DNA of 64,000 nt, taken from IMG/VR virus record IMGVR_UViG_3300042350_003419, positions 17,975-81,974 of that record. The stretch is one strand, 5' to 3'. The stretch comes from a virus. The translations under genes were made by a program, and so were the position numbers. Below are positions 1 to 64,000 of the stretch, piece by piece. Every line of letters starts with the position of its first letter. Position 1 is the stretch's first letter. The notes under the pieces are model-generated. The model was not told where the DNA came from and did not search any database. It saw only the letters and a program-made list of their open reading frames with translations.

Positions 1-1136
1 TTCCAGTAACTAAAATTGTTTTACCTAAATCAAATTCTGTAATAAAATTAATATATAAAAAGTCTGGAGGTGGTGGATCTGGCGCAGGGGCTGCTCTTAC
101 GAAATTGTCAGAATCTTCTCAGGCATTATATGCTGCGGTAGTATTTAATGTCTTGAGAAGAGAAATGACAATTCTTGATGTTACTAAAGATAATTTTATA
201 AAGGCATCATCTACATCGTTTATTGATTCATCTGTTCAGAGTATAATTAATGATCTTCCTGATGATTGGATAAATTCATCTATTCTGGGGGCAAATGCTC
301 TATATAGATATTTTAACGGTAAAGGAAAGTTCACTTTTCATAGGGGTTCTGGTGAAGTTTCTTTGATTGAATCTGCTTTTAGTAGAATTAATAAAGATGA
401 AAAGGCATTTGGTAATTTAAATAAATGGAGCCCAGCAGACATTTATATGATAAGTAATGGCGTCAATCTAGGAAAATTAAGTCAGGAAAGATCTTTAAGA
501 GGTTTAAATGCTCAGATGTATGAGTATATTAAAAATAATCAGGTTATTGGAGTATCTCTTAAAAAAATGTACGGTAGCGGAAAAATATCAAAGAAAAATT
601 TTCCCTCAGATACTAAGGTAAATAGCGCAAAATTTTATGGGACAACTAGTAATGTAGATTCTATGGATGGGTATATTCGGTGGGGATCTCTCAATAATGA
701 AAAGATACAGTTTAGAAGTTTTGGAGGTGAGACATCCTTGACAGGTTGGCAGGGAGAAATTAAAGGTGCATCTGCTAATCAAGGAAAAATTTCTCTTGGC
801 CCAATTAATTTTATTTTAAGAAGACATGGTTTATCTCAAATTCCATCTTCTACAGAGTCTGCGTCACTTGCCACAAAAAATACTATTGAGCATTGTATGA
901 ATATATCCCAGTTAATGGCATCGGATGGAATAATTAAACCACAACAAATTGAAGATATTGCAAATCTTATACAAAAAAAATCAAATAAGTATAGATATTC
1001 AAAATATCTTGTTATGAAGTTGTTTCAAATAATTAATTCAATATCTGGGGAAATGCGAGATAGTGTAGTTCAAGATTTTTATTTGTATGCAAGTTCTCAA
1101 GCAACTTATTCTGCTCCATATTATAAACTTGAGTGA
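1..1136 (+). CDS. Conserved phage protein, 5' partial
   Basis: The reading frame is open from the first bases of the window, so the gene starts upstream; about 377 residues are visible. Near the visible N-terminus is a Gly/Ser-rich linker (residues about 26-34) followed by a mixed, mostly soluble domain with no membrane segment or signal peptide. I do not recognise the family. It sits directly before other virion-associated cyanophage genes, so a structural or assembly role is possible but is only inferred from position. The first possible start inside the window (TTG at 105) is not needed, because the frame continues upstream without a stop. Confidence 0.75.
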   Translation, partial: PVTKIVLPKSNSVIKLIYKKSGGGGSGAGAALTKLSESSQALYAAVVFNVLRREMTILDVTKDNFIKASSTSFIDSSVQSIINDLPDDWINSSILGANALYRYFNGKGKFTFHRGSGEVSLIESAFSRINKDEKAFGNLNKWSPADIYMISNGVNLGKLSQERSLRGLNAQMYEYIKNNQVIGVSLKKMYGSGKISKKNFPSDTKVNSAKFYGTTSNVDSMDGYIRWGSLNNEKIQFRSFGGETSLTGWQGEIKGASANQGKISLGPINFILRRHGLSQIPSSTESASLATKNTIEHCMNISQLMASDGIIKPQQIEDIANLIQKKSNKYRYSKYLVMKLFQIINSISGEMRDSVVQDFYLYASSQATYSAPYYKLE

Positions 1137-1153
1137 AATAGAACTAGTTTAAT

Positions 1154-1402
1154 ATGAAAGACCTTCAATTATTTCTGAATAATATTCTTGATATTTTTAC
1201 CACAAAAAAATCAATACCAAATGATGTCTTTAATGATTTTATCAAGTATTTCTATTTCACACTTGATAAGGAAATCAAATCAAATAAATCAGATTTGTTA
1301 AAGAATAAATATATTAAGATTAGAAAAAATGGTTTAAACTATATTATTGCTAATAAAGAAGCAATAATGGCGAATATTTGTAAGAAAAAATTAAGTAAGT
1401 AA
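1154..1402 (+). CDS. Small hypothetical protein (82 aa)
   Basis: Lysine-rich, AT-rich small protein without recognisable domain, predicted mainly helical. It begins 17 nt after the preceding gene, and its TAA shares one base with the ATG of the next gene, which supports real translation as part of one operon. Function unknown. Confidence 0.7.
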   Translation: MKDLQLFLNNILDIFTTKKSIPNDVFNDFIKYFYFTLDKEIKSNKSDLLKNKYIKIRKNGLNYIIANKEAIMANICKKKLSK

Positions 1403-2721
1403 TGAAAAGTTTCCTCCAATTTATATCAGAAGCAACTTCTGCAGCAGACCAAGCTCAGCGTCTTGGGTTGCAGGGAGACGGACACGGAGGTTGGTATGAC
1501 AGATCAACAGGAGAGTTTGTTGCCAAGACCGAAGGTGGAAAGTTAAAGTTCTATAATAAGAGACAAAGAGTAGGAAAAGACCCGGTTCAGACTCCACACG
1601 AAAAGGATGTTCCTTCTCCAAGTTATAATGACCCAAATGCCCAACAACCACCTCAACAGCAGCAACAACCCGCACCAGAGCAGCAACCAGTAGCACAGGA
1701 ACCCCAACAACCTGTGGCAACTCCACCACCTGTTCCTAAGACTAAAGGAACTCTTACTGTTGCTTTCGGTCGTTTTAATCCTCCTACAGTCGGACACCAG
1801 CAATTGATGGATGTTGCTGCCGCATCATCTCAGGCAGATGGTGGAGACTATTTAATCTATCCGTCCAGAAGTCAGGATAAGAAAAAGAATCCACTAGACC
1901 CTGATACAAAGATTTCATATATGAGACAGATGTTCCCTGCTCATAGTGAAAGAATTGTAAATGATGCCGCAAATAAGACTATCTTTGATGTTCTTAAAAA
2001 GGCACATAACGATGGATATACGAATGTTAGAATTGTAGGTGGTTCTGATAGAGTCAAGGAGTTTGAGAAACTATCTAATAATTACAACGGTCAATTATAT
2101 GCCTTTGATGCTATTGAAGTAGTTTCTGCCGGTGATAGAGACCCCGATGCAAAAGGTGTGGAAGGTATGTCTGCATCCAGAATGAGACTTGCCGCTGCCG
2201 AAGGAGATTTTCGTAAGTTTAGAGAGGGTCTTCCTCCCGATATGAAGCGTAAATCCGCACAAGAATTATTTGATTCTGTACGAGCATCCATGGGTATTAA
2301 TGAGAACTGGAATCTCTGGGAAATTGCTCCTAAGTTTGATTACCAGACTCTTCGTGAGAATTATATTTGCGAAAAAATATTCCAAATTGGTCAGTTAGTG
2401 GAGAATCTAAACACCGGTCTTGTTGGAAGAATCTTACGTCGTGGAACTAATTATCTGATTTGTGTAACCGAATCTGGTATGATGTTTAAGTCCTGGATTA
2501 AGGATGTGATGGAAACAAAGAAATATACCGAAGTTCAAATGGATAAAAAAATGAGAGAACCCGGAAAACCAAATACTTTAGTTGGAACTTCTGGATTCTA
2601 TAAGTATGTTGCGGATATGACACCAGAGGCACCCGAAACAAATCTACAATACGGAGCAAAACCCTATCGTGGTTATAAAGCATCTAATATTAAGGACTTT
2701 ATAAATAAGTATAGAAAATAG
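1402..2721 (+). CDS. Virion-type protein with nucleotidyltransferase-like domain
   Basis: 439 aa. The first ~70 residues are followed by a long Pro/Gln-rich linker (about 75-110). A Rossmann-like cytidylyltransferase fold comes next: the motif GRFNPPTVGH (about 123-132) matches the HxGH-type nucleotide-binding signature, and SASRMR (about 255) resembles the ISSTxxR motif of that superfamily. The C-terminal ~130 residues are a separate domain ending in a Lys-rich tail. The family is known in T4-like cyanophages, usually annotated as structural or nucleotidyltransferase; the substrate is unknown. It overlaps the upstream gene by one base and is 20 nt from the next gene. Confidence 0.75.
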   Translation: MKSFLQFISEATSAADQAQRLGLQGDGHGGWYDRSTGEFVAKTEGGKLKFYNKRQRVGKDPVQTPHEKDVPSPSYNDPNAQQPPQQQQQPAPEQQPVAQEPQQPVATPPPVPKTKGTLTVAFGRFNPPTVGHQQLMDVAAASSQADGGDYLIYPSRSQDKKKNPLDPDTKISYMRQMFPAHSERIVNDAANKTIFDVLKKAHNDGYTNVRIVGGSDRVKEFEKLSNNYNGQLYAFDAIEVVSAGDRDPDAKGVEGMSASRMRLAAAEGDFRKFREGLPPDMKRKSAQELFDSVRASMGINENWNLWEIAPKFDYQTLRENYICEKIFQIGQLVENLNTGLVGRILRRGTNYLICVTESGMMFKSWIKDVMETKKYTEVQMDKKMREPGKPNTLVGTSGFYKYVADMTPEAPETNLQYGAKPYRGYKASNIKDFINKYRK

Positions 2722-2741
2722 TAAAGTAGTAAAGTCTTAAT

Positions 2742-4586
2742 ATGAAAAATCATATTGCCGAAGAGTTACCAGCGAGAAAACACGCTCCTGCCGCTGCTGG
2801 TTCTGGTTCCGGTGCTACTCCCGCCGATGGAGACAAAAAGAAAAATAGTGAAAAGTCCCCAGAACAAAGAGCAAAGCAGGCAGTATATGATATTCGCTAC
2901 AGAGCAAGAAGAGAAGATATTCCACTTCGCCAGGCATTCTCTCAATATATGCAAAATAGTAGTATGGGAGGTCAAGAAAAAACTATTGTTAAGGCAAAAC
3001 TATTCGGTAAAGAGGGTGGTGGTATGAAGGCAGAAGATTTTAATCCTATCTTTAAGGATGCGGCATCTGATAATGTTGCCAAAGCACTTTTTAAGGTTTT
3101 TGTTGAAGGAACCGAACAAGAACAAGAATCAATTTCTTTAACCTATCTTGAAGAACTTGATAGTGCAGAGCACAGAAAGTATAAGGTTAGAGTAACCGAT
3201 AAGAATACCAAAAAGTCTTATGTAAGATATGCAACTCGTGAAAAGATTAATCAACTTCGTGCAAATTCAAATATTGAATCAGTTGAAATGACCGGATATG
3301 GCGAACCCTATGAAGGTGAAAAGAAAAAGGGTGAGCAAACCGCAAAGGTTGCATCAGGTAAGGGACTAGACCCTGTTGGTAAGGAAGATTCTGATATTAA
3401 TAATGATGGTAAGGTCAATAAGACCGATGATTACCTCAAGAATCGTCGCAATAAAATCGGTTCGGCAATTGCTACTCGTAAAGAAGAGTTCATTCACGAA
3501 GCAGAAACCGAAGACTCAAATGATAAAAAAATTGATATAATGAAGAAGGGAAAAAAGAATAAAGTTATTATTGCACCTACTCAGGATAAAAGTGTAGGAT
3601 TGATGAATCATCAAGAACTTGATGGCGAACTAATTTCTGAAAAGGCAGTCAGTTCGGCACAGCAGCGTTTTATGGGAATGGTTTATGCTGCTAAAAAAGG
3701 CGAAAAACCCGCAAGCCCTGAAGTTGCAAAAGCAGCAAAAGGTATGAGTAAGAAAGAAGCAAAGAAATTTGCATCAACAAAGCACAAAGGTCTTCCAGAA
3801 ACTGTAAAGGAATCTGGATACTTTCCTACACCCGAATCGCAAAGAAAAGATGAGGCAAAGTATAATCTGAGAGGTCAAACTGTAAAACCCAGAACTCCTC
3901 AAACTCAATTGGGTGCAAAAATGAAGCCACAAACTCCAGTTAAAGAAGAATCTGAATGTGGTATGGGCGACAAACCAAAACTCAAAAAGAGTGAATCTGA
4001 TGTTAGAGAAATTCCAACTAAAGTAAATCTGGTTAAAAATAAGTTAAGAGCAATGGGTCTCAAGATGTCTTATGAACCCGATGGTGAAATGGTTGATGAA
4101 GCAATTGCTGGACTAAGACCGGCTTCCGAGAGAACAAAGAATACAATTACTCCAGCACAAAGAAAGAAGCAAGAGCAAGAGCGTAAAAGAAAAGAAGAAC
4201 TGACACATAGAGCAAATTTAGAACTTGCTGGTATGAAGAATACTGCCAAACCAGGAGCAGTAACAAAAACTGAAACAAAACCATCTGCACCAGAATCAAA
4301 TCGTAAGATTAAGACTGGTAAAAAAGTTGATACTCTTGCGGTAAAGGCAAACAAGATTATCTCTTCTTCTTATGAACCAGAAGGTGAAATGGTTGATGAG
4401 GGGCAAGGAGAATTCAGAAGTCTTGGTAGAGCAGACCAAAATAGAGGAAGAAATCGTTATATGGGGGGTGGAACCGCCGATGACATGGCAGACGACCAGA
4501 AAAGAGGAGATAGGGCAGCTGCTCGTGCTGTAGAACAGTTAAGAAGAAGACGTGCAGCCGAAGAGAGACGTAAACAAGAAAAATAA
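2742..4586 (+). CDS. Structural-type protein with EF-hand/dockerin-like motif
   Basis: 614 aa, highly charged (Lys/Glu-rich) and low in hydrophobic segments, typical of cyanophage virion or scaffold-like proteins. It contains one calcium-loop-like motif, DSDINNDGKVNKTDDYL, at about residues 216-232. A short acidic motif of the form SYEPxGEMVDE occurs twice, near residues 446 and 546, pointing to internal repetition. The last ~60 residues are Arg-rich. No enzymatic motif is visible. It is followed by a TCTAAATA late-promoter-like sequence. Confidence 0.7.
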   Translation: MKNHIAEELPARKHAPAAAGSGSGATPADGDKKKNSEKSPEQRAKQAVYDIRYRARREDIPLRQAFSQYMQNSSMGGQEKTIVKAKLFGKEGGGMKAEDFNPIFKDAASDNVAKALFKVFVEGTEQEQESISLTYLEELDSAEHRKYKVRVTDKNTKKSYVRYATREKINQLRANSNIESVEMTGYGEPYEGEKKKGEQTAKVASGKGLDPVGKEDSDINNDGKVNKTDDYLKNRRNKIGSAIATRKEEFIHEAETEDSNDKKIDIMKKGKKNKVIIAPTQDKSVGLMNHQELDGELISEKAVSSAQQRFMGMVYAAKKGEKPASPEVAKAAKGMSKKEAKKFASTKHKGLPETVKESGYFPTPESQRKDEAKYNLRGQTVKPRTPQTQLGAKMKPQTPVKEESECGMGDKPKLKKSESDVREIPTKVNLVKNKLRAMGLKMSYEPDGEMVDEAIAGLRPASERTKNTITPAQRKKQEQERKRKEELTHRANLELAGMKNTAKPGAVTKTETKPSAPESNRKIKTGKKVDTLAVKANKIISSSYEPEGEMVDEGQGEFRSLGRADQNRGRNRYMGGGTADDMADDQKRGDRAAARAVEQLRRRRAAEERRKQEK

Positions 4587-4588
4587 AT

Positions 4589-4596
4589 TCTAAATA
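4589..4596 (+). promoter_or_regulatory. Late promoter-like element (TCTAAATA)
   Basis: TCTAAATA matches the T4-type late promoter TATAAATA at 7 of 8 positions and lies 31 nt upstream of the ATG at 4628. No -35 is needed for this promoter class. Confidence 0.5.
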
Positions 4597-4627
4597 GTAC
4601 AGGATACTCTTTCACACGGAGATTATT

Positions 4628-4813
4628 ATGACAATCGCAGCAATTATCGCTTGGGCAAATGCCAATCAAGCACTTATCGCAACTGTTCTTTTTGCAGTTT
4701 CGGAAGCACTTGGAGCAAACCCAAAAATCAAAGCAAACGGTATTCTTTCACTCATTCTTATTCAGGCACAAAATGCTCTGAAAGCAAAAGGTGCAAAAGA
4801 TATTACTCCTTGA
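4628..4813 (+). CDS. Small hydrophobic protein (61 aa), possibly membrane-active
   Basis: A short protein dominated by Ala, Ile and Leu: residues 2-30 form a hydrophobic helix and 40-55 a second amphipathic helix, with few charges except a Lys-rich C-terminus. Size and composition would allow a holin-like or membrane-anchored role, but no family motif proves it. The start is supported by the GGAG-type ribosome site just upstream (4618-4621). The gene is closed by a strong terminator and stands as a single late unit. Confidence 0.6.
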   Translation: MTIAAIIAWANANQALIATVLFAVSEALGANPKIKANGILSLILIQAQNALKAKGAKDITP

Positions 4814-4831
4814 GAGTTAATCAAAAATGTT

Positions 4832-4865
4832 AAGGAGACCTATAAAGTAAAGGTCTCCTTTTTTT
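4832..4865 (+). terminator. Intrinsic terminator fused to late promoter
   Basis: Perfect 9-bp stem AAGGAGACC / GGTCTCCTT with an 11-nt loop, followed by a T-run. The T-run merges into TATAAATA at 4865-4872. Confidence 0.85.
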
Positions 4866-4872
4866 ATAAATA
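4865..4872 (+). promoter_or_regulatory. T4-type late promoter TATAAATA
   Basis: Exact TATAAATA, 32 nt before the ATG of the structural gene at 4905 and directly abutting the preceding terminator. Confidence 0.8.
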
Positions 4873-4904
4873 TTATTAGAAAAAGAATTTTGTAGGTAAG
4901 AAAC

Positions 4905-5927
4905 ATGTCACTTTGGGGCATTTCAACAAACGCTGAAACTGCAGCAAATAATTACGCAATTCCAAAATTCCAACTTGAGACTGATCGTAACACAAGTCCT
5001 TGGAATACTTTTGCAGATGTTCGTGGTTGGATTCAGAGAAGATATAAGACTAAAGTAAATTCGGGAATTTCTACTCGTTACTTTGACGAAGTTTTAGTCC
5101 CTGTTACTGGGATTAATAGTACTAATGTTGGTGGATCTACTGGTATTGGAACTGCTGAACCAGTCGCAGTTTTCTTTGAAGATCCTAATCAGGCATCACC
5201 AATTTCTATCGGCGGTGGAGCAACTACTGGCATTTCAACTGGTGCTACTGGTTATGTTCATGTTGTGTTTAATGAACTTGTTTTTGCTGGTGCTGGAGCA
5301 ACTGTTAGTATTCGTGCCTTTGATGCAAACAATGCAAATGAAACAACAAGAATCGTTGGAACTGCAGTATCAAACACTGGCACTCAATATGCTTGGGCAG
5401 GATCTGCTGCTATTCATGGATCTCCAGATGTATATACGAATTTCAACGGTCAGATTACAAATAGAGTAGCATTTGCATTCACTGCTCCAAGTACAGTTCT
5501 TACTGCAAATGTTAATTTCTTAACTACTTCTATCAATTCCACAGTTGCTGCTGGTTCTACTATAATTTTTGTTAGCAGTTTGACTGGTGTTTCTGCGGGA
5601 AGTTCAATTACTGTTGGAACTGCGATCACAACAAGATCTGTAGTTGCTGTTGGAGATACCTTTGTTACAATTGGAACAGCATCTACGGTTCCATCTGTGA
5701 TTGGTATTACTACTGCTGTTACATTTAGTACTCGCACAAATGCCACTAAGTTATCTATTGATCTCTCGCGTGGTTTTGTTGGAGTGATTACTGATGGATC
5801 AAATGGCGTTGGTGTGATTAGTTCGTTCACATCACAATTTGGAGATGTTCTTCTTCGTAATGTTGCTGGTGCTGGAACAACTTCTGGAGTTGGTATTGGT
5901 ACAACCACTTTAACTGTTACTGCATGA
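4905..5927 (+). CDS. Virion structural protein (Gly/Thr/Ser-rich)
   Basis: 340 aa. The N-terminal ~60 residues look like a conserved head or attachment region. The remainder is a beta-rich, low-charge sequence with repeated GxGT/TAV strings, similar in style to the fibre genes at the end of the window. No enzymatic motif. Behind its own exact late promoter and closely followed (1 nt) by the next gene, it is best read as a late virion component. Exact position in the particle cannot be told from sequence. Confidence 0.7.
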   Translation: MSLWGISTNAETAANNYAIPKFQLETDRNTSPWNTFADVRGWIQRRYKTKVNSGISTRYFDEVLVPVTGINSTNVGGSTGIGTAEPVAVFFEDPNQASPISIGGGATTGISTGATGYVHVVFNELVFAGAGATVSIRAFDANNANETTRIVGTAVSNTGTQYAWAGSAAIHGSPDVYTNFNGQITNRVAFAFTAPSTVLTANVNFLTTSINSTVAAGSTIIFVSSLTGVSAGSSITVGTAITTRSVVAVGDTFVTIGTASTVPSVIGITTAVTFSTRTNATKLSIDLSRGFVGVITDGSNGVGVISSFTSQFGDVLLRNVAGAGTTSGVGIGTTTLTVTA

Positions 5928-5928
5928 T

Positions 5929-6300
5929 ATGAGATTTGATGAGTTGAATGAAAATAATTATATATTATTTGCCATTAAATATTACGAAAATCCTCAATCA
6001 GTAACGATGGAGGATTTTGAGTCTGATTTGAAAAGAATTAGATATGTAAAAAGATTATTAAAAAGATATAAAAATACTGGCGAATTAAAAACTCATCTCA
6101 TCTTAAATCATCTTATTATCCTCTTTAATGTTTTTAACGATGCCGCAGTTCCTTTGTTATTCTATAATTTAGAAAAGGAACTGTGGCCGTCTATTAAAAG
6201 TTTTTTACTGTTTTTAAATCGTTTACCAGAATATCCCAAAACTCAGATACACGAAATTATTGAAGATTCTGAGTGTCTGTCCCAATTGCAGAAAATCTAA
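5929..6300 (+). CDS. Conserved cyanophage protein, DUF7207-like
   Basis: 123 aa, helical and soluble, with the pattern RYVKRLLKRY followed by a long hydrophobic/aromatic stretch (about 63-100). I recognise this as a small protein conserved across T4-like cyanophages; the function is not known. Its TAA overlaps the ATG of the next gene (TAATG), indicating translational coupling. Confidence 0.75.
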   Translation: MRFDELNENNYILFAIKYYENPQSVTMEDFESDLKRIRYVKRLLKRYKNTGELKTHLILNHLIILFNVFNDAAVPLLFYNLEKELWPSIKSFLLFLNRLPEYPKTQIHEIIEDSECLSQLQKI

Positions 6301-6512
6301 TGGATATAAACAAGATTATTGATATTATTCATACTCTCAAAGAAGAAGGTGAGGGTGGCGGTGCTCCCACTAATAGTCTTGTTGGTGGAAAGATTGCGGG
6401 TACAGCAGAAGCGGGTGATAGTCCTCCAGTAGATTTGAGAAAAGGAAAAAGAAGGAATTGGAATCCATTCTTCAAAAATCTTGCCAGAATGCAAAGAAGA
6501 AAATCCAAATAA
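6300..6512 (+). CDS. Conserved small basic cyanophage protein (70 aa)
   Basis: The start at 6300 is chosen because TAATG overlaps the upstream stop; a longer start at 6273 would lie within the preceding gene. A central Gly-rich segment is followed by a strongly basic C-terminus (residues 55-70). No domain recognised; conserved order with its neighbours suggests a real gene of unknown role. Confidence 0.65.
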   Translation: MDINKIIDIIHTLKEEGEGGGAPTNSLVGGKIAGTAEAGDSPPVDLRKGKRRNWNPFFKNLARMQRRKSK

Positions 6513-6574
6513 ATAATAATATAATTACTACTTGATTTTTTTGTTTCGTAAATCCCATACCAACCAACAAAAAA

Positions 6575-7018
6575 ATGTTTAACAAATCATCCAACGAAAC
6601 AAAAATTGCGGTTCTCGAAGAACGTCTTACTTCCTATGAGGTTATGATGAAAAAGATAGATGAAGCAATTCAGATAATGGGTAAGACAAGTCAAAGCATT
6701 TCTAAAATGTTGGCAGTTCATGAAGAAAAATTGGAAAATAGTGGTAAAAATGATGACTTAATTATTGATAGAATTAAAACAATTGAAGTAAAAAATACAG
6801 AAGAGCACGGTAGAGTAATTGAAAGATTTGAATCGCTGGAAGAAAAAATAGATGAGCGTATAATTAATCTTGATAAAAAAGTTGATGATGTCGTTAAGTT
6901 TCGTTGGTTAGTTGTGGGTGCTTTAGTAATAATTTCTTTTGTATTTTCTCAGTCATCTATGGTGGTGGATGTCTTGACACCAGACTCAGAAAAGATTAGG
7001 ATAGAAAGAGCAAAGTAA
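6575..7018 (+). CDS. Coiled-coil protein with C-terminal membrane anchor
   Basis: 147 aa. Residues about 8-105 show long heptad-like charged helices rich in Glu, Lys, Ile and Leu. A single hydrophobic segment follows at about 109-130 and then a short charged tail. This layout resembles haemolysin XhlA-type phage membrane proteins, but the assignment is only architectural. It lies 10 nt before the primase gene. Confidence 0.65.
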   Translation: MFNKSSNETKIAVLEERLTSYEVMMKKIDEAIQIMGKTSQSISKMLAVHEEKLENSGKNDDLIIDRIKTIEVKNTEEHGRVIERFESLEEKIDERIINLDKKVDDVVKFRWLVVGALVIISFVFSQSSMVVDVLTPDSEKIRIERAK

Positions 7019-7028
7019 AACCCTTATA

Positions 7029-8000
7029 ATGGATTTAATTGATTCCAAGTATATTGGACTAGTTTCCTCACGCCTTCAAAAATTTAAAAGAGTCAAGGCA
7101 GATCTCTACAATTTTCGCTGCCCTATGTGTGGAGACTCTCAAAAGAATAAAAATAAGACTAGAGGATATTTGTATCCTGTAAAGAACAATACTAATTTTA
7201 AGTGTCATAACTGTGGGGCAAGTATGTCCTTCAATAACTTTCTCAAAGAACTAGACTCCACTCTTCATAAGCAATATACGATGGAGAAGTTTAAGGAAGG
7301 ATATACCGGTAAGAACTTTGTAGTTGAAGAACCAAAGTTTGAGTTCTCAAAACCAACATTTTCCAAGAAACTGGACCTTCCAAAAGCATCATCAAATCAA
7401 CTTGCCAAGGAATATCTAGAAAAAAGACAACTCAATCCGGAAAAGTTTTATTTTGCTGACAAGTTTCAGGAGTGGGTGAATACTCAAAAACCCACATATA
7501 GTAGGATTGTAAAGGATGAGAGTCGTATAGTCATACCACTATACACTAGGGAAGGAGAAGTCTTCGGATTTCAGGGAAGAGCACTAGGTCCGAATAGTGT
7601 TAAATACATTACCGTCATCTTGGATGATTCAATTCCCAAACTTTATGGACTCAATAAGGTAAATGCAAATGAGACGGTTTATATTGTTGAGGGACCATTT
7701 GACTCTGAGTTTGTAGAGAATGGAATCGCTATGTGTGGTGCCGATGTTGATGTATCATCCTGTAATTTTAAGGATGTAGTTTATGTCTTTGATAATGAAC
7801 CACGAAACCGAGAAATCTGCAATCGTATGAATAAGATTATTGAGGGTGGAAATAAAATTATAGTATGGCCCAAATCCATTCAGCAAAAGGATATAAACGA
7901 TATGATTCTTGCTGGACTTTCGGTTATGGATATGTTAAAATTGAATACACACTCAGGTTTAGAAGCAAAAGTAAAGTTTAACGAATGGAAGAAAGTATGA
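7029..8000 (+). CDS. gp61: T4 gp61-type DNA primase
   Basis: 323 aa, the usual length for cyanophage gp61. An N-terminal zinc ribbon is visible (CPMCG about residue 31 and CHNCG about 60). A TOPRIM-like region follows with the glutamate in VEGPFDSEF (about 223) and an acidic DNE motif (about 254). It should synthesise RNA primers for lagging-strand replication together with the helicase. The stop overlaps the nrdA start (ATGA), a tight coupling of replication and nucleotide supply. Confidence 0.9.
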   Translation: MDLIDSKYIGLVSSRLQKFKRVKADLYNFRCPMCGDSQKNKNKTRGYLYPVKNNTNFKCHNCGASMSFNNFLKELDSTLHKQYTMEKFKEGYTGKNFVVEEPKFEFSKPTFSKKLDLPKASSNQLAKEYLEKRQLNPEKFYFADKFQEWVNTQKPTYSRIVKDESRIVIPLYTREGEVFGFQGRALGPNSVKYITVILDDSIPKLYGLNKVNANETVYIVEGPFDSEFVENGIAMCGADVDVSSCNFKDVVYVFDNEPRNREICNRMNKIIEGGNKIIVWPKSIQQKDINDMILAGLSVMDMLKLNTHSGLEAKVKFNEWKKV

Positions 8001-10294
8001 ACAACGGAACAAAAGTCACTAAAAGAAATGGAAATACTGAACCACTTGATTTGAATAAACTTCATGTTATGGTGGAAGAATCCTGTAAGGATCTTGCTGG
8101 AGTTTCTGCATCTCAAGTTGAAATGCAATCTGGAATTCAGTTTTATGATGGAATTACTACAGCAGAGGTTCAGGAAATTCTGATTCGTTCTGCTTCTGAT
8201 TTGATTGATCTGGATCATCCTAATTATCAATTTGTTGCTGCTCGTCTTCTTCTGTTTGCTCTTCGCAAGCAATTGTTTGGACGTATGCATGAATTCCCAA
8301 CCGTAAAGCAACACGTTCTTGATTGTGTTGATGACGGAGTTTATGATTCAGAAATTCTTGATCTTTACACAGATGAAGAATTTGAGAAACTTGAGTCGTT
8401 TATTGATCATGATCGTGACTACTTGTTCACTTATGCAGGACTTAGACAAGTAGTGGACAAGTATCTTGTTCAAGATAGGAGTAGTGGTGCTCTTTATGAG
8501 ACCCCACAGTTTATGTACCTTTTGATTTCAGCAACTATTTTTTCTAAGTATCCAAAAGAAACTCGTCTAGATTACGTTAAGAGGTATTATGACGCAATCT
8601 CCAAACATAAAATCAACATTCCCACACCAATCATGGCAGGTGTTAGAACCCCACTTCGCCAATATGCAAGTTGTGTTCTTGTTGATGTTGATGACACCCT
8701 CCCTAGTATTGAGTCTAGTGATTCTGCAATCTTTAGGTATGTTGCTCAAAGAGCAGGAATTGGCATCAATGCAGGTAGAATCCGTGGCATCAACAGTAAA
8801 ATCAGAGGGGGAGAAGTTATTCATACAGGTGTTATCCCATTCCTCCAAAAGTTTCAGGCAACTGTCAGATCTTGCACTCAAAACGGCATCCGTGGTGGAT
8901 CAGCAACTGTCCACTTTCCAATCTGGCACCAAGAAATCCAAGACATCCTAGTATTAAAAAATAACAAAGGAACCGAAGATAACCGTGTTCGTAAGTTAGA
9001 CTACAGTATCCAAATCAGCAAAATTTTCTATGAACGATTCATTCAAAACGGAGAAATCACACTCTTCTCCCCACACGACGTTCCTGGTCTTTATGATGCT
9101 TTTGGCACTGATCGATTTGACGACCTTTATGTGGGTTATGAACGAGATGGATCTATTCCAAGAAAAACTATCGGCGCTCAAGAACTATTTCTGGATCTTC
9201 TGAAAGAACGTGCCGAAACTGGTCGTATTTACATTATGAATATTGACCACTGCAACTCCCACTCTTCCTTTATGGATAAAGTTGAGATGAGTAATCTTTG
9301 TCAGGAAATCACACTCCCAACAAAACCGATTCAACATATTGATGATCCAAATGGGGAAATTGCTCTTTGTATTCTTTCTGCTATTAATGTTGGTAAAATT
9401 AAAAGTAATGAAGATCTTGAAGTTCTTTGTGATCTTGCTGTTAGGAGTCTTGATGAACTTATTGATTTTCAAAGATACCCCGTCAAAGCAGCAGAAATCG
9501 CCACCAGAGCACGTAGGTCACTTGGCGTAGGTTATATTGGTTTGGCACATTATCTTGCCAAGCACGGGCAGAATTATGCCGATCCTGGGGCATGGCAATT
9601 AGTTCACGATCTGACTGAGGCATTCCAATACTATCTCATTCAGGCAACTGTCAATCTTGCTAAAGAAAAGGGTGCCTGTGAATACTCTCATCGCACCAAG
9701 TATGGTAATGGTATTTTGCCCATTGATACATACAAAACTGACGTTGATGAAATCATTCCAAATAATCTGAAGTATGATTGGGAAAGTCTTAGAGCACAGG
9801 TCAAACAGTATGGAGTTAGGAACTCAACACTGTCCGCACAGATGCCATCGGAGAGTAGTTCCGTTGTGTCAAATGCAACAAACGGAATTGAACCTCCCAG
9901 AGGATATCTGTCCGTTAAGAAGTCGAAGAAGGGACCGCTCAAGCAGATTGTTCCACAGTATCATACTCTTAAGAACAATTATACGCTTCTTTGGGATATG
10001 CCTAGCAATCGTGGTTATATCAATATTGTTGCTGTTATGCAAAAATTCTTTGATCAGGCGATTTCTGGAAACTGGTCATATAACCCAGAGAATTATGAGA
10101 ACAATGAGGTTCCTGTTAGCGTAATGGCACAGGATATGCTTACTTGTTTCAAATTGGGGCATAAAACAGCATACTATCAAAACACTTATGATAATAAGAC
10201 AGATGAAGTTGAAGAACCAAAACAACAACTTCAATCTCTTCTTGATGACATTATGAGTTCTGGCGAAGACGATTGTGAAAGTTGCAAAATCTGA
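7997..10294 (+). CDS. nrdA: Ribonucleoside-diphosphate reductase, alpha subunit
   Basis: Class Ia large subunit, 765 aa, reducing ribonucleotides to deoxyribonucleotides with NrdB. Seen in the sequence: an N-terminal ATP-cone-like segment (first ~90 residues), the active-site loop NLCQEI (N/C/E triad, about 432-437), the radical-transfer tyrosine pair in KTAYYQ (about 725), and the C-terminal redox CxxC (CESC at the end). The start at 7997 overlaps the primase stop as ATGA; an upstream in-frame ATG at 7985 is less likely. nrdB follows after 46 nt. Confidence 0.97.
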   Translation: MNNGTKVTKRNGNTEPLDLNKLHVMVEESCKDLAGVSASQVEMQSGIQFYDGITTAEVQEILIRSASDLIDLDHPNYQFVAARLLLFALRKQLFGRMHEFPTVKQHVLDCVDDGVYDSEILDLYTDEEFEKLESFIDHDRDYLFTYAGLRQVVDKYLVQDRSSGALYETPQFMYLLISATIFSKYPKETRLDYVKRYYDAISKHKINIPTPIMAGVRTPLRQYASCVLVDVDDTLPSIESSDSAIFRYVAQRAGIGINAGRIRGINSKIRGGEVIHTGVIPFLQKFQATVRSCTQNGIRGGSATVHFPIWHQEIQDILVLKNNKGTEDNRVRKLDYSIQISKIFYERFIQNGEITLFSPHDVPGLYDAFGTDRFDDLYVGYERDGSIPRKTIGAQELFLDLLKERAETGRIYIMNIDHCNSHSSFMDKVEMSNLCQEITLPTKPIQHIDDPNGEIALCILSAINVGKIKSNEDLEVLCDLAVRSLDELIDFQRYPVKAAEIATRARRSLGVGYIGLAHYLAKHGQNYADPGAWQLVHDLTEAFQYYLIQATVNLAKEKGACEYSHRTKYGNGILPIDTYKTDVDEIIPNNLKYDWESLRAQVKQYGVRNSTLSAQMPSESSSVVSNATNGIEPPRGYLSVKKSKKGPLKQIVPQYHTLKNNYTLLWDMPSNRGYINIVAVMQKFFDQAISGNWSYNPENYENNEVPVSVMAQDMLTCFKLGHKTAYYQNTYDNKTDEVEEPKQQLQSLLDDIMSSGEDDCESCKI

Positions 10295-10340
10295 CCTGAT
10301 TAAATATAAAAGTGTGAGTTAATTTAGAGAAGAAAAAATT

Positions 10341-11522
10341 ATGGATTTTAACTTTAAGACAAAACTAGCGGAGAAGAATGTGGTCAATCAAATGACAGTT
10401 TTTAACTCTGAAGAGGTTGATACCAAAAAGCAACCTATGTTTTTTGGACAACCACTAGGAATTCAAAGATACGATTCTTACAAATATCCAATCTTCGATA
10501 AATTAACAACTCAACAACTAGGATATTTTTGGAGACCTGAAGAGGTCTCTCTTCAAAAGGATAGAGGAGATTATCAATCTCTTCGCCCAGAACAAAAGCA
10601 TATTTTCACCAGTAATCTGAAGTATCAGGTTATGCTTGATTCTGTTCAGGGAAGAGGTCCTGGTATGGCATTTGCTCCTTACTGTTCTCTTCCTGAACTG
10701 GAAGCATGTATGAAGGTGTGGGAGTTTATGGAGATGATCCATTCCCGTTCATATACATATATTATCAAAAATGTTTATTCAGATCCTTCTGAAGTCTTTG
10801 ATACGATTCTGAAAGACGAACGTATTATGGAACGTGCTGTCAGTGTAACTGAGGCATATAATGACTTCATTAATAGTGCTCAACATTATGGAACTTCTGA
10901 ACTTTGGAAACACGCCCAAGAACAAGTTCCCCACGCACAGGAAGAAAGATATGAACTCAAACGCAAATTATTCAGAGCAGTTGCAAATGTTAATATACTT
11001 GAAGGTATTCGCTTTTATGTCAGTTTTGCTTGCAGTTTTGCATTTGGCGAACTCAAGCTTATGGAAGGAAGTGCAAAAATCATAGGTCTAATTGCCCGTG
11101 ATGAGAATCAACACCTTGTCATTACTCAGAACATTCTAAACAAATGGAAAGAGGGTGATGATCCTGATATGGCACGTATTTCAAGAGAAGAAGAACAGTG
11201 GGTCTACAAGACCTTTGAGAATGCTGTCAATCAAGAAAAACTTTGGGCAGAGTATCTGTTCAAAGATGGTTCTATGATTGGTCTAAATGACAAACTGTTA
11301 CAGCAGTATGTTGAATGGATTGCTAACCGTAGAATGAAGGCAATCGGACTGAAACCTCTTTATGATATTCCGGCAAAGAATAATCCCCTTCCTTGGACTG
11401 AGCACTGGATTTCCTCTAAAGGACTTCAAGTGGCACCTCAGGAGACGGAAGTTGAGTCTTATATCGTTGGAGGAATCAAGCAAGATGTTACCAAAGATAC
11501 TTTCTCAGGATTCCAACTATGA
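10341..11522 (+). CDS. nrdB: Ribonucleoside-diphosphate reductase, beta subunit
   Basis: 393 aa class Ia small subunit carrying the diiron-tyrosyl cofactor. The sequence shows LDSVQGR with its metal-ligand Asp, EMIHSRSY with Glu/His ligands and the likely radical Tyr138, and the later DENQH ligand motif. The C-terminal Phe/Leu-rich tail would dock to NrdA. It forms one unit with nrdA and supplies dNTPs during infection. Confidence 0.97.
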   Translation: MDFNFKTKLAEKNVVNQMTVFNSEEVDTKKQPMFFGQPLGIQRYDSYKYPIFDKLTTQQLGYFWRPEEVSLQKDRGDYQSLRPEQKHIFTSNLKYQVMLDSVQGRGPGMAFAPYCSLPELEACMKVWEFMEMIHSRSYTYIIKNVYSDPSEVFDTILKDERIMERAVSVTEAYNDFINSAQHYGTSELWKHAQEQVPHAQEERYELKRKLFRAVANVNILEGIRFYVSFACSFAFGELKLMEGSAKIIGLIARDENQHLVITQNILNKWKEGDDPDMARISREEEQWVYKTFENAVNQEKLWAEYLFKDGSMIGLNDKLLQQYVEWIANRRMKAIGLKPLYDIPAKNNPLPWTEHWISSKGLQVAPQETEVESYIVGGIKQDVTKDTFSGFQL

Positions 11523-11637
11523 TGAATGGTGCGAACAGGAAATCCTGAACGCATATCAAGAGGCAGCAGAGTGTGATGAGTTTCTTTTTGGTGATTATGA
11601 TTATGAAAAAGAATGGATGAATAATGAGGGTCCTTGA
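11485..11637 (+). CDS. Small acidic protein overlapping the nrdB end (50 aa)
   Basis: Acidic, Tyr/Glu-rich frame starting with ATG inside the last 38 nt of nrdB and ending in the stem of the terminator. The 3' half is a well-formed acidic helix (DEWCEQEILNAYQEA). The start is the only ATG that keeps this segment. Function unknown; it may be an nrdB-linked accessory peptide. Confidence 0.45.
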   Translation: MLPKILSQDSNYDEWCEQEILNAYQEAAECDEFLFGDYDYEKEWMNNEGP

Positions 11638-11650
11638 GACCCTCTTTTTT
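11626..11650 (+). terminator. Intrinsic terminator fused to late promoter
   Basis: 7-bp stem GAGGGTC / GACCCTC with a 5-nt loop and a T6 run, leading directly into TATAAATA at 11651-11658. Confidence 0.8.
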
Positions 11651-11658
11651 TATAAATA
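11651..11658 (+). promoter_or_regulatory. T4-type late promoter TATAAATA
   Basis: Exact motif 29 nt upstream of the ATG at 11687; starts immediately after the terminator T-run. Confidence 0.8.
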
Positions 11659-11686
11659 AAACTATAAAGAACTAAAAAAGAAAAAA

Positions 11687-13117
11687 ATGTCAAGAATTAC
11701 AGGTAGTGACGCTAAGGGTTTGATGGAAGCGTATGCTGCAGTTTATGCTCCTCAAGAACTTACTGAAGAACAAATCTGGGAAGAAGTTGAGAACTGGGTC
11801 AACTCACTTCTAGAAGAGGGTTATGACCTGAGTGAGTATACCTGGGAAGAGATGTATGAGTCTTATTTAAATGAGTTTAGTGTCAGAGATGTTACTGCAG
11901 GAGCAAGACAAAATCTAAATAGAGCTGCCTCGACTGTTAGTGATATTGCAGGATCAGGATTACGAGGATATGCTGGCAAAACGACTACATCTACAAATCC
12001 AATATCTAGAACTTTTAATGCTGCTACTAGGGGAGTAAGAGATGCAGCAGCTGGGTTTGTAACAGGTAGAGGTTCTACTCCTGAAGCAAAACCTTCTTCT
12101 TCAAGCAAATCAGATCAAAAACCAGGAGTTTCAAATATTCCTGCAGGAACAAAAAATTCACCATATAACCAACAGAATTTGGGTGGAGACCAGTTTAAAG
12201 CATATAAAGCTGGTGGTGGTGATGCAGCAATGGCTAAAGGAAGTGGAACTGCTGCTGAGATAATCGCAAGAGGAAGAAAATCTTTAACCCCACCAGGTTC
12301 AGGGCTCCCTCCTGAAGCGCTGATGCGAGTTCCTGGACCAAAACTAACCGCAACTCAACCTGTTTCTCCCACAAGACCCGCTGCTGCTGCTCCTGCCGCT
12401 ACTAGACCTGCAGGACCAAAAGTTGCTCCAACAAAACCAGCACCAGCACCAACAAAACCAGCAGGGTCTGCAATGGACCAGTGGGCATCAACACCAGCAA
12501 ATAAACGTCTTGCCGCTGCCGCTGCAGAAAAGGCAAGAATTCGTGGAACTCAACAGACTGATAATCCTTTAATGAAGGATATGAGGTCCAGACTTCCTAT
12601 GAACTCTCCTTCAGTTCAATCTCCTGCAGTTTCTAACCTTGGTAAAGGTAATCAGTCCTTATCACAAAATCCAAATGCTTTTAAGGCAGCAACTCCATCT
12701 AAAGCAATTGCTGCTGCTCCTAGCACCTCTGCTGCTGCCTCTGGAAGCGTTGTACCTGCCACTGCCGCAATTGCCTCAAGCCCTAAACCAACCCCTGTGG
12801 CACCCAGACAGACCGCTAGAGAGAAGGTTCTAAACCAGTCCTATGAGTATGATGCTTTTGATCTAGTCCTTGAGTATCTCATCGACAACGAGCACGTAGA
12901 GACCGTAGATGAGGCACTTTATGTGATGATGGAGATGGACTCCGAGACTATTCTGGGAATAGTTTCCGAGCAATCTAATACTCTTATTACACCGGAACAA
13001 AGAAGAGCAGACGAACTGAAATATGGTATAAAGAGAACTACTCCAGTGCCTCCTCCAGTGCCTCCTGCTAAACCTGGTGGAGCGAAAGTAAAACCAGGTT
13101 CAAAGATGCCTCTATAA
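11687..13117 (+). CDS. Virion-type protein, low-complexity (476 aa)
   Basis: The N-terminus carries the EAYAAVYAPQ-type motif found in several cyanophage structural proteins; the same pattern occurs in the gene at 16123. The middle (about 70-385) is disordered and rich in Ala, Pro, Lys, Ser and Thr. Near residues 387-420 is a conserved helical module (FDLVLEYL...EALYVMMEMD) that is repeated in the 16123 protein. No catalytic motif. Likely a late, packaged or scaffold-like protein; the role is inferred from promoter and family style. Confidence 0.65.
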   Translation: MSRITGSDAKGLMEAYAAVYAPQELTEEQIWEEVENWVNSLLEEGYDLSEYTWEEMYESYLNEFSVRDVTAGARQNLNRAASTVSDIAGSGLRGYAGKTTTSTNPISRTFNAATRGVRDAAAGFVTGRGSTPEAKPSSSSKSDQKPGVSNIPAGTKNSPYNQQNLGGDQFKAYKAGGGDAAMAKGSGTAAEIIARGRKSLTPPGSGLPPEALMRVPGPKLTATQPVSPTRPAAAAPAATRPAGPKVAPTKPAPAPTKPAGSAMDQWASTPANKRLAAAAAEKARIRGTQQTDNPLMKDMRSRLPMNSPSVQSPAVSNLGKGNQSLSQNPNAFKAATPSKAIAAAPSTSAAASGSVVPATAAIASSPKPTPVAPRQTAREKVLNQSYEYDAFDLVLEYLIDNEHVETVDEALYVMMEMDSETILGIVSEQSNTLITPEQRRADELKYGIKRTTPVPPPVPPAKPGGAKVKPGSKMPL

Positions 13118-13137
13118 TAAATTCCTAATATAACTCA

Positions 13138-13166
13138 AAGCACCTCTTGACAAGGTGCTTTTTTAT
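13138..13166 (+). terminator. Intrinsic terminator
   Basis: 8-bp stem AAGCACCT / AGGTGCTT followed by a T-run, closing the structural gene. Confidence 0.8.
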
Positions 13167-13194
13167 TGCTAGAATCGCTTTGCTAAGGATGAAG

Positions 13195-13202
13195 GATAAA
13201 TA
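13195..13202 (+). promoter_or_regulatory. Late promoter-like GATAAATA
   Basis: One mismatch from TATAAATA; lies 22 nt before the GIY-YIG-like gene. Confidence 0.5.
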
Positions 13203-13223
13203 ATAGCTCTTTAAGATTACTCT

Positions 13224-13679
13224 ATGAGCTATGAGAACCCATGGAAGTTTAATGGGGAAATCTTTGAGTCTCAGCATATAGGAGATTATTTTGGATTCGT
13301 ATATCTCATATCCTGTAAGACCACCGGTAGAAAATATATTGGACGTAAGTATCTTTGGCAGTTTAGAACACCAAAAGGAAAAAAAAGAAAAGTAAAGTCT
13401 GAATCAGATTGGAAAAATTATTATGGTTCTTGTCCTGAACTTAAGGAAGATATTACGAAATATGGTAAGGAATGTTTTGAAAGAAAAATAATATCATTAC
13501 ATAAAACCAAAGGTAAATGTAATTTTGAAGAAACACGACAACTGTTCCTAAATAATGTACTGACCGAATCGCTTGACACTGGAGTTCCTGCATACTACAA
13601 TAGTAACATACTCTCCAGATATTTTAGAAAGGATTATTTTGATGGAAACTTTGGAACAGACACTTCGGTCATCACATGA
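13224..13679 (+). CDS. GIY-YIG-like endonuclease (Seg-type)
   Basis: 151 aa. The motifs FVYLI (about 25) and GRKYIGRK (about 35-42) correspond to the GIY and YIG elements; a basic stretch (RTPKGKKRKVK) and a SDWKNYYGS segment follow, as in small free-standing phage GIY-YIG nucleases. A homing role is inferred from family; the target is unknown. Its 3' end overlaps the next small gene by 38 nt. Confidence 0.75.
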   Translation: MSYENPWKFNGEIFESQHIGDYFGFVYLISCKTTGRKYIGRKYLWQFRTPKGKKRKVKSESDWKNYYGSCPELKEDITKYGKECFERKIISLHKTKGKCNFEETRQLFLNNVLTESLDTGVPAYYNSNILSRYFRKDYFDGNFGTDTSVIT

Positions 13680-13818
13680 TTGGGCAATTGAACGAATTCA
13701 TTATTTGAGTGAGATGGATATTGATAATGCATATGCGATTCAATCGGAATTTAGTGAGTGGTTGAATCCTGATATTCCAGAGCATGATATTTTTTCATTA
13801 GAATACCTAGGAGATTAA
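13642..13818 (+). CDS. Small acidic protein (58 aa)
   Basis: ATG at 13642 is preferred over an upstream non-ATG start, which would overlap the nuclease gene more deeply. The product is helical and acidic without recognisable motif. It ends 1 nt before the peptidase gene, so it probably belongs to the same transcript. Confidence 0.55.
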   Translation: METLEQTLRSSHDWAIERIHYLSEMDIDNAYAIQSEFSEWLNPDIPEHDIFSLEYLGD

Positions 13819-13819
13819 A

Positions 13820-14533
13820 ATGCGAATAGATCTTCATAACTTTTTTAAGCATTATGACGAAAATAACCCAAAGCATGTTGCAGCAGTAGAGCAACTTGAA
13901 GTGGATCTTGCGGACAAGAATCCTGATTTGATTGATGATACTTCAAACTGGGTTCGTATTTTCAGAACAAGACCAGTTTACGGAACAAAACCAGCAGATC
14001 CCGGTGTTCTTAATGTTCCTTACTACCCACAAACAGATAATTACAGAGATGCTCAAAGAACCTGTAATTCATCTGCTTGTGCGATGTGTTTAGAATACTT
14101 TAAACCAGGGACTCTTCAGGGAACAAAGGGTGATGACTCTTATATTCAAAAAGTATTTGCAATTGGTGACACCACTGATCATACCGTTCAGACAAAAGTT
14201 CTGGAAGGTTATGGAATTAAGTCACACTTTAGTTATAATCTTTCTTTTGCTGATCTTGATCGTGAGCTTGCTGCTGGGAGACCCGTTGTTATCGGGATCT
14301 ATCACAGGGGCACTCTATCTGCTCCTTCTGGTGGGCACATGGTTGTAGTGATTGGTAAGAGGGGTGAAGATTATGTGGTAAATGATCCTTATGGTTCTCT
14401 GAATGATGGATATACTGGTCCCGCAACAAATGGTAAGGGTGCCGTCTATAAGAAGTCTGATCTGATGTATCGTTGGTTGGAGAAAGGAAAAGATAAGACT
14501 GGATGGGGAAGGATCTTTAATGTAAAAAAGTAG
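13820..14533 (+). CDS. C39-like peptidase domain protein (0-frame product)
   Basis: 237 aa. Peptidase_C39_2-like papain fold: candidate nucleophile Cys82 in RTCNSSACAM, His173 in GGHMVVV and Asn188/Asp189 in VNDPYG. No signal peptide. Such domains cleave peptides, including cell-wall cross-links in endolysin contexts. The gene stops at TAG 14531-14533 directly after an A_AAA_AAG slippery heptamer, and a GH24 lysozyme continues in the -1 frame. It is therefore probably both a stand-alone product and the N-terminal half of a 393-aa fusion. Confidence 0.85.
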   Translation: MRIDLHNFFKHYDENNPKHVAAVEQLEVDLADKNPDLIDDTSNWVRIFRTRPVYGTKPADPGVLNVPYYPQTDNYRDAQRTCNSSACAMCLEYFKPGTLQGTKGDDSYIQKVFAIGDTTDHTVQTKVLEGYGIKSHFSYNLSFADLDRELAAGRPVVIGIYHRGTLSAPSGGHMVVVIGKRGEDYVVNDPYGSLNDGYTGPATNGKGAVYKKSDLMYRWLEKGKDKTGWGRIFNVKK

Positions 14534-14564
14534 AAAGTTCTATTCTGAAAGAAGGAATAGAACT
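14524..14564 (+). promoter_or_regulatory. Putative programmed -1 frameshift signal
   Basis: Slippery heptamer A_AAA_AAG (14524-14530) in the correct phase for the peptidase frame, immediately followed by its TAG. After a 5-nt spacer comes a perfect 10-bp hairpin (AGTTCTATTC 14536-14545 with GAATAGAACT 14555-14564, 9-nt loop). These are the two canonical elements of -1 ribosomal frameshifting, at conventional spacing. Slippage would carry ribosomes into the lysozyme frame at GTA 14530. A single-base sequencing loss in the A6 run is the main alternative. Confidence 0.75.
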
Positions 14565-15000
14565 AATCAAAGAATTTGAAGGATGTCATTTAAAGGCATA
14601 CCCAGATCCTTTAACTGGAGGACTTCCAATTACGATTGGATGGGGAAGTACAAGAGACTTTAATTACACTCCATTTAAAAGAGATAAAGTCATTACTCAA
14701 GAGTATGCTGACCGTCTGTTAGAGCACGATGTATTGAATCGTTTTCTTCCTAAAATTTCTAAAATTCCCTATTGGGGTGAGATGAATGATAATCAAAGAG
14801 GAGCATTGCTCTCTTTTGCTTATAATCTTGGTGCTGATTTTTTTAACGCTCCTGGATTCAATACGATTACCAAAAAGTTAAAAGAAAAAGATTGGAAAGC
14901 AATTCCGGCAACTTTGGAAATGTATCGCAATCCTGGTAGTAAAGTGGAGGCAGGATTGAGAAGAAGACGAATTGCAGAAGGAAAACTCTGGGTGTCTTAA
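14530..15000 (+). CDS. GH24 (T4-type) lysozyme domain, expressed by -1 frameshift
   Basis: 156 codons in the -1 frame. The GH24 catalytic pattern is intact: Glu in KEFEGCH (fusion residue 254), Asp in AYPDP (263) and Thr in ITIGWG (272), then the usual helical core and a C-terminal GLRRRR segment. It would hydrolyse peptidoglycan at the end of infection. There is no ATG, GTG or TTG in this frame between the preceding stop (14518-14520) and the end of the catalytic motif. The first TTG, at 14734, would remove all three catalytic residues, so the domain is expected only as a fusion to the C39-like peptidase. Confidence 0.8.
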   Translation, partial: VESSILKEGIELIKEFEGCHLKAYPDPLTGGLPITIGWGSTRDFNYTPFKRDKVITQEYADRLLEHDVLNRFLPKISKIPYWGEMNDNQRGALLSFAYNLGADFFNAPGFNTITKKLKEKDWKAIPATLEMYRNPGSKVEAGLRRRRIAEGKLWVS

Positions 15001-15188
15001 CTTTTTTCTTGATTATGAATCCAAATCTTTAAGTCTTTTACATACTTCCGTAATATTTCTGCTTGCATTAAGTGCCATTCATCCCCTGTCTTAATATATG
15101 TCTTGATGTGCTCGTCGATAGCATCAAGACATTTTTTAATGACAGGATTCCATGGTTCTCTAATTGGAGTGTTCCACTCTCTTGACAT
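14997..15188 (-). CDS. Small conserved-looking protein on the minus strand (63 aa)
   Basis: Well-formed helical, Trp-containing protein convergent with the lysozyme, sharing 4 nt at the stops. A minus-strand late promoter TATAAATA (15209-15216) lies 20 nt upstream of its ATG, which argues strongly that it is real. No domain recognised. It is the only clear minus-strand gene in the window. Confidence 0.6.
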   Translation of the reverse strand: MSREWNTPIREPWNPVIKKCLDAIDEHIKTYIKTGDEWHLMQAEILRKYVKDLKIWIHNQEKS

Positions 15189-15208
15189 TGGAGATAATGC
15201 GGACTCTG

Positions 15209-15216
15209 TATTTATA
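15209..15216 (-). promoter_or_regulatory. T4-type late promoter on the minus strand
   Basis: The reverse complement of 15209-15216 reads TATAAATA and points towards the 63-aa minus-strand gene. Confidence 0.65.
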
Positions 15217-15239
15217 GGACACTTTACAAACTGTCATAC

Positions 15240-15268
15240 TTGACAAACACTAAATATTAACTTATTAT
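15240..15268 (+). promoter_or_regulatory. Sigma70-type promoter
   Basis: TTGACA (15240-15245), 17-nt spacer, TATTAT (15263-15268). The expected transcript begins near 15275 with a CCCTG/CAGGG hairpin and leads to the 15399 gene through a ~125-nt untranslated region with no recognised element. Confidence 0.65.
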
Positions 15269-15398
15269 GAAGAAATCCCTGTTATGAGCAGGGTAATTAT
15301 TATGAGTCTTTGATCGTGACAATTAGAGCCGTGGAAGGTGCCTTTTGAGAAAGAGGTGGACCCCCCTTCTATACGGATGCCGAATTCAATTAAACTTA

Positions 15399-16046
15399 AT
15401 GCTTAAAAACCTAACAAATGTAACCGTAGCGATTTTGGGTGCGGTTGCAACATCAGCGGCAACACTGCCAGCACCGAGTATGGCAACATCTTCAGCACTA
15501 CAACCGCCTTTCGCAATTGTTCCTGAAGGTCCTACTCAAGAGACAGAGACCAAAGAGGTTGTTCCCGAAAAACCTAAAGTAAAACGATTAGTTTGTAAAG
15601 GATGTAATACTAATGAGTCCCGTACTCTGGAATTCTTACAGAAACGAGGAATCAGTGACAAAAACGCCCTAGCAACCATTATGGGCAATATCCGACAAGA
15701 ATCTACCTTCACTCCTAATATCTGTGAAGGTGGTGCTAGAGTGCCTTATCACCAGTGTAGGAGTGGTGGGGTAGGAATACTCCAATGGACAAATGCTCCA
15801 AGATATTATGGTCTTGGTAAGTTTGCCGCTCGTATTGGGGGAGACCCTTCCACACTTGATACTCAATTGCAATATATGATGTATGAAGGTGATTGGAAGA
15901 TGATTGAGAATCAAATGAAAACACCTGGCAAATCCATTAATGATTATATGAGACTTGCTAAAAAATGGATACGTTGGGGGCATCATGGTGCCAGAACTGA
16001 CTTTGCTTATAATTATGCCAACCGACTGATCCTAGCAGAAGTTTGA
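15399..16046 (+). CDS. Exported lysozyme-like protein (Phage_lysozyme2-type)
   Basis: 215 aa. ATG 15399 is chosen because it starts directly at a signal-peptide-like segment (residues 1-29: Lys, hydrophobic core, Ala-rich cleavage zone); an upstream start would put 18 unrelated residues before it. After a Pro/Glu-rich linker (40-65), residues about 75-210 resemble tail-lysozyme domains: NALATIMGNIRQES with a candidate catalytic Glu, then GGVGILQWT. Likely peptidoglycan hydrolase acting outside the membrane. It overlaps no other gene and is closed by a terminator. Confidence 0.75.
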   Translation: MLKNLTNVTVAILGAVATSAATLPAPSMATSSALQPPFAIVPEGPTQETETKEVVPEKPKVKRLVCKGCNTNESRTLEFLQKRGISDKNALATIMGNIRQESTFTPNICEGGARVPYHQCRSGGVGILQWTNAPRYYGLGKFAARIGGDPSTLDTQLQYMMYEGDWKMIENQMKTPGKSINDYMRLAKKWIRWGHHGARTDFAYNYANRLILAEV

Positions 16047-16069
16047 CACAATAGAATAACTGAAGGGGG

Positions 16070-16096
16070 GGGGGGTCTTAGTACCCTCCTTTTTTT
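16070..16096 (+). terminator. Terminator with poly-G arm, fused to late promoter
   Basis: Stem GGGGGGT / ACCCTCC with a 6-nt loop and a T-run that merges into TATAAATA (16096-16103). The 5' arm is part of an uninterrupted run of 11 G residues (16065-16075). Confidence 0.75.
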
Positions 16097-16103
16097 ATAA
16101 ATA
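16096..16103 (+). promoter_or_regulatory. T4-type late promoter TATAAATA
   Basis: Exact motif, 20 nt before the ATG at 16123. Confidence 0.8.
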
Positions 16104-16122
16104 ACTAAAAAGTATTCGTAGA

Positions 16123-16575
16123 ATGGACGCACAAGAACTTCGCAATCTTCAAGAAGCATATATGGAAGTTTATGAAGAAAAAGGTGATATTAAAGATAGG
16201 GATGAAAAAGCATCTAAACAAAAAGCAGATAATATAATGTCGGGGACAAAAGCAATAACAGCATATCAATCTAGTGCTGGATACATTTCAAAAGGTGAAG
16301 GAGAACAAAGGTTAAATACTGTAAAGAAAAAAATAAACAAAAAATTGGAAAAAAGGAAAGAAAAAGTGGGAAATAGAAATCTTACTTTTTCCAGAACAAA
16401 AGGAGATGACGCATTAAAAATGGGAAAATCTCCAAGAAATCAAAAAGAACAAACAGACCTCTACGACATCATCCTCTCACACCTTCTTGATGAAGGGTAT
16501 GCCGAAACACCAGAAGCAGCAGAAGCAATTATGGTGAATATGAGTGAAGAGTGGAGAGAGAGTATTATTGGATGA
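16123..16575 (+). CDS. Virion-type protein sharing a module with the 11687 gene
   Basis: 150 aa. N-terminal LQEAYMEVYEE and C-terminal LYDIILSHLLDEGYAETPEAAEAI... correspond to the two conserved modules flanking the disordered centre of the 476-aa protein at 11687; here only a short Lys-rich linker separates them. No catalytic motif. Exact late promoter upstream. Its stop overlaps the next ATG (ATGA). Confidence 0.65.
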   Translation: MDAQELRNLQEAYMEVYEEKGDIKDRDEKASKQKADNIMSGTKAITAYQSSAGYISKGEGEQRLNTVKKKINKKLEKRKEKVGNRNLTFSRTKGDDALKMGKSPRNQKEQTDLYDIILSHLLDEGYAETPEAAEAIMVNMSEEWRESIIG

Positions 16576-16985
16576 ATTTCAATTTTGGAAATAAAAAACC
16601 AGATATAAAGCAGTATGCAATTATAGGAATTGTATTATCTTCTATTATTGCAATACTTTCCCAGTGTACTGGAGTATCTGAAAATGGACTTTGGGATTTA
16701 TTTGATGAGATTCAAAGAAAATATTTCCCACAAACTATTCTTAATGAATTTATAATTAAAGATCCTGAAAAACTGAATCGCAGAATTGGCAGAGATGTTG
16801 ATAGAGAAATTCAAAATGTAACTTCAGAATATGATCGTATTATTGAAGAAGCAGATCAAAAATATAAACCAAAATATGTTGATGAAAAGAATGATGAAAG
16901 TGTCTGCTATACTGATGAATGTAAGGCACTTGCACCTCCAATGAGAATTTGTGCAGTTTGGGTAGAAGATTGTCCAAAAAACTGA
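16572..16985 (+). CDS. Membrane-anchored protein with Cys-rich tail (137 aa)
   Basis: ATG 16572 forms an ATGA overlap with the upstream stop and is preferred over an earlier in-frame start. One transmembrane helix (about 14-34) is followed by a charged, probably coiled segment (about 50-100) and a tail with four cysteines. The arrangement resembles inner-membrane spanin-like proteins, but no family motif supports a firm name. Confidence 0.55.
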   Translation: MNFNFGNKKPDIKQYAIIGIVLSSIIAILSQCTGVSENGLWDLFDEIQRKYFPQTILNEFIIKDPEKLNRRIGRDVDREIQNVTSEYDRIIEEADQKYKPKYVDEKNDESVCYTDECKALAPPMRICAVWVEDCPKN

Positions 16986-17022
16986 CTATATAAACATATC
17001 CTATTTTATTTTGGAGATTATT

Positions 17023-17211
17023 ATGTCCGTATCACAAGAACTACTGAGTGCTGTTGAAGCATGGAAAGTAGAAGACGAAAAGTTTGCTGCTGGCAATAGT
17101 GCAGCAGGAACTCGTGCTCGTAAGGCACTTCAGGAGATTGCCAAGCTGGTCAAGGCACGTAGAACCGAGATTACCGAAGAAAAGAACGCTCGTAAGGAAG
17201 CAAAGGGTTGA
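17023..17211 (+). CDS. Small basic histone H1/Hc1-like protein (62 aa)
   Basis: Starts at the ATG following a GGAG ribosome site. The core GNSAAGTRARKALQEIAKL and the Lys/Arg/Glu-rich C-terminus resemble the short N-terminal domain of chlamydial Hc1-type histone-like proteins, which occur in other bacteria and phages. A DNA-binding role is plausible from this resemblance only. Confidence 0.6.
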   Translation: MSVSQELLSAVEAWKVEDEKFAAGNSAAGTRARKALQEIAKLVKARRTEITEEKNARKEAKG

Positions 17212-17236
17212 CTTTAGTGCCCTGATGCCTTATAGT
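17208..17236 (+). promoter_or_regulatory. Sigma70-type promoter at head of tRNA region
   Basis: TTGACT (17208-17213), 17-nt spacer, TATAGT (17231-17236). The -10 lies in the loop of a short inverted repeat GATGCC / GGTATC (17224-17242). It could drive tRNA-Arg(TCT). Confidence 0.6.
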
Positions 17237-17324
17237 GGTATCACGGGTGAAGGAGGTCCAAACTTCTTATAAATCCCACACCTCCCATGCCTCTCAACGA
17301 TGCACAAACAGGGAGGTTCCTTAT

Positions 17325-17397
17325 GTCCCGTTAGCTCAGGAGACAGAGCAATTCTCTTCTAAAGAATCGGTCGTGGGTGCGAATCCTACACGGGACG
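17325..17397 (+). tRNA. tRNA-Arg(TCT)
   Basis: Acceptor GTCCCGT/ACGGGAC, anticodon arm ATTCT-CTTCTAA-AGAAT giving TCT. CCA is not encoded. Confidence 0.9.
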
Positions 17398-17422
17398 CTT
17401 TCGAATAATGCTATATTACTTG

Positions 17423-17430
17423 TATAAATA
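17423..17430 (+). promoter_or_regulatory. T4-type late promoter TATAAATA
   Basis: Exact motif 22 nt before the ATG of the 32-aa gene at 17452. Confidence 0.7.
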
Positions 17431-17451
17431 AACACACTTAGGTCGAAAACA

Positions 17452-17550
17452 ATGTCTTTCCAAATGAACAAACAGATTATTACCAGCGATTGCCGCTATT
17501 GGCATATCGAGGGTACTCCCCTGTTTGCGAATATGGAAAAACATATGTAA
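17452..17550 (+). CDS. Microprotein (32 aa) behind its own late promoter
   Basis: Short soluble peptide, too small for domain assignment. It is supported by an exact late promoter upstream and a strong terminator downstream, forming a complete single-gene unit within the tRNA region. Confidence 0.45.
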   Translation: MSFQMNKQIITSDCRYWHIEGTPLFANMEKHM

Positions 17551-17576
17551 GATGTAATCCATAAAAGCAAAAGAAA

Positions 17577-17610
17577 GGGGAGAGAAACCAAAAGTTTTCT
17601 CCCCTTTTTT
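17577..17610 (+). terminator. Intrinsic terminator
   Basis: 7-bp stem GGGGAGA / TCTCCCC with a T6 run. The ~120 nt after it (17611-17732) contain a GTGGT/ACCAC hairpin and a weak TCGACA-17-TTATAT promoter (17704-17732) before tRNA-Lys; no gene is seen there. Confidence 0.8.
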
Positions 17611-17732
17611 ATTGCCTGTGACAGTTTCCTAAGTGTCCACCAATCTCCCCCCAGAGACCAAACGGTGATATTCTTAAAGGGTGGTTGAGAGACCACCAGC
17701 ACATCGACAACCGAATATTTTCCACATTATAT

Positions 17733-17805
17733 GGGTCTGTAACTCAGTTGGTAGAGTAGCGGGCTTTTAACCTGTAAGTCGTCGGTTCGATCCCGACCAG
17801 ACCCA
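17733..17805 (+). tRNA. tRNA-Lys(TTT)
   Basis: Acceptor GGGTCTG/CAGACCC; anticodon loop CTTTTAA. Confidence 0.92.
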
Positions 17806-17809
17806 TCGT

Positions 17810-17891
17810 GGGAGGATTTCCGAGTGGCTAAAGGAATCTGACTGTAAATCAGACGGCTCTGCCTTCGCAGGTTCGAATCCTGCTCCTCCCA
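17810..17891 (+). tRNA. tRNA-Tyr(GTA)
   Basis: Class II tRNA with a long variable arm; acceptor GGGAGGA/TCCTCCC, anticodon loop CTGTAAA. Confidence 0.92.
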
Positions 17892-17895
17892 CCTT

Positions 17896-17969
17896 GACCC
17901 ATTAGTGTAGCGGTCTATCACGCCACCCTGTCACGGTGGAGATCACGGGTTCAAATCCCGTATGGGTCG
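17896..17969 (+). tRNA. tRNA-Asp(GTC)
   Basis: Acceptor GACCCAT/ATGGGTC; anticodon arm CCACC-CTGTCAC-GGTGG. Confidence 0.92.
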
Positions 17970-18017
17970 TTGCTACTCTGCCTATGGAGTGTTCCTCCTT
18001 GGCGGTTGTAGCATCAA

Positions 18018-18089
18018 GTTCCTATCGACTAGCGGTTAGGTCACTACCCTTTCAAGGTGGCAGCACGGGTTCGAATCCCGTTAGGAATA
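18018..18089 (+). tRNA. tRNA-Glu(TTC)
   Basis: Acceptor GTTCCTA/TAGGAAT with a G-T first pair; anticodon loop CTTTCAA; T arm ACGGG/CCCGT. Confidence 0.9.
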
Positions 18090-18093
18090 CTAT

Positions 18094-18166
18094 GGAAACA
18101 TAGCTTAGTTGGTAAAGCATTCGACTGATAATCGAAAGACCACTGGTTCGAGTCCAGTTGTTTCCA
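18094..18166 (+). tRNA. tRNA-Ile(GAT)
   Basis: Acceptor GGAAACA/TGTTTCC; anticodon loop CTGATAA. Confidence 0.92.
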
Positions 18167-18168
18167 TT

Positions 18169-18258
18169 GGAAGTGTGGCAGAGTGGCTTAATGCAGCGGT
18201 TTGCTAAACCGCCGATGTCTTTAAGAGGCATCCGTTGGTTCAAATCCAACCACTTCCG
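18169..18258 (+). tRNA. tRNA-Ser(GCT)
   Basis: Class II tRNA of 90 nt; acceptor GGAAGTG/CACTTCC, anticodon loop TTGCTAA. Confidence 0.92.
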
Positions 18259-18262
18259 CCTC

Positions 18263-18334
18263 AGCAGTATAGCTCAGTGGTAGAGTACGGGTTTCATACG
18301 CCTATGGTCGGTAGTTCAAATCTACCTACTGCTA
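18263..18334 (+). tRNA. tRNA-Met(CAT)
   Basis: Acceptor AGCAGTA/TACTGCT; loop TTCATAC gives CAT. The anticodon stem is weak (two G-T pairs and one mismatch). The A-T first pair argues against an initiator; elongator Met and Ile-decoding CAT cannot be separated here. Confidence 0.85.
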
Positions 18335-18335
18335 T

Positions 18336-18406
18336 GTGTCGTTAGTCTAATGGTAAGACAGGAGATTGTGGTTCTCTGTATGAGGGTTCGATTCCCTCAC
18401 GGCACC
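18336..18406 (+). tRNA. tRNA-His(GTG)
   Basis: Acceptor GTGTCGT/ACGGCAC, loop TTGTGGT, discriminator C as expected for His. Confidence 0.9.
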
Positions 18407-18410
18407 CCAT

Positions 18411-18482
18411 TCTGAGGTCGCCAAGTGGTAAGGCAGCGGGTTTTGGTCCCGCCATTCGTGGGTTCGAATCCTACCCTCAGAA
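18411..18482 (+). tRNA. tRNA-Gln(TTG)
   Basis: Acceptor TCTGAGG/CCTCAGA; loop TTTTGGT. Confidence 0.9.
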
Positions 18483-18485
18483 TTT

Positions 18486-18559
18486 GTCCTCTTAGCTCAG
18501 TGGAATAGAGCAATCGGCTACGAACCGATGTGTCGTAGGTTCAAATCCTACAGAGGACG
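18486..18559 (+). tRNA. tRNA-Arg(ACG)
   Basis: Acceptor GTCCTCT/AGAGGAC; anticodon arm ATCGG-CTACGAA-CCGAT. Confidence 0.92.
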
Positions 18560-18560
18560 C

Positions 18561-18589
18561 TTGACAAACTTCTTAAAGTTTGTTACTAT
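18561..18589 (+). promoter_or_regulatory. Sigma70-type promoter inside tRNA cluster
   Basis: TTGACA (18561-18566), 17-nt spacer, TACTAT (18584-18589). An 8-bp inverted repeat ACAAACTT / AAGTTTGT (18564-18583) fills the spacer. Confidence 0.65.
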
Positions 18590-18602
18590 ATAAATTGTTG
18601 GA

Positions 18603-18647
18603 GGTTAAGTCCCTGTTATGTCCTTATGAGATATATTACACTTAACC
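18603..18647 (+). ncRNA. Hairpin element A preceding tRNA-Ala
   Basis: 45-nt two-helix element: outer 8-bp helix GGTTAAGT/ACTTAACC, inner 6-bp helix TATGTC/GATATA and a 7-nt loop CTTATGA. It ends 6 nt before tRNA-Ala. A second copy with paired substitutions occurs at 18762-18806, which supports selection on RNA structure. The function is unknown. Confidence 0.55.
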
Positions 18648-18653
18648 CATCTT

Positions 18654-18726
18654 GGGGAATTAACTCAGTTGGTAGAGTATCGCCTTTGCAAGGCGGGTGT
18701 CAGGAGTTCGAGTCTCCTATTCTCCA
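18654..18726 (+). tRNA. tRNA-Ala(TGC)
   Basis: Acceptor GGGGAAT/ATTCTCC; anticodon loop TTTGCAA. Confidence 0.92.
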
Positions 18727-18761
18727 TTGGAGATTTATTCTCCATATATAAAAGTGATAGA

Positions 18762-18806
18762 GCGTAAGTCCCTGTTATATCCTTATGAGGTATATCACAC
18801 TTATGC
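18762..18806 (+). ncRNA. Hairpin element B preceding tRNA-Asn
   Basis: Second 45-nt copy: outer GCGTAAGT/ACTTATGC, inner TATATC/GGTATA, identical loop CTTATGA. Relative to element A, outer pair 2 changes G-C to C-G, outer pair 3 T-A to G-T, inner pair 4 G-T to A-T and inner pair 5 T-A to T-G; all remain paired. It ends 6 nt before tRNA-Asn. Confidence 0.55.
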
Positions 18807-18812
18807 CATCAT

Positions 18813-18884
18813 TCCGAGTAGCCCGCAAGGTGCGGGAGCAAACTGTTAATTTGTTATAGGTCAGTTCGATTCTGACACTCGGAG
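18813..18884 (+). tRNA. tRNA-Asn(GTT)
   Basis: Acceptor TCCGAGT/ACTCGGA; anticodon loop CTGTTAA. Confidence 0.92.
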
Positions 18885-18909
18885 TTTTACCCTTGAAATA
18901 TGCTATTAT

Positions 18910-18917
18910 TATAAATA
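18910..18917 (+). promoter_or_regulatory. T4-type late promoter TATAAATA
   Basis: Exact motif 21 nt before the HNH endonuclease ATG. Confidence 0.75.
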
Positions 18918-18938
18918 GTAATAAAATATTTGTAGGGT

Positions 18939-19499
18939 ATGTCTAATAAAAAAGCAGTTTCTGATTATAGAAGAAGAGCAAAAGAATATGCTTTAAAAGC
19001 ATTTAAAGAAAAATGTGGAATATGTGGATATAATAAATGTATCGGGGCATTAGAGTTTCATCACTTAAATCCTGATGAAAAAGATTTTGGTTTATCTTCA
19101 AAAGGAGTAACTCGTGCTTGGAGTAAAGTTTCTGATGAACTCAAAAAATGTGTTTGTCTTTGTGCTAACTGTCACAGAGAAGTTCATAATGATATTACCA
19201 GTATTCCAGATGATGTGGTAAGATTTGATGAGGAATATACTATTTGGAAAAGTGAGTTTACTAAAAAAATGATTCCTTGTCCAGTATGTAATTCTGAAAT
19301 GTCTATTAGGCAGAAATATTGCTCTGATAAATGTGCTAAAAAGGTTAGAGAAAAGGCAAACTATCCAAGTGATGAAGAACTTTTAGAAATGGTTAAAAGT
19401 TATGGTTATTCTCATACTGGTAGAGTTTTTGGTGTAAATGGAAATTCTATTAAAAAAAGATTACAGCGACGAGGACTATTGACAACTACGTCAAAATAA
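18939..19499 (+). CDS. HNH endonuclease (186 aa)
   Basis: The N-terminal HNH module has zinc-binding CGICG and the motif EFHHLNPDEKDF (first His pair), then CLCANCHREVHND completing the HNH/zinc knuckle. A second Cys cluster (CPVCN...YCSDKCAKK) lies at about 117-134. A C-terminal helix-turn-helix-like tail (about 145-182) probably contacts DNA. Free-standing HNH genes inside tRNA arrays are common mobile elements in T-even-like phages. It lies between tRNA-Asn and tRNA-like remnants and has its own late promoter. Confidence 0.85.
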   Translation: MSNKKAVSDYRRRAKEYALKAFKEKCGICGYNKCIGALEFHHLNPDEKDFGLSSKGVTRAWSKVSDELKKCVCLCANCHREVHNDITSIPDDVVRFDEEYTIWKSEFTKKMIPCPVCNSEMSIRQKYCSDKCAKKVREKANYPSDEELLEMVKSYGYSHTGRVFGVNGNSIKKRLQRRGLLTTTSK

Positions 19500-19500
19500 T

Positions 19501-19666
19501 GTAACATATATAAGTCGGTTCTGGGTGGAACTCCCAGAAGTTCCGTTAGGGACTGTCCTTTGTAGGTTCGATACCTACATCTTCCTTATGGGAGATAAGA
19601 ACGGCTACTGGAAACCTTACTAAATCCTAAGTTTTCTTAGGTCGGGGATTTGATCACCCCCGTGTT
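19501..19666 (+). pseudogene. tRNA-like remnants
   Basis: A clean T arm GTAGG-TTCGATA-CCTAC (19562-19578) and a CTGGG/CCCAG stem (19521-19537) are present. No 5' acceptor partner for the sequence after the T arm is found, and a second CGGGG/CCCCG arm near 19633-19662 also lacks a complete cloverleaf. I read this as decayed tRNA gene(s) next to the HNH gene. Leu, Phe, Trp and Cys are the isoacceptors missing from the array. Confidence 0.35.
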
Positions 19667-19737
19667 GCCCTATAAGCATTGTGGTGATGCAGCAGTTTTG
19701 TAAACTGCAGAGAACAGTTCAATTCTGTTATGGGGCT
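19667..19737 (+). tRNA. tRNA-Thr(TGT)
   Basis: Acceptor GCCCTAT/ATGGGGC; anticodon arm GCAGT-TTTGTAA-ACTGC. Confidence 0.9.
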
Positions 19738-19765
19738 TGACATAATACTCATTATGTCATATACT
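19737..19765 (+). promoter_or_regulatory. Sigma70-type promoter overlapping the tRNA-Thr end
   Basis: TTGACA (19737-19742), 17-nt spacer, TATACT (19760-19765); the first T is the tRNA-Thr discriminator. The spacer holds an inverted repeat CATAAT/ATTATG. It could drive tRNA-Gly; 19766-19815 otherwise shows only a GGGAG/CTCCC hairpin. Confidence 0.6.
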
Positions 19766-19815
19766 TCATATGTCCGTGTGAAGGCAAGTGCCGGGAGAGT
19801 CAAATCTCCCACATT

Positions 19816-19887
19816 GCGGATTTAATTCAGTGGTAGAATGGCTGCCTTCCAAGCAGTTCGTCAGGGGTTCGAATCCCCTAATCCGCT
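19816..19887 (+). tRNA. tRNA-Gly(TCC)
   Basis: Acceptor GCGGATT/AATCCGC; anticodon arm CTGC-CTTCCAA-GCAG. Confidence 0.92.
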
Positions 19888-19945
19888 TGCTCCATAATTC
19901 CTGGAGCTTCTAAATAAACACTGTAGTTGTAAATCTTAACACAAT

Positions 19946-20830
19946 ATGACTTTTCAAAATATTATTGCTGCCGGTGTAGTTGCTGCGTCTTCTATCGCTT
20001 CTCCTGCAATGGCACAAGTCACCAGCGTTAAGCAACTGGGTGATGTTCAACCCACCCAGTGGTCTTATCAAGCAATCACTAATCTGGTAGAGCGTTACGG
20101 TTGTGTTGCTGGTTATCCTGATGGCACTTTCCGTCCCGGTCAACCTGCTACTCGTGCTGAACTTGCTGCTCTGACGAATGCCTGCCTTGACCGCATTAGT
20201 GAGTATCAAACCGCTGCTGATGCTGCTCTTGCCGCTGCCCTGCGTGCTGAATTCTCTAAAGAGATTGCTGCAACCAATACTCGTGTGAGTGCTCTTGAGG
20301 TTGCTGCTGCTCAAAAGGCACAAGGAGTTGGTAACTATCTAGGTGTTGGTGTGCTTCTCGATCAGCAAGGTGTTGCTGGCAATGGTTACAGTGCTCAGCG
20401 TACTGTTTCTGGTGCCACGATTCAAGCACGATATGCCGTGAAGAACTTCACTAATCTGAATGCTGTTTCGGTCCGCCCCTATGCCAACCTTGTTGGTAGT
20501 CCTGCTGGTCAAATCGGTGCTGGTGGTGGTGCTCTGGTTTCCTATGATTGGAGTATTTCCCGTGCCAAGAGTGGTGTGAGTCGTGCCAATGTGTATGCTG
20601 GTGCTGGTTATCAGATTCCTTTCGTGAATGAAACTGCTGCTAACTATCAGTCTGCTGTCGGCAATCGTGGTCAATTTGTTCTTGCTCTTGGAGTCGAAGG
20701 TCGTATCAGCAATTCACTCGTTGGTTTTGCTGACCTGAAGTTCCCTACCACCAATTCTGCTAACAGTTACGGTGCTACCAATGGAACTTACTCACCAGTC
20801 TTCACTACTGGTCTTGGTTTCAAGTTCTGA
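19946..20830 (+). CDS. SLH-domain porin-like outer membrane protein
   Basis: 294 aa. A signal peptide (residues 1-24, ending AMAQ) is followed by one SLH domain (about 27-85, with GYPDGTFRPGQPATRAEL), a short Ala-rich coiled segment (about 88-120) and a C-terminal region of alternating beta strands ending in Phe. This is a shortened version of the cyanobacterial SLH-coil-barrel porin plan. Codon use is richer in G/C than in the neighbouring sugar genes, suggesting a host-derived gene. It probably inserts in or lines the host outer membrane. TCTAAATA at 19908 is a possible late promoter. Confidence 0.75.
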   Translation: MTFQNIIAAGVVAASSIASPAMAQVTSVKQLGDVQPTQWSYQAITNLVERYGCVAGYPDGTFRPGQPATRAELAALTNACLDRISEYQTAADAALAAALRAEFSKEIAATNTRVSALEVAAAQKAQGVGNYLGVGVLLDQQGVAGNGYSAQRTVSGATIQARYAVKNFTNLNAVSVRPYANLVGSPAGQIGAGGGALVSYDWSISRAKSGVSRANVYAGAGYQIPFVNETAANYQSAVGNRGQFVLALGVEGRISNSLVGFADLKFPTTNSANSYGATNGTYSPVFTTGLGFKF

Positions 20831-20853
20831 TATTTGAATACATAGTGTGAATT

Positions 20854-20879
20854 GGGGAGTTGACAACGACTCCCCTTTT
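20854..20879 (+). terminator. Terminator containing the next promoter's -35
   Basis: GGGGAGTTG / CGACTCCCC stem (20854-20862 with 20867-20875) with an ACAA loop and a T4 run. The -35 TTGACA (20860-20865) lies in its upper stem and loop. Confidence 0.7.
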
Positions 20880-20888
20880 CAGTATAAT
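20860..20888 (+). promoter_or_regulatory. Consensus sigma70-type promoter embedded in a terminator
   Basis: TTGACA (20860-20865), 17 nt, TATAAT (20883-20888), both hexamers perfect. The spacer is the 3' arm and T-run of the preceding terminator. Drives 20910 onwards. Confidence 0.8.
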
Positions 20889-20909
20889 AAGTATCGAGTC
20901 AGGAGGATT

Positions 20910-21068
20910 ATGTCTCTTATATCCCAAATGGACCGCCAAATGGTTATTGAAGCACTTGAATATTACGTTCAGAAACTCAAAGAAGATAACTGCACCGAGA
21001 ATTCTATTACTGCATTTCAAACACTTCTTAATTGGATAGAACTGGAGTATTATAAGAATGAAAATTAA
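20910..21068 (+). CDS. Small helical protein (52 aa)
   Basis: The start is fixed by the promoter (-10 at 20883) and AGGAGG at 20901-20906; an upstream frame extension would begin before the promoter. Mostly helical, with Trp/Tyr near the end. Function unknown. Overlaps the next gene by 11 nt. Confidence 0.6.
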   Translation: MSLISQMDRQMVIEALEYYVQKLKEDNCTENSITAFQTLLNWIELEYYKNEN

Positions 21069-21222
21069 TTTGTGGTTCTGCTCCGAAATGAATCATTGGA
21101 GGTGGACTCTCTGCGATAGTTCTCGTCCAATTCGTAAACAGGAATCTGGGCAAAGAGAAAATCTCCGTGATGCTATGAGCGATATTGCCAATACTGTAGA
21201 GTATATGCTAGGATCTCATTGA
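21058..21222 (+). CDS. Small protein (54 aa), overlapping gene
   Basis: Starts inside the preceding gene and ends 7 nt before tRNA-Val. It has a Trp-rich N-terminus (NHWRWTLCDSS) and a helical C-terminus. No recognised domain. Supported by the coupled start and its position downstream of a consensus promoter. Confidence 0.5.
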   Translation: MKINLWFCSEMNHWRWTLCDSSRPIRKQESGQRENLRDAMSDIANTVEYMLGSH

Positions 21223-21229
21223 TTTTATT

Positions 21230-21302
21230 GCCCGATGACCCAGCAAGTGAAGGGACCTGATTTACACTCAGACATCGACGGGAGCATTACCTGTATCGGG
21301 CA
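21230..21302 (+). tRNA. tRNA-Val(TAC) with atypical T loop
   Basis: Acceptor GCCCGAT/ATCGGGC is perfect; anticodon arm CCTGA-TTTACAC-TCAGA gives TAC. The T stem ACGGG/CCTGT is present, but its loop reads AGCATTA instead of TTCRANY, so standard tRNA searches may score it low. Confidence 0.75.
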
Positions 21303-21307
21303 CTTAT

Positions 21308-21315
21308 TATAAATA
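21308..21315 (+). promoter_or_regulatory. T4-type late promoter TATAAATA
   Basis: Exact motif 20 nt before the Dps-like gene. Confidence 0.75.
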
Positions 21316-21334
21316 CTTGAAAAGTATTGGTGTA

Positions 21335-21769
21335 ATGGAAAAACTTTATAAATTATTAAGTGATACTCAAGCATCACTTTTTTTGCTATTCCAAAAAACC
21401 TGGGTCTATCACTGGCATGTTGTAGGACCAGACTTTAAGCAAATTCATGATTTGTTTGGAGATCAATATGAAGCAATTCAAGAAGAAGTTGATCGTATAG
21501 CAGAACATATGAGATTTTTGGGTATTAAACCTATCAGCTCTTTATCTAGAGTTCTGGAAGTCTCTGGTGTTGGGGAAGCAAAAACTAATATTTCTGAAAT
21601 GGAAATGATTAAAGATTTACTTGATGGGCATAAAAAGATTATAGATATGTTAGGTGAAGTTGCTGAAGAAGCAGAAGCACAAAAGTCAAGAGGAACTGTT
21701 AATCTTGTTGATGATTTAAATGAAGCACACGGTAAGTTCGTTTGGATGCTTCGTTCATTTACTGAATAA
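21335..21769 (+). CDS. Dps/ferritin-like protein
   Basis: 144 aa, the usual Dps size. The ferroxidase-type pattern is visible at about 21-58: HWHVVGPDFKQIHDLF followed by Y-x6-E-x2-D and AEHMRFLG. Dps proteins bind DNA and/or oxidise and store iron, protecting DNA from peroxide. The ATG at 21335 is preferred to an upstream TTG, because the late promoter ends at 21315 and the message should start just after it. This is a late-expressed stress gene in a phage that also carries a peroxiredoxin. Confidence 0.8.
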   Translation: MEKLYKLLSDTQASLFLLFQKTWVYHWHVVGPDFKQIHDLFGDQYEAIQEEVDRIAEHMRFLGIKPISSLSRVLEVSGVGEAKTNISEMEMIKDLLDGHKKIIDMLGEVAEEAEAQKSRGTVNLVDDLNEAHGKFVWMLRSFTE

Positions 21770-21781
21770 TTAATTGTAAAG

Positions 21782-22042
21782 ATGGAAAATTTAAAAATTA
21801 GATGTAAATCTTGCGGAAGTGAGATAGAAGGAAAGTCTGGAAAAACAGTTGCGTGTGGATGCCCTAATATGGCAACTGTTCGTAATAATGAAAATATTGC
21901 GGCACTTGACTTATCAAAGGTTGTCATAATAAACTATATGAGTACCAAAGAGAAATCTAATGTTCTTACTAATGAAGACCTTGCCTTTCAAGAAGCAAGG
22001 CGTCGGCGTAAAGTAAGACGCTTAGATTTTGAAGTCCGATAA
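21782..22042 (+). CDS. Small zinc-ribbon protein (86 aa)
   Basis: CKSCGSE (residues 8-14) and ACGCPN (about 29) form a likely zinc ribbon; the C-terminus is strongly basic (RRRRKVRR). Small ribbon proteins of this kind are conserved in cyanophages; function unknown. It ends 10 nt before tRNA-Ser(TGA). Confidence 0.7.
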   Translation: MENLKIRCKSCGSEIEGKSGKTVACGCPNMATVRNNENIAALDLSKVVIINYMSTKEKSNVLTNEDLAFQEARRRRKVRRLDFEVR

Positions 22043-22052
22043 GGACTTATTT

Positions 22053-22135
22053 GGAGAGAGTCCGGTTGGTCGAGGACACCGCCTTGAAAGCGGCTGGGTT
22101 TAAAAGCTTCGCAGGTTCGATTCCTGTTCTCTCCG
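22053..22135 (+). tRNA. tRNA-Ser(TGA)
   Basis: Class II tRNA, acceptor GGAGAGA/TCTCTCC, anticodon loop CTTGAAA. Confidence 0.92.
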
Positions 22136-22193
22136 TTACAAATGCTACAAAATTTTAGATTTTTTTAATCTATATTTTTGTATCAACACATAG

Positions 22194-22221
22194 TTGACAT
22201 TTGCAAAATACTTACTAAGAT
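22194..22221 (+). promoter_or_regulatory. Sigma70-type promoter overlapped by a perfect palindrome
   Basis: TTGACA (22194-22199), 16-nt spacer, TAAGAT (22216-22221). A 10-bp perfect inverted repeat ATACTTACTA / TAGTAAGTAT (22208-22234) straddles the -10 and likely start site. Confidence 0.65.
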
Positions 22222-22249
22222 AACTAGTAAGTATCAAACTAAATTCCCA

Positions 22250-22402
22250 ATGGATGATCACACTTACCAAAATTGGGTGAAAATTAAAGCAACCTTTGAA
22301 AACTCTGGTAATACTGACAATACATTTTACCGAAGAGCGTGTGAAATAGTCAAAACCAAAAAAGATCCTCTCGCAAAGTATCTTGGAGATAAGAATGACT
22401 AA
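22250..22402 (+). CDS. Small protein (50 aa)
   Basis: Start set by the promoter just upstream; the frame extends further upstream but would begin before the -35. Basic, helical, no recognised domain. Overlaps the next microprotein by 8 nt. Confidence 0.55.
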   Translation: MDDHTYQNWVKIKATFENSGNTDNTFYRRACEIVKTKKDPLAKYLGDKND

Positions 22403-22481
22403 CACACTTATAGTTGCTGTTATTCTTCTCGGATTAATTTCATTCTTCATTCAGTGGAGTCTTACGCACGCATATGGATAA
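22395..22481 (+). CDS. Single-pass membrane microprotein (28 aa)
   Basis: One hydrophobic helix (residues 4-20) and a short polar tail; overlaps both neighbours by 8 nt, typical of coupled phage early operons. No family recognised. Confidence 0.5.
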   Translation: MTNTLIVAVILLGLISFFIQWSLTHAYG

Positions 22482-22659
22482 GCAAAGATATAGTTTCGCT
22501 ATGACTTGCTTTGTAAGGTCTTATGGCAGACATGTCTTGAATGATAATCACATCAAACAGTTTTGTAGGGAATGGTCTGAATGGGGGGTAGATGCTCCAT
22601 TAGGCGATATTGTAGATCAATACTTCCATTATGAATATAAGAATTGGAGAGGAATATGA
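22474..22659 (+). CDS. Small protein, paralogue of the 46341 gene (61 aa)
   Basis: Pattern SFAMTCFVRSYG at the start and YKNWRG at the end matches the spacing and residues of the 68-aa protein at 46341 (FIMSSFARTYG ... YENWEG). Helical, with several Trp residues. Function unknown. ATGA overlap with the next gene. Confidence 0.6.
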   Translation: MDKQRYSFAMTCFVRSYGRHVLNDNHIKQFCREWSEWGVDAPLGDIVDQYFHYEYKNWRGI

Positions 22660-22778
22660 TTTTTCACATTGTGGAATATCTGGCACAAAGTCCAGTTTGG
22701 TTGGGTCTTTGTGGGGCAGGATTGACAGTTGCCCCGATTATGGGTATAATGCTTATACACAAACAAAATGGTAAGTAA
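22656..22778 (+). CDS. Membrane microprotein (40 aa)
   Basis: Hydrophobic segment at about 13-35 with Gly/Ala/Trp, short polar ends. It overlaps the preceding stop by 4 nt. No family recognised. Confidence 0.5.
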   Translation: MIFHIVEYLAQSPVWLGLCGAGLTVAPIMGIMLIHKQNGK

Positions 22779-22812
22779 CTTGTTTTGAGATAATCCCGAA
22801 ACTTATTACTTT

Positions 22813-22820
22813 TATAAATA
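22813..22820 (+). promoter_or_regulatory. T4-type late promoter TATAAATA
   Basis: Exact motif 27 nt before the second HNH gene. Confidence 0.75.
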
Positions 22821-22846
22821 GTTATAAGAAAAGGTTTTTATCTTTT

Positions 22847-23401
22847 ATGAAAAGGCATACCACTAAAGAACAACTTTTGAGTGCTTGTGTAGGATCAAAT
22901 GGTCCAGCACAAGTTTTAAAAAAGTTAGGTTTGTGTGAAAATGGAGCAACTCGTGCTTATCTTAAAAAAATTGCTTTGCAATATGATGTAGAAATACCAA
23001 AGTATGAAACTCCAAGAAAATATGAATTAATTGAAAAAAAATGCCCTGTTTGTGGTAAAATATTTACAGCATCAAAGGGTAACAAAAGAGAAAAAACAGT
23101 TTGTTCTCGTGCCTGCTCTAATACACATTTTAGAAGCGGGGAAAATAATCCAAACTTTAAAGATGGATTTGATGGTGATAAAGCATATAGAAAAATATGC
23201 TTCAAATATCATCCAAAAAAATGCTGCATTTGTGGATTTGATCACATTGTTGAAGTTCATCATATGGACTGTAACAAGGAAAATAATAACCCAAATAATT
23301 TAATTCCTCTGTGCCCAAATCACCATAGAATGTTTCATTCAAGATATCGTCAGTTAGTATCTCCACTAATTGAAGACTATATAAAATATAACCAGGAGTA
23401 A
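22847..23401 (+). CDS. HNH endonuclease (184 aa) running into tRNA-Pro
   Basis: A Cys4 knuckle (CPVCGKIF ... CSRAC, about 65-90) precedes a SGENNPNFKDG segment typical of HNH homing enzymes. The nuclease core at about 126-165 is CCICG-x-HIVEVHHMD-x-CNKENNNPNNLIPLCPNHHRMFH. The N-terminal ~45 residues look like a helix-turn-helix. The last codons and stop (23392-23401) lie inside tRNA-Pro, so the gene is inserted flush against, and overlapping, a tRNA. It has its own late promoter. Confidence 0.85.
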   Translation: MKRHTTKEQLLSACVGSNGPAQVLKKLGLCENGATRAYLKKIALQYDVEIPKYETPRKYELIEKKCPVCGKIFTASKGNKREKTVCSRACSNTHFRSGENNPNFKDGFDGDKAYRKICFKYHPKKCCICGFDHIVEVHHMDCNKENNNPNNLIPLCPNHHRMFHSRYRQLVSPLIEDYIKYNQE

Positions 23402-23463
23402 GTCAGCGGTAGACGGCACCGTTTGGGGCGGTGAAGACGTTGGTTCGATCCCAACCTTCTGGA
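23392..23463 (+). tRNA. tRNA-Pro(TGG)
   Basis: Acceptor CCAGGAG/CTTCTGG; anticodon arm CACCG-TTTGGGG-CGGTG. The first 10 nt double as the end of the HNH coding region. Confidence 0.9.
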
Positions 23464-23487
23464 TTGCCAGTTTCTTCACTGGTACAC

Positions 23488-23516
23488 TTGACACAAAACT
23501 CTCCAACCCTTATAAT
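23488..23516 (+). promoter_or_regulatory. Consensus sigma70-type promoter
   Basis: TTGACA (23488-23493), 17 nt, TATAAT (23511-23516). Drives 23540-24259. Confidence 0.8.
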
Positions 23517-23539
23517 ACTAGAGTAAACAAATCAAAGCA

Positions 23540-23755
23540 ATGTCTCTGGCTATCAAATTCAAGAAAGATATTAGTACTCTTCGTGCCGCAGCGAATGGTG
23601 ATTTTTATCTTGATGTAAAGAATCCGAAACTTTATAAAAAGATTCGTCGTTATTATCAAAATGAAGGAGTAATCTTCTCCGATGATCCTTTGGATAATTA
23701 TGATATTCTTATTGAGTGCATCGCTCAAGATCTTGAATCTGTTGAAGTTGCATGA
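23540..23755 (+). CDS. Small protein (71 aa)
   Basis: Follows a consensus promoter by 24 nt. Basic N-terminus, acidic C-terminus, no recognised domain. Its stop overlaps the next start. Confidence 0.65.
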   Translation: MSLAIKFKKDISTLRAAANGDFYLDVKNPKLYKKIRRYYQNEGVIFSDDPLDNYDILIECIAQDLESVEVA

Positions 23756-24003
23756 TTAAAGTTCTTTTAGAGCGTGAAGGATATCGCTTTATTGAATCGG
23801 GTATTCTTGAGATAAACGGTAAACCTGATTATCGTTTACAAAAGCAAAATTATTACACCAAACGATGGAATGATATTTATCTTTTTGATAATAGTCTACA
23901 ATGTTCTACTGCAATGGAGGATCACCAATATTGTAGGTGGTTAGATCCAGAAAGAGTTCCTTGTTATATAAAAGATGACAAAGAAGACACGGATGGTCTA
24001 TAA
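23752..24003 (+). CDS. Small protein (83 aa)
   Basis: Tyr/Asp-rich, soluble, no recognised motif; ATGA overlap with the upstream gene makes co-translation likely. Confidence 0.6.
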   Translation: MIKVLLEREGYRFIESGILEINGKPDYRLQKQNYYTKRWNDIYLFDNSLQCSTAMEDHQYCRWLDPERVPCYIKDDKEDTDGL

Positions 24004-24031
24004 CAGCACTTGTCAGTTATGAATCCCCCTT

Positions 24032-24259
24032 ATGTCTAAAACAAGTATCCTGAGATACATTGGCAACTTTCTCCTCTTACTTGGTTATCAAATCATGTTG
24101 TGGGGAGATTTTAAAAGTGGTTTGATGATAAAATTTATCGGAGGACTACTCGGTATTCCTTTTGCTATCAAGCTCAAACTCTGGGATGTGTTATTTTTAA
24201 TATCATTTTTTGGCATTTCTGAGATATCAAAATTATCCCAACTTTTCTTGGTTTCGTAA
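24032..24259 (+). CDS. Small membrane protein (75 aa)
   Basis: Two to three hydrophobic helices (about 9-25, 34-48, 50-64) and few charges; likely inner-membrane or thylakoid protein. No family recognised. Last gene of the 23488 transcript. Confidence 0.6.
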   Translation: MSKTSILRYIGNFLLLLGYQIMLWGDFKSGLMIKFIGGLLGIPFAIKLKLWDVLFLISFFGISEISKLSQLFLVS

Positions 24260-24404
24260 AACCAAGTGGTGGAGTCAAGTTCAAACCCTGATTTGCCCTC
24301 GTCGTATGGGCATTATAAGTGACGACTGGTGCGGATGGGACTCTCTCCCGCCTGGTTTCTTATTTCCAGTCAAAGAATAAGTGGCGAGCCTAAAGACCCC
24401 AAAG
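24260..24404 (+). other. Structured intergenic region without gene
   Basis: 145 nt with nested inverted repeats: TCGTC/GACGA, and GACTGG/CCAGTC enclosing GCGG...CCGC. A GTTCAAA T-loop-like string occurs near 24281. No complete tRNA can be folded. It may be a non-coding RNA or decayed tRNA material. Confidence 0.35.
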
Positions 24405-24431
24405 GGGGAGTTGCATAAACTCTCCTTTTTT
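24405..24431 (+). terminator. Terminator containing the next promoter's -35
   Basis: 8-bp stem GGGGAGTT / AACTCTCC with loop GCATA and a T6 run. TTGCAT (-35) starts in the stem and spans the loop. Confidence 0.7.
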
Positions 24432-24439
24432 GCTATAAT
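24411..24439 (+). promoter_or_regulatory. Sigma70-type promoter of the sugar cluster
   Basis: TTGCAT (24411-24416), 17 nt, TATAAT (24434-24439), 20 nt before gmd. The only clear promoter found upstream of the ~16-kb sugar gene block. Confidence 0.75.
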
Positions 24440-24459
24440 AATAAAAAAGTAGTTCTTAT

Positions 24460-25461
24460 ATGAAAGTTGCTTTAATTTCTGGGATCACGGGGCAAGATGG
24501 TTCATATCTTGCCGAACTTCTTTTGGAAAAAGGATATGAAGTTCACGGTATTATTCGTCGTGCCTCCCAAATCAATACGCAAAGAATAGATCATATTTAC
24601 AATCAAATTAAGTTGCATTATGGAGATCTTACTGACTCTACAAATCTTGTGAGAGTTATTCAGCAAGTTCAACCCGATGAAATATATAATCTAGGTGCTC
24701 AAAGTCACGTAAAGGTTTCTTTTGAGATGCCTGAATATACTGGTATGGTTGATGGTCTTGGAACTCTTCGTATTTTAGAATCAGTTCGTCTTCTTGGAAT
24801 GGAAAATAAGACTCGTATCTATCAAGCATCAACATCAGAAATGTTTGGTAAAGTACAAGAAATTCCTCAAAAAGAAACCACGCCTTTTTATCCTCGTTCA
24901 CCTTATGGAGTTGCAAAAGTCTATGGATACTGGATTACAAAAAACTACAGAGAATCTTACGGACTACACGCAAGTTCTGGAATTCTTTTCAATCACGAAT
25001 CCCCTAGAAGAGGAGAAACTTTTGTCACAAGAAAAATCACTAGAGGATTATCACGCATTTCAGTTGGGGAACAAGATATACTATATCTCGGGAATTTAAA
25101 TGCCAAGAGGGACTGGGGACACGCCAGGGACTTTGTAGAGGCGATGTGGTTAATGCTTCAGCAGGATGAACCTGATGACTATGTAATCGCCACAGGAGAG
25201 CAGTATTCGGTGCGTGAGTTCGTTGAGGAAGCAGCACCCTATTTTGGAATGAAGATTGCTTGGGAAGGTGAAGGACTTGATGAAGTTGGATATGATACTT
25301 ATTCTGGAAACCAAGTCATTCAGGTCAATCCTAAATATTTTAGACCTGCTGAAGTAGAGACTTTATTAGGTGATGCCACTAAGGCAAAGAAAAAATTAGG
25401 TTGGGAACCTAAAATTTTATTTAAACAATTAGTTGAGGATATGTGCATTTATGGACAATAG
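24460..25461 (+). CDS. gmd: GDP-mannose 4,6-dehydratase
   Basis: 333 aa short-chain dehydrogenase/reductase converting GDP-mannose to GDP-4-keto-6-deoxymannose. The Rossmann motif [12 protein letters not shown] is at the start; TSEMFGK and SPYGVAK supply the Thr/Ser, Glu, Tyr and Lys of the catalytic set; [17 protein letters not shown] is the Gmd-specific nucleotide-sugar segment. Full length. First gene after the promoter and partner of the fucose synthase two genes downstream. Confidence 0.95.
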
Positions 25462-26701
25462 TATGTTTCATAAAATAGAAAAATGTAGAGTCTGTGGTAA
25501 TGAACATTATTCCACAGTTTTAGACCTGGGAAATCAATATCTATCTGGAATTTTTCCAAAATCTATAGATTTTGATATGTATCGTGGTCCCTTAAAACTT
25601 GTTAAGTGTGATGAATTAACGGGTGGATGTGGGCACGTTCAATTGGAGCATACCTTTGATCTTCCTACGATGTATGGGGAAGAATATGGGTATCGTTCTG
25701 GATTAAATGCCAGTATGGTAAAACATCTAAAATCTAAGTGTGAAAAAATTTCTAATTTTCTTGATCTAAAAGAAAATGATATTGTGATTGATATTGCCGG
25801 AAATGATGGAACATTCCTTGGATTCTTTTCACCAGAATTAAAACTGGTAAGTATTGATCCAACTTCTAAAAAGTTTTCAAAGTATTTCAAAGAACATGTA
25901 GATTATATCGCAGACTTTTTTACTGAAAAAACTTTTAGACAATTCTTTGGAGATTTTAATGCAAAGTTAGTAACTTCATTTTCAATGTTCTATGACTTAG
26001 AAGATCCTTGTCAGTTTGCTAAAGAGGTTAATTCTATTTTAGATCCCGAAGATGGAATTTGGGTTTTGGAGCAGAGTTATATGCCTGAGATGCTTCGTGC
26101 AAATTCTTTTGATACTGTATGCCATGAGCATCTATCATATTATGGAATGCGACAACTAAAATACATCATGGATCAGGCAGGATTGAAGATTATTGATTTT
26201 GAATTTAATGATGTAAATGGTGGAAGCATTTCACTTGTAGTTGCAAATAAAGACAGTAAATATGAAGAGGCAACTCAAATGTTAAATGATCTTCTTCAAG
26301 AAGAATTGGATCTTAAACTTAACACTACTGAACCTTGGAATGATTTTTCTTTCCGCATTGAAGAATGTAGAATTAAGTTTTGGCAACTTATTAACAAGTG
26401 TAAAGAAGATGGATTAAAAATTGCTGCCCTTGGAGCTAGTACAAAGGGTAATGTAACACTTCAAACTTGGGGGGTTACTAATGATGATATTACTGTTGTA
26501 GGTGAAGTTAATCCTGATAAAGATGGATCATTTACACCAGGAACTTGGATACCAATTAGAAATGAAGATTCTGTAATTGAAGAATATGATATTTTTATAA
26601 TTCTTCCTTGGCACTTTAAAAATTTCTTTATTAATAGTACAAAGTTCAAAGGTAAAAAATTATTGTTCCCACTCCCCAATGCCGAAATTGTAATTCCTTA
26701 A
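25451..26701 (+). CDS. NDP-sugar C-methyltransferase-like protein
   Basis: About 416 aa. The N-terminal zinc-binding module ([16 protein letters not shown]) is followed by a SAM-binding Rossmann domain ([12 protein letters not shown], about 108-120) and a C-terminal domain ([11 protein letters not shown], about 331), the three-part plan of TDP-sugar C-methyltransferases. In this cluster it probably methylates a deoxysugar nucleotide. The start is either ATG 25451 (overlapping gmd) or ATG 25463. Confidence 0.85.
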
Positions 26702-26705
26702 TATC

Positions 26706-27641
26706 ATGAAAAAACAATCTAAAATATTTGTTGCGGGACACCGAGGACTTGTTGGATCTGCCATTGTGAGAAACTTAAAAGAAAATGGATATACAAATAT
26801 TCTTACTAAAACTCGTCAAGAGTTGGATCTTTTAAATCAAAAAGATGTTCTTGATTTTTTTGAAGATCAAAAACCAGAGTATGTTTTTGATGCAGCTGCC
26901 CGTGTTGGTGGTATCTATGCAAATGATACATTCTCTGGAGATTTTATCTACGAGAACATACAAATTCAAACTAATTTGATTAATAGTTCTTATAGATCTG
27001 GTGTAGAAAAGTTCTTATTTCTTGGATCTGTTTGCATCTATCCCAAGTTTGCTGAAGTCCCGGTTAAAGAGGAATCTCTTCTTACTGGATATCTTGAACC
27101 AACAAATGATGCTTATGCTATAGCAAAGATATCTGGAATTAAAATGCTTCAGGCATATAATAAACAGTATGGATTTAAAGGAGTCTCACTAATGCCATCG
27201 AATCTTTATGGTATTGGAGATAATTTTCATCCAGATAATGGTCATGTAATTCCGGCAATGATGACAAAATTTAATAACTCAAATGGAAAATCTGTAACTT
27301 TTTGGGGAGATGGTACTCCAATGCGAGAATTTCTTTATTCTGATGACCTTGCGGATGCTTGTTTATTTGCGATGGATAATTTTGAGAATGCTGAATTGAT
27401 TAATGTTGGATCTGGAGAAAATATTAGTATTAAGAATTTAGCACAAACTGTAGCATCTGTTGTTGGTTATACTGGTGAAATTGAATGGGATACTTCTCGT
27501 CCGAATGGTACTCCAAACAGACCATTGGATTGTTCAAAAATGACAAATTTTGGATGGAAACCAAAATATACTTTATATGATGGATTGAAAAAAACCTATC
27601 AATGGTTTATAGAAAATTCCCACCATGATTCCTTAAAATAA
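26706..27641 (+). CDS. fcl: GDP-L-fucose synthase
   Basis: 311 aa epimerase/reductase completing GDP-L-fucose synthesis from the Gmd product. The NADPH motif GHRGLVGSAI, AARVGGIYAN, GSVCIYP and the catalytic YAIAK, plus the family-typical NLYGIGDNFHPDNGHVIPA segment, are all present. Shares one base with the next gene. Confidence 0.95.
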   Translation: MKKQSKIFVAGHRGLVGSAIVRNLKENGYTNILTKTRQELDLLNQKDVLDFFEDQKPEYVFDAAARVGGIYANDTFSGDFIYENIQIQTNLINSSYRSGVEKFLFLGSVCIYPKFAEVPVKEESLLTGYLEPTNDAYAIAKISGIKMLQAYNKQYGFKGVSLMPSNLYGIGDNFHPDNGHVIPAMMTKFNNSNGKSVTFWGDGTPMREFLYSDDLADACLFAMDNFENAELINVGSGENISIKNLAQTVASVVGYTGEIEWDTSRPNGTPNRPLDCSKMTNFGWKPKYTLYDGLKKTYQWFIENSHHDSLK

Positions 27642-28477
27642 TGAATTTTTCTTCAGGATTATCTGGGTGTAAAATACAACTTTTAGATAATAAAATAGTA
27701 AGAAAATCTTCACCATCCATAAATTATAATTCTAGATTGATATTGCAAATAGATAAGCAAAATTTATTTTCAAATTTAATTTTTAAAAATATCAATACTC
27801 CAAAAATTTTAAATATTAATCAAGATAGTTTATATTATTTTGATATGGAGTATATACATGGAAAATGTTTTTCTGAGTATTTTTCAGTTGCTAATAATTT
27901 CGATATAAAATTCGTTTTAGAAACTTTATTTGAATATTTTGATACATTAATTGGAAATTATAAAACAACTAATGTTCAAAATAGTATTTTAAAAAAAATA
28001 AAAATACTAAAAGAAAAAACTGCTTATAAAGAGTATCTAAATTACTTGGAAAATTATGTGATAAAAGAAAAGATTATCATTCCAAAAACTTTTTGTCATG
28101 GAGATTTGACATTTAATAATATTATTTTTCATAAAAAAAGATTGTTTTTCATAGACTTTTTGGATTCATATATTGATAGTTTTTTGTGCGATTTAATTAA
28201 ATTAAAACAAGATTTATTTTACTCTTGGGGAATTTCTATTGAAAATAAAAAATGTATAAGAATCCATCAAGTTTATACTTATATTTGGAAAGAAATTGAA
28301 GACAAATATTTTAGATATATTAATCATATAAATTTTGATATTCTGGATGCTCTTAATCTCCTAAGATTAGAACCATACTTGACTAATCAATATCAAAGAA
28401 GTATACTTAATCAAATAATAAAAACTACAAAATTATATGAGAAGTTTAGTAATACCTATGGCAGGGAAATCAAGTAG
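27641..28477 (+). CDS. APH/choline-kinase-like phosphotransferase
   Basis: 278 aa, very AT-rich. The kinase catalytic loop CHGDLTFNNIIF (about 152-163) and the metal-binding FIDFLDS (about 171-177) are those of the aminoglycoside phosphotransferase/LicA superfamily. With the downstream nucleotidyltransferase-HAD fusion it could make an activated phospho-substituent for the glycan. The substrate is unknown. Overlaps the next gene by 41 nt. Confidence 0.75.
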   Translation: MNFSSGLSGCKIQLLDNKIVRKSSPSINYNSRLILQIDKQNLFSNLIFKNINTPKILNINQDSLYYFDMEYIHGKCFSEYFSVANNFDIKFVLETLFEYFDTLIGNYKTTNVQNSILKKIKILKEKTAYKEYLNYLENYVIKEKIIIPKTFCHGDLTFNNIIFHKKRLFFIDFLDSYIDSFLCDLIKLKQDLFYSWGISIENKKCIRIHQVYTYIWKEIEDKYFRYINHINFDILDALNLLRLEPYLTNQYQRSILNQIIKTTKLYEKFSNTYGREIK

Positions 28478-29495
28478 ATTTCCCAATATGAGACCTAAGT
28501 GGATGTTAACGCATCCAATGTCTAATCGCTTTATGGCAATAGAATCTATTTTAGGATTAAATTTAGATTTCTTTGATAAAATATATTTCATTTGCTTAGA
28601 GGAGCACGAAGAGCAATATTCTTTTTCTTATGGATTTCAAAAAGAAATTGAATCTTTAAATCTACAAAATAAAACTGAAATATCTTTTTTAAAAAAACAA
28701 ACAAAATCTCAATCAGAAACAGTTTATAATTTTTTAATTCAAAATAATATAGATGGATTTATTTTCATAAAAGATTCTGATGGATATTATCAATGCAATA
28801 TTGAAACTGAAAATAATCAAGCTGCATTTTTTGATTTAAATGATATGGATAATATTAATGCTAGAACAAAGAGTTATATTGAATTTGATATTAATGGTAT
28901 TATTACAAATATTGTAGAAAAAAAAGTAATCAGTTCTACTTTTTCTGTCGGTGGGTATGGGTTTTCATCAGCATCAGAATTTTGCAAAACTTATGAAAAA
29001 TTTATGGATACTGAAGAAGAGTGTTATATTAGTCATATTATTTTTGATATGATTTTGTCAGGATCTCTTTTTTATGGAATTAAAACATCTAACTTTAAAG
29101 ACTGGGGAACCATAGAATCTTGGAACTTATATAAAAGTCAATATAAGTGTTTGTTTGTAGATATCGATGGAACACTCGTTACTAATTCTTCAATTCATTT
29201 TCCACCATATGTTGGGTCAGGAATTAGTATTCAAGAAAATATAGATTTTTTAAGAGAGTTACATCAGTCTGGAAAAGTTAAAATAGTTCTTACTACTAGT
29301 AGACCAGAATATCTTAAAGATGTTACTGTTTTGGAGATGGAAAGTAAGGGCATTCCATATGATCATTTAATTATGGGACTGCCGCACTGTCAAAGAATTT
29401 TAATTAATGATTTTGCAAAAAGTAATCCATATCCATCTTGTTCTGCAATTAATATTACTAGAAACTCTAATCAATTGAGAGAGTATTTTAAATGA
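28437..29495 (+). CDS. Nucleotidyltransferase-HAD phosphatase fusion
   Basis: 352 aa. The N-terminal half starts with the pyrophosphorylase signature IPMAGKSSRFP followed by RPKW, as in sugar- or choline-phosphate nucleotidyltransferases. The C-terminal ~115 residues carry HAD motif I (FVDIDGTLV, about 240) and motif II (LTTSRPEYL). Domain order suggests it activates a phosphorylated small molecule and dephosphorylates a related one. The adjacent kinase strengthens the pathway reading, but the substrate is unknown. Confidence 0.75.
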   Translation: MRSLVIPMAGKSSRFPNMRPKWMLTHPMSNRFMAIESILGLNLDFFDKIYFICLEEHEEQYSFSYGFQKEIESLNLQNKTEISFLKKQTKSQSETVYNFLIQNNIDGFIFIKDSDGYYQCNIETENNQAAFFDLNDMDNINARTKSYIEFDINGIITNIVEKKVISSTFSVGGYGFSSASEFCKTYEKFMDTEEECYISHIIFDMILSGSLFYGIKTSNFKDWGTIESWNLYKSQYKCLFVDIDGTLVTNSSIHFPPYVGSGISIQENIDFLRELHQSGKVKIVLTTSRPEYLKDVTVLEMESKGIPYDHLIMGLPHCQRILINDFAKSNPYPSCSAINITRNSNQLREYFK

Positions 29496-30484
29496 AAATA
29501 TTAATTACTGGTGCTGCTGGGCAAATTGGATCTGGATTGGCAAAGTTACTTATAAAAAAAAATCATCAATTGGTGTTAGTTGATAATTTAAGAAATGGGC
29601 ATAAAACAAACTTAATATCTAAAAATAAATTAATTGCACCTTTTGTAAAAGTAGATATTACAACACAGGATTTTTTTGATACATGTTCCCAACATTATGA
29701 TTGTATTATTCATTTAGCTGCTATTACTTCTTTACCAGATTGTGAAAATAACCCATATGAAACAATATCAATTAATGTTGGTGGAACAAGTAATGTTTTA
29801 GAATTTGCAAGAAGAAATAATATTCCGCATGTAATTTTTGCAAGTACTAGTGCTGTTTATGAAAATTCAAATGCCGAAATTTTTACCGAAGATTTAGAAA
29901 TTAACCCAACTCTTTACTATTGCCTATCAAAAAAGATGGCTGAAGATTTGGTAAATTCGTATAGGGAAAATTATAATCTTAAAGTTACTACTCTAAGATT
30001 TTTTAATGTCTTTGGTCCAGATGGAGATCACACTCGCCTTCATCCACCTTTAATTAATTTCTTAGTTCGTGAATTTAAAAAAGGAATTTCGCCACAACTG
30101 AGTGGAGATGGAACTCAAACTAGAGATTTTATATGGGTAAATGATGTTGTTTCTATGTTAGATATTTGCTTAGATAAACAACCAAATGATACATTTAATG
30201 TTTGTACAGGACAGGTAATAAGTGTAAATCAAATGGGTCAGTGGGTTGCAGAATCTTTGGAATGCGAACACATTGGGTTATCATATAAACCACCACAAGA
30301 ACTATGGAGTAGATATCCACAATTATTTGACGGTGGTTATCCATTGAATAAAGAAGTGGTTTCTACAGAGACTACTAGACCTTCTAAAGGGTCCTATCAA
30401 AAAGCAAAAGATTTATTGGGGTGGGAACCTAATTTGGATATTGAAAGTCTTGTAAAAAAAGTTGCCAAAGAGATTGTAATATGA
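29492..30484 (+). CDS. NAD-dependent sugar epimerase/dehydratase
   Basis: 330 aa extended SDR with GAAGQIGSGL, LAAITSLPDCENNP, ASTSAVY and YCLSK as catalytic Tyr-x3-Lys. C-terminal substrate domain includes LSGDGTQTRDFIWVNDVV, usual in nucleotide-sugar 4-epimerases. Four-base overlaps with both neighbours. Exact sugar unknown. Confidence 0.85.
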   Translation: MKILITGAAGQIGSGLAKLLIKKNHQLVLVDNLRNGHKTNLISKNKLIAPFVKVDITTQDFFDTCSQHYDCIIHLAAITSLPDCENNPYETISINVGGTSNVLEFARRNNIPHVIFASTSAVYENSNAEIFTEDLEINPTLYYCLSKKMAEDLVNSYRENYNLKVTTLRFFNVFGPDGDHTRLHPPLINFLVREFKKGISPQLSGDGTQTRDFIWVNDVVSMLDICLDKQPNDTFNVCTGQVISVNQMGQWVAESLECEHIGLSYKPPQELWSRYPQLFDGGYPLNKEVVSTETTRPSKGSYQKAKDLLGWEPNLDIESLVKKVAKEIVI

Positions 30485-31221
30485 GAGTTGCTTTATGTTT
30501 ATCCGGTCAACCAAGATTTGTTGACGAGGTTGCACCTTATATTATTGCCAATGCTTGTCGGGGGTATCAAGTTGATGTATTTGCTCATATATGGTTTGAT
30601 GAAGAACTTTTGAATAATCCATATAAGCATGAGGGTAATTGGTCTAGTCAAAGACTTAAGTCCAATGCTGTTGATGATCTATTGAAAATATATAAACCAG
30701 TTTCTTATATTATTGAACCTAGTAAAAAATTTATTGATGATCAAATTCATTTTGAAACTTCTTTTAAAAGATATTGGACTTGGGGTGAACCAGGATTAGA
30801 ATTTAGAAACAGAATTATTAATAATACTCTCTCTTATTTTTATGGATTGAATCAAGTTAATAACTTGAAAAAGGTACATGAATATGCAAATGGATTTAAA
30901 TATGACTGGGTTGTTAGATGTAGAACAGACACAATTTTACACACTAAAATAAATTATGAAAACTATGATCAAAATGTCATTAATTTCTCTGGTTTGTCAA
31001 ATCAACCAGATGGTATGATTAATGACTGGTTTGATTTTGGTGGGTCTAAGGTTATGGATGCCTTTATGAGTTTGTTTCCTGTTTTTGATCTTGTTATGGA
31101 TAAATGTTTGAAAGAAAATGATATGGCATTTTGTCCGGAGTTGCTACATAGAAAGATGATTGATTGTTTTAATATTAATATTCAACCACACCCAATTCAT
31201 ATAACGTTACCAAGATTTTAA
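30481..31221 (+). CDS. Putative glycosyltransferase, LSGQPR family copy 1
   Basis: 246 aa. Starts with the characteristic VALCLSGQPRFV motif; later VVRCRTDTI (about 141-149) may provide the DxD-like metal site (RTD). Two further copies lie at 32139 and 33835. A GT-A-like transferase is inferred from the acidic motif and context; no characterised member is known to me. Confidence 0.6.
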   Translation: MRVALCLSGQPRFVDEVAPYIIANACRGYQVDVFAHIWFDEELLNNPYKHEGNWSSQRLKSNAVDDLLKIYKPVSYIIEPSKKFIDDQIHFETSFKRYWTWGEPGLEFRNRIINNTLSYFYGLNQVNNLKKVHEYANGFKYDWVVRCRTDTILHTKINYENYDQNVINFSGLSNQPDGMINDWFDFGGSKVMDAFMSLFPVFDLVMDKCLKENDMAFCPELLHRKMIDCFNINIQPHPIHITLPRF

Positions 31222-32142
31222 ATGTATTTTATTACTTTTATTACTGAAGGATACCCGTATGATGGAGGTTTCGATTTAACAGAAACTGGAAATAAAATTA
31301 AAGAGAAACTTTCGGATTTTTTTGAAGAGGTATTTATTTTTACAAAAAGAACTTTAAAACAAATTCCTGGTAGTGAAGAAGTTTGCAATTCTTTTCTAGA
31401 ACCTCTTGATAATAATCCAAATGCAAATCATATCGGATATTTTGACTTTAAACCATTTTTAATTCAACATGTTTTAACAAAAGTTCCAGAGGGAAGTCTT
31501 GTTTTATATCATGATGGTAATTTTAAAAAGAATCCACATTACTTTGATACAGACTGGAAAAACATTTCTTCTATTTGTGAAAATCTATTGGAGGAAAACC
31601 AATCTGACTTTTGGGTTCAGATAGAAAGAGATCCAACTTTAGTGAAAGAGCATGTTAAACAATATACTCTTTCTCAAGTTATATCTAATGAAAATGAATG
31701 CCGCTTAGCTTCTAATTCTAGACTCATAAATGCGGCTAGAATTTTAGTTAGAAATACTAATTCATCTAAGCAGTTTATTCAAGATTATCTAAATTTGTGT
31801 TTAGATAAAAAATTAATTCAAAAAACACCAGATGATAATAGAGACGTTTATGCGAAAAACTATTGTGGAGATCAAGATGTATTAAATGCGTTAGTTTATA
31901 AGTATATTTTTGATGGAAAGATAATTCCAGAATTTCCCAAATATACTTTTGGTGATAGAGTTATCAGAATGGAAAAAATTAAAGGTCAAGATGGTATTAT
32001 TCGTGGAGGTAGGAAAACATTAATTGATAATAATATAGTAGAATATATGAAGTCAAATAAAACTATATTAAATATTGAGGAGAGAATACCCTTAAATCCG
32101 CAACAGTTTCAAGAGTGGTGGAATAGTGAGTTTAAAATATGA
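31222..32142 (+). CDS. Putative glycosyltransferase (306 aa)
   Basis: The segment VLYHDGN (about 95) and YCGDQDVLNALVY (about 214) resemble the donor-site and acceptor-loop motifs of bacterial GT-A transferases. No signal peptide or membrane segment. It lies between LSGQPR copies 1 and 2, abutting the former without a gap. Confidence 0.6.
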   Translation: MYFITFITEGYPYDGGFDLTETGNKIKEKLSDFFEEVFIFTKRTLKQIPGSEEVCNSFLEPLDNNPNANHIGYFDFKPFLIQHVLTKVPEGSLVLYHDGNFKKNPHYFDTDWKNISSICENLLEENQSDFWVQIERDPTLVKEHVKQYTLSQVISNENECRLASNSRLINAARILVRNTNSSKQFIQDYLNLCLDKKLIQKTPDDNRDVYAKNYCGDQDVLNALVYKYIFDGKIIPEFPKYTFGDRVIRMEKIKGQDGIIRGGRKTLIDNNIVEYMKSNKTILNIEERIPLNPQQFQEWWNSEFKI

Positions 32143-32876
32143 AAAAATTCGCAGTTTGTTTTTCGGGATATCCAAGATTCGTGAGAGAGTGTTTGGATAG
32201 TATTAAAAAAAATTTTTTAGATGGGTTGGGTGAATATGATGTTTATGCTAATTTTCAATGGAATGATGATTGGCAGAATACTTTAATACATCATGAATTT
32301 ACAGACAAGTACGAAAAAAATGAATTGAGTGAATTCATTGAATTATATTCTCCATTAAATCTTAAAGATGTAAAAGTAATTCAACCATATAATTTTGACA
32401 CTTCATTTTACAATAAATTATCTGCTGAACCAGATATGGTTTTTGAAACAATTGAGAAAAGTAGAAGTCAATTTTATAGATCTAAATGTCAGTATCAAGG
32501 AATTTTGGATTGTGTTAAATTAGTTGATCCTAATGAATACGAGTTTATTGTAAGAATTAGAACTGATAATATTTTTGGTACTGAATTAAATTTCAGTCAG
32601 TTAGAATCGGATCATATTCTTTGTCAAGATGGATATGAAGCTGGTTGGGATAGACATTATGCTGATTGGTTTTTTATTGTTCCAACTAGTCAAGTTAATT
32701 TCTTTTATGACTTAGCAAATGTGGAAGAACATTATAAAGATGGAATTATACATATGCATAAACTTATAGAAAATGTTGGAAAACCATATAATATTCAACA
32801 TTATCAATTTAATATAACCACTACATCAATTTGTAGTTATAAAAATACTAAAAATTTTTTGGAGATTAAAAGATGA
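32139..32876 (+). CDS. Putative glycosyltransferase, LSGQPR family copy 2
   Basis: 245 aa. N-terminal FAVCFSGYPRFV and mid-protein FIVRIRTDN are variants of the same motifs as in copies 1 and 3; overall similarity outside these is modest. Overlaps both neighbours by 4 nt. Confidence 0.6.
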   Translation: MKKFAVCFSGYPRFVRECLDSIKKNFLDGLGEYDVYANFQWNDDWQNTLIHHEFTDKYEKNELSEFIELYSPLNLKDVKVIQPYNFDTSFYNKLSAEPDMVFETIEKSRSQFYRSKCQYQGILDCVKLVDPNEYEFIVRIRTDNIFGTELNFSQLESDHILCQDGYEAGWDRHYADWFFIVPTSQVNFFYDLANVEEHYKDGIIHMHKLIENVGKPYNIQHYQFNITTTSICSYKNTKNFLEIKR

Positions 32877-33838
32877 AAATTATTATCTGGGGTTTTTATC
32901 CTGAAAATGGAGTTTTGAAAAATACAATCAGTTACGTTTGGAATTCTTTTTATAATGCATTTAAGTATTTGGGTCATGATGTTTACTGGTTTCCAAATGA
33001 AAAAATAGAAAATTTTGATTTTTCTAATTGTATTTTTATTGCAGAGGGATATGATGATTCAGAAATTCCTTTAGATAAGACTTCTACTTATTTTGTTCAT
33101 TGTGCTTATAACCCAGCGAAATATGTTGGCAATGTCCGTAAGTTTGTTGATATGAGATATAATCTCAAAAAGATTGATCATCCCAATTATGTTTATGAAC
33201 TTGATAAAGAAAAAACAAAAATGGACAAGGGATGTTATTATGAACCATCTACTAATCAAGTTATTGATTTTAAAAATGGTAGAGTAAATTATAGAATTGA
33301 TGATTTTGATAAAGTCTATATTGGTTGGGCGACAAATTTAATGCCAAACGAGATAGATGAAAATGATGTTTATTATCCTAGAAGTAACAATGTTTATTTC
33401 CTTGGTTCAATATCAAATGATGGAAGATACTCTAATATTCATTTGATTGAAGAGTTTGCAAATGAATGTAGAAAAAATAATATTGAATTTGTTTTAAACA
33501 ATTTTTCTGCAAACCAATTATCTGAGGAGGATTATATTCGCCTTTCGAAAGAGTCATTGTTGGGATTTGATATTAGATGCCAAGCTGATGTAGAATGGGG
33601 AAGAATTTCTTGCAGATTATATAAAAATATGAGTTATGGTCATCTTGGAATGACTAACTGCTATGAGGCATATAAAGAACTTGACGAATATTGCTTATAT
33701 AAAGAATCTCCAACGGAGTTATTTTATGCCGCGATGGAAAGAAAGGATGATTATGAGTTTATTAAGCAAAGTGTTAACTACATTAAAGAATATCATACTT
33801 ATGTCAATCGAGCCCAAAGTCTTTTAAAAGTGTTATGA
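32873..33838 (+). CDS. Putative GT-B-like glycosyltransferase (321 aa)
   Basis: The N-terminal region (IIWGFYPENG) and a C-terminal half with GFDIRCQADVEWGRISCRLYKNMSYGHLG suggest a two-domain sugar transferase that ends in a nucleotide-sugar-binding fold. No diagnostic motif seals it. Four-base overlaps with LSGQPR copies 2 and 3. Confidence 0.5.
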   Translation: MKIIIWGFYPENGVLKNTISYVWNSFYNAFKYLGHDVYWFPNEKIENFDFSNCIFIAEGYDDSEIPLDKTSTYFVHCAYNPAKYVGNVRKFVDMRYNLKKIDHPNYVYELDKEKTKMDKGCYYEPSTNQVIDFKNGRVNYRIDDFDKVYIGWATNLMPNEIDENDVYYPRSNNVYFLGSISNDGRYSNIHLIEEFANECRKNNIEFVLNNFSANQLSEEDYIRLSKESLLGFDIRCQADVEWGRISCRLYKNMSYGHLGMTNCYEAYKELDEYCLYKESPTELFYAAMERKDDYEFIKQSVNYIKEYHTYVNRAQSLLKVL

Positions 33839-34566
33839 AATTAGCAGTTTGTTTATCTGGTCAACCAAGGGATGTAAAAAATAGTTTGGAGAATATTAAA
33901 GAATCGTGGTCATGCGAACAAAACGTTGATTTCTTTTTTCATAGTTGGTGGGGTGTAGAAGGAGTTCCATTTAGAGATGATGCACCATCTGATGTTTATA
34001 CTGATGATTTGTTTGACTATATCATCACTACTCTAAATCCAGTTCACTACAAAATTGAAAATCCAATACAGTTTGAAAAACAATATCCAGATTCCGCTCA
34101 TTGGGGTTGCTATCATCCTAGATTTAATAGAAATCCATCTCAAAATATTCAATCAATGTTTTACTCTTTAAATCAATGTAATAATTTAAAAGTTGAATAT
34201 GAAATAAAAAATAACTTCAAATATGATGCCGTTTTGAAGTGTAGATTTGATTATATTTTTAATAAAAAATATGATGTTAAAAATTTTAATTTAAAATATT
34301 TGAATACAAAAAATGATTGTAAGCATACGGAATATGCAATCAACGATCATATTGCATTATCAAATAGTGATAATATGAATATGTATTCTGATGTTATTCA
34401 CCATCTTGACAAATACTATGGGATGGGTGTAGAATTTAACCCAGAGGTTCTTCTGGGATTTCATGTTTACCATAATCAAATTCCAGTTGCTAAAACTTTG
34501 GGGGATAATGACGAATCTTATGTATCTACAAAAAATGAAAGGTCTTTTATGTATTCAAATGGGTAA
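33835..34566 (+). CDS. Putative glycosyltransferase, LSGQPR family copy 3
   Basis: 243 aa with LAVCLSGQPRDV at the start and VLKCRFDYI in the middle; HSWWG and SLNQCNNLK match conserved positions of copy 1. Third member of the local family, closed 8 nt before an epimerase gene. Confidence 0.6.
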   Translation: MKLAVCLSGQPRDVKNSLENIKESWSCEQNVDFFFHSWWGVEGVPFRDDAPSDVYTDDLFDYIITTLNPVHYKIENPIQFEKQYPDSAHWGCYHPRFNRNPSQNIQSMFYSLNQCNNLKVEYEIKNNFKYDAVLKCRFDYIFNKKYDVKNFNLKYLNTKNDCKHTEYAINDHIALSNSDNMNMYSDVIHHLDKYYGMGVEFNPEVLLGFHVYHNQIPVAKTLGDNDESYVSTKNERSFMYSNG

Positions 34567-34574
34567 TAATTAAT

Positions 34575-35471
34575 ATGAAATCATTAGTTACTGGCGGTGC
34601 GGGATTTATTGGTTCTAACCTAGTTGATCGTCTTCTAGAAATGGGACACGAAGTAGTTGTAATTGATAATGAATTTTCTGATGTCCACGATCAGTTTTAT
34701 TGGAATGATAAAGCGCAAAACTATAAGTATGATATTCGTGACTATGGAAATACTCGCCCTCTTTATGATGGTGTAGATTATGTGTTTCATCTTGCTGCTG
34801 AAGCGCGTATTCAACCAGCAATTAAAAATCCTATAGAAGCAGTTAGTATTAACTCAGTAGGCACTGTGACTGTTCTTCAATGTGCTCGTGAGGCAGGTGT
34901 GAAGCGTGTAATGTATTCTTCAACATCATCTGCTTATGGATTGAATTCGCATCCAAACGTTGAGACACAACCAGATGATTGTTTGAACCCATATTCAGTA
35001 TCTAAAGTGAATGGTGAAAAACTGTGTAAAATGTATACAGATCTTTTTAATCTCCCTACAATTTGCTTTAGATATTTTAATGTTTATGGTGAAAGGCAAC
35101 CTCTTAAAGGGCAGTATGCTCCTGTAATTGGTATTTTTATGCGTCAAAGGGATGCTGGGGAATCTCTCACAATTGTTGGGGATGGTAATCAACGCAGAGA
35201 TTTTACTCACGTTTCTGACGTGGTTAACGCAAATATTTTAGCAGCAATTTCAAATCCAAATCCAGAAGTTTTTGGTCAAGTTTTTAATGTTGGAACTGGA
35301 AGAAATCACTCAGTTAATGAGATTGCTGCAATGATTTCTGATCATACTGTTCACCTTCCAGAACGTCCTGGCGAATCAAGGGTGACTCTTGCAGACAATC
35401 AAAAACTTAAAAACACTTTTGGATGGGAACCAAAAATTAAAGTTGAAGAATGGATAGGTAATTGTAAATGA
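34575..35471 (+). CDS. Nucleotide-sugar 4-epimerase-like protein
   Basis: 298 aa extended SDR: TGGAGFIGSNL, HLAAEARIQPA, SSTSSAYG and NPYSVSK (catalytic Tyr-x3-Lys), then FNVYGERQ and IVGDGNQRRDFTHVSDVV. Closest in style to UDP-GlcNAc/UDP-Glc 4-epimerases. Slightly richer codon use than the flanking AT-rich genes. Overlaps the next gene by 4 nt. Confidence 0.88.
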   Translation: MKSLVTGGAGFIGSNLVDRLLEMGHEVVVIDNEFSDVHDQFYWNDKAQNYKYDIRDYGNTRPLYDGVDYVFHLAAEARIQPAIKNPIEAVSINSVGTVTVLQCAREAGVKRVMYSSTSSAYGLNSHPNVETQPDDCLNPYSVSKVNGEKLCKMYTDLFNLPTICFRYFNVYGERQPLKGQYAPVIGIFMRQRDAGESLTIVGDGNQRRDFTHVSDVVNANILAAISNPNPEVFGQVFNVGTGRNHSVNEIAAMISDHTVHLPERPGESRVTLADNQKLKNTFGWEPKIKVEEWIGNCK

Positions 35472-36430
35472 ACATCGCTTTTATTGGACCTGGAATTATG
35501 TCTATCCCTCCAGTTGGATGGGGTGCAGTTGAAATGTTAATCTGGGATTATGCAAATATACTAGGAGAACTTGGGCATACTGGTGTAATTATTAATACAC
35601 CAGATAGAAATCAAATTATTGAAGAACTAAAACAAGATAAGTTTGATGTTATTCATCTACATTATGATGTTTTTCATGATATTATTCCTCAAATTTTAGA
35701 ATTAAATAATGGAAAATTAATCGTATCTAGTCATTACCCGTATATTGGCAATCAGTCTATGTGGAAATATGATAGATATAATTCAATTGTAGAATCTTAT
35801 ACTAAAAATAAAGAGTTTAACATTTTTGCATCTAGTCAAAATGATATTGATGTTTTTGTTGAGAATGGTGCAGTTGAATCTAATTGTTGGTTAAATCGTC
35901 TTGGTGTTGCTGTTGAATCTTATACATATGAAGAAACACCGGTTTATAATAAGACTTTATGTTTTTCTCAAATTTGTGATCGTAAGCGCCAATACCTAAT
36001 TGAAAATATTGAAGATATTGATTTTGTTGGTAGGAGAGAAAGTGGGAGATTTACAAATCTTAAAAATTATAAAGGAGAGTATGATAGAGAAAAACTTAAC
36101 CAAGAAATTACAAAATATTCAAACTTTATTTTATTGAGTTCTACAGAAAATACAACGCCTCTTGTAGTTAAAGAGGCATTGATTTGTGGTTTGGGTGTTG
36201 TAGTTTCGGAGTCTGTTTCTCTGGAACTTGATTTGTCTGAAGAATTTATTGATGTAATTCCTGAAAATAAAATTGAAGATATTGATTACATTATTGAAGT
36301 AATATCAAGAAATAAAAAATATTCTGTAAAACACCGAGATCAAATTAGAAAGTATGGTATTGAAAAATTTAGTTTAGAAAAAATTATTGAGATTGAATAT
36401 ATTTCAAAATTACAATCATTAATAAGTTAA
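35468..36430 (+). CDS. GT4-like glycosyltransferase (320 aa)
   Basis: N-terminal IPPVGWGAVEMLIWDYA is the acceptor-side motif of GT4-type transferases; the C-terminal E-x7-E equivalent lies in SSTENTTPLVVKEALICGLGVVVSES (shown here only by its key residues E in TEN and E in KEA). It is a paralogue of the N-terminal half of the next gene. Cytoplasmic, uses a nucleotide-sugar donor. Confidence 0.8.
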   Translation: MNIAFIGPGIMSIPPVGWGAVEMLIWDYANILGELGHTGVIINTPDRNQIIEELKQDKFDVIHLHYDVFHDIIPQILELNNGKLIVSSHYPYIGNQSMWKYDRYNSIVESYTKNKEFNIFASSQNDIDVFVENGAVESNCWLNRLGVAVESYTYEETPVYNKTLCFSQICDRKRQYLIENIEDIDFVGRRESGRFTNLKNYKGEYDREKLNQEITKYSNFILLSSTENTTPLVVKEALICGLGVVVSESVSLELDLSEEFIDVIPENKIEDIDYIIEVISRNKKYSVKHRDQIRKYGIEKFSLEKIIEIEYISKLQSLIS

Positions 36431-36431
36431 T

Positions 36432-38168
36432 ATGAAAATAAGTATCATTGGACCAAATACTCAAATACCTCCAGTAGGATGGGGTGCAGTCGAAAGTTTG
36501 ATATGGGACTATAAAATATTTTTAGAAAAAATGGGTCATGAGATTCAAATCGTCAATATTAATGATCCCATAAAAATTATAGAAACAATCAATAGATTTA
36601 ATCCCGATTTTGTTCATATTAATTATGATGATTGGGTTGGTCTATATCCATACATTAATTATCCTTGTGCTTGCACTACTCATTTTGCTTATCTAGAAAG
36701 ACCGGAAATGATGGGTGGATATATTAATATCTTTAATCTCTTTGAAAATATTAAACCCAATGTTTTTTGTTTATCCGAATCAATTAAAGAAGTTTATAAA
36801 ACTAAAGCAGATATTCCGAGTCATAGATTATTTGTAACTCCAAATGGTGTAAATACAGATGCGTTTGAATTTACTTTAAATCCAGAGTATCCTGATCGTA
36901 GTATTTACTTAGCAAAAATAGATTATCGCAAACGCCAATATAAATTTCAAAATATTGATTCTATATGGTATGCAGGAAATATTGCGGATTCTAGATTTGA
37001 TGAGTCAAAAAATTATCTTGGTGAATGGAATAAAAATATTTTACACGAAAATCTTACTAAATATGGAAATCTAATTCTTTTATCCGATGGTGAAGCTCAT
37101 CCTTTAGTTTGTATGGAAGCATTTGCTGCTGGATTGGGTGTAGTTATAAGTGAATATGCAACAGCAAACTTAGATCAAACTAAAGAATTTATTACAGTAA
37201 TTCCCGAAAATAAGATTGATGATTTAGAATATATAGAGAGACAAATTATTAAAAATAGAACTTATTCAGTTCAACATAGGGAAGAAATTTTAGAATATTC
37301 TAAAATATTTTCTTGGAAGCATACTTTAACATCTTATTTTATTCCAATGGTTAAAAAAGTAATTACTGATTATAATAATTCAAAGAAAAAAATTGCTATT
37401 AATTTTATAGGTACTGGAAATTACTTAAAGTTTTTCCCAAAATATTATGAAACACTTATGGAATATTTTGTTCCAGAATGTCAGAAAGATTTTTTTGTTT
37501 TTACAGATGGAGATCTTGGAGATGACATTCCAGACAATATTAAAATTATACCATCATCTGAAAATATTGAAATTACCACATCAGATTATTCTTCAGATAA
37601 TTGGTATAATTTAATGTATAATAGTATTGGTGGATTGAGAAGATTTGGAGAAATCAAAAAAATTGAAAGCCAATTAAAGGATTATGATTGGTATGTATAC
37701 TTTGATGCAGATATGTATTGCTGTGATCAACTAATCACTTATGAAGAATTCTTTAATGATGAAAAACCATTCTTTGGAGTTCAGCATCCAACTTTTAGTA
37801 CTCACTGGAGTAAATTTATTGGTCAACTACCATTTGAAAGAAACGAAAAGTCTTTATCATCTATAAAAGTGGGGGATGAAAGAGATGACATATATCTTCA
37901 AGGATGTATTTGGGGAGGTAAGATTCCAGAAATTTTTAAATTAATTGATGAACTTGATGGAAGAATTAAAAAAGATTTGGAAAATAATGTAATGGCAGCA
38001 GCGCATGATGAAAGTCATTTAAATAGATATAGGATTGATAATTTTGAAGATTTTCATGTATTACATTCTTGCTTTGCAAAACCTGGGAATTACCCTGATA
38101 GTGAGTTTGATTTTTCCGCAAGAATGATTCACTCCCCTGCCGATAAAAAAACTATTCTTTATTCTTGA
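36432..38168 (+). CDS. Bifunctional GT4-GT6 glycosyltransferase
   Basis: 578 aa. Residues 1-310 repeat the plan of the preceding gene (IPPVGWGAVESLIWDYK; later DGEAHPLVCMEAFAAGLG). Residues about 318-578 form a GT6-like domain: FIGTGNYLKFFPKYYE, FFVFTDGD, the metal-binding DADMY (about 426-430) and FFGVQHPTF. The fusion could add two successive sugars; GT6 enzymes typically transfer Gal/GalNAc. One base separates it from the previous gene. Confidence 0.8.
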   Translation: MKISIIGPNTQIPPVGWGAVESLIWDYKIFLEKMGHEIQIVNINDPIKIIETINRFNPDFVHINYDDWVGLYPYINYPCACTTHFAYLERPEMMGGYINIFNLFENIKPNVFCLSESIKEVYKTKADIPSHRLFVTPNGVNTDAFEFTLNPEYPDRSIYLAKIDYRKRQYKFQNIDSIWYAGNIADSRFDESKNYLGEWNKNILHENLTKYGNLILLSDGEAHPLVCMEAFAAGLGVVISEYATANLDQTKEFITVIPENKIDDLEYIERQIIKNRTYSVQHREEILEYSKIFSWKHTLTSYFIPMVKKVITDYNNSKKKIAINFIGTGNYLKFFPKYYETLMEYFVPECQKDFFVFTDGDLGDDIPDNIKIIPSSENIEITTSDYSSDNWYNLMYNSIGGLRRFGEIKKIESQLKDYDWYVYFDADMYCCDQLITYEEFFNDEKPFFGVQHPTFSTHWSKFIGQLPFERNEKSLSSIKVGDERDDIYLQGCIWGGKIPEIFKLIDELDGRIKKDLENNVMAAAHDESHLNRYRIDNFEDFHVLHSCFAKPGNYPDSEFDFSARMIHSPADKKTILYS

Positions 38169-38172
38169 TAAA

Positions 38173-38955
38173 ATGATTGGATTTAATTATCTTGGACAAA
38201 ATGGTCGTTTAGCAAATCAGATGTTTCAGTATGCTTCTTTAAGAGGTATTGCTGCAACAAAAGGATATGATTTCTGTATTCCTAAAACCGACTATGGTGA
38301 TGAATGGAAAGATAATAAATTATTTGATGTGTTTGAACTTAATAATTTAAAAAATGTGGGTTTTTTGCCTGCGGATTTTTATGCAGAAAACCAGTTTCAC
38401 TATGATTCTGAGTATGTTGAAAATTGTCCAGATAATGTAAATTTACATGGATATTTTCAGAGTGAAAAATACTTTAAGCATATTGAAGATAGTATCAGAG
38501 AAGACTTTAAGTTTAAAGAATATATTTTAGAACCTTGTGTAACTAATTTTGATTTTGATGATATTATTGCCTTGCATGTAAGAAGAACTGACTACGTTTC
38601 TAATTCAGAAAATCATCCTCCGTGCGATCTTTCTTATTATGAAAGAGCATTAGAACATTTTGATTCTGATATTCCTGTAATGATTTTTTCGGATGATGTT
38701 GGATGGTGTCAGTCTCAGACTTTATTTGAATCAGATAGATTTATTATTTCAGAATCTCATAATGGATTTATTGATTTATGTTTAATGAGTATGTGCCATT
38801 ATCATATTATTGCAAACTCTTCATTCTCTTGGTGGGGAGCATGGTTGGCAAAGAGTAAAAAAGTTATTGCTCCTTTACGGTGGTTTGGTACAGAGGGTAA
38901 TACTTCTAAAAATCAAACTCAAGATTTATATTTAAATGATTGGATTAGAATATGA
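38173..38955 (+). CDS. Alpha-1,2-fucosyltransferase (GT11)
   Basis: 260 aa. GT11 signatures: LGQNGRLANQMFQYA at the N-terminus, HVRRTDYV (about 135) as the donor-site motif, and IIANSSFSWWGAWL near the end. It would transfer fucose from GDP-fucose, the product of gmd/fcl in the same cluster, onto a galactose-type acceptor. Confidence 0.9.
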   Translation: MIGFNYLGQNGRLANQMFQYASLRGIAATKGYDFCIPKTDYGDEWKDNKLFDVFELNNLKNVGFLPADFYAENQFHYDSEYVENCPDNVNLHGYFQSEKYFKHIEDSIREDFKFKEYILEPCVTNFDFDDIIALHVRRTDYVSNSENHPPCDLSYYERALEHFDSDIPVMIFSDDVGWCQSQTLFESDRFIISESHNGFIDLCLMSMCHYHIIANSSFSWWGAWLAKSKKVIAPLRWFGTEGNTSKNQTQDLYLNDWIRI

Positions 38956-39797
38956 AAAAAATAGATCTCTCCAACTGCACTTTTATAATTCCGATTAGAC
39001 TTGACTCTGGAGATAGGACTAGGAATATTACTACAGTTCTTTGCTATCTTCTAAAAACTTTTAACACTAAAGTGATATTAAAAGAAGTTGATTCCAGACC
39101 TTTTGTTGAAGAGTGTGTTATAAAACAAATTAAAGAATTTTTAGATAAGGATGAAATTAACAATCTGATATATCTGTTTGAAAAATCTGATAGTTCAGAA
39201 TTTCACAGAATGAAAATTTTAAATGAAATGATAGAACAGGTAAAAACTGATATTGTGGTTAATTATGATTGTGATGCTTTATTAAAAGCAGAAACTTGCA
39301 TAGAAGCAGTAAAATTAATAGTAAAGAAAAATTATGATTTAGTTTATCCCTATGGATTAGGAGACTATCAATATCAAATTTTTGCAACTGATGCACTTGT
39401 AAGTGACTTTATTAATAATAATTTTGATTTTTCAATTTTAGAAAAAAATTCCAATATTCATAGGTCTGAGTTTGGACACGTTCAATTCATTAAAACAAAA
39501 TCCTATATTAATGCTGGAATGGAAAACGAGAACTTTATTTCCTGGTCTCCAGAAGATAAAGAAAGATATTTTAGATTTAATGTTCTTGGATATAATGTGG
39601 GTAGAATTGATCACTCATATGTATATCACTTAGAGCATTATAGGGGACATAACTCTGGTTTTGAAAATCCATATATTACTAGAAATAATGAATTGTGGAA
39701 TTATCTTCAAACATTAAATCAAAAACAATTAAGGAGATATTATCAATCACAAAAATATTTAAAGAAATATCAATCTCATAACTTAAATAAGGTTTAA
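38952..39797 (+). CDS. GT2-like (GT-A) glycosyltransferase
   Basis: 281 aa with TFIIPIRLDSGDR (donor-side strand) and VVNYDCDALL as the DxD motif (about 99-103), then galactosyltransferase-like LEHYRGHNSG. Overlaps the GT11 stop by 4 nt. Confidence 0.75.
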   Translation: MKKIDLSNCTFIIPIRLDSGDRTRNITTVLCYLLKTFNTKVILKEVDSRPFVEECVIKQIKEFLDKDEINNLIYLFEKSDSSEFHRMKILNEMIEQVKTDIVVNYDCDALLKAETCIEAVKLIVKKNYDLVYPYGLGDYQYQIFATDALVSDFINNNFDFSILEKNSNIHRSEFGHVQFIKTKSYINAGMENENFISWSPEDKERYFRFNVLGYNVGRIDHSYVYHLEHYRGHNSGFENPYITRNNELWNYLQTLNQKQLRRYYQSQKYLKKYQSHNLNKV

Positions 39798-39803
39798 TTT
39801 GTC

Positions 39804-40598
39804 ATGGATAAAAACAAAGCAATCTATAAACTCAAAGGTCTTCCCCCCATCTATTATCTCAATCTGGACGAACAACCAGAAAGAGCAGAGTATATGGAGG
39901 ATCAATTCAAGTATTGGGAAATTGAAGATTATACTCGCATCTCTGCTTATGATGGTAGGGATGGTAGAGACTTAGGTGATATTCTTAAAGGTCGTTATCC
40001 TGATATGATGTCTTCTGGTGAAGTCGGTTGCGTAACATCTCATCTGAAGGCACTCAGGCACTTCTTAGAGACTTCTGATGCACCTTGTGCTCTCATTATG
40101 GAGGATGATTGTGATTTAGATACTGTAAAACATTGGGGATTTAATTGGAAAGATTTCTTTTCTAAGATTCCTTATGCTTATGACGTTGTTCAACTTGCAA
40201 TCATTAATCCTGCACAAGTTCATATTAAGTTGCATCGTAGATTTGTGAATGATTTTTCTACTGCTTGCTATTTAATTACTCGTCATCATGCACAAAAACT
40301 TATCAGTCTTCATGTTCGTGGTGATAGGTATAAGATTGACAATGGAGTTAAACCCAGAGCAGTTGCTGATGATTTAATTTATAATTCTGGAAATACATAT
40401 TCAATTCCATTATTTCTTTATAAGATTGAATTGGGATCTTCTATTCATAATGAACATATTGATATTTTTCATAAGTCAAGTTATGAAGGACTTTGGAATT
40501 TTTGGAGAAATGATTCCAGTAATATAAGTGATTGGAATCCAATATTTGATTATGATCCTTATTTCGGAACTCTACCGCCAGGATTTGAAAACAAATAG
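39804..40598 (+). CDS. GT25-family glycosyltransferase
   Basis: 264 aa. YYLNLDEQPERAEYM at the N-terminus, GEVGCVTSHLKALRHFL (about 73) and the EDDCDLD metal-site motif (about 102) are classic GT25 (LPS beta-glycosyltransferase) features. Codon use is more host-like than in the genes just upstream. Last gene of the sugar cluster. Confidence 0.9.
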   Translation: MDKNKAIYKLKGLPPIYYLNLDEQPERAEYMEDQFKYWEIEDYTRISAYDGRDGRDLGDILKGRYPDMMSSGEVGCVTSHLKALRHFLETSDAPCALIMEDDCDLDTVKHWGFNWKDFFSKIPYAYDVVQLAIINPAQVHIKLHRRFVNDFSTACYLITRHHAQKLISLHVRGDRYKIDNGVKPRAVADDLIYNSGNTYSIPLFLYKIELGSSIHNEHIDIFHKSSYEGLWNFWRNDSSNISDWNPIFDYDPYFGTLPPGFENK

Positions 40599-40601
40599 GG
40601 C

Positions 40602-40630
40602 TTGACACTCCTCCTTTTCTGCTATATACT
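40602..40630 (+). promoter_or_regulatory. Sigma70-type promoter of the hli genes
   Basis: TTGACA (40602-40607), 17 nt, TATACT (40625-40630), starting 4 nt after the GT25 stop. Confidence 0.75.
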
Positions 40631-40657
40631 TGTGTAACAGTTCTTCACAAAACTTAT

Positions 40658-40852
40658 ATGACTGTAACAACTAATGAATATGGGCAACAAAATATGTTTG
40701 CCAAAGAACCCGTAATGTATTATGAGAATTACGGAATGCTGACTCCAAATCAAGTTAAGGAGCGTACTAATGGACGCTGGGCAATGGTCGGTTTTGTTGC
40801 TGGTGTTATTTCTTATTCTATCACTGGCAACTTCTTCTTCGGGATCTTCTGA
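40658..40852 (+). CDS. hli: High-light-inducible protein (64 aa)
   Basis: The chlorophyll-binding helix motif ERTNGRWAMVGFVAGV (about 35-50) is the Hli/LHC signature, with Glu and Asn ligands and one transmembrane helix. Hli proteins protect photosystem II and carry chlorophyll during repair. Typical cyanophage auxiliary metabolic gene. Shares one base with the next microprotein. Confidence 0.93.
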   Translation: MTVTTNEYGQQNMFAKEPVMYYENYGMLTPNQVKERTNGRWAMVGFVAGVISYSITGNFFFGIF

Positions 40853-40938
40853 TGACTGAAATCATCTTCACAATTACAGGAGTTGCATTTTTGGTTCTCC
40901 TGAGTTATGCTGTAGAAAAACTTTCTGAAACTTACTGA
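40852..40938 (+). CDS. Membrane microprotein between hli genes (28 aa)
   Basis: One transmembrane helix (residues 4-20) and a polar Glu/Lys-rich tail. The stop of hli overlaps its ATG, and it is followed 10 nt later by a second hli. Size and context resemble small photosystem subunits, but no known family fits. Confidence 0.55.
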   Translation: MTEIIFTITGVAFLVLLSYAVEKLSETY

Positions 40939-40948
40939 GGTAAAACAA

Positions 40949-41068
40949 ATGGACAAAATTTTCACTGAAACTGCTGAGCGTTGGAACGGAAGACTTGCGA
41001 TGCTTGGATTCGTAATTGCAGTTGGTACTTACTTCACCACTGGGCAAGTAATTCCTGGTCTGTTCTGA
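40949..41068 (+). CDS. hli: Short high-light-inducible protein (39 aa)
   Basis: ETAERWNGRLAMLGFVIAV followed by TTGQVIPGLF is the minimal cyanobacterial Hli core with the Glu/Asn chlorophyll ligands. Second hli in the operon; ends at the peroxiredoxin ribosome site. Confidence 0.92.
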   Translation: MDKIFTETAERWNGRLAMLGFVIAVGTYFTTGQVIPGLF

Positions 41069-41079
41069 TGGAGGTTACT

Positions 41080-41607
41080 ATGCGTAAAGAAGGATATGAA
41101 ATTCCTCAAGTTGAATTTGTATTTCGTGAATCTGGGGAGTTTGTAACTCGTACAAGTAATGAACTTTTTAAAGATAAAAGAGTTGTACTCTTCTCACTTC
41201 CTGGAGCGTTCACTCCTACTTGCTCCGCTTATCAACTTCCTGGATTTGAAGAGAAGTATGATGAGTTCACTGCTCTTGGTATTGATGCTATTTACTGTAT
41301 TTCTGTTAATGATGGTTTCGTGATGAATGCCTGGGCACAAGACCAAAACATTCAAAACGTACAACTCATTCCCGATGGAAATGCTTACTTCACTCGCTCT
41401 ATGGGTCAACTCGTTTCCAAGACCAATCTTGGTTTTGGTGAGCGTTCTTGGCGATATGCTGCTGTGGTGAAGGATGGTATCATTGAGAAACTCTTTGAGG
41501 AAGCAGGAAAGCAAGATAATGCTCCTACTGATCCTTATGAAGTGACAACTCCAGAAAATGTTCTTGAGTATGTAAAAACAGAATTGCGTGAAGCAGTACT
41601 CGCATAA
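41080..41607 (+). CDS. Prx5-type peroxiredoxin
   Basis: 175 aa. The active-site motif PGAFTPTCS with peroxidatic Cys48, the Prx5-specific SVNDGFVMNAWA, and the conserved Arg in GERSWRYA are all present. Reduces H2O2 or organic peroxides with thiol donors. The start at 41080 is chosen for the GGAGG site six bases upstream; the frame continues further up only by running through hli. In the hli-psbA module it probably counters oxidative stress from photosynthesis during infection. Confidence 0.88.
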   Translation: MRKEGYEIPQVEFVFRESGEFVTRTSNELFKDKRVVLFSLPGAFTPTCSAYQLPGFEEKYDEFTALGIDAIYCISVNDGFVMNAWAQDQNIQNVQLIPDGNAYFTRSMGQLVSKTNLGFGERSWRYAAVVKDGIIEKLFEEAGKQDNAPTDPYEVTTPENVLEYVKTELREAVLA

Positions 41608-41628
41608 TATTAGAAAATATTTTTTAAA

Positions 41629-41662
41629 CTCTACCTCTAAATAAGGGGTAGAGTTTTTTTTT
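41629..41662 (+). terminator. Intrinsic terminator
   Basis: 9-bp stem (41629-41637 with 41645-41653, one G-T pair) and T9 run, closing the hli-prx unit; the T-run ends 4 nt before the next ATG. Confidence 0.85.
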
Positions 41663-41665
41663 ATT

Positions 41666-41830
41666 ATGCCAAGAGGACAACTGACTAAAGATATTATTAA
41701 ATGTGAAGTTCTTAAGTTAAAAAAAGATTTGGATAATGAATGGATGAATAAGACTGGATATGACCCAAAGTGGTTAGCGCATCAATATCTGAATAAGGTT
41801 CTGGACAAAATTGAGGAATATTCCAGATAA
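41666..41830 (+). CDS. Conserved small cyanophage protein (54 aa)
   Basis: Lys-rich, helical, with WMNKTGYDPKWLAHQYL in the centre. I recognise it as one of the recurrent small proteins of cyanomyoviruses; function unknown. It directly follows the terminator, so it may be translated from readthrough or an unseen promoter. Confidence 0.55.
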   Translation: MPRGQLTKDIIKCEVLKLKKDLDNEWMNKTGYDPKWLAHQYLNKVLDKIEEYSR

Positions 41831-41843
41831 GCATTCATACCTA

Positions 41844-41872
41844 TTGACAGGGATCCCTGACAGTGCTATGAT
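41844..41872 (+). promoter_or_regulatory. psbA promoter (sigma70 type)
   Basis: TTGACA (41844-41849), 17 nt, TATGAT (41867-41872). A 12-bp perfect palindrome CAGGGATCCCTG (41848-41859) overlaps the -35 end. Confidence 0.8.
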
Positions 41873-41879
41873 AAATACA

Positions 41880-42042
41880 ACAACAAGTTAAGGAATGTAA
41901 CAAAACCTTAACGTTGTCCTCTGCCTAACCGAGACCTATGGGGAGGTTAAACACAGTCTCTCATACCCACGATGGAGGGTGTCGTGGGGAATACTTGTAC
42001 CGTTCAGTTCCCCCTGGACACATACTTACCCTTTAACGAAAA
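41880..42042 (+). promoter_or_regulatory. Structured psbA 5' leader
   Basis: The ~165-nt leader holds a long hairpin (ACAAC-aa-GTTAAGG with CCTTAAC-GTTGT, 41880-41917) and two mutually exclusive hairpins. CCCACGA/TCGTGGG (41966-41988) and GGGGAA/TTCCCC (41986-42013) share the G run at 41986-41988. This layout could switch translation of D1; no protein or ligand site is recognised. Confidence 0.5.
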
Positions 42043-42795
42043 ATGACTGCTACAATCGCTACACGTCGCCCAACTACTTCGGCGTGGAACTCATTCTGTG
42101 AATGGATTACTTCAACGAACAACCGCCTTTATGTTGGTTGGTTCGGAACTCTGATGATTCCAACGTTGCTTGCTGCAACTATTTGTTTCATCGTCGCCTT
42201 CATTGCCGCACCCCCGGTGGACATTGACGGTATTCGTGAACCTGTTGCTGGTTCACTCATGTACGGAAACAACATCATCTCTGGTGCTGTTGTTCCTTCA
42301 AGCAACGCCATTGGTCTTCACTTCTATCCCATCTGGGAAGCAGCAAGTCTTGATGAATGGCTTTATAACGGTGGACCTTTCCAACTTGTTGTATTTCACT
42401 TCCTCATTGGCATCTACTGCTATATGGGACGTGAATGGGAACTCTCATACCGTCTAGGTATGCGTCCTTGGATTATGGTTGCTTACAGTGCTCCTGTTGC
42501 TGCTGCATCTGCTGTATTCCTGGTTTATCCTTTCGGACAAGGTTCATTCTCTGATGCGATGCCTCTGGGCATCTCCGGAACATTCAACTACATGCTTGTG
42601 TTCCAGGCAGAGCACAACATCCTGATGCACCCCTTCCATATGCTTGGAGTTGCTGGTGTGTTCGGTGGTTCTCTGTTCAGTGCTATGCACGGTTCTCTTG
42701 TGACTTCTTCACTGGTTCGTGAAACCACAGAAACTGAGTCACAGAATTATGGTTATAAGTTTGGTCAAGAAGAAGAGACTTATAACATCGTGGCT
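42043..42795 (+). CDS. psbA: psbA exon 1 (photosystem II D1, residues 1-251)
   Basis: First exon of the D1 reaction-centre protein. Together with 43005-43334 it encodes 360 aa, the usual D1 length. Visible: the N-terminal helices, the Tyr-Z region, the His/Ile/Met-rich helices C and D, and the QB-side [18 protein letters not shown]. Reading through would stop at TGA 42796-42798, the first three bases of the intron. Phage D1 replaces damaged host D1 and sustains photosynthesis during infection. Confidence 0.96.
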
Positions 42796-43004
42796 TGACA
42801 GAGCGGGTCACGTTAAACTGGGTGAACTGCTGGAAACCTAAGTCCTTTATGGATATGGCAATCAGCATCCAAGTCCTAGATACATCTAGGAAAGGTTCAG
42901 AGACTACCTGAGGGATACAGTTCCCTTAATAACAGGCAAGAGCGCCCAGCACCTTTAATAGGTGAAGATATAGTCCAACCCTTAAGGAAACTTTTGGACA
43001 ATTG
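42796..43004 (+). other. Group I intron in psbA (209 bp)
   Basis: Boundaries fit group I rules. P1 pairs exon CGTGGCT with intron GGTCACG (42806-42812) with a terminal U-G at the 5' splice site. P10 pairs GAGC (42801-42804) with exon-2 GCTC. The last intron base is G. P7 pairs GACTA (42902-42906) with TAGTC (42971-42975) in the typical AGAGACTA ... GATATAGTCC context. P8 is CACC/GGTG. There is no internal ORF; the endonuclease lies downstream of exon 2, as in phage S-PM2. Confidence 0.93.
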
Positions 43005-43334
43005 GCTCACGGTTACTTTGGACGACTCATTTTCCAATATGCTTCGTTCAATAATTCTCGTTCACTTCACTTCTTCCTCGCCGCTTGGCCCGTTGTGGGC
43101 ATCTGGTTTACTGCTCTAGGCGTAAGCACTATGGCATTCAACCTCAACGGACTAAATTTCAATCAGAGTATTCTGGATAGTCAAAACCGGGTAATTCCTA
43201 CTTGGGCGGACATATTGAACAAATCTGGGTTGGGTATGGAAGTTATGCACGAGAGAAATGCACATAATTTTCCTTTAGATTTGGCTGCAGCAGAAACAAC
43301 TTCGGTTGCTCTAACTGCTCCTTCTATCGGTTGA
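43005..43334 (+). CDS. psbA: psbA exon 2 (D1 residues 252-360)
   Basis: Begins [19 protein letters not shown], containing the non-haem iron His and the QB-pocket residues, and continues through helix E and the lumenal [17 protein letters not shown] manganese-cluster ligands to a C-terminal extension. The reading frame is continuous with exon 1 after removal of the intron (Ala-Ala junction GCT|GCT). Confidence 0.96.
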
Positions 43335-43360
43335 TATAATCACTAAATTGTGATATAATG

Positions 43361-43386
43361 AAGAGACCTGTAAAGGTCTCTTTTTT
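43361..43386 (+). terminator. psbA terminator fused to late promoter
   Basis: Perfect 8-bp stem AAGAGACC / GGTCTCTT and T-run ending in TATAAATA (43386-43393). Confidence 0.85.
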
Positions 43387-43393
43387 ATAAATA
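43386..43393 (+). promoter_or_regulatory. T4-type late promoter TATAAATA
   Basis: Exact motif 24 nt before the endonuclease ATG at 43418. Confidence 0.75.
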
Positions 43394-43417
43394 ATAATAT
43401 CCGTGAGCAGACCACAA

Positions 43418-44032
43418 ATGAATATAAAATATACTGATAAGGATAGGGAGATTTGGAAACAAATGTATTTGTCTGGTTTATCCTCCCACGAAATTGGAAG
43501 ACAACTAAACATACCAAGAGTTTCCGTATATAAGTATCTTAAAACAATTGGTGTAACAAGAAACTTTTCTGAATGGCAGGTTGGTAAAGAACCTTGGAAT
43601 AAAGGAAAGAAAACAGGTCAAAAAGTTTGGAATAAAGGATTAACCAAAGAAACTGATGAAAGAGTCAAAAAATATGGAGAAAAAATAAAGGGCAATAATT
43701 GCCAAAATCCTTGGAAAGAAAGATATTTTGATACTGATTATTTGTATTTGGTTATTGTTTATCTTGAAGGTAAACTGGTTTATAAGGTTGGAAGAAGTTT
43801 CAACAAATTAGCAAATCACACAAAAAATAAATTACATAGTGTAATTAAAATATGGAAAGGAATTCATTATCAAGTTCATCATCTTGAAAAGTTCATTCAT
43901 CAAAAATACCAAGATTATAAAATTGATTTTGAATCCAAGGACGCTGGACATACTGAGTGTTATATGGTAGAATTGCCCATAACTGAAATCATCAACCTTA
44001 CAGAAAAAACATTAAAACATTATGATTACTAA
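43418..44032 (+). CDS. Putative homing endonuclease downstream of psbA
   Basis: 204 aa from ATG 43418; GTG 43403 would lie almost on the predicted transcript start. A helix-turn-helix (about 12-40: SGLSSHEIGRQLNIPRVSVYK) is followed by NUMOD3-like repeats (PWNKGKK, VWNKGL). The C-terminal domain has YLYLVIVY and KVGRSF, suggestive of a GIY-YIG/T5orf172-type nuclease. In S-PM2 a free-standing endonuclease (F-CphI) at this place cuts intronless psbA and mobilises the intron; the same job is inferred here from position. Homology to F-CphI itself cannot be checked here. Confidence 0.7.
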   Translation: MNIKYTDKDREIWKQMYLSGLSSHEIGRQLNIPRVSVYKYLKTIGVTRNFSEWQVGKEPWNKGKKTGQKVWNKGLTKETDERVKKYGEKIKGNNCQNPWKERYFDTDYLYLVIVYLEGKLVYKVGRSFNKLANHTKNKLHSVIKIWKGIHYQVHHLEKFIHQKYQDYKIDFESKDAGHTECYMVELPITEIINLTEKTLKHYDY

Positions 44033-44177
44033 AGAAGGATTTATTGAGGCAACCAATCTAGCACCTGAAAATGCAGAAAAAATTTATCAAGAACTTAATG
44101 ATAGGTTTAATGGGGATTGGGATAAGGCATCTGACTACCTTAAAGATTTGGTTGCATATTTACAAAAGCACCAATAA
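44022..44177 (+). CDS. Small acidic protein (51 aa)
   Basis: Helical acidic peptide starting 11 nt inside the endonuclease 3' end; no domain recognised. Coupling to its neighbour and a clean frame support it. Confidence 0.5.
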   Translation: MITKEGFIEATNLAPENAEKIYQELNDRFNGDWDKASDYLKDLVAYLQKHQ

Positions 44178-44181
44178 GACT

Positions 44182-44331
44182 ATGAAATTACCTATAAGTA
44201 AAAAACTAGAAGAGATACTCAGAGACCCTGTTGCAAGTAAACAATTACGAAAAGCATTGACAGGAGAAGGTGATGGTAAAATTACAGTAAATGGAAAGAC
44301 TTATAAATTAAATAAAGATGCTTTTTATTGA
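44182..44331 (+). CDS. Small basic protein (49 aa)
   Basis: ATG 44182 lies 4 nt after the previous stop. Helical N-terminus (EEILRDPVASKQLRKAL) followed by a beta hairpin (KITVNGKTYKL). Function unknown. Confidence 0.5.
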   Translation: MKLPISKKLEEILRDPVASKQLRKALTGEGDGKITVNGKTYKLNKDAFY

Positions 44332-44357
44332 CATAAGACTCCCAACTCTGCTAAGAT
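44328..44357 (+). promoter_or_regulatory. Sigma70-type promoter
   Basis: TTGACA (44328-44333), 18-nt spacer, TAAGAT (44352-44357), overlapping the stop of the upstream gene. Confidence 0.65.
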
Positions 44358-44377
44358 AATCATAAACCCCAAAACAT

Positions 44378-44638
44378 ATGAAACAACTAACAACAGAACA
44401 AATCAAAACACTGGAAGATGCTTTTGTAAGTTATCCAGAGGACTTTCCAACAACTTCTAATTATGCATCAATGGAAGGAATTCAAACACAACTGAATCAA
44501 CTTAAAGATGATATAGGACGTATTTACTATATTAGTAAAGTTAGTAAAAATCAAAAAGTCAATGCATATAATTTTACAATGAATGCAATGGAAGTCGGAA
44601 TTCAGGAACGAGATACTAATGATAAACCCAATAATTAA
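44378..44638 (+). CDS. Small soluble protein (86 aa)
   Basis: Helical, Gln/Asn-rich, no recognised family; first gene behind the promoter at 44328. Confidence 0.6.
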   Translation: MKQLTTEQIKTLEDAFVSYPEDFPTTSNYASMEGIQTQLNQLKDDIGRIYYISKVSKNQKVNAYNFTMNAMEVGIQERDTNDKPNN

Positions 44639-44651
44639 AAGCACCAATAAT

Positions 44652-44771
44652 ATGAGTCACAATCCTCAACACGAACCTATGGAACCTTGGATAATCTGGG
44701 CAGGCGTAGGTATTATGATGTTCACAGTTATCATATTTGTCATATTTACTCTTTCAGTAATGTATTTTTAA
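44652..44771 (+). CDS. Membrane microprotein (39 aa)
   Basis: Polar N-terminus (His/Gln/Glu) then a single long hydrophobic helix (about 12-38). ATG 44652 leaves an ordinary 13-nt gap to the previous gene. Function unknown. Confidence 0.5.
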   Translation: MSHNPQHEPMEPWIIWAGVGIMMFTVIIFVIFTLSVMYF

Positions 44772-44775
44772 GAAT

Positions 44776-44850
44776 ATGTTTTTCATTCTCACAGTCTTCA
44801 TACTCTTCGGAATCTTTATGTTTATAATGTCAGTAACACAAGACCTCTAA
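44776..44850 (+). CDS. Membrane microprotein (24 aa)
   Basis: Almost entirely one hydrophobic helix rich in Phe and Ile with a short polar end; 4 nt after its neighbour. Very short, so support is positional. Confidence 0.35.
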   Translation: MFFILTVFILFGIFMFIMSVTQDL

Positions 44851-44895
44851 GAATCCTACATATAAAAGAACACAGTATAATGGGTGGAGATTAAA

Positions 44896-45606
44896 ATGAG
44901 TTCAAATTTTGATACAGTCTTCGTCAGTGATGTTCATCTTGGGACTCCAAGATGTAATACTGAAAAGTTCTTAAAGTTTTTAAAAGAACTCAAAACTAAA
45001 AAGTTAGTAATGGTAGGTGATATTATAGACATCTACTGTATGGAAAAATATAATACTCGTTGGACAAAAGAACATACCGAGTGTGTTCATCAAATCTTAA
45101 ATCTTGCTAAAAGGGGAACAGAGGTCATTTATATTCTTGGAAATCACGAAGGGCAAATTCGTCGCTACTGTGATTTTGAACATAAGAACTTCCGAATGGT
45201 AGATGAATATACGCATAAAGATTCAAAAGGTAATAAGTTTCTTTGTGTTCACGGAGATAAGTATTCCGAGTATTCATCCGGTTCCTGGAAACAATTAATG
45301 TTTAATAAAGGATATGAATTGATTACACCGATCAGTTTGTTCCTGGAAAGATTCTTCAGATTCTCTTTGGTTTATGCACTGAAGAATAGTGTTCGGGGTA
45401 AGAACTATATCAATCAATATGAGACTGATATTGCATCATATTGTGTTCAGAGAGATAAGAAATATGACGGAGTAATTTGTGGTCACATACATTCCGGAAA
45501 TATTCGTAAGTTTAATAAAATTACTTATATGTGTTGCGGAGATTGGTGCGATACATGTTCTGCAATTGTAGAAAGAAACGGCGTATATTGCTTGGAAAAG
45601 TATTGA
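44896..45606 (+). CDS. Metallophosphoesterase, LpxH-like
   Basis: 236 aa. The metallophosphoesterase motif set is complete: SDVHLG, VGDIIDIY, GNHE, CVHGDKY and GHIHSG. The spacing is closest to UDP-2,3-diacylglucosamine hydrolases of lipid A synthesis and their relatives, though it could act on other phosphodiesters. ATG 44896 is preferred to GTG 44884 because of the upstream TGGAG site. Confidence 0.8.
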   Translation: MSSNFDTVFVSDVHLGTPRCNTEKFLKFLKELKTKKLVMVGDIIDIYCMEKYNTRWTKEHTECVHQILNLAKRGTEVIYILGNHEGQIRRYCDFEHKNFRMVDEYTHKDSKGNKFLCVHGDKYSEYSSGSWKQLMFNKGYELITPISLFLERFFRFSLVYALKNSVRGKNYINQYETDIASYCVQRDKKYDGVICGHIHSGNIRKFNKITYMCCGDWCDTCSAIVERNGVYCLEKY

Positions 45607-45642
45607 ATAATATCTTCAAATCCCAACAATTCATAGACACCT

Positions 45643-45683
45643 AAAAAGAACTTCTTATAATTACTAAGGAGTTCTTTTTCTTT
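45643..45683 (+). terminator. Intrinsic terminator
   Basis: AAAAAGAACT / AGTTCTTTTT stem with a long loop followed by pyrimidines, ending 2 nt before the talC ATG. Confidence 0.65.
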
Positions 45684-45684
45684 T

Positions 45685-46344
45685 ATGAAGATCTTTTTAG
45701 ATACGGCAGATGTTTCAATGATTAGTTCAGCATATGATACTGGACTACTAGATGGAGTTACTACAAATCCCACTTTGATTCTTAAAAGTGGTAGACAACT
45801 TCAAGAAGTTATTAGTGAAATTTCAAAAATATTTCCAGAGTTAGAAAGCATTTCGGCAGAAGTCGTTGCAGATACTGCCGAAGAAATGCTTACAGAAGCA
45901 AAACATTATTATACAATCGCACCAGCAGTTACAATCAAAGTTCCTTGTACAGTAGAAGGATTGAAGGCTTGTAAGTTCCTGTCTGGGCAGGGAATTCAAA
46001 CGAATGTAACTCTTGTATTCTCGGTGGCACAGGCAATACTTGCATCAAAGGCAGGAGCAACTTATATCTCACCATTTGTGGGTCGTTGGATGGATAATTC
46101 TGTAGATGGTATTGAACTGATCAAGAATATCCGTAAAGCATTTGATTACTCAGGAACCAGCACACAGATTCTTGCAGCATCTCTTCGTGATGTAAGACAA
46201 GTAGAACAATCTGCACTTTATGGTGCTGATGTTGTTACAATTCCTCCAGTTGTATTCTGGGCGATGTATAAGAACATTATGACAGATAAGGGACTTGAGT
46301 TATTCCAGAAGGACTGGGAGGAAGTTCTGAAAGGAAAAGAATGA
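45685..46344 (+). CDS. talC: Transaldolase / F6P aldolase family
   Basis: 219 aa, the short TalC form typical of cyanophages. FLDTADVSMI, TTNPTLILKSG, the Schiff-base lysine Lys85 in AVTIKVP and TNVTLVFS, SPFVGR are family motifs. It shifts host carbon flow towards the pentose phosphate pathway to supply NADPH and ribose for phage DNA. Four-base overlap with the next gene. Confidence 0.96.
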   Translation: MKIFLDTADVSMISSAYDTGLLDGVTTNPTLILKSGRQLQEVISEISKIFPELESISAEVVADTAEEMLTEAKHYYTIAPAVTIKVPCTVEGLKACKFLSGQGIQTNVTLVFSVAQAILASKAGATYISPFVGRWMDNSVDGIELIKNIRKAFDYSGTSTQILAASLRDVRQVEQSALYGADVVTIPPVVFWAMYKNIMTDKGLELFQKDWEEVLKGKE

Positions 46345-46547
46345 AACGCGAAGATCAGTGCTGGAATTTCATAATGTCCTCATTTGCGAGAACTTATGGA
46401 GTTGAAAGAACTATATCGGAACAAAAATTTCATGAAATTGCATTAGAATGGTGTGATGATCATAACTACACTTGTGATGTTCATCTGGATGATTTAGATA
46501 AAGTTGATTTGTATTTTAGAAACATTTATGAAAACTGGGAGGGTTAG
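46341..46547 (+). CDS. Small protein, paralogue of the 22474 gene (68 aa)
   Basis: Acidic helical protein with FIMSSFARTYG near the start and IYENWEG at the end, the same frame of residues as the 61-aa protein at 22474. Function unknown; ATGA overlap with talC. Confidence 0.6.
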   Translation: MKREDQCWNFIMSSFARTYGVERTISEQKFHEIALEWCDDHNYTCDVHLDDLDKVDLYFRNIYENWEG

Positions 46548-46673
46548 GTGATTAGTTCAGAGACACCTTATAAACTTGCAGAGATTATTAGAGACACTTG
46601 GCCTGGTCTTTACAGGAAACCCCAAGTGTCCTATAATAATCAAAAGACTTCTAAAAATGAAAAAATACAATAG
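46548..46673 (+). CDS. Small protein with GTG start (41 aa)
   Basis: Immediately follows the preceding stop (TAG-GTG). It has a helical N-terminus and a TWPGLYRKP segment; the C-terminus is Lys/Asn-rich and overlaps the next gene by 17 nt. Supported by tight packing only. Confidence 0.4.
   Translation: MISSETPYKLAEIIRDTWPGLYRKPQVSYNNQKTSKNEKIQ
46609..46637 (+). promoter_or_regulatory. Sigma70-type promoter with flanking inverted repeat
   Basis: TTTACA (46609-46614), 17 nt, TATAAT (46632-46637). A perfect 9-bp inverted repeat GACACTTGG / CCAAGTGTC (46593-46630) encloses the -35. Confidence 0.65.
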
Positions 46674-46971
46674 TGAAGATTATTTTTCTGTAATTGAAAT
46701 TAAAACTGGAAGAAAAATTGCTGATTGTGGTGAAGAGGCAGATGCTCTTGCGATGGTTTCTTTTGATCCGCAAAATAGGACAATCACAAGAAATAAATTT
46801 ATGATGGGTCCAGTAGTTGATATTGAAATTCCAAAGCAACTTCCTACTACTGGAATTCAAATTGATTCTACTCTTTATAAAGAACATCAAGAAAATTGGA
46901 TGGTTGAAAAAATTAATCAACTACCACAAATAAAATTACCAGAAGGGCAAGGAGAACCTGTGATTATATGA
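46657..46971 (+). CDS. Small protein (104 aa)
   Basis: ATG 46657 lies 20 nt after the -10 box; longer starts would precede the promoter. Mixed alpha/beta, no recognised domain. Overlaps the next gene by 4 nt. Confidence 0.6.
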   Translation: MKKYNSEDYFSVIEIKTGRKIADCGEEADALAMVSFDPQNRTITRNKFMMGPVVDIEIPKQLPTTGIQIDSTLYKEHQENWMVEKINQLPQIKLPEGQGEPVII

Positions 46972-47090
46972 TAAAGAAAATAACTCATTTTCTCAAAAGA
47001 GATTCGGACATTACTTATTATGAAGAGTTTCATTACATATACATTACTTTGAAAGAACTAGTAGAAGTTATAAGAACAAAGAATAAATAA
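46968..47090 (+). CDS. Small protein (40 aa)
   Basis: Charged, Tyr-rich peptide with ATGA coupling to the upstream gene. Function unknown. Its last codons include an AATAAATA late-promoter-like string (47082-47089). Confidence 0.45.
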   Translation: MIKKITHFLKRDSDITYYEEFHYIYITLKELVEVIRTKNK

Positions 47091-47109
47091 TCATAAGTTG
47101 CAAATACTT

Positions 47110-47481
47110 ATGGTTCCCTTCCATAATCCTAAAGAATATGTCTTTAATCTTCATACAACATCAAGTTCTGAAGCAAAAAGATTATGGAGAAAACATATAA
47201 AGGAAAGTTGGGATAATAAGTGTGCCTATTGTGGGTCTGATGAAAATCTTACAATTGATCATATTGTCCCACAATCAAAAGGTGGGGAAGATACTACAAA
47301 AAATGTAGTATGTTGTTGCCACGAGTGTAATCAATCAAAAGGTCATGAACACTGGAAGTTATGGTACATCCAACAATATTTTTATGACGAGCAAAAGTTT
47401 AATAAAATAGAAGAATGGATGAAACCAGATCCTCCAAAAAACTTACATACTTATCGTCCAAGACGCAATAATTTATCTTGA
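47110..47481 (+). CDS. HNH nuclease (123 aa)
   Basis: ATG 47110 preferred to a TTG 12 nt upstream. CAYCGS (zinc pair), LTIDHIVPQSKGG with the general-base His, NVVCCCHECNQSKG and the final HNH residues give a complete compact McrA/5-methylcytosine-type HNH domain, preceded by a helical SSSEAKRLWRKHI. This small HNH protein recurs in cyanomyoviruses, so it may have a phage role (packaging, host DNA degradation) rather than homing. Confidence 0.85.
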   Translation: MVPFHNPKEYVFNLHTTSSSEAKRLWRKHIKESWDNKCAYCGSDENLTIDHIVPQSKGGEDTTKNVVCCCHECNQSKGHEHWKLWYIQQYFYDEQKFNKIEEWMKPDPPKNLHTYRPRRNNLS

Positions 47482-47536
47482 ATAAATAACTTAAAGCAGA
47501 TTATTCTGCAAGTTTGATAAATAACCGATGCGATAA

Positions 47537-49396
47537 ATGCCAACTCCTATTAGAATTAAAAGATCTGCTGTACCTGGTAAAAAACCTACAGCATCTCAAT
47601 TACTATCTGCAGAACTTTCATATAACACATATGATGCGGAGTTGTATGCCAAGAGGGAAAGGAGCGGAATTGGAACCGATATCATTCGCATCGGTGCAGG
47701 AGCAACAGTTACAAATATTCTTTATGTCACAAAAGATGGAAGTGATACAAACACAGGAAGAAAACTTGGAGACGCAAAAGCAACAATCGGAGCAGCACTT
47801 ACAGAATCAACAACAGGAACAGTTATTAAAGTTAGTGCTGGAACTTATCTAGAAAATAATCCATTAATTATTCCAGAACAAGTTTCAATTGTTGGTGATA
47901 GTTTAAGAGAAGTATCAGTATCACCATTAAATCCTGATGAAGATTTGTTCTATGTGAGCACTGGCAATTATATTGCCGAAATGTCTTATACCGGAACTTT
48001 GAATTCTGGTAAGGCAATTTTTGCATTTAATCCAAACATTCCAGTTTACAATGATCAATCACCTTATGTGCAGAACTGTACTAACTTTATTCCAAATAGT
48101 ATTGGAATGAAGATTGATGGTTCCAAATCAATTGGACAAACAAAATCTATGGTGGTTGATTCTTATACTCAATACAATCAAGGTGGCATTGGAGTTTCAA
48201 TCACAAATGAAGGTTATGCTCAGTTAGTTTCTTTGTTTACTATTTGTGATGAAATTGCAGTTTTTTGTGGTAGTGGTGCTGCTTGTGACCTTACAAACTC
48301 CAACTCATCTTTCGGTAATTTTGGTTTGATTGCTGATGGAGTTGGACCTAAGAAATACACGGGAATTGTTACAAGTTCTGCCGCAGCAAGTTCTTTTGAG
48401 TTTGTTCTTGACTTAAATACTCCAACACTGAATGTTACAAATGCACTTTATGATAATACAACAGGACTTACAACAATCACGGTAAATTCTAATCATAATT
48501 TTAATGTGGGAATGGGTGTTTCAATTGTTGGACTTGGGTTTACCTGCCCTTCTGGTCCAGGAATTGTAACTTACCCATCAGGTAATAGTGGTTATGTTTT
48601 TGAAATTCAAAGTATTCCATCATCAACTTCTTTTTCTGTTTATGTTGGTGTTTCTACACTCTCACACACATATCAATCAGGTGGTACTGTAAAAATTAAT
48701 GTAGTAAGACCCTTTGATGGGCAAGTGATTTATCTGGATGAGTTATATTTTACCGTAGGTGGAGTATCAGTAGGTTCTGGTGGTACTGGATACACACAGA
48801 ATGTTGATATTACTTTTAGTTCTCCTGATGAACCTTGGGGTATTCCTGCAACTGCTGTGGGTGAAGTTAAAAATGGTTCAGTGACTAATGTTGAAATGGT
48901 TTCAAATGGAAGGGGTTATTCTACAGCACCAACAGTAACTTTTTCTTCTCCTAGTAGTGGTATTAATACTGCAACAGGAACTGCAAATTTAGTTCCAACT
49001 TATTATTCAATTTTAAGTTCCACTCCAATTTCTGCCGGTATTTGTACCATTACCTTAAGTGATAATGTTCCTTATGCGGTGGGAGTTGGTAGTACTGTTC
49101 CTTTCTTTAAACAAAGTCGTGTTCTTGCATCGGGACATTCACTTGAATACATTGGTTCTGGAACGAATATTGCAACTGCTCTTCCTGCTTCTGGTGGAGT
49201 TCCTATTCAAGAAAATGAAACTGATGCTCGTAATGGGGGATTGGTTGTTTTTACTTCAACTGACCAATCGGGAAACTTTCGTATTGGTGATGGTGTTGTG
49301 ATTAATCAACAAACAGGAACAATTAGTGGAACATTTTATTCCAAGAGTTTGTTCTCGACAATGACACCATTTATACTCGCACTAGGAGGAGATTAA
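47537..49396 (+). CDS. Tail-fibre/adhesin-type structural protein
   Basis: 619 aa. The N-terminus PIRIKRSAVPGKKPTASQL is the attachment-type motif found at the start of cyanophage fibre proteins. It is followed by a right-handed beta-helix-like region (about 70-270: VTKDGSDTNTGRKLGDA, then VSAGTYLENNPLIIPE and GDSLREV), then Gly/Ser-rich beta modules. Pectin-lyase-like folds in this setting bind or cut polysaccharide. First gene of the fibre block; TGATAAATA at about 47514 may be its late promoter. Confidence 0.8.
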   Translation: MPTPIRIKRSAVPGKKPTASQLLSAELSYNTYDAELYAKRERSGIGTDIIRIGAGATVTNILYVTKDGSDTNTGRKLGDAKATIGAALTESTTGTVIKVSAGTYLENNPLIIPEQVSIVGDSLREVSVSPLNPDEDLFYVSTGNYIAEMSYTGTLNSGKAIFAFNPNIPVYNDQSPYVQNCTNFIPNSIGMKIDGSKSIGQTKSMVVDSYTQYNQGGIGVSITNEGYAQLVSLFTICDEIAVFCGSGAACDLTNSNSSFGNFGLIADGVGPKKYTGIVTSSAAASSFEFVLDLNTPTLNVTNALYDNTTGLTTITVNSNHNFNVGMGVSIVGLGFTCPSGPGIVTYPSGNSGYVFEIQSIPSSTSFSVYVGVSTLSHTYQSGGTVKINVVRPFDGQVIYLDELYFTVGGVSVGSGGTGYTQNVDITFSSPDEPWGIPATAVGEVKNGSVTNVEMVSNGRGYSTAPTVTFSSPSSGINTATGTANLVPTYYSILSSTPISAGICTITLSDNVPYAVGVGSTVPFFKQSRVLASGHSLEYIGSGTNIATALPASGGVPIQENETDARNGGLVVFTSTDQSGNFRIGDGVVINQQTGTISGTFYSKSLFSTMTPFILALGGD

Positions 49397-49400
49397 TTCA

Positions 49401-49730
49401 ATGGCATTAGCACTTAATGTATTCCAGACAGTTACTGCAGTTGTACCAACAAGTCCAACAGTCGTTTATACGGCACCGGTAGGTTATACTGGTGTAGTTC
49501 TTTTAGCACAAGTTGCAAATATTGGGGCAACAAGTGAAGATGTAACTTTTGTACACCGCAGAAGTTCAACTGATACTGAACTATTAAAAGAATATCCAAT
49601 TTCTGCAAATGATACTTCTAGTCTTCTTGCTGGAAAATTGGTATTAGAAAGTGGAGATAGGTTAGTTCTATCTGGTAGTAATGGAAGTAACTTGAAGTTT
49701 GTCGCAAGTCTTTTAGAAACACTCAACTAA
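49401..49730 (+). CDS. Small virion protein (109 aa)
   Basis: Beta-rich, low charge, with VYTAPVGYTGVVLLAQVAN and a second half resembling small head-tail or fibre-tip proteins of cyanophages. Lies 4 nt after the fibre gene. Confidence 0.65.
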   Translation: MALALNVFQTVTAVVPTSPTVVYTAPVGYTGVVLLAQVANIGATSEDVTFVHRRSSTDTELLKEYPISANDTSSLLAGKLVLESGDRLVLSGSNGSNLKFVASLLETLN

Positions 49731-49739
49731 TACAAGAAA

Positions 49740-52700
49740 ATGGCAAAGTATATCAGTAACCGTCAACAAAATCTAAAAATTGGTATTGTTTCTTATACTG
49801 AAAATCAAACAGTACTTGAGGTTACTGGTAAAGTTGGTATTGGAACCACAAATGCTTCGGCACCTTTAGAAGTCGTAGGAGGTGCGGTATTTGCGGGAAA
49901 CAGTCCAACTGAGATAGTAAGAATCACCCAAACTGGTACTGGACCTGCTTTTATCGTAGAGGATAGTGAAAATCCAGATGTCACACCATTCGTAGTTACA
50001 ACTGAGGGTCAAGTTGCGATTGGTGTTGGTGCCGGTGGAATAAGCACTGGTTATAAATTAGAAGTTGATGGTGGAGATATAAGATTTGTAACTGGTGGTG
50101 AAGGTGATTTAATCTTTAGTCATTCAAATTTAGTTTCTAATATTCGTGCTGCTGGATCTGTTCAACTCGGTCTCGGTGCGAATGGTGGAGATGCAATAAG
50201 AATTAATCTGAATAATAATGTTGGACTTGGTACTACAAATCCAACTTCGGCACTCTATGTTGTTGGTGATAGTTATATCACAGGAATTCTAACTGCAAAT
50301 AGAATTGTTAGTAGCGTTTATGGTGAATTTACCGGAGGTGGAATATCAGGTACTAATATTGTAGGAACTGCATTAAGTATTTCTGGTATAAGCACTCTTG
50401 GAGTTACTAGCACTACTAATCTAACAGCACAACAACTAAGTGTTTCTGGTGTTTCTACAATTGGAAACTTTAGAATAACACCAGTTGGAAGTGGTGCCAC
50501 TGTTGGCGGAATTGGAATTACCTACTATGGTGATGGTTCTAATTTAACAGGAACAATTTTAAATACAATTCAAAATATTGATAATAATCAAATATATTAT
50601 CCAGTATTATCTCCAATAATATCTGGAACAATTTCAAGTATTTCTGTATCTAGTGATTCTATAGTATTTAATCCAGGTACAAATTCCTTGGGTATAGGAT
50701 CCACTCGACCAACTACCAGACTTGATGTTATTGGTGATGCAAAAGTTTCTGGTATTTTGACAGCAGCAAATATTTTACCACCTACTGATAATACTGGTGT
50801 TGTTGGAAACACTGCCTTTACTTGGAGTAATGGGCAATTTACCAATTTAACGATAGATAGTACGTTAAATGTTCGTGCTGCTATTGATTTAGCAGATAGT
50901 GATATCTTGCAATTTGGTACAAGTGATGATGTTAAAGTATTTTATGATGGAACTGCAAATGATTTAGAAATTGAACTTGAGTCTGCTGCAAATCAAATTG
51001 CTATTACTGATAATGGAACATATACGGTAGTCATTAAAAAGGATGGTTCTGTTGGTATAGGAACCACAAATCCAACATCTAAACTTTATGTTGTTGGTGA
51101 TGGGAGATTTACTGGTGTAGTAACAGCAACCACATTCATTGGAAATCTAACCGGTATAGCAACTTATGCTACTAATGCTGGAATCTCTACATTCTCTGGA
51201 TACGCTTCTAATGCTGGTATAGCAACTTATGCCTCTAATGCTGGTATAGCAACCTTTGCAACTACAGCGGGCATAGCAACTTATGCAACCAATGCCGGTA
51301 TAGCAACTTATGCAACTCAATTAGTAACCCCAAGGACTTTTGAGATTACTGGAGATATAGTTGCTTCTCCAATTAGTTTTGATGGCACTGGAAATGTATC
51401 CTTAGCAGCAACCATTCAACCAAACTCAGTTTCTCTTGGATCTGATACAACTGGTGACTATGTAGCAAACATCACTGGAACCGCAAACCAGATTAGTGTA
51501 AGTGCAACTTCTGGCGAAAGTTCAACACCAACTTTAAGTATTCCTAATCAATTGACTGCTCCACAAGATGTAACAGTCACAAGAGATTTACAAGTCAATC
51601 GTAACTTAAATGTCACTGGCAATATAACAATTGGTGGAACTTCTGCCACAATCTTTTCGCAGTCATTAAACATATTTGACCCTGATATCATTCTTGGTTT
51701 TAGAACTGATGGAAGTGGTAATGATGTTTCTAATGATAATACTGCAAATCATGGTGGCGTTGCTGTTGCATCTACTGAAGGAACACCATTAGTTCAATTA
51801 CTCATTGCAGGTATTGAAACAAATCCCGCCACATATAAAAAGATTATGTGGTTCAAGGCAGGCACATTTGCCGGACTTGGTACTGATGCTTGGTTAAGTA
51901 ATTATGCGGTTGGTATTGGAAGTACTCAATTCCCAACAGGAACTCGTCTTGCTGCGGGTTCGGTTCAATTTACTGAAAATGATCTAGCGGTTGTAAGAAA
52001 CATCAATGCTTCTGGTATTATAACTTCAACTGGTGGATTTATAGGAAATCTTACAGGCACTGCGACCACGGCAACCAATCTTTCTGATGCTGCCAATATC
52101 ACAACTGGCACAATCAATTCTGCTAGACTCACTGGAATTTATAATATTAATATTAGTGGTAATGCTGCAACTGCAACTTATGCCTCTAATGCAGGTATAG
52201 CAACTTATGCCTCTAATGCAGGTATAGCAACTTATGCAACCAATGCCGGTATAGCAACTGCAACTTATGCCTCTAATGCAGGTATAGCAACTTATGCCTC
52301 TAATGCAGGTATAGCAACTTATGCAACCAATGCCGGTATAGCAACTTATGCAACCAATGCTGGAATCTCTACATTCTCTGGATACGCTTCTAATGCCGGT
52401 ATAGCAACTTATGCAGACAATGCTGGTATAGCAACTTATGCCTCTAATGCCGGTATAGCAACTTATGCCTCTAATGCAGGTATAGCAACTTATGCAACCA
52501 ATGCCGGTATAGCAACTTATGCCTCTAATGCCGGTATAGCAACTTATGCAACCAATGCTGGAATCTCTACATTCTCTGGATACTCTAATGTAGCAGGTAT
52601 AGCAACTTATGCCTCTAATGCAGGTATAGCAACTTATGCAACCAATGCTGGTATAGCAACTTATGCCTCTAATGCAGGTATAGCAACTTATGCAACCAAT

Positions 52701-54437
52701 GCCGGTATAGCAACTTATGCCTCTAATGCCGGTATAGCAACTTATGCAGACAATGCTGGTATAGCAACTTATGCCTCTAATGCCGGTATAGCAACTTATG
52801 CCTCTAATGCTGGTATAGCAACTTATGCCTCTAATGCAGGAATTTCTACATCAGTCATAGGTGGCATAGGTTCTATTGCACAACTTCAAGTAACTGGAAT
52901 TTCTACCTTCACTAATGGACCAGTATTAATTGGTGCAGCAACTTCTACTGGAACAGCATCACAAAGACTTCAAGTTACTGGTGGTGCTTATGTAAGTAGT
53001 AATTTAGGTATAGGAACCACAAATCCACGAGGATCTTTGCAAGTTGGAACTGCAATCACAATGTATGGTTCCACAGGAATCATAAGTGCTACAAGATATT
53101 ATGGTGATGGTACTAACTTAACCGGTATTCTTAATAATACAATCTCACCATCTAGTGCATCAACATCCCAATTTATTGGATTCTCATCAGTTTCTTCTGG
53201 TGTCAATACTTCTATTGGAGTAAGTTCTACTTTTGTCTTTATTCCTTCTAGTGGTAATCTTGGTATAGGAACCACAAATCCACAAGGATCTTTGCAAGTT
53301 GGAACTGCAATCACAATGTATGGTTCCACAGGAATCATAAGTGCTAGAAGATATTATGGTGATGGTACTAACTTAACCGGTATTCTTAATAATACAATCT
53401 CACCATCTAGTGCATCAACATCCCAATTTATTGGATTCTCATCAGTTTCTTCTGGTGTCAATACTTCTATTGGAGTAAGTTCTACTTTTGTCTTTATTCC
53501 TTCTAGTGGTAATCTTGGTATAGGAACCACAAATCCAACATCTAAACTTTGGGTTAATGGTGATGGATATTTTGTTGGAGTATTAACTGCAAATAGAATT
53601 TATAGTACTGTTTATGGTGAGTTTACTGGCGGTTCTATAAGTGGTACTAATATAGTAGGTACTGCATTAAGTATTACCGGTATTTCTACATTTACCAATG
53701 GACCAGTACTAATAGGAGCAGCAACATCAACAGGAACCGCAGGTCAAGTTCTTCAGGTAACTGGTAGTGCTTATGTTTCTGATTCTGTTGGTATTGGAAC
53801 CACAAATCCATCACAATCTTTACATGTTCAAGGTAATGTAAGAATTACTGGTGGACTTTATGACTCTAACAATAATGTAGGAACTGCCGGTTCTGTTCTT
53901 TCGTCTACTGGTTCCGGTATTTCTTGGATTGCCGCTGCTTCTGGTGGTGGTATTGCCATTTCCACAAACACTACAAATCAAAATCAATTCTTAACTTATG
54001 CAACCGGAACTGGATCTACAACTGGTCTTGGTGTAACTACTACAGGTCTTGTATTCAATCCTTCAAGTGGAAATCTTGGTATAGGAACCACAAATCCAAC
54101 CTCAAAACTTTATGTTGTTGGTAATGCTTATATTACTGGAGTTACAACCTCTACTGACTTTGATTCACTTTCTGATATAAATCTCAAAACAAACATCAAT
54201 CAAATTGCAAACCCACTTGAAAAGGTAATGCAGATTCGTGGAGTTACATTTAATTGGAAGGATGGCAATCGTAATTCTGCTGGTGTCATCGCACAAGAGA
54301 TTGAAAAAATTCTGCCAGAACTGGTTCACGGCGGAGAAACCAAGACAGTAAACTATAATGGATTGATTGGTCTGTTGATTGAATGTGTGAAGAAACAGCA
54401 AGAAGAGATTGATGAACTAAAGAGGAAAGTCAACTAA
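49740..54437 (+). CDS. Tail fibre with 9-residue repeats and S74 chaperone
   Basis: 1565 aa. The N-terminus begins AKYISNRQQNLKIG. The body is built from modules of the form VGIGTTNPTSKL and long runs of nonapeptide repeats (YASNAGIAT variants; about 475-525 and 811-1037). A tandem 85-residue duplication lies near 1090-1259. The C-terminus is a Peptidase_S74 intramolecular chaperone: SDINLKTNI with Ser/Lys dyad, AGVIAQEIEKILPE, then a coiled coil. The chaperone trims itself off after trimer folding. Likely host-recognition fibre. Confidence 0.88.
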   Translation: MAKYISNRQQNLKIGIVSYTENQTVLEVTGKVGIGTTNASAPLEVVGGAVFAGNSPTEIVRITQTGTGPAFIVEDSENPDVTPFVVTTEGQVAIGVGAGGISTGYKLEVDGGDIRFVTGGEGDLIFSHSNLVSNIRAAGSVQLGLGANGGDAIRINLNNNVGLGTTNPTSALYVVGDSYITGILTANRIVSSVYGEFTGGGISGTNIVGTALSISGISTLGVTSTTNLTAQQLSVSGVSTIGNFRITPVGSGATVGGIGITYYGDGSNLTGTILNTIQNIDNNQIYYPVLSPIISGTISSISVSSDSIVFNPGTNSLGIGSTRPTTRLDVIGDAKVSGILTAANILPPTDNTGVVGNTAFTWSNGQFTNLTIDSTLNVRAAIDLADSDILQFGTSDDVKVFYDGTANDLEIELESAANQIAITDNGTYTVVIKKDGSVGIGTTNPTSKLYVVGDGRFTGVVTATTFIGNLTGIATYATNAGISTFSGYASNAGIATYASNAGIATFATTAGIATYATNAGIATYATQLVTPRTFEITGDIVASPISFDGTGNVSLAATIQPNSVSLGSDTTGDYVANITGTANQISVSATSGESSTPTLSIPNQLTAPQDVTVTRDLQVNRNLNVTGNITIGGTSATIFSQSLNIFDPDIILGFRTDGSGNDVSNDNTANHGGVAVASTEGTPLVQLLIAGIETNPATYKKIMWFKAGTFAGLGTDAWLSNYAVGIGSTQFPTGTRLAAGSVQFTENDLAVVRNINASGIITSTGGFIGNLTGTATTATNLSDAANITTGTINSARLTGIYNINISGNAATATYASNAGIATYASNAGIATYATNAGIATATYASNAGIATYASNAGIATYATNAGIATYATNAGISTFSGYASNAGIATYADNAGIATYASNAGIATYASNAGIATYATNAGIATYASNAGIATYATNAGISTFSGYSNVAGIATYASNAGIATYATNAGIATYASNAGIATYATNAGIATYASNAGIATYADNAGIATYASNAGIATYASNAGIATYASNAGISTSVIGGIGSIAQLQVTGISTFTNGPVLIGAATSTGTASQRLQVTGGAYVSSNLGIGTTNPRGSLQVGTAITMYGSTGIISATRYYGDGTNLTGILNNTISPSSASTSQFIGFSSVSSGVNTSIGVSSTFVFIPSSGNLGIGTTNPQGSLQVGTAITMYGSTGIISARRYYGDGTNLTGILNNTISPSSASTSQFIGFSSVSSGVNTSIGVSSTFVFIPSSGNLGIGTTNPTSKLWVNGDGYFVGVLTANRIYSTVYGEFTGGSISGTNIVGTALSITGISTFTNGPVLIGAATSTGTAGQVLQVTGSAYVSDSVGIGTTNPSQSLHVQGNVRITGGLYDSNNNVGTAGSVLSSTGSGISWIAAASGGGIAISTNTTNQNQFLTYATGTGSTTGLGVTTTGLVFNPSSGNLGIGTTNPTSKLYVVGNAYITGVTTSTDFDSLSDINLKTNINQIANPLEKVMQIRGVTFNWKDGNRNSAGVIAQEIEKILPELVHGGETKTVNYNGLIGLLIECVKKQQEEIDELKRKVN
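52173..52850 (+). repeat. 27-bp coding tandem repeats in fibre 1
   Basis: About 25 in-frame copies of a 27-bp unit (nine residues, consensus Tyr-Ala-Ser/Thr/Asp-Asn-Ala-Gly-Ile-Ala-Thr) with interspersed STFSGYASNAGI variants. A shorter block occurs at 51163-51315. Confidence 0.9.
53007..53516 (+). repeat. 255-bp tandem duplication in fibre 1
   Basis: Units 53007-53261 and 53262-53516 are nearly identical in DNA (only two differences seen by eye), encoding 85 residues each. Confidence 0.85.
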
Positions 54438-54475
54438 ATAATACAAAATACCCAGTGGAAACACGAAGACGGTAA

Positions 54476-57400
54476 ATGGCAATAAAAATCATAGGTTCTA
54501 CTATTATTGATGATAGTAGAAATATAGTTAATGCTGGCATTGCAACTGTAACTTCCGTAAGCATCGGTAATACGCAAGTTGTCAGTTCCGCAAGACAACT
54601 GCAAAATATTGCCTCTCTGGATGCGACAACGACTGCGACAATTGAAACTGCCATTCAACAAGCACCTAATGATTTTACCAGTTTAAATATTTCTGGAATA
54701 TCAACACTTCAATCCACAACTTTGATTGGTGGTGGAACTTCAACAGGAACTGCTGGTCAAGTTCTTCAGGTTACTGGAATTAATAGTAGTGTTTATATTG
54801 GTGGTAATCTTGGTATTGGAACCACAAATCCAACATCTAAACTTCAAGTTGTTGGTGATATAACGGCAGCAAATATTTTACCACCTACTGACAACACTGG
54901 TGTTGTTGGAAATACTGCTTTTACTTGGAGTAATGGACAATTTACTGATTTAACTATTAGTGATACATTAACAGTTCGTAATGCCATAGACTTGGCAGAT
55001 TCTGATATTTTAAGATTTGGAACAAGTGACGACGTTCAAGTATTTTATGATGGAACTGTAAATGATTTAGAGATTGAACTTGAGGCTGCTGCAAATCAAA
55101 TTGCTATTACTGATAATGGAACATATAAGGTAGTCATTAAAAAGGATGGTTCTGTTGGTATTGGTTCTACAATCCCAACATCTAAACTTGATGTTGTTGG
55201 TGATGGTAGATTTTCAGGTGTTGTTACTGCCACTACATTTATAGGAGCATTAACAGGTACTGCTACCACAGCAACAAAACTTGCAACGGAAAGAACTTTT
55301 GAGATCACTGGTGATGTTGTTGCATCAGCAATTAGTTTTGATGGTACTGGTAATGTATCATTAGCAGCAACTATTCAACCAAATTCAGTTGCTCTTGGTA
55401 CAGATACAACTGGTGATTATGTTCAATCAATCACTGGCACATCAAACCAAATCACAGTTACTTCTGGTACTGGTGAAGGTTCAACACCAACATTAAGTCT
55501 TCCAAATAATTTAGTTCTTCCACAAGATGCAACGGTTACAAGAGATCTTCAAGTCAATCGTAACTTAAATGTCACTGGCAATATAACAATTGGTGGAACA
55601 ACCGCATTTATTAATGTTCCCACCTTAACTGTTTTTGACCCTGATATTGTTCTTGGATTTAGAACTGATGCATTTGGTAATGATGTTTCTAATGATAATA
55701 CTGCAAATCACGGTGGCGTTGCTGTTGCATCTACTGAAGGAACACCGTTAGTTAATCTTTTTATTGCTGGCATTGAAACAAATCCCGCCACATATAAAAA
55801 GATTATGTGGTTCAAGTCTGGTACTTTTGCTGGTCTTGGTACTGATGCTTGGTTAATTAACTATGCTGTTGGTATTGGTTCAACACAGTTCCCTAATGGA
55901 ACAAGACTTGCTGCTGGATCAGTTCAATTTACTGAAAATGATTTAGCAGTTGTTAGAAACATTAATGCGAGTGGTGTTGGTACAATTCCAACTCTGTCAG
56001 GAACTACAGCAACTTACACGACTGGTAACTTTACGACTGGTAATATTGTAACTGGTATTGTTACGACTTTAACAAGTACTAATGCAACTTTAACAAATAT
56101 TAATTCTTCTGGTATTTCAACACTTGGAATCACCACATTCACTGAAACCGTAAGTTTTGGAACTTCTGCTTACTTTGGTGATAATGATACTTTGTATTTT
56201 GGTGATGGTAATGATTTAAGGATTTATCACAATGGAAGCAATTCCTTTATTCAAGATTTAGGAACTGGTGGATTATATCTTGCAGGTTCAAATGTAATAT
56301 CACTTCAATCTGCTTCTGGAGAAAGTAAATTAGTTGCAAGAACAGATGGTGCAGTAGAACTCTACTTTGACAATGTAAAAGAATTTGAAACCACTGGATA
56401 CGGTGCAACGGTCTTTGGTATTCTTCAAACACAAGGACTTCAAATTAATTCTGGTGTCTCAACATTAGGTATTACAACTGCTACTAATTTAACAACCCAA
56501 AATATTGATAACTCTGGTATTACAACTACCAACTCTCTGAGCATTGGTGCTACTCAAGTTATTAGTTCCGCAAGACAACTTCAAAATATTGCCTCACTTG
56601 ATGCTACAACAACGGCAACAATTCAATCTGCAATCGCTAATGCGACTAATACATTTACTGATTTAAATGTTACTGGTATTTCAACTCTTGGAGTTACCAG
56701 TGCTACTAATCTAACAGCACAACAACTGAATGTTTCTGGTCTTTCTACTTTTAGTAATACTTTAAGAGTTATTCCAACCTCAACTGGTATTGCTGGAATA
56801 TTCTCTGGAACCACATCAGGTGATATGGTTCGCATTACTCAACTTGGAACTGGTAATGCTCTGGTTGTTGAAGATTCTACTAATCCTGATGCATCACCTT
56901 TTGTAATTAAAGGTGATGGGTATGGTTGGGTTGGAATCGGAACAACCAATCCAAGAGAAGAACTGCATTTACAATCAGTCGATCCTATCATTAGATTTAC
57001 TGAAGATGGTGCAACATCTGATAATGGAAATTGGAATGTTGGTGTTAATAATGAAACACTTTATTTTCAAGCAATAAACGACTCTGGTGGTGGTGGTGAA
57101 AACACATTCAGATTCACGAGAAGTTCCAACCAAATTGTGTCATTTGAAGGTCGAAATAGCGGAGTTTCTTGGTTTGTTATTAATAATAGTACTCAAAGAG
57201 TTGGTATAGGAACCACAAATCCATCATCACCACTTACTGTTATTGGTGATGCAAGAGTTTCTGGTGTCGTCACAGCAACAACATTTATAGGTGCTCTTAC
57301 TGGAACTGCAACTACTGCAACTAATGTAATTGGTGGCATAGGTTCTATAACACAACTTCAAGTTACTGGAATCTCCACCTTTACCAATGGACCTGTATTC

Positions 57401-59056
57401 ATTGGTGCAGCAACTTCTACGGGAACAGCATCACAAAGACTTCAAGTTACTGGTGGTGCTTATGTAAGTAGTAATTTAGGTATTGGAACCACAAATCCAA
57501 CATCAAAACTGACTGTTTCTGGCAGTGCTTCAATTACTGGTATACTTACCGCAGATCAAGTATATACATCAAATAATGGTGGAGGTCAAAATGTAAGAAT
57601 AGGTGATGATTTTTGGTTGGGTGATGTTAATGTAGCAGATACTACACGTTTTTCTGGTGCTCAAGATAGCACCAGAGCGTTTGTTATTTTTGGTAGTTCA
57701 GATGCAGTTGCTTTAGGTAGAACTGGAACTGGTCCCTTATATTATGGAGGAAATTTTAATGTTGCAGGTGTAATTACGGCGTCAAGTTTCTCTGGTAATG
57801 CTTCAAGTGCTACTTATGCAACTACAGCGGGCATAGCAACTTATGCCTCTAATGCTGGTATAGCAACTTATGCCTCTAATGCTGGTATAGCGACCTTTGC
57901 AACTACAGCGGGTATAGCGACCTTTGCAACTACAGCGGGTATAGCGACCTTTGCAACTACAGCGGGTATAGCGACCTTTGCAACTACAGCGGGTATAGCG
58001 ACCTTTGCAACTACATCGGGTATAGCGACCTTTGCAACTACAGCGGGTATAGCGACCTTTGCAACCAATGCAGGTATAGCAACTTATGCCTCTAATGCAG
58101 GTATAGCAACTTATGCCTCTAATGCCGGTATAGCAACTTATGCAGACAATGCTGGTATAGCAACTTATGCCTCTAATGCAGGTATAGCAACTTATGCAGA
58201 CAATGCTGGTATAGCAACTTATGCCTCTAATGCAGGTATAGCAACTTATGCCTCTAATGCAGGTATAGCAACTTATGCCTCTAATGCAGGTATAGCAACT
58301 TATGCCTCTAATGCAGGTATAGCAACTTATGCCTCTAATGCAGGTATAGCAACTTATGCCTCTAATGCCGGTATAGCAACTTATGCCTCTAATGCAGGTA
58401 TAGCAACTTATGCCTCTAATGCAGGTATAGCAACTACTGCTAATAATGTAAGTTCTAGTATTAATATCAATACTTCAGGTATTATAACTGCAACCTCATT
58501 CTCTGGTTCTGGAACTAATCTAACAGGTATTGTAACATCTATTGTTGCTGGAACAAATATAACTGTTTCTGGTTCTACTGGACAAGTTACAATCAACTCA
58601 ACTGGTGGTGGAGGAGGAGGAAGTATTGCTATTCTTGATAATACTTCAACCAACGATACTTTCTATGTTGGTATCGCATCAACTACGACTGGAGATCTTG
58701 CAACTCTGAATGTATCCTCCACAAAACTTACTTTCAATCCATCAACAGGAAATCTGGTTGCCGGTGGTACAGTAACGGCAAACTCTGATGAAAAACTCAA
58801 AGAAAACATCAAGACAATTGAAAATGCTCTTGAAAAGGTCTTGTCTTTACGAGGAGTTGAATATGACCGTATAGATACTGGAGATCATCAGATTGGTGTA
58901 ATCGCACAAGAAGTTGAGAGGATTATTCCTGATGTTGTTTATGGTGATGAAACTAAATCAGTTGCTTACGGAAACATTGTTGGATTGTTAATTGAGGCAA
59001 TCAAAGATCAAAATAAACGAATAGAAGAACTAGAAAGAAGATTGGAGGGAAACTGA
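54476..59056 (+). CDS. Second tail fibre with S74 chaperone
   Basis: 1526 aa. The N-terminus IKIIGSTIIDDSRNI and a repeated VSSARQLQNIASL segment are distinct from fibre 1. Several modules (ILPPTDNTGVVGNTAFTWS, the DNTANHGGVAVASTEG region, GIGTTNP units) are nearly the same. Nonapeptide repeats at about 1112-1320 include a FATTAGIAT sub-family. C-terminal S74 domain: SDEKLKENI, IGVIAQEVERIIPD and a coiled-coil end. Preceded by an ACTAAATA late-like motif at about 54432. Confidence 0.88.
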   Translation: MAIKIIGSTIIDDSRNIVNAGIATVTSVSIGNTQVVSSARQLQNIASLDATTTATIETAIQQAPNDFTSLNISGISTLQSTTLIGGGTSTGTAGQVLQVTGINSSVYIGGNLGIGTTNPTSKLQVVGDITAANILPPTDNTGVVGNTAFTWSNGQFTDLTISDTLTVRNAIDLADSDILRFGTSDDVQVFYDGTVNDLEIELEAAANQIAITDNGTYKVVIKKDGSVGIGSTIPTSKLDVVGDGRFSGVVTATTFIGALTGTATTATKLATERTFEITGDVVASAISFDGTGNVSLAATIQPNSVALGTDTTGDYVQSITGTSNQITVTSGTGEGSTPTLSLPNNLVLPQDATVTRDLQVNRNLNVTGNITIGGTTAFINVPTLTVFDPDIVLGFRTDAFGNDVSNDNTANHGGVAVASTEGTPLVNLFIAGIETNPATYKKIMWFKSGTFAGLGTDAWLINYAVGIGSTQFPNGTRLAAGSVQFTENDLAVVRNINASGVGTIPTLSGTTATYTTGNFTTGNIVTGIVTTLTSTNATLTNINSSGISTLGITTFTETVSFGTSAYFGDNDTLYFGDGNDLRIYHNGSNSFIQDLGTGGLYLAGSNVISLQSASGESKLVARTDGAVELYFDNVKEFETTGYGATVFGILQTQGLQINSGVSTLGITTATNLTTQNIDNSGITTTNSLSIGATQVISSARQLQNIASLDATTTATIQSAIANATNTFTDLNVTGISTLGVTSATNLTAQQLNVSGLSTFSNTLRVIPTSTGIAGIFSGTTSGDMVRITQLGTGNALVVEDSTNPDASPFVIKGDGYGWVGIGTTNPREELHLQSVDPIIRFTEDGATSDNGNWNVGVNNETLYFQAINDSGGGGENTFRFTRSSNQIVSFEGRNSGVSWFVINNSTQRVGIGTTNPSSPLTVIGDARVSGVVTATTFIGALTGTATTATNVIGGIGSITQLQVTGISTFTNGPVFIGAATSTGTASQRLQVTGGAYVSSNLGIGTTNPTSKLTVSGSASITGILTADQVYTSNNGGGQNVRIGDDFWLGDVNVADTTRFSGAQDSTRAFVIFGSSDAVALGRTGTGPLYYGGNFNVAGVITASSFSGNASSATYATTAGIATYASNAGIATYASNAGIATFATTAGIATFATTAGIATFATTAGIATFATTAGIATFATTSGIATFATTAGIATFATNAGIATYASNAGIATYASNAGIATYADNAGIATYASNAGIATYADNAGIATYASNAGIATYASNAGIATYASNAGIATYASNAGIATYASNAGIATYASNAGIATYASNAGIATYASNAGIATTANNVSSSININTSGIITATSFSGSGTNLTGIVTSIVAGTNITVSGSTGQVTINSTGGGGGGSIAILDNTSTNDTFYVGIASTTTGDLATLNVSSTKLTFNPSTGNLVAGGTVTANSDEKLKENIKTIENALEKVLSLRGVEYDRIDTGDHQIGVIAQEVERIIPDVVYGDETKSVAYGNIVGLLIEAIKDQNKRIEELERRLEGN
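57811..58440 (+). repeat. 27-bp coding tandem repeats in fibre 2
   Basis: About 23 in-frame 27-bp units. The first part (57890-58065) uses a different codon version (GCGACCTTTGCAACTACAGC) from the rest, showing separate local amplification. Confidence 0.9.
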
Positions 59057-59057
59057 T

Positions 59058-62000
59058 ATGTCTGTTGAAGTAAAATCCAATCAAATTACTGGTATTACCA
59101 CAACAGTTAATCCAACAGATGCCGCATCAAAACAATATGTTGATGATAATATAACTTCTTCTGGTGTTCCAACACCTACATTTGCTGATCAAAACGAATT
59201 TTTGTTCACCAATGGATCTACTGCATCTTGGGAACCTATTCAAGCAAGTCAAGAATATACTGCAGTAGGAACATATACTTTCACAGTTCCAACACAAGCA
59301 AAGAAGTTCACAATTGAAGCAACTGGTGCTGGGGGTGGTGGAGCAAGTGGAGACCTCATAGCATCAAATTATGTTTCGGCAACTGTATGGAGATTAAGAA
59401 CTGCCGGAAATACAACTCAAATAAACGCATCAATTTATAAATCAAGTGATTCTTCTTATTTGTTTGGAGGTAATTCTGGACTTTTAAATTATTCTACCAA
59501 TGCAATATTTTGGACTTTAAGAACTTCAGGAACCACTGGAGCAATTAATTCTCTTGCACCTTATTTTGTAGATTATATTGCTGGTGGTGCTTCTAACACT
59601 GTAATGTGGACTCAAAGAGTACCTGGATTTGGGTCATCTGCAATTTTTACTTTAATGTATGATGGAACCAATTACTTTGCCGCTGGTGTTGGTGGTGTAC
59701 TGAACTTTTCTACAAATTCAATTCATTGGGAATTGAGAACTTCAGGTAGAACAACTCAAATTGGATATGGAGCAGGTGGTAATGGATTATTATATGCTCC
59801 TGGACAAACTGAGGATTATGTTTATGCTGGTGCTTCTGGTGTCTTAGCATCTTCAACAGATTCTATTGCTTGGACCTTAAGAACTTCACCAAATAGCACC
59901 ATAGCAATTCAGGCATTAGCATTTGGTTCATTACCTACAGCAACTTATGTTCGTTCTACAGCAACCGCCGGAGAAATTGCAACCTCAACCAATGCAATTC
60001 AATGGACACTAAGAACTACAGGTACTGGCACTGGCGTTATTCAATCATTATTGTATTCAACAGCAACTACAGAATATTATGTAAATTGTCGTTCTGCTGG
60101 AGTACTCCAAACATCCACTAATGCAATTCAATGGACTATAAGAACATCAGGAACCGCAGGAAACTTGAGACAAATCATTTATGGTGCAGTCTATGTAGTT
60201 GTTGGTGATTCTGGAGTTATTAATACATCCACAAATGCAATTCAATGGACTCTAAGAACATCAGGAACAGCACAAGCACTTTATGGATTGGGTTATACTG
60301 CAGGTTCTTATGTTGCTTCTGGTGTATCTGGAGTATCTTTACATTCAACTGATGCAATTACTTGGTTAGCAAGAACCTCTGGATTTGGTTCATCAACTAT
60401 TCAAGCAGTTACTTTTGGAAATAATATTTTTATTAATGGTGGTGCTGGAGGAACTTTAACAACAGCAATACCATCAGTATTATCTTCCTCTGGTCTTGGT
60501 GCTTATTTTGCAGTTTCTACAGATACTATATCTTGGACCTTAAGGACAACAAATACTAATATTGAAACTATTAACTCTTTTACTGTTGGGGAATCAAATA
60601 GTTTGATTGCTGGATTTACGGACTATAATAATATTACTAGAGACCTTATCTATTCCACTGATGGAATTTCTTGGGTTTTAAGAACTTCTGGTTTTGGAAG
60701 CACAACTATTAATACTTTATTATATGCAAACAACTTATATGTTCTTGGTGGAAATATTTTTGATCCTGGACAGTGGACTCAAAGAGGTTCTGGTTTTGGT
60801 GCAAGTACAATTTTTACTTTAATGTATGATGGAACCAATTACTTTGCTGCTGGTGCTGGTGGTGCATTAACAACCTCAACAGATTCTATTAACTGGACTT
60901 ATAGAACTTCAGGTAGAACAACTCAAATTGGATATGCAACTGGAGGTAATGGACTTCTTTATGCAGCAGGACAAACTGAGGATTATGTTTATGCCGGTGC
61001 TTCTGGTGTCTTAGCATCTTCAACAGATTCTATTGCTTGGACCTTAAGAACTTCACCAAATAGCACCATAGCAATTCAGGCATTAGCATTTGGTTCATTA
61101 CCTACAGCAACTTATGTTCGTGCTACTGCTACTGCTGGAGAAATTGCAACATCAACTAATGCTATTCAATGGACATTAAGAACTACAGGAAATACTACTA
61201 ACATTATTCAGGCACTATTATACTCTGAAGCAACTACAGAATACTATGTAAACTGCCGTGCTGCTGGAGCACTTCAAACCTCTACAAATGCAATTCATTG
61301 GACTGCAAGAACATCAGGAACAGCATCTGCACTACATCAACTTCTTTATGGAGGTGTCTATGTAGTTTCTGGTGCTTCTGGTGTTATCAATACTTCTACT
61401 AATGCTATTGAATGGACTCTAAGAACATCAGGAACAGCACAGGCACTTTATGGTCTTTCTTATACTTCTGGTGCCTATGTTGCCTCTGGTGTCTCTGGAG
61501 TATCTTTATATTCAACTGATGCAATATCTTGGATATTGAGAACTTCTGGTTTTGGTACTAGTACTATTCAAGCAGTTACTTTTGGAAATAATATTTTTGT
61601 TAATGGTGGCGTCGGTGGAACTTTAACAACAGCAACACCTACATCACTACCATTACAAGGTCAGGGTCTTCTTACTTCAACCAATGCAGTTGAGTGGTCT
61701 TTGAGAACTTCTAATTTCTCTACATCACCAGTTTTCACTTCCATTTATGTTGGAACCTCTTACTTAATTGCGGGTGGTGGAGGAAATTTAGCAACATCGC
61801 CAGATGGAATTACTTGGACTTCAAGAACATCAGGATTTGGAACCACAACCATTAGAGCACTGTCGTATAGTAATTCAACTTATGTAATTAATGGTGACTC
61901 TGGAAAAATTGCAAGTTCAACAGATGCAATTACTTGGATTATAAGAACTTCAAACACCACACAAAATTTATTTACTGGTGTTGGTATTGGAGTCACATTC

Positions 62001-63578
62001 TTAACCGCAGGTGCCGCTGGTGCCGTGTCTCATTCACCAGCAATATTAGGTGCTGGTGGAGCAGGAGGTGGTGGTGGAGCATCTGTTACTTGGGAACTTG
62101 ATAGATCTCAAATCACAGGTTCAACATTTACAGTTAATGTTGGTTCTGGTGGAACATCAAATACTGCAGGAGCAGGAACCACAGTATCTTGGGATGGTCC
62201 TGCAGGAACTTATAGTATCACTGCAACTGGTGGAAATCCTGGTGGTGCATATGCTGGTGGAACTGGAGGAAATGTAAATCTAAATACAAACTACTTAAGA
62301 GAAACTGATGGAAGTGTTGGAGGACAAGCAACATTACTTGGAGCAACTACACCATCTCCAGGAACAAATGCAACACTTGCATATCAAACAACTGGTGGTG
62401 GTGCAGGAAGATTGAATGAAAGTATTACTGGAGCAGTAGGTGCTGTTGGTGGAACTATTAATTATTATAATAATACTTTAGCAGGAGTTACAAATGTAGA
62501 ACTAAATGGTTCTAATGCACTTCAAGTTCCTGGACTTTCTTATGGTGGTGGAGGAAGTGGTGGTGGCGCACAGGCAGGTCCTGGAGTTTTGTGGAGATTG
62601 AGAACTGCTGGTTTTCCTACTAGTGATATTAATGCACTCACCTTTGAAAACAATACTTATGTTGCTACTGGTGCTTCTGGAGTAGTAAACACTTCAACAA
62701 ATGCAATCACTTGGACTTTAAGAACTTCTGGTACTACTAGTATTTTTAATGCTGTTACTTATGCAAACAATACTTATGTTGCTACTGGTGCTTCTGGAGT
62801 AGTAAACACTTCAACAAATGCAATCACTTGGACTTTAAGAACTTCTGGTACTACTAGTATTTTTAATGCTGTTACTTATGCAAACAATACTTATGTTGCT
62901 ACTGGTGCTTCTGGAGTAGTAAACACTTCAACAAATGCAATCACTTGGACTTTAAGAACTTCTGGTTTTACTCTTGATATTTATGCTCTTACTTTTGGAA
63001 ATAATATTTATGTTGCTACATCTGAAATTACTGGTGGTGGTCCTGTTGGTGGTGTGAATACATCAACAGATGCAATCACTTGGACTTTAAGAACTTCTGG
63101 TATAGTTGCTCCTCAACTTCTTCGTGCTATTACTTATGGAAACAATATTTATGTTGTTGGTGGTGGTCTTGTTCCTACTAATGGAGTCTTAACTACCTCA
63201 ACAGATGCAATTCACTGGACTTTAAGAACTGCTGGTTTTGATGTTAATGATATTTATGCACTTATATATGCAAACAATACTTATGTTGCTTCTATTAGTA
63301 GTGGATCATTGAAGACTTCAACCGACGCTATCATTTGGACATTAAGAACTTCTAATAATGTTGTTGCTAGTCTTAATGATCTCGCCTTTGGGGACAATAC
63401 TTATGTTGCTGGTGGTAATAGTGGAACCATAATAACTTCAAGTGCAGTTGGAGGTAATCCTGGAGGTTCTGGAACTCGTGGAGGTGGTGGAGGTGGTGGA
63501 GGTTATGATGCTGTAACCAATTCTTCAGGTGATGGTGGAACTGGTGGTAATGGTTATGTTCGTATCAGTTGGGTATAA
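59058..63578 (+). CDS. Giant repetitive adhesin with WTLRTSG repeats
   Basis: 1506 aa, 1 nt after fibre 2. A short N-terminal attachment segment (TGITTTVNPTDAASKQYVDD) is followed by a glycine-rich stretch and then about 25 repeats of 39-45 residues centred on STNAIxWTLRTSG with VTYANNTYVATGASG. The repeat size and Trp/Gly pattern resemble beta-propeller blades (Ycf48/BNR type), an inference only. A Gly-rich loop region (about 1000-1180) and a Gly8-type C-terminus ending GNGYVRISWV resemble T4 gp38-like adhesin glycine islands. Likely fibre-tip receptor-binding protein. Confidence 0.8.
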   Translation: MSVEVKSNQITGITTTVNPTDAASKQYVDDNITSSGVPTPTFADQNEFLFTNGSTASWEPIQASQEYTAVGTYTFTVPTQAKKFTIEATGAGGGGASGDLIASNYVSATVWRLRTAGNTTQINASIYKSSDSSYLFGGNSGLLNYSTNAIFWTLRTSGTTGAINSLAPYFVDYIAGGASNTVMWTQRVPGFGSSAIFTLMYDGTNYFAAGVGGVLNFSTNSIHWELRTSGRTTQIGYGAGGNGLLYAPGQTEDYVYAGASGVLASSTDSIAWTLRTSPNSTIAIQALAFGSLPTATYVRSTATAGEIATSTNAIQWTLRTTGTGTGVIQSLLYSTATTEYYVNCRSAGVLQTSTNAIQWTIRTSGTAGNLRQIIYGAVYVVVGDSGVINTSTNAIQWTLRTSGTAQALYGLGYTAGSYVASGVSGVSLHSTDAITWLARTSGFGSSTIQAVTFGNNIFINGGAGGTLTTAIPSVLSSSGLGAYFAVSTDTISWTLRTTNTNIETINSFTVGESNSLIAGFTDYNNITRDLIYSTDGISWVLRTSGFGSTTINTLLYANNLYVLGGNIFDPGQWTQRGSGFGASTIFTLMYDGTNYFAAGAGGALTTSTDSINWTYRTSGRTTQIGYATGGNGLLYAAGQTEDYVYAGASGVLASSTDSIAWTLRTSPNSTIAIQALAFGSLPTATYVRATATAGEIATSTNAIQWTLRTTGNTTNIIQALLYSEATTEYYVNCRAAGALQTSTNAIHWTARTSGTASALHQLLYGGVYVVSGASGVINTSTNAIEWTLRTSGTAQALYGLSYTSGAYVASGVSGVSLYSTDAISWILRTSGFGTSTIQAVTFGNNIFVNGGVGGTLTTATPTSLPLQGQGLLTSTNAVEWSLRTSNFSTSPVFTSIYVGTSYLIAGGGGNLATSPDGITWTSRTSGFGTTTIRALSYSNSTYVINGDSGKIASSTDAITWIIRTSNTTQNLFTGVGIGVTFLTAGAAGAVSHSPAILGAGGAGGGGGASVTWELDRSQITGSTFTVNVGSGGTSNTAGAGTTVSWDGPAGTYSITATGGNPGGAYAGGTGGNVNLNTNYLRETDGSVGGQATLLGATTPSPGTNATLAYQTTGGGAGRLNESITGAVGAVGGTINYYNNTLAGVTNVELNGSNALQVPGLSYGGGGSGGGAQAGPGVLWRLRTAGFPTSDINALTFENNTYVATGASGVVNTSTNAITWTLRTSGTTSIFNAVTYANNTYVATGASGVVNTSTNAITWTLRTSGTTSIFNAVTYANNTYVATGASGVVNTSTNAITWTLRTSGFTLDIYALTFGNNIYVATSEITGGGPVGGVNTSTDAITWTLRTSGIVAPQLLRAITYGNNIYVVGGGLVPTNGVLTTSTDAIHWTLRTAGFDVNDIYALIYANNTYVASISSGSLKTSTDAIIWTLRTSNNVVASLNDLAFGDNTYVAGGNSGTIITSSAVGGNPGGSGTRGGGGGGGGYDAVTNSSGDGGTGGNGYVRISWV
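59606..61637 (+). repeat. 1167-bp internal duplication in adhesin
   Basis: The segment from 59606 to about 60470 recurs from about 60773 to 61637 at an offset of 1167 bp (389 residues), in frame, with many third-position differences. Confidence 0.8.
62645..62965 (+). repeat. 117-bp identical repeats in adhesin
   Basis: Units starting at 62661, 62778 and 62895 appear identical in DNA over 117 bp (39 residues; third copy partial). Confidence 0.85.
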
Positions 63579-63590
63579 GGAGGTAAAGAA

Positions 63591-64000
63591 ATGACAGTAG
63601 CAAATTCTAATTCAATCACAGGGATTACAACAATTACAGCATCAACTGATGTTGCTAATAAAGAGTATGTTGATAGTAAATCTGGTGGAAGTTCTAGCAC
63701 ACCATCACAAACTGGAAATGCTGGTGAATTTCTTACCACAACTGATGGAGTAACTCTTTCTTGGGATTATGTTTCCAACTATGAGGAATTTACAACAACT
63801 GGAGCACAGACTTTTACGGTTCCAAGTTATTCTAATGTTTTATTAATTGAAGCAGTTGGTGCTGGTGGGGGAGGAAGTGCGGGAACATCTGGAGGAAGTT
63901 CTGGTGCTGGTGGAGGTTCAGGTTCCTATACTTCTTGGTATGTTCCAAAAGCAATTGTATCTTCAAACATCACAGTCAATCCTGGTGTTGGTGGTGCTGG
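63591..64000 (+). CDS. Glycine-rich fibre/adhesin protein, 3' partial
   Basis: Starts after a perfect AAGGAGG site (63577-63583). The N-terminal NSITGITTITASTDVANKEY and the following TVPSYSNVLLIEAVGAGGGG closely follow the start of the preceding adhesin, so it is a paralogue. Runs off the window end. Confidence 0.8.
   Translation, partial: MTVANSNSITGITTITASTDVANKEYVDSKSGGSSSTPSQTGNAGEFLTTTDGVTLSWDYVSNYEEFTTTGAQTFTVPSYSNVLLIEAVGAGGGGSAGTSGGSSGAGGGSGSYTSWYVPKAIVSSNITVNPGVGGA

Follow-up and report, generated by a model that had tools for sequence, protein, structure and literature searches.

A covarying hairpin behind a conserved slippery heptamer points to programmed -1 frameshifting in a cyanophage peptidase-lysozyme endolysin

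How can a phage make a lysozyme from a reading frame that has no start codon ahead of the catalytic residues? Little is known of the lysis enzymes of T4-like cyanophages, and a start-less lysozyme escapes ordinary gene calling. The question is raised by a 64,000-nucleotide stretch of DNA (hereafter, the window) from an 82-kb IMG/VR virus contig (IMGVR_UViG_3300042350_003419) with T4-like cyanophage-type genes, including ribonucleotide reductase. At the endolysin locus, the nearest relatives of the window are the Synechococcus phages S-SRM01 and S-PM2. Here, the open reading frame (ORF) of a C39-like peptidase ends in GTA AAA AAG TAG and overlaps a GH24 lysozyme in the -1 frame (Table 1). The -1 frame is open from position 14521 and contains the codons for the catalytic E, D, and T at 14578, 14605, and 14632, and its first ATG, GTG, or TTG is a TTG at 14734, downstream of all three. 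The original prediction, made from the sequence of the window, was that an in-phase A_AAA_AAG heptamer directly precedes the peptidase TAG, that no start codon precedes the catalytic residues of the lysozyme, and that a 237-aa peptidase and a 393-aa fusion are encoded; the first two claims were borne out by the coordinates, and the lengths by ORF arithmetic (237 + 156), with GTA (14530-14532) as the codon that would follow re-pairing.

Table 1. Positions of the features discussed in the text (window coordinates unless a locus is named)
Feature	Position	Strand	Remark
Peptidase ORF, 0-frame	13820-14533 (coding 13820..14530)	+	237 aa, C39-like cysteine peptidase
N-terminal helical domain of peptidase	residues 1-50		
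AGGA, Shine-Dalgarno-like	14510-14513	+	10 nt upstream of heptamer
Slippery heptamer A_AAA_AAG	14524-14530	+	-1 phase, simultaneous slip possible
-1 frame GH24 lysozyme	14530..15000	+	156 aa (P0001) plus stop
0-frame stop TAG	14531-14533	+	adjoins 3' side of heptamer
Hairpin 5' arm	14536-14546	+	spacer of 5 nt after heptamer
Hairpin 3' arm	14554-14564	+	within lysozyme codons G-I-E-L
Phage tRNA-Lys, anticodon UUU	17732-17807	+	would read and re-pair on both heptamer codons
Truncated "lysin" annotations (S-PM2, S-CAM7)	L003 2457-2675; L009 2254-2526; L197 2199-2417		lack catalytic part

The peptidase part matched PF13529 (E = 5.8e-14) and carries the C39-like Cys/His/Asp motifs TCNSS, GGHM, and NDPYG. 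The lysozyme part is a predicted enzyme that matched the whole profile of PF00959 (GH24; E = 1.5e-23), with its catalytic Glu, Asp, and Thr in the motifs FEG, YPD, and PITIG. On PHROG 3617, a family of 405 positions, the peptidase covered positions 1-235 (E = 7.7e-89) and the lysozyme positions 247-404. A structure search with a fused homologue returned matches to C39-like and papain-like structures. The AlphaFold model of a natural fusion (L161), which was of medium confidence (pLDDT 74), supports three separate parts (N-terminal, peptidase, and lysozyme) and a linker of low confidence at residues 239-248, and is read here at that level of detail only. A scan of bacterial genomes with the fused protein found no host copies of the endolysin.

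Several other genes of the window were recorded alongside. A second cell-wall enzyme candidate (15402-16046, + strand; PF18013 Phage_lysozyme2, E = 2.9e-17; PHROG 512), with a hydrophobic, signal-peptide-like N-terminus, lies 400 bp past the endolysin. Two genes upstream of the endolysin is a SegE-like GIY-YIG endonuclease gene (13224-13679, + strand; PF19835), and at the equivalent position of S-SRM01 a homing endonuclease lies on the opposite strand. The dense, overlapping genes at 24460-40598, which include NAD-dependent epimerases and a two-domain glycosyltransferase (GT4 plus GT6), are a sugar-nucleotide or glycan synthesis cluster in the phage. Three tandem ORFs, each of about 1,500 aa, occupy 49740-63578, and the first has a C-terminal Peptidase_S74 chaperone domain of the kind known from tail spikes and fibres.

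Four IMG/VR scans together with phage records provided 360 loci, which were reduced to 157 distinct peptidase-to-lysozyme junctions. The lysozyme lay in the -1 frame in 129 of these, was fused in frame in 24, and was separate in 4; it was found in the +1 frame in only two of the 157, both from the separate-gene group and with their own ATG. An in-phase X_XXY_YYZ heptamer was present in 117 of the 129 distinct -1 junctions (A_AAA_AAG in 114, T_TTT_TTT in 3), and the 12 with neither heptamer all had an overlapping start codon instead. The stop codon followed A_AAA_AAG directly in 96 of the 114 junctions and one codon further on in 18. Every distinct -1 junction without an overlapping start carried an in-phase heptamer (100 of 100; 97 A_AAA_AAG and 3 T_TTT_TTT), which means that the heptamer of the window is not a chance occurrence. 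The peptidases of the A_AAA_AAG set diverge to about 65% identity with that of the window, and both frames stay conserved protein families in Pfam. The window's heptamer and the following 40 nt recurred unchanged in another 15 loci, on 11 IMG/VR contigs other than that of the window, always with six A residues. Alignment across relatives, which had been proposed as a check on the original prediction, thus found the heptamer, the stop, and the hairpin kept together in highly diverged phages. A Shine-Dalgarno-like element about 10 nt before the heptamer was seen in only 20 of the 114 A_AAA_AAG junctions (control, 2 of 34), so the AGGA of the window would be an auxiliary element at most, and a conserved Shine-Dalgarno stimulator was rejected.

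The hairpin provides a further line of comparative evidence. A perfect stem of 10 bp had been predicted 5 nt past the heptamer; it is there, with 11 pairs if the closing U-G is counted with the 10 Watson-Crick pairs, and it folds at -13.6 kcal/mol, a z of -3.0 relative to dinucleotide shuffles. Of the 117 slippery junctions, 115 have a perfect stem of 5 bp or more after the heptamer (8 bp or more in 101), with a spacer of 2-8 nt in all of these 115 but one. The two stem-less slippery junctions, those of S-SRM01 and L108, both belong to the subset with an overlapping ATG. The 3' arm falls in the lysozyme codons immediately before a conserved L-I-K, and most stems occupy one of three registers, which are offset from each other by exactly one codon. 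The stems of slippery junctions have 76 different 5' arms. Sequences within one arm cluster are related to each other, and raw counts over the junctions are for this reason not independent. The hairpin arms differ between lineages yet stay complementary to their own partners; that is, they covary. In an arm-swap test among 12 arm clusters, none of 50,000 permutations reached the native pairing total. In a set of 28 sequences that share a single register, 5 of the 11 pairs had changed on both sides, giving 25 double-changed cells, which none of 500 shuffles reached, and 95.8% of the cells were paired, versus 32-51% when the register was slid; as this set was chosen by its stems, the shuffles and the arm swap are the fairer controls.

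Folding was also compared with synonymous recoding of the lysozyme frame. The mean z was -2.28 for frameshift junctions (n = 100), -1.07 for junctions with both a heptamer and an overlapping start, and -0.21 for the ATGA-overlap junctions that lack a heptamer (n = 8). Folding strength alone is not specific, because the in-frame fusions, several of which retain the former signal, also fold somewhat above the null (mean z = -1.18). The hairpin was considered as an intrinsic terminator and rejected: it is absent from the terminator-like sites and is without a T run. A search for known RNA elements at 13500-15500 returned, as its sole match below an E value of 1, a sub-threshold Alpha_RBS elsewhere, at 15046-15134.

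The arrangement is found in cultured phages. Both records of S-PM2 read GCA AAA AAG TAA, that is, A_AAA_AAG followed by TAA, with a start-less lysozyme in the -1 frame and an equivalent stem that differs in its letters from that of the window. Three isolates of S-CAM7 read GTT TTT TTT CCA CAG TAG, with an in-phase T_TTT_TTT, the lysozyme in the -1 frame, and a stem near the stop. The S-PM2 and S-CAM7 records list lysins of 73-91 aa that start inside the lysozyme, past its catalytic residues (Table 1), and PHROG 10457 (95 positions) matches the C-terminal part of the lysozyme only. Recognising the frameshift would correct a widespread annotation error and give the real endolysin as a peptidase-muramidase.

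Other phages have different arrangements of the same parts. The ACG-2014f isolates and their relatives encode both domains as one ORF (405 aa in ACG-2014f), and S-CREM1 has a single ORF with the two domains in reverse order. In DSL-LC02 and LC03 there are two genes, and the lysozyme gene has its own copy of the N-terminal domain of the peptidase (IDLHNFFK.YDE); the separate lysozyme genes at L005 2360-3031 and L007 2267-2935 have such a copy, which suggests that this domain may target or anchor the enzyme. The lysozyme is thus usually tied to the N-terminal domain; the exceptions are S-SRM01-type phages, in which the lysozyme has its own start. In S-SRM01 itself this start overlaps the stop, and the pair is annotated as two endolysins. 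Homologues with an ordinary start codon, which the original prediction had counted against itself, do exist but are the minority: an ATGA, GTGA, or TTGA overlap occurs in 29 of the 129 distinct -1 junctions, and 17 of the 29 keep the heptamer. A run of seven A residues, which would give a single intact frame, had been named as the other point against it. Here the prediction stood for the lineage of the window, with six A residues in every assembly seen, and did not extend to two related lineages, L261 and L283, which have in-frame A7 fusions. The L283 form was present in 5 loci from 4 contigs, A7 also occurs at L312-L315, and it may be either a real variant or a homopolymer error. Given these overlapping starts and A7 lineages, frameshifting is not the sole workable solution.

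On a tree of 131 peptidase sequences, whose root is not fixed, the frameshift state formed one large clade. Within it were scattered changes to an overlapping start, the two A7 in-frame fusions, and L151 and L161, two fused ORFs that still contain the heptamer. Junctions with T_TTT_TTT were nested within the in-frame fused clade, suggesting, subject to the placing of the root, a second and independent origin of the signal. Frameshift and true fusion have replaced each other repeatedly, which indicates, from the comparison of sequences, that the fused protein is probably functional and that the frameshift would be a regulated version of the fusion.

Could the frame break be an artefact of sequencing or assembly in the A run, or the mark of a decayed gene, so that the true sequence is one ORF? 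Homopolymers are error-prone, and A7 with an intact fusion does occur in the two lineages described above. However, six A residues with the frame break recur in 114 distinct junctions, in the 11 other assemblies of the window type, and in S-PM2; an error would bring neither a covarying hairpin nor the replacement of one heptamer by another in S-CAM7, and both frames are still conserved families. Conservation in 114 distinct junctions, and in two groups of cultured phages, refutes this explanation for the group, and we give it next to no probability for the locus. Slippage of RNA polymerase on the A run, rather than of the ribosome, would also restore the frame. A or T runs can serve this end (nine A residues in Thermus dnaX; PMC3711429, PMC5009743), S-CAM7 has a run of eight T residues, and two lineages have A7. 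Yet published bacterial cases use more than seven A or more than eight T residues (PMC3711429), whereas the run is six A residues closed by a G in 97 of 100 distinct junctions, and the phase is fixed as X_XXY_YYZ. Moreover, a covarying hairpin would not be conserved for polymerase slippage because, lying downstream, it is untranscribed at the moment at which the polymerase would slip. We therefore consider this a very improbable account.

Translation of the lysozyme as a separate chain, by termination-reinitiation or from a non-canonical start, has the 29 overlapping starts in its favour, as in S-SRM01, and coupled reinitiation is the accepted mechanism for the MS2 lysis gene (references cited in PMC5009743). 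Against it are the 100 distinct junctions that have no start overlapping the stop and all have the heptamer; a start codon lies 15 nt or less from the stop in just 5 of them. The region between the stop and the first conserved lysozyme residue varies in both length and sequence, which leaves no common non-canonical start site. In the window, where the first start codon lies past the catalytic residues, separate initiation was rejected, and for the system in general we judge two separately made chains highly unlikely. A related proposal concerns only the 17 distinct junctions that keep both the heptamer and an overlapping start: since both are kept, a free, self-started lysozyme may also be made there, giving three products (peptidase, fusion, and free lysozyme). 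The stem is kept in 15 of the 17, some stems are long (12 bp in L034, 13 bp in L145, and 11 bp in L062), and on the tree these junctions are interspersed with ordinary frameshift lineages. On the other hand, the stems of this subset are weaker on average (mean z = -1.07), S-SRM01 and L108 have none, and such weak or absent stems look as if frameshifting were being lost; the proposal is also inapplicable to the window. We regard three products as a tentative reading for the subset, with the odds against it. L034, L035, L062, L064, L098, L101, and L145, which combine A_AAA_AAG and a hairpin with an overlapping TTGA or GTGA start, are possible three-product genes.

Heptamer and hairpin conservation, the cultured phages, and the single-ORF fusions make error, pseudogene formation, separate initiation, and transcriptional slippage poor explanations. 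The comparative data strongly back the frameshift interpretation, and the cassette is very probably a programmed -1 ribosomal frameshift that yields two lytic proteins from one start codon. The original prediction of a peptidase and a peptidase-lysozyme is thereby supported by the conserved signal, the covarying hairpin, and the natural single-ORF fusions. In a large group of cyanophages, the lysozyme appears, judging by these sequences, to be made only through a -1 slip at the end of the preceding gene. We infer that slippage occurs and that most ribosomes would terminate at the TAG, releasing the 237-aa peptidase, while a fraction makes the fusion. The hairpin would hold the ribosome while the two tRNA-Lys on A_AAA_AAG re-pair one base back on AAA_AAA; translation would then continue as VESS..., yielding the 393-aa fusion with the GH24 lysozyme, at a dose set by the frameshift efficiency. 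Lacking an independent start, the lysozyme would occur solely as an extension of the peptidase with its N-terminal domain.

The slipping tRNA may be supplied by the phage. The window has 17 tRNA genes at 17325-23463, Lys(UUU) among them, and a functional link between this tRNA and the slippery site seems plausible. A freshwater Cyanobium MAG, which may not be the host of the window, had tRNA-Lys(UUU) and no CUU species among its 39 tRNA matches. Of the heptamers compared in E. coli, none shifts as readily as A_AAA_AAG with tRNA-Lys(UUU) as its sole reader, because tRNA-Lys(UUU) pairs weakly with AAG (PMC5009743). The frameshift would presumably serve to fix how much peptidase is made relative to the bifunctional endolysin; possible reasons for two products are such a fixed ratio, hetero-oligomers, and a dose-limited muramidase. 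A fuller model, in which the frameshift acts as a dosage and timing valve for lysis by setting the peptidase:fusion ratio, possibly within a hetero-oligomer (for which the stop and the heptamer would be retained), is tuned by the supply of the phage tRNA-Lys(UUU), and is supplemented by free lysozyme in the overlapping-start subset, is doubtful as a whole. Natural variation offers a set in which the signal has been gained, lost, and substituted (A_AAA_AAG, T_TTT_TTT, A7 fusion, single ORF, and overlapping start), and the reason for keeping two isoforms is thus testable in S-PM2 on Synechococcus WH7803.

The closest mechanistic likeness is to E. coli dnaX. The dnaX system shares the A_AAA_AAG heptamer, a hairpin a few nucleotides downstream, two products with a common N-terminus, and tRNA-Lys(UUU) as the slipping tRNA, which is proposed for the cyanophage case (PMC5009743, PMC3711429). 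Unlike in dnaX, where the shift leads to an early stop and a shorter product, here it would lead past the adjoining stop to a longer one; the upstream Shine-Dalgarno-like element is not conserved, and the genes are unrelated. As in the -1 frameshifts of IS elements and phage tail chaperones (lambda G/GT, SPP1 17.5), which set a product ratio, a downstream -1 ORF would be fused to the upstream ORF at an A- or T-rich heptamer (PMC6316719, PMC4066793); those cases make transposases and tail assembly chaperones, whereas the product here is a predicted cell-wall lytic enzyme.

With Lys170, CTP1L, LysIME-EF1, and Ply2638A, the cyanophage cassette would share the production of a full-length and a shorter endolysin from one gene (PMC12203907, PMC9430671, PMC4777826). 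Phage phi2638A needs both isoforms for lysis at the normal time, and phages with a single isoform lyse later (PMC12203907); this is the closest functional precedent for two endolysin isoforms. The Lys170 type, found mainly in phages of Gram-positive hosts, uses an in-frame internal start, and its short isoform is the C-terminal, wall-binding part. In contrast, the predicted short product of the cyanophages is the N-terminal catalytic peptidase, released at the stop, and the long one would arise by frameshifting. Searches of open-access literature brought up no paper recognised as describing a frameshifted endolysin; the words endolysin and cyanophage are absent from the consulted part of the main recoding review (PMC5009743), and frameshifting does not figure in a survey of two-polypeptide endolysins (PMC9430671). 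The nearest counterparts in composition are the single-ORF C39-GH24 endolysins of PHROG 3617 and ACG-2014f, which have the same two domains in the same order as the window; ACG-2014f has one ORF and the fusion only, whereas the stop and frameshift of the window would give two products. The dnaX-like -1 frameshift belongs to a well-known class of mechanism, but its use for an endolysin appears to be new and would extend the known roles of programmed frameshifting to a lytic enzyme.

Follow-up and report, generated by a model that had tools for sequence, protein, structure and literature searches.

A covarying hairpin RNA family of 53 to 55 nt in the tRNA arrays of cyanophages

Two similar hairpins, each ending a few nucleotides before a tRNA, raise the question of whether they are tRNA-processing signals, tRNA mimics, or a new small RNA. 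They are encoded in a 64,000-nucleotide stretch (the window) of the IMG/VR record IMGVR_UViG_3300042350_003419 that is part of an 82-kb virus contig; a cyanomyovirus identity fits its tRNA array, which resembles the S-PM2 array. Both predicted hairpins exist, and each is a 55-nt unit: copy 1 lies at 18597..18651 (+ strand; GTTGGAGGTTAAGTCCCTGTTATGTCCTTATGAGATATATTACACTTAACCCATC), with a covariance search score of 77.4 bits, its sequence being in the training set, and copy 2 lies at 18756..18810 (+ strand; GATAGAGCGTAAGTCCCTGTTATATCCTTATGAGGTATATCACACTTATGCCATC), with a score of 84.2 bits. The structured core of copy 1, defined by folding and covariation, occupies 18603..18647 (+ strand), where an 8-bp outer helix (18603-18610/18640-18647) encloses a CCC/C internal loop and 2 bp, followed inward by a T.T mismatch, a 6-bp inner helix, and the loop CTTATGA. 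The outer helix of copy 2 is formed by 18762-18769/18799-18806. The compensatory changes between the copies listed in the original prediction (G-C to C-G, T-A to G-T, G-T to A-T, and T-A to T-G) are right, and one more had been overlooked (G-T to G-C, columns 19-41); copy 1 also differs from copy 2 at two 5' positions. Single-sequence folding gave z values of -2.1 (copy 1) and -3.2 (copy 2), which are weak by themselves, and the reality of the hairpins is settled by the covariation of their homologues rather than by these folds.

The tRNAs follow closely, with a gap of 5 to 6 nt where 6 nt had been predicted. Copy 1 precedes tRNA-Ala(TGC) (18653..18727, + strand; expected RNase P site near 18653/18654), and copy 2 precedes tRNA-Asn(GTT) (18812..18885, + strand). 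A sigma70-like promoter, TTGACA-17-TACTAT (18561..18589, + strand; 10/12 consensus matches), is predicted to start transcription on the first base of copy 1, while a GGAG-ATTTATT-CTCC hairpin followed by ATATATAAAA (18729..18753, + strand) stands 5' of copy 2 as a putative promoter. The string at 17219-17247, once suggested to be a diverged relative, was absent from an unfiltered covariance search of the window with E values up to 10. A sigma70-like promoter (TTGACT-17-TATAGT), with an abiF RNA and tRNA-Arg downstream of it, overlaps this string, and the copy of the string in locus L108 reads AGGTTCAC where the window reads GGTATCAC, so that the hairpin is broken. The string is rejected as a relative.

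Homologues with covariation, the test set by the original prediction for a new small RNA, were found in other phages. An exact 28-base core pattern matched at least 119 IMG/VR stretches, and this pattern, further patterns, and BLAST searches of named phages together yielded 306 copies from five named cyanomyoviruses and from IMG/VR phage contigs. These copies comprise 81 distinct sequences in 183 distinct contexts. Because the choice of patterns shapes such a set, more distant relatives are probably missing from it. Training sequences enter into the E values of the covariance models, which do not count as independent evidence. The named carriers are all Synechococcus myoviruses (S-SRM01, S-CREM1, S-RIM8 isolate KX349286, S-SZBM1, and S-RIM32), and at the sensitivity of the model the element was not found in ten related cyanomyovirus records (S-PM2, S-RSM4, S-WAM2, and others). 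It is present in both T4-like and T7-like phage contigs, the latter carrying portal, capsid, terminase, and tail genes of T7-like type. In searches of 20 and 30 records, most had a single copy; the window has two. No Rfam family matched the element at gathering or relaxed thresholds. A strict pattern scan of 84,980 genomes returned 7 scattered non-cyanobacterial matches, none convincing, plasmids gave short chance matches only, and no report of the element was found in the literature. The family is undescribed.

Across the family, the element is 53 to 55 nt long, with the consensus GATAGAG-GGU-AAGU-[CNC]-UG-[U]-UAURUC-[CUNAUGA or CUUGA]-GRYAUA-[U]-YA-[C]-ACUU-ACU-CCAUC. In the fold of this consensus, a 3x1 internal loop separates an 8-bp outer helix from 2 bp, beyond which a T.T mismatch leads to a 6-bp inner helix closed by the apical loop. 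In 42 representative sequences, 99.4% of paired cells were paired, against 88.5% in shuffles, and two-sided changes occurred in 67 cells, against a shuffled mean of 17.8 (0/500 shuffles), involving 8 pairs. The covariation score was 0.395, compared with no more than 0.053 for slid partners. Change is concentrated in the outer helix, where 7/8 pairs have changed on both sides and vary among G-U, G-C, C-G, U-A, and A-U. The G.U pairs at columns 8-50, 19-41, and 25-35 fit the tRNA strand only, which places the RNA on the same strand as the tRNAs. By compensatory change, which exceeds both the shuffled and the slid controls, the element is a structured RNA family. Among its members there is almost no variation in the inner stem, the apical loop, or the CNC/C internal loop, with the caveat that the search patterns themselves fixed much of this inner part. 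A pattern allowing a pyrimidine at column 24, and hence an altered inner stem, found only 2 stretches, read as chance matches, which argues that the inner stem is constrained. The apical loop varies at one position (T/G/C) and by a 2-nt deletion, so that it is the 5-nt CTTGA instead of 7 nt in 22/81 distinct sequences.

The surroundings of the element are far more variable. Downstream, a tRNA of one of 11 named isotypes (plus one unassigned) begins within 0 to 8 nt in 101/183 contexts; the others contain an 85- to 95-nt GTAGGA...TCCTAC RNA (28/183), an abiF RNA and then a tRNA (10/183), a ribosome site and start codon (8/183), a promoter (2/183), or other neighbors (34/183), several of which are tRNAs uncalled by ARAGORN. 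Upstream, 40/183 contexts have a TTGACN-17-TAnnnT promoter with its predicted start at or next to the first base of the element, 44/183 have the hairpin-plus-TATATAAA type (TGGAG..CTCCATATATA), and 14/183 have TAAATA, which is like the cyanophage late promoter, NATAAATA (PMC2984593). In 9 contexts, including that of S-RIM32, the element directly abuts the 3' end of an upstream tRNA. Because the neighbors vary on both sides, no particular promoter or gene belongs to the element, which is a unit independent of them. In several TTGACN promoters, the spacer is itself an inverted repeat that keeps its symmetry while differing in sequence (ACAAACTTCTTAAAGTTTGT, ACAGATTCTTATGAGTCTGT, and GACTTTCCTTAGAAAGTC), as seen at window positions 18561-18589 and upstream of the element in L034, L050, L054, L004, and L017; such a repeat is perhaps a terminator for the preceding tRNA that overlaps the following promoter.

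Other RNA-like units were observed in the same regions. A second family of recurrent small RNA units, e.g., TTGCTACTTGCGCTGGAAAGATAAACCAGAATGCCGTAGCAA (L186:729-774; also L175, L177, L054, L215, L221, L237, and others), is often located between a tRNA and the 55-nt element, and its outer stem covaries (TTGCTAC/GTAGCAA, GTTACCA/TGGTAAC, and GCAATCA/TGATTGC) around a conserved inside. The 85- to 95-nt RNA-like unit that directly follows the element in 28 contexts (GTAGGAAGTGCAACACCTCTCGCTGG...CACATAGAAATCCCTCCTACC; L007, L031, L055, L082, and others) had no Rfam family in the loci scanned. In T7-like contigs (L268, L278, L296, and L307), the element is followed by a tRNA-like minihelix, GCATAG...GGGTTCGATTCCC...CTATGC, consisting of an acceptor stem and T arm only, possibly a minimal processing substrate. 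Within the window, the tRNA-Asp/tRNA-Glu spacer at 17970-18015 (GTTGCTACTCTGCCTATGGAGTGTTCCTCCTTGGCGGTTGTAGCATC) has an unusually stable fold (z = -4.9) and shares one base with the called 3' end of tRNA-Asp. Rfam also identified a group I intron (RF00028) at 42744-42997 (97.9 bits), shortly preceded by a PhotoRC-II RNA at 41909-42002.

Presence and absence of the element can be compared directly between S-RIM8 isolates. In KX349286, the 3-nt spacer CCA that separates tRNA-Thr from tRNA-Ala has been exactly replaced by a 328-nt RNA-only insert with the element at its end, while KX349285, read base by base, has an empty site with identical flanks. In 14 further listed records, which include RefSeq duplicates and KBS-M-1A and were compared by alignment, 53% of the query was covered at 100% identity, as expected for an empty site; absence of the insert is thereby supported for 15 records, RefSeq duplicates included. 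The insert is made up of folded units: ahead of the 53-nt element it contains a 46-nt hairpin that belongs to the second recurrent family, then two hairpins in one stretch, a tRNA-like sequence, and a hairpin of 82 nt. Its junction has no target-site duplication. The element is accessory, and no other single observation speaks as strongly as the S-RIM8 pair for such RNAs being accessory functional units. Gain or loss between near-identical phages suggests an action on the host cell, perhaps as a decoy.

A possible model for such an action is found in the same arrays. The sole abiF RNA match in the window (RF03085; 17281..17317, + strand) lies 7 nt before tRNA-Arg, and the model does not match the elements. 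Like the element, the abiF RNA is a small hairpin situated a few nucleotides before a tRNA in cyanophage tRNA arrays, with a closing helix around a conserved inside; unlike the element, it has 37 nt and an unrelated sequence and inner structure. The two occur in tandem in 10 contexts and in the T7-like contig L312. Among named records, abiF RNA is present in 3/5 element-bearing and 0/10 element-free ones (Fisher P = 0.02, a value that ignores kinship and the choice of records). The association is moderate, and both RNAs may simply favor tRNA arrays. No Abi_2 toxin gene (PF07751) was detected in 25 element-bearing records, a set separate from the window's own record, so that abiF RNA is an orphan there too. 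The AbiF RNA of Clostridioides difficile neutralizes its toxin in trans through direct binding (PMC12373285), and the paper on S-CREM1 lists abiF, wcaG, manA, and glnA RNAs only (PMC9964418).

Our leading reading, which we hold tentatively and at somewhat less than even confidence, is that the element is an accessory trans-acting small RNA freed by tRNA processing, most likely a host-directed protein-binding decoy. Its transcript would be a tRNA precursor, in which the element most often comes first after the promoter. Given what is established about tRNA maturation, RNase P has to cleave at the 5' end of the downstream tRNA, which would leave a small RNA wherever transcription starts at the element. 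That cut would probably free the 3' end of the element; in copies directly preceded by a tRNA, maturation of the tRNA 3' end would probably free the 5' end. The freed RNA may be stable and act in trans, with the covarying outer helix serving as a clamp through which the invariant parts (internal loop, inner stem, and apical loop) are displayed to a protein. We consider a host protein the most likely target, probably a defense or toxin component, against which the RNA may work as a decoy or surrogate antitoxin like the adjacent abiF RNA; we prefer this role because abiF RNA, whose relatives neutralize a toxin in trans by direct contact of RNA and protein, occupies the same niche and sometimes lies back-to-back with the element. 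The family, its structure and strand, its independence of neighbors, and its accessory status are shown, whereas we infer transcription, processing, trans action, and target.

Phage precedents exist for such RNAs. Pseudo-ToxI of phage PhiTE mimics a type III antitoxin and neutralizes an abortive-infection toxin of the host (Blower et al., described in PMC5449768), and Racr RNA anti-CRISPRs are solitary repeat units that act as phage-encoded small RNA decoys (PMC10651486). Pseudo-ToxI, however, copies a known antitoxin repeat and Racrs resemble host CRISPR repeats, whereas strict pattern and plasmid scans found no host counterpart of the element, and its core had no convincing match in genome contigs under the strict pattern. 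This counts against a decoy, since a copy of a host RNA would be expected to have host homologues and the genome and plasmid scans gave none convincing; the strictness of the scan pattern, and the fact that a structural mimic need not share sequence, soften the objection. The structured phage RNAs GOLLD and ROOL, of unknown function and often near tRNA islands (PMC12286853), are multibranched, nanocage-forming RNAs of hundreds of nucleotides, in contrast to a single 55-nt hairpin. The cyanophage RNAs wcaG, manA, and PhotoRC-II were likewise found via covariation (PMC2864571), but they are cis-regulatory and lie in the 5' untranslated regions of metabolic genes, while the element has no fixed downstream gene; wcaG and PhotoRC-II RNAs are present in the window (Rfam).

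The alternative with the next best claim, which we nevertheless consider doubtful, is that the element is a cis-acting 5' leader, a structured start that guards against 5'-end decay or guides RNase P/RNase E processing downstream. Its location at a predicted transcription start in many contexts (40 + 44 + 14 of 183), the frequent start of a tRNA within 0 to 8 nt, and the copies that precede mRNAs with a ribosome site are all consistent with a leader, and a cis role is possible where the element begins an mRNA transcript. Yet most phages have a single copy despite the many tRNAs in their arrays, which is a poor fit to a signal required by every tRNA, and several copies are promoterless and abut an upstream tRNA, or stand ahead of an abiF RNA or a second promoter. 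A leader also has no need for invariant internal and apical loops, and the element moves within an RNA-only insert. The general processing signal entertained originally is unlikely on the same grounds, as about a dozen isotypes are preceded and some copies stand before mRNAs or other RNAs.

We regard it as improbable that the element is a regulatory small RNA base-pairing with phage or host mRNA via its conserved loop (UCCUUAUGAG/UCCUUGAG). The loop sequence is near invariant across families and its UCCUU partly resembles an anti-Shine-Dalgarno sequence, but one of its positions can be T, G, or C and 2 nt of it can be deleted. Furthermore, the internal loop and T.T mismatch are as conserved as the loop, which favors protein or tertiary recognition.

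A DNA-level feature, such as a recombination site, a homing target, or a miniature mobile element inserting beside tRNAs, might account for the variable neighbors and for presence or absence at one S-RIM8 site, given that tRNA arrays are prone to recombination. We find this very unlikely, since compensatory changes with G.U pairs imply selection on RNA, the element is usually single copy, the S-RIM8 junction lacks a target-site duplication, and the neighboring insert units are also folded RNAs. Mimicry of a tRNA anticodon arm, as a decoy for anticodon nucleases, hardly seems credible: the 7-nt form C-U-N-A-U-G-A resembles Ile/Met anticodon loops, with U at the U33 position and a variable wobble-like position (T/G/C), but the 5-nt CTTGA in 22/81 distinct sequences means that a 7-nt loop is not general, position 37 is always G rather than A, and the inner stem matches no tRNA of the window. 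The D and T arms are indeed absent, as first noted, and so is the acceptor arm; no tRNA was called over the elements, each of which is a single hairpin. By inspection, a hammerhead ribozyme (CTGATGA in some loops) was rejected, most loops being CTTATGA or CTTGA with no GAAA strand, as was a kink-turn, the internal loop having no tandem G.A pairs.

The trans-acting small RNA that we favor may belong to something wider. Phage tRNA arrays are usually ascribed to codon usage or tRNA replacement, and a conserved, single-copy RNA that is gained and lost indicates that they also carry other functional RNAs. It is conceivable, though we hold this more loosely than the reading of the element itself, that cyanophage tRNA arrays are libraries of accessory small RNAs, folded units placed between tRNAs, released by the tRNA-processing enzymes of the host, gained and lost as RNA-only inserts, and acting as antidefense decoys or antitoxins. 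Its members would include the element, the abiF RNA, and two or more further recurrent RNA units. The question can be tested in culture with the near-isogenic S-RIM8 isolates that carry or lack the insert and with the lytic carriers S-CREM1, S-SZBM1, and S-SRM01. If the element is a decoy, it would point to an unrecognized defense system in picocyanobacteria.
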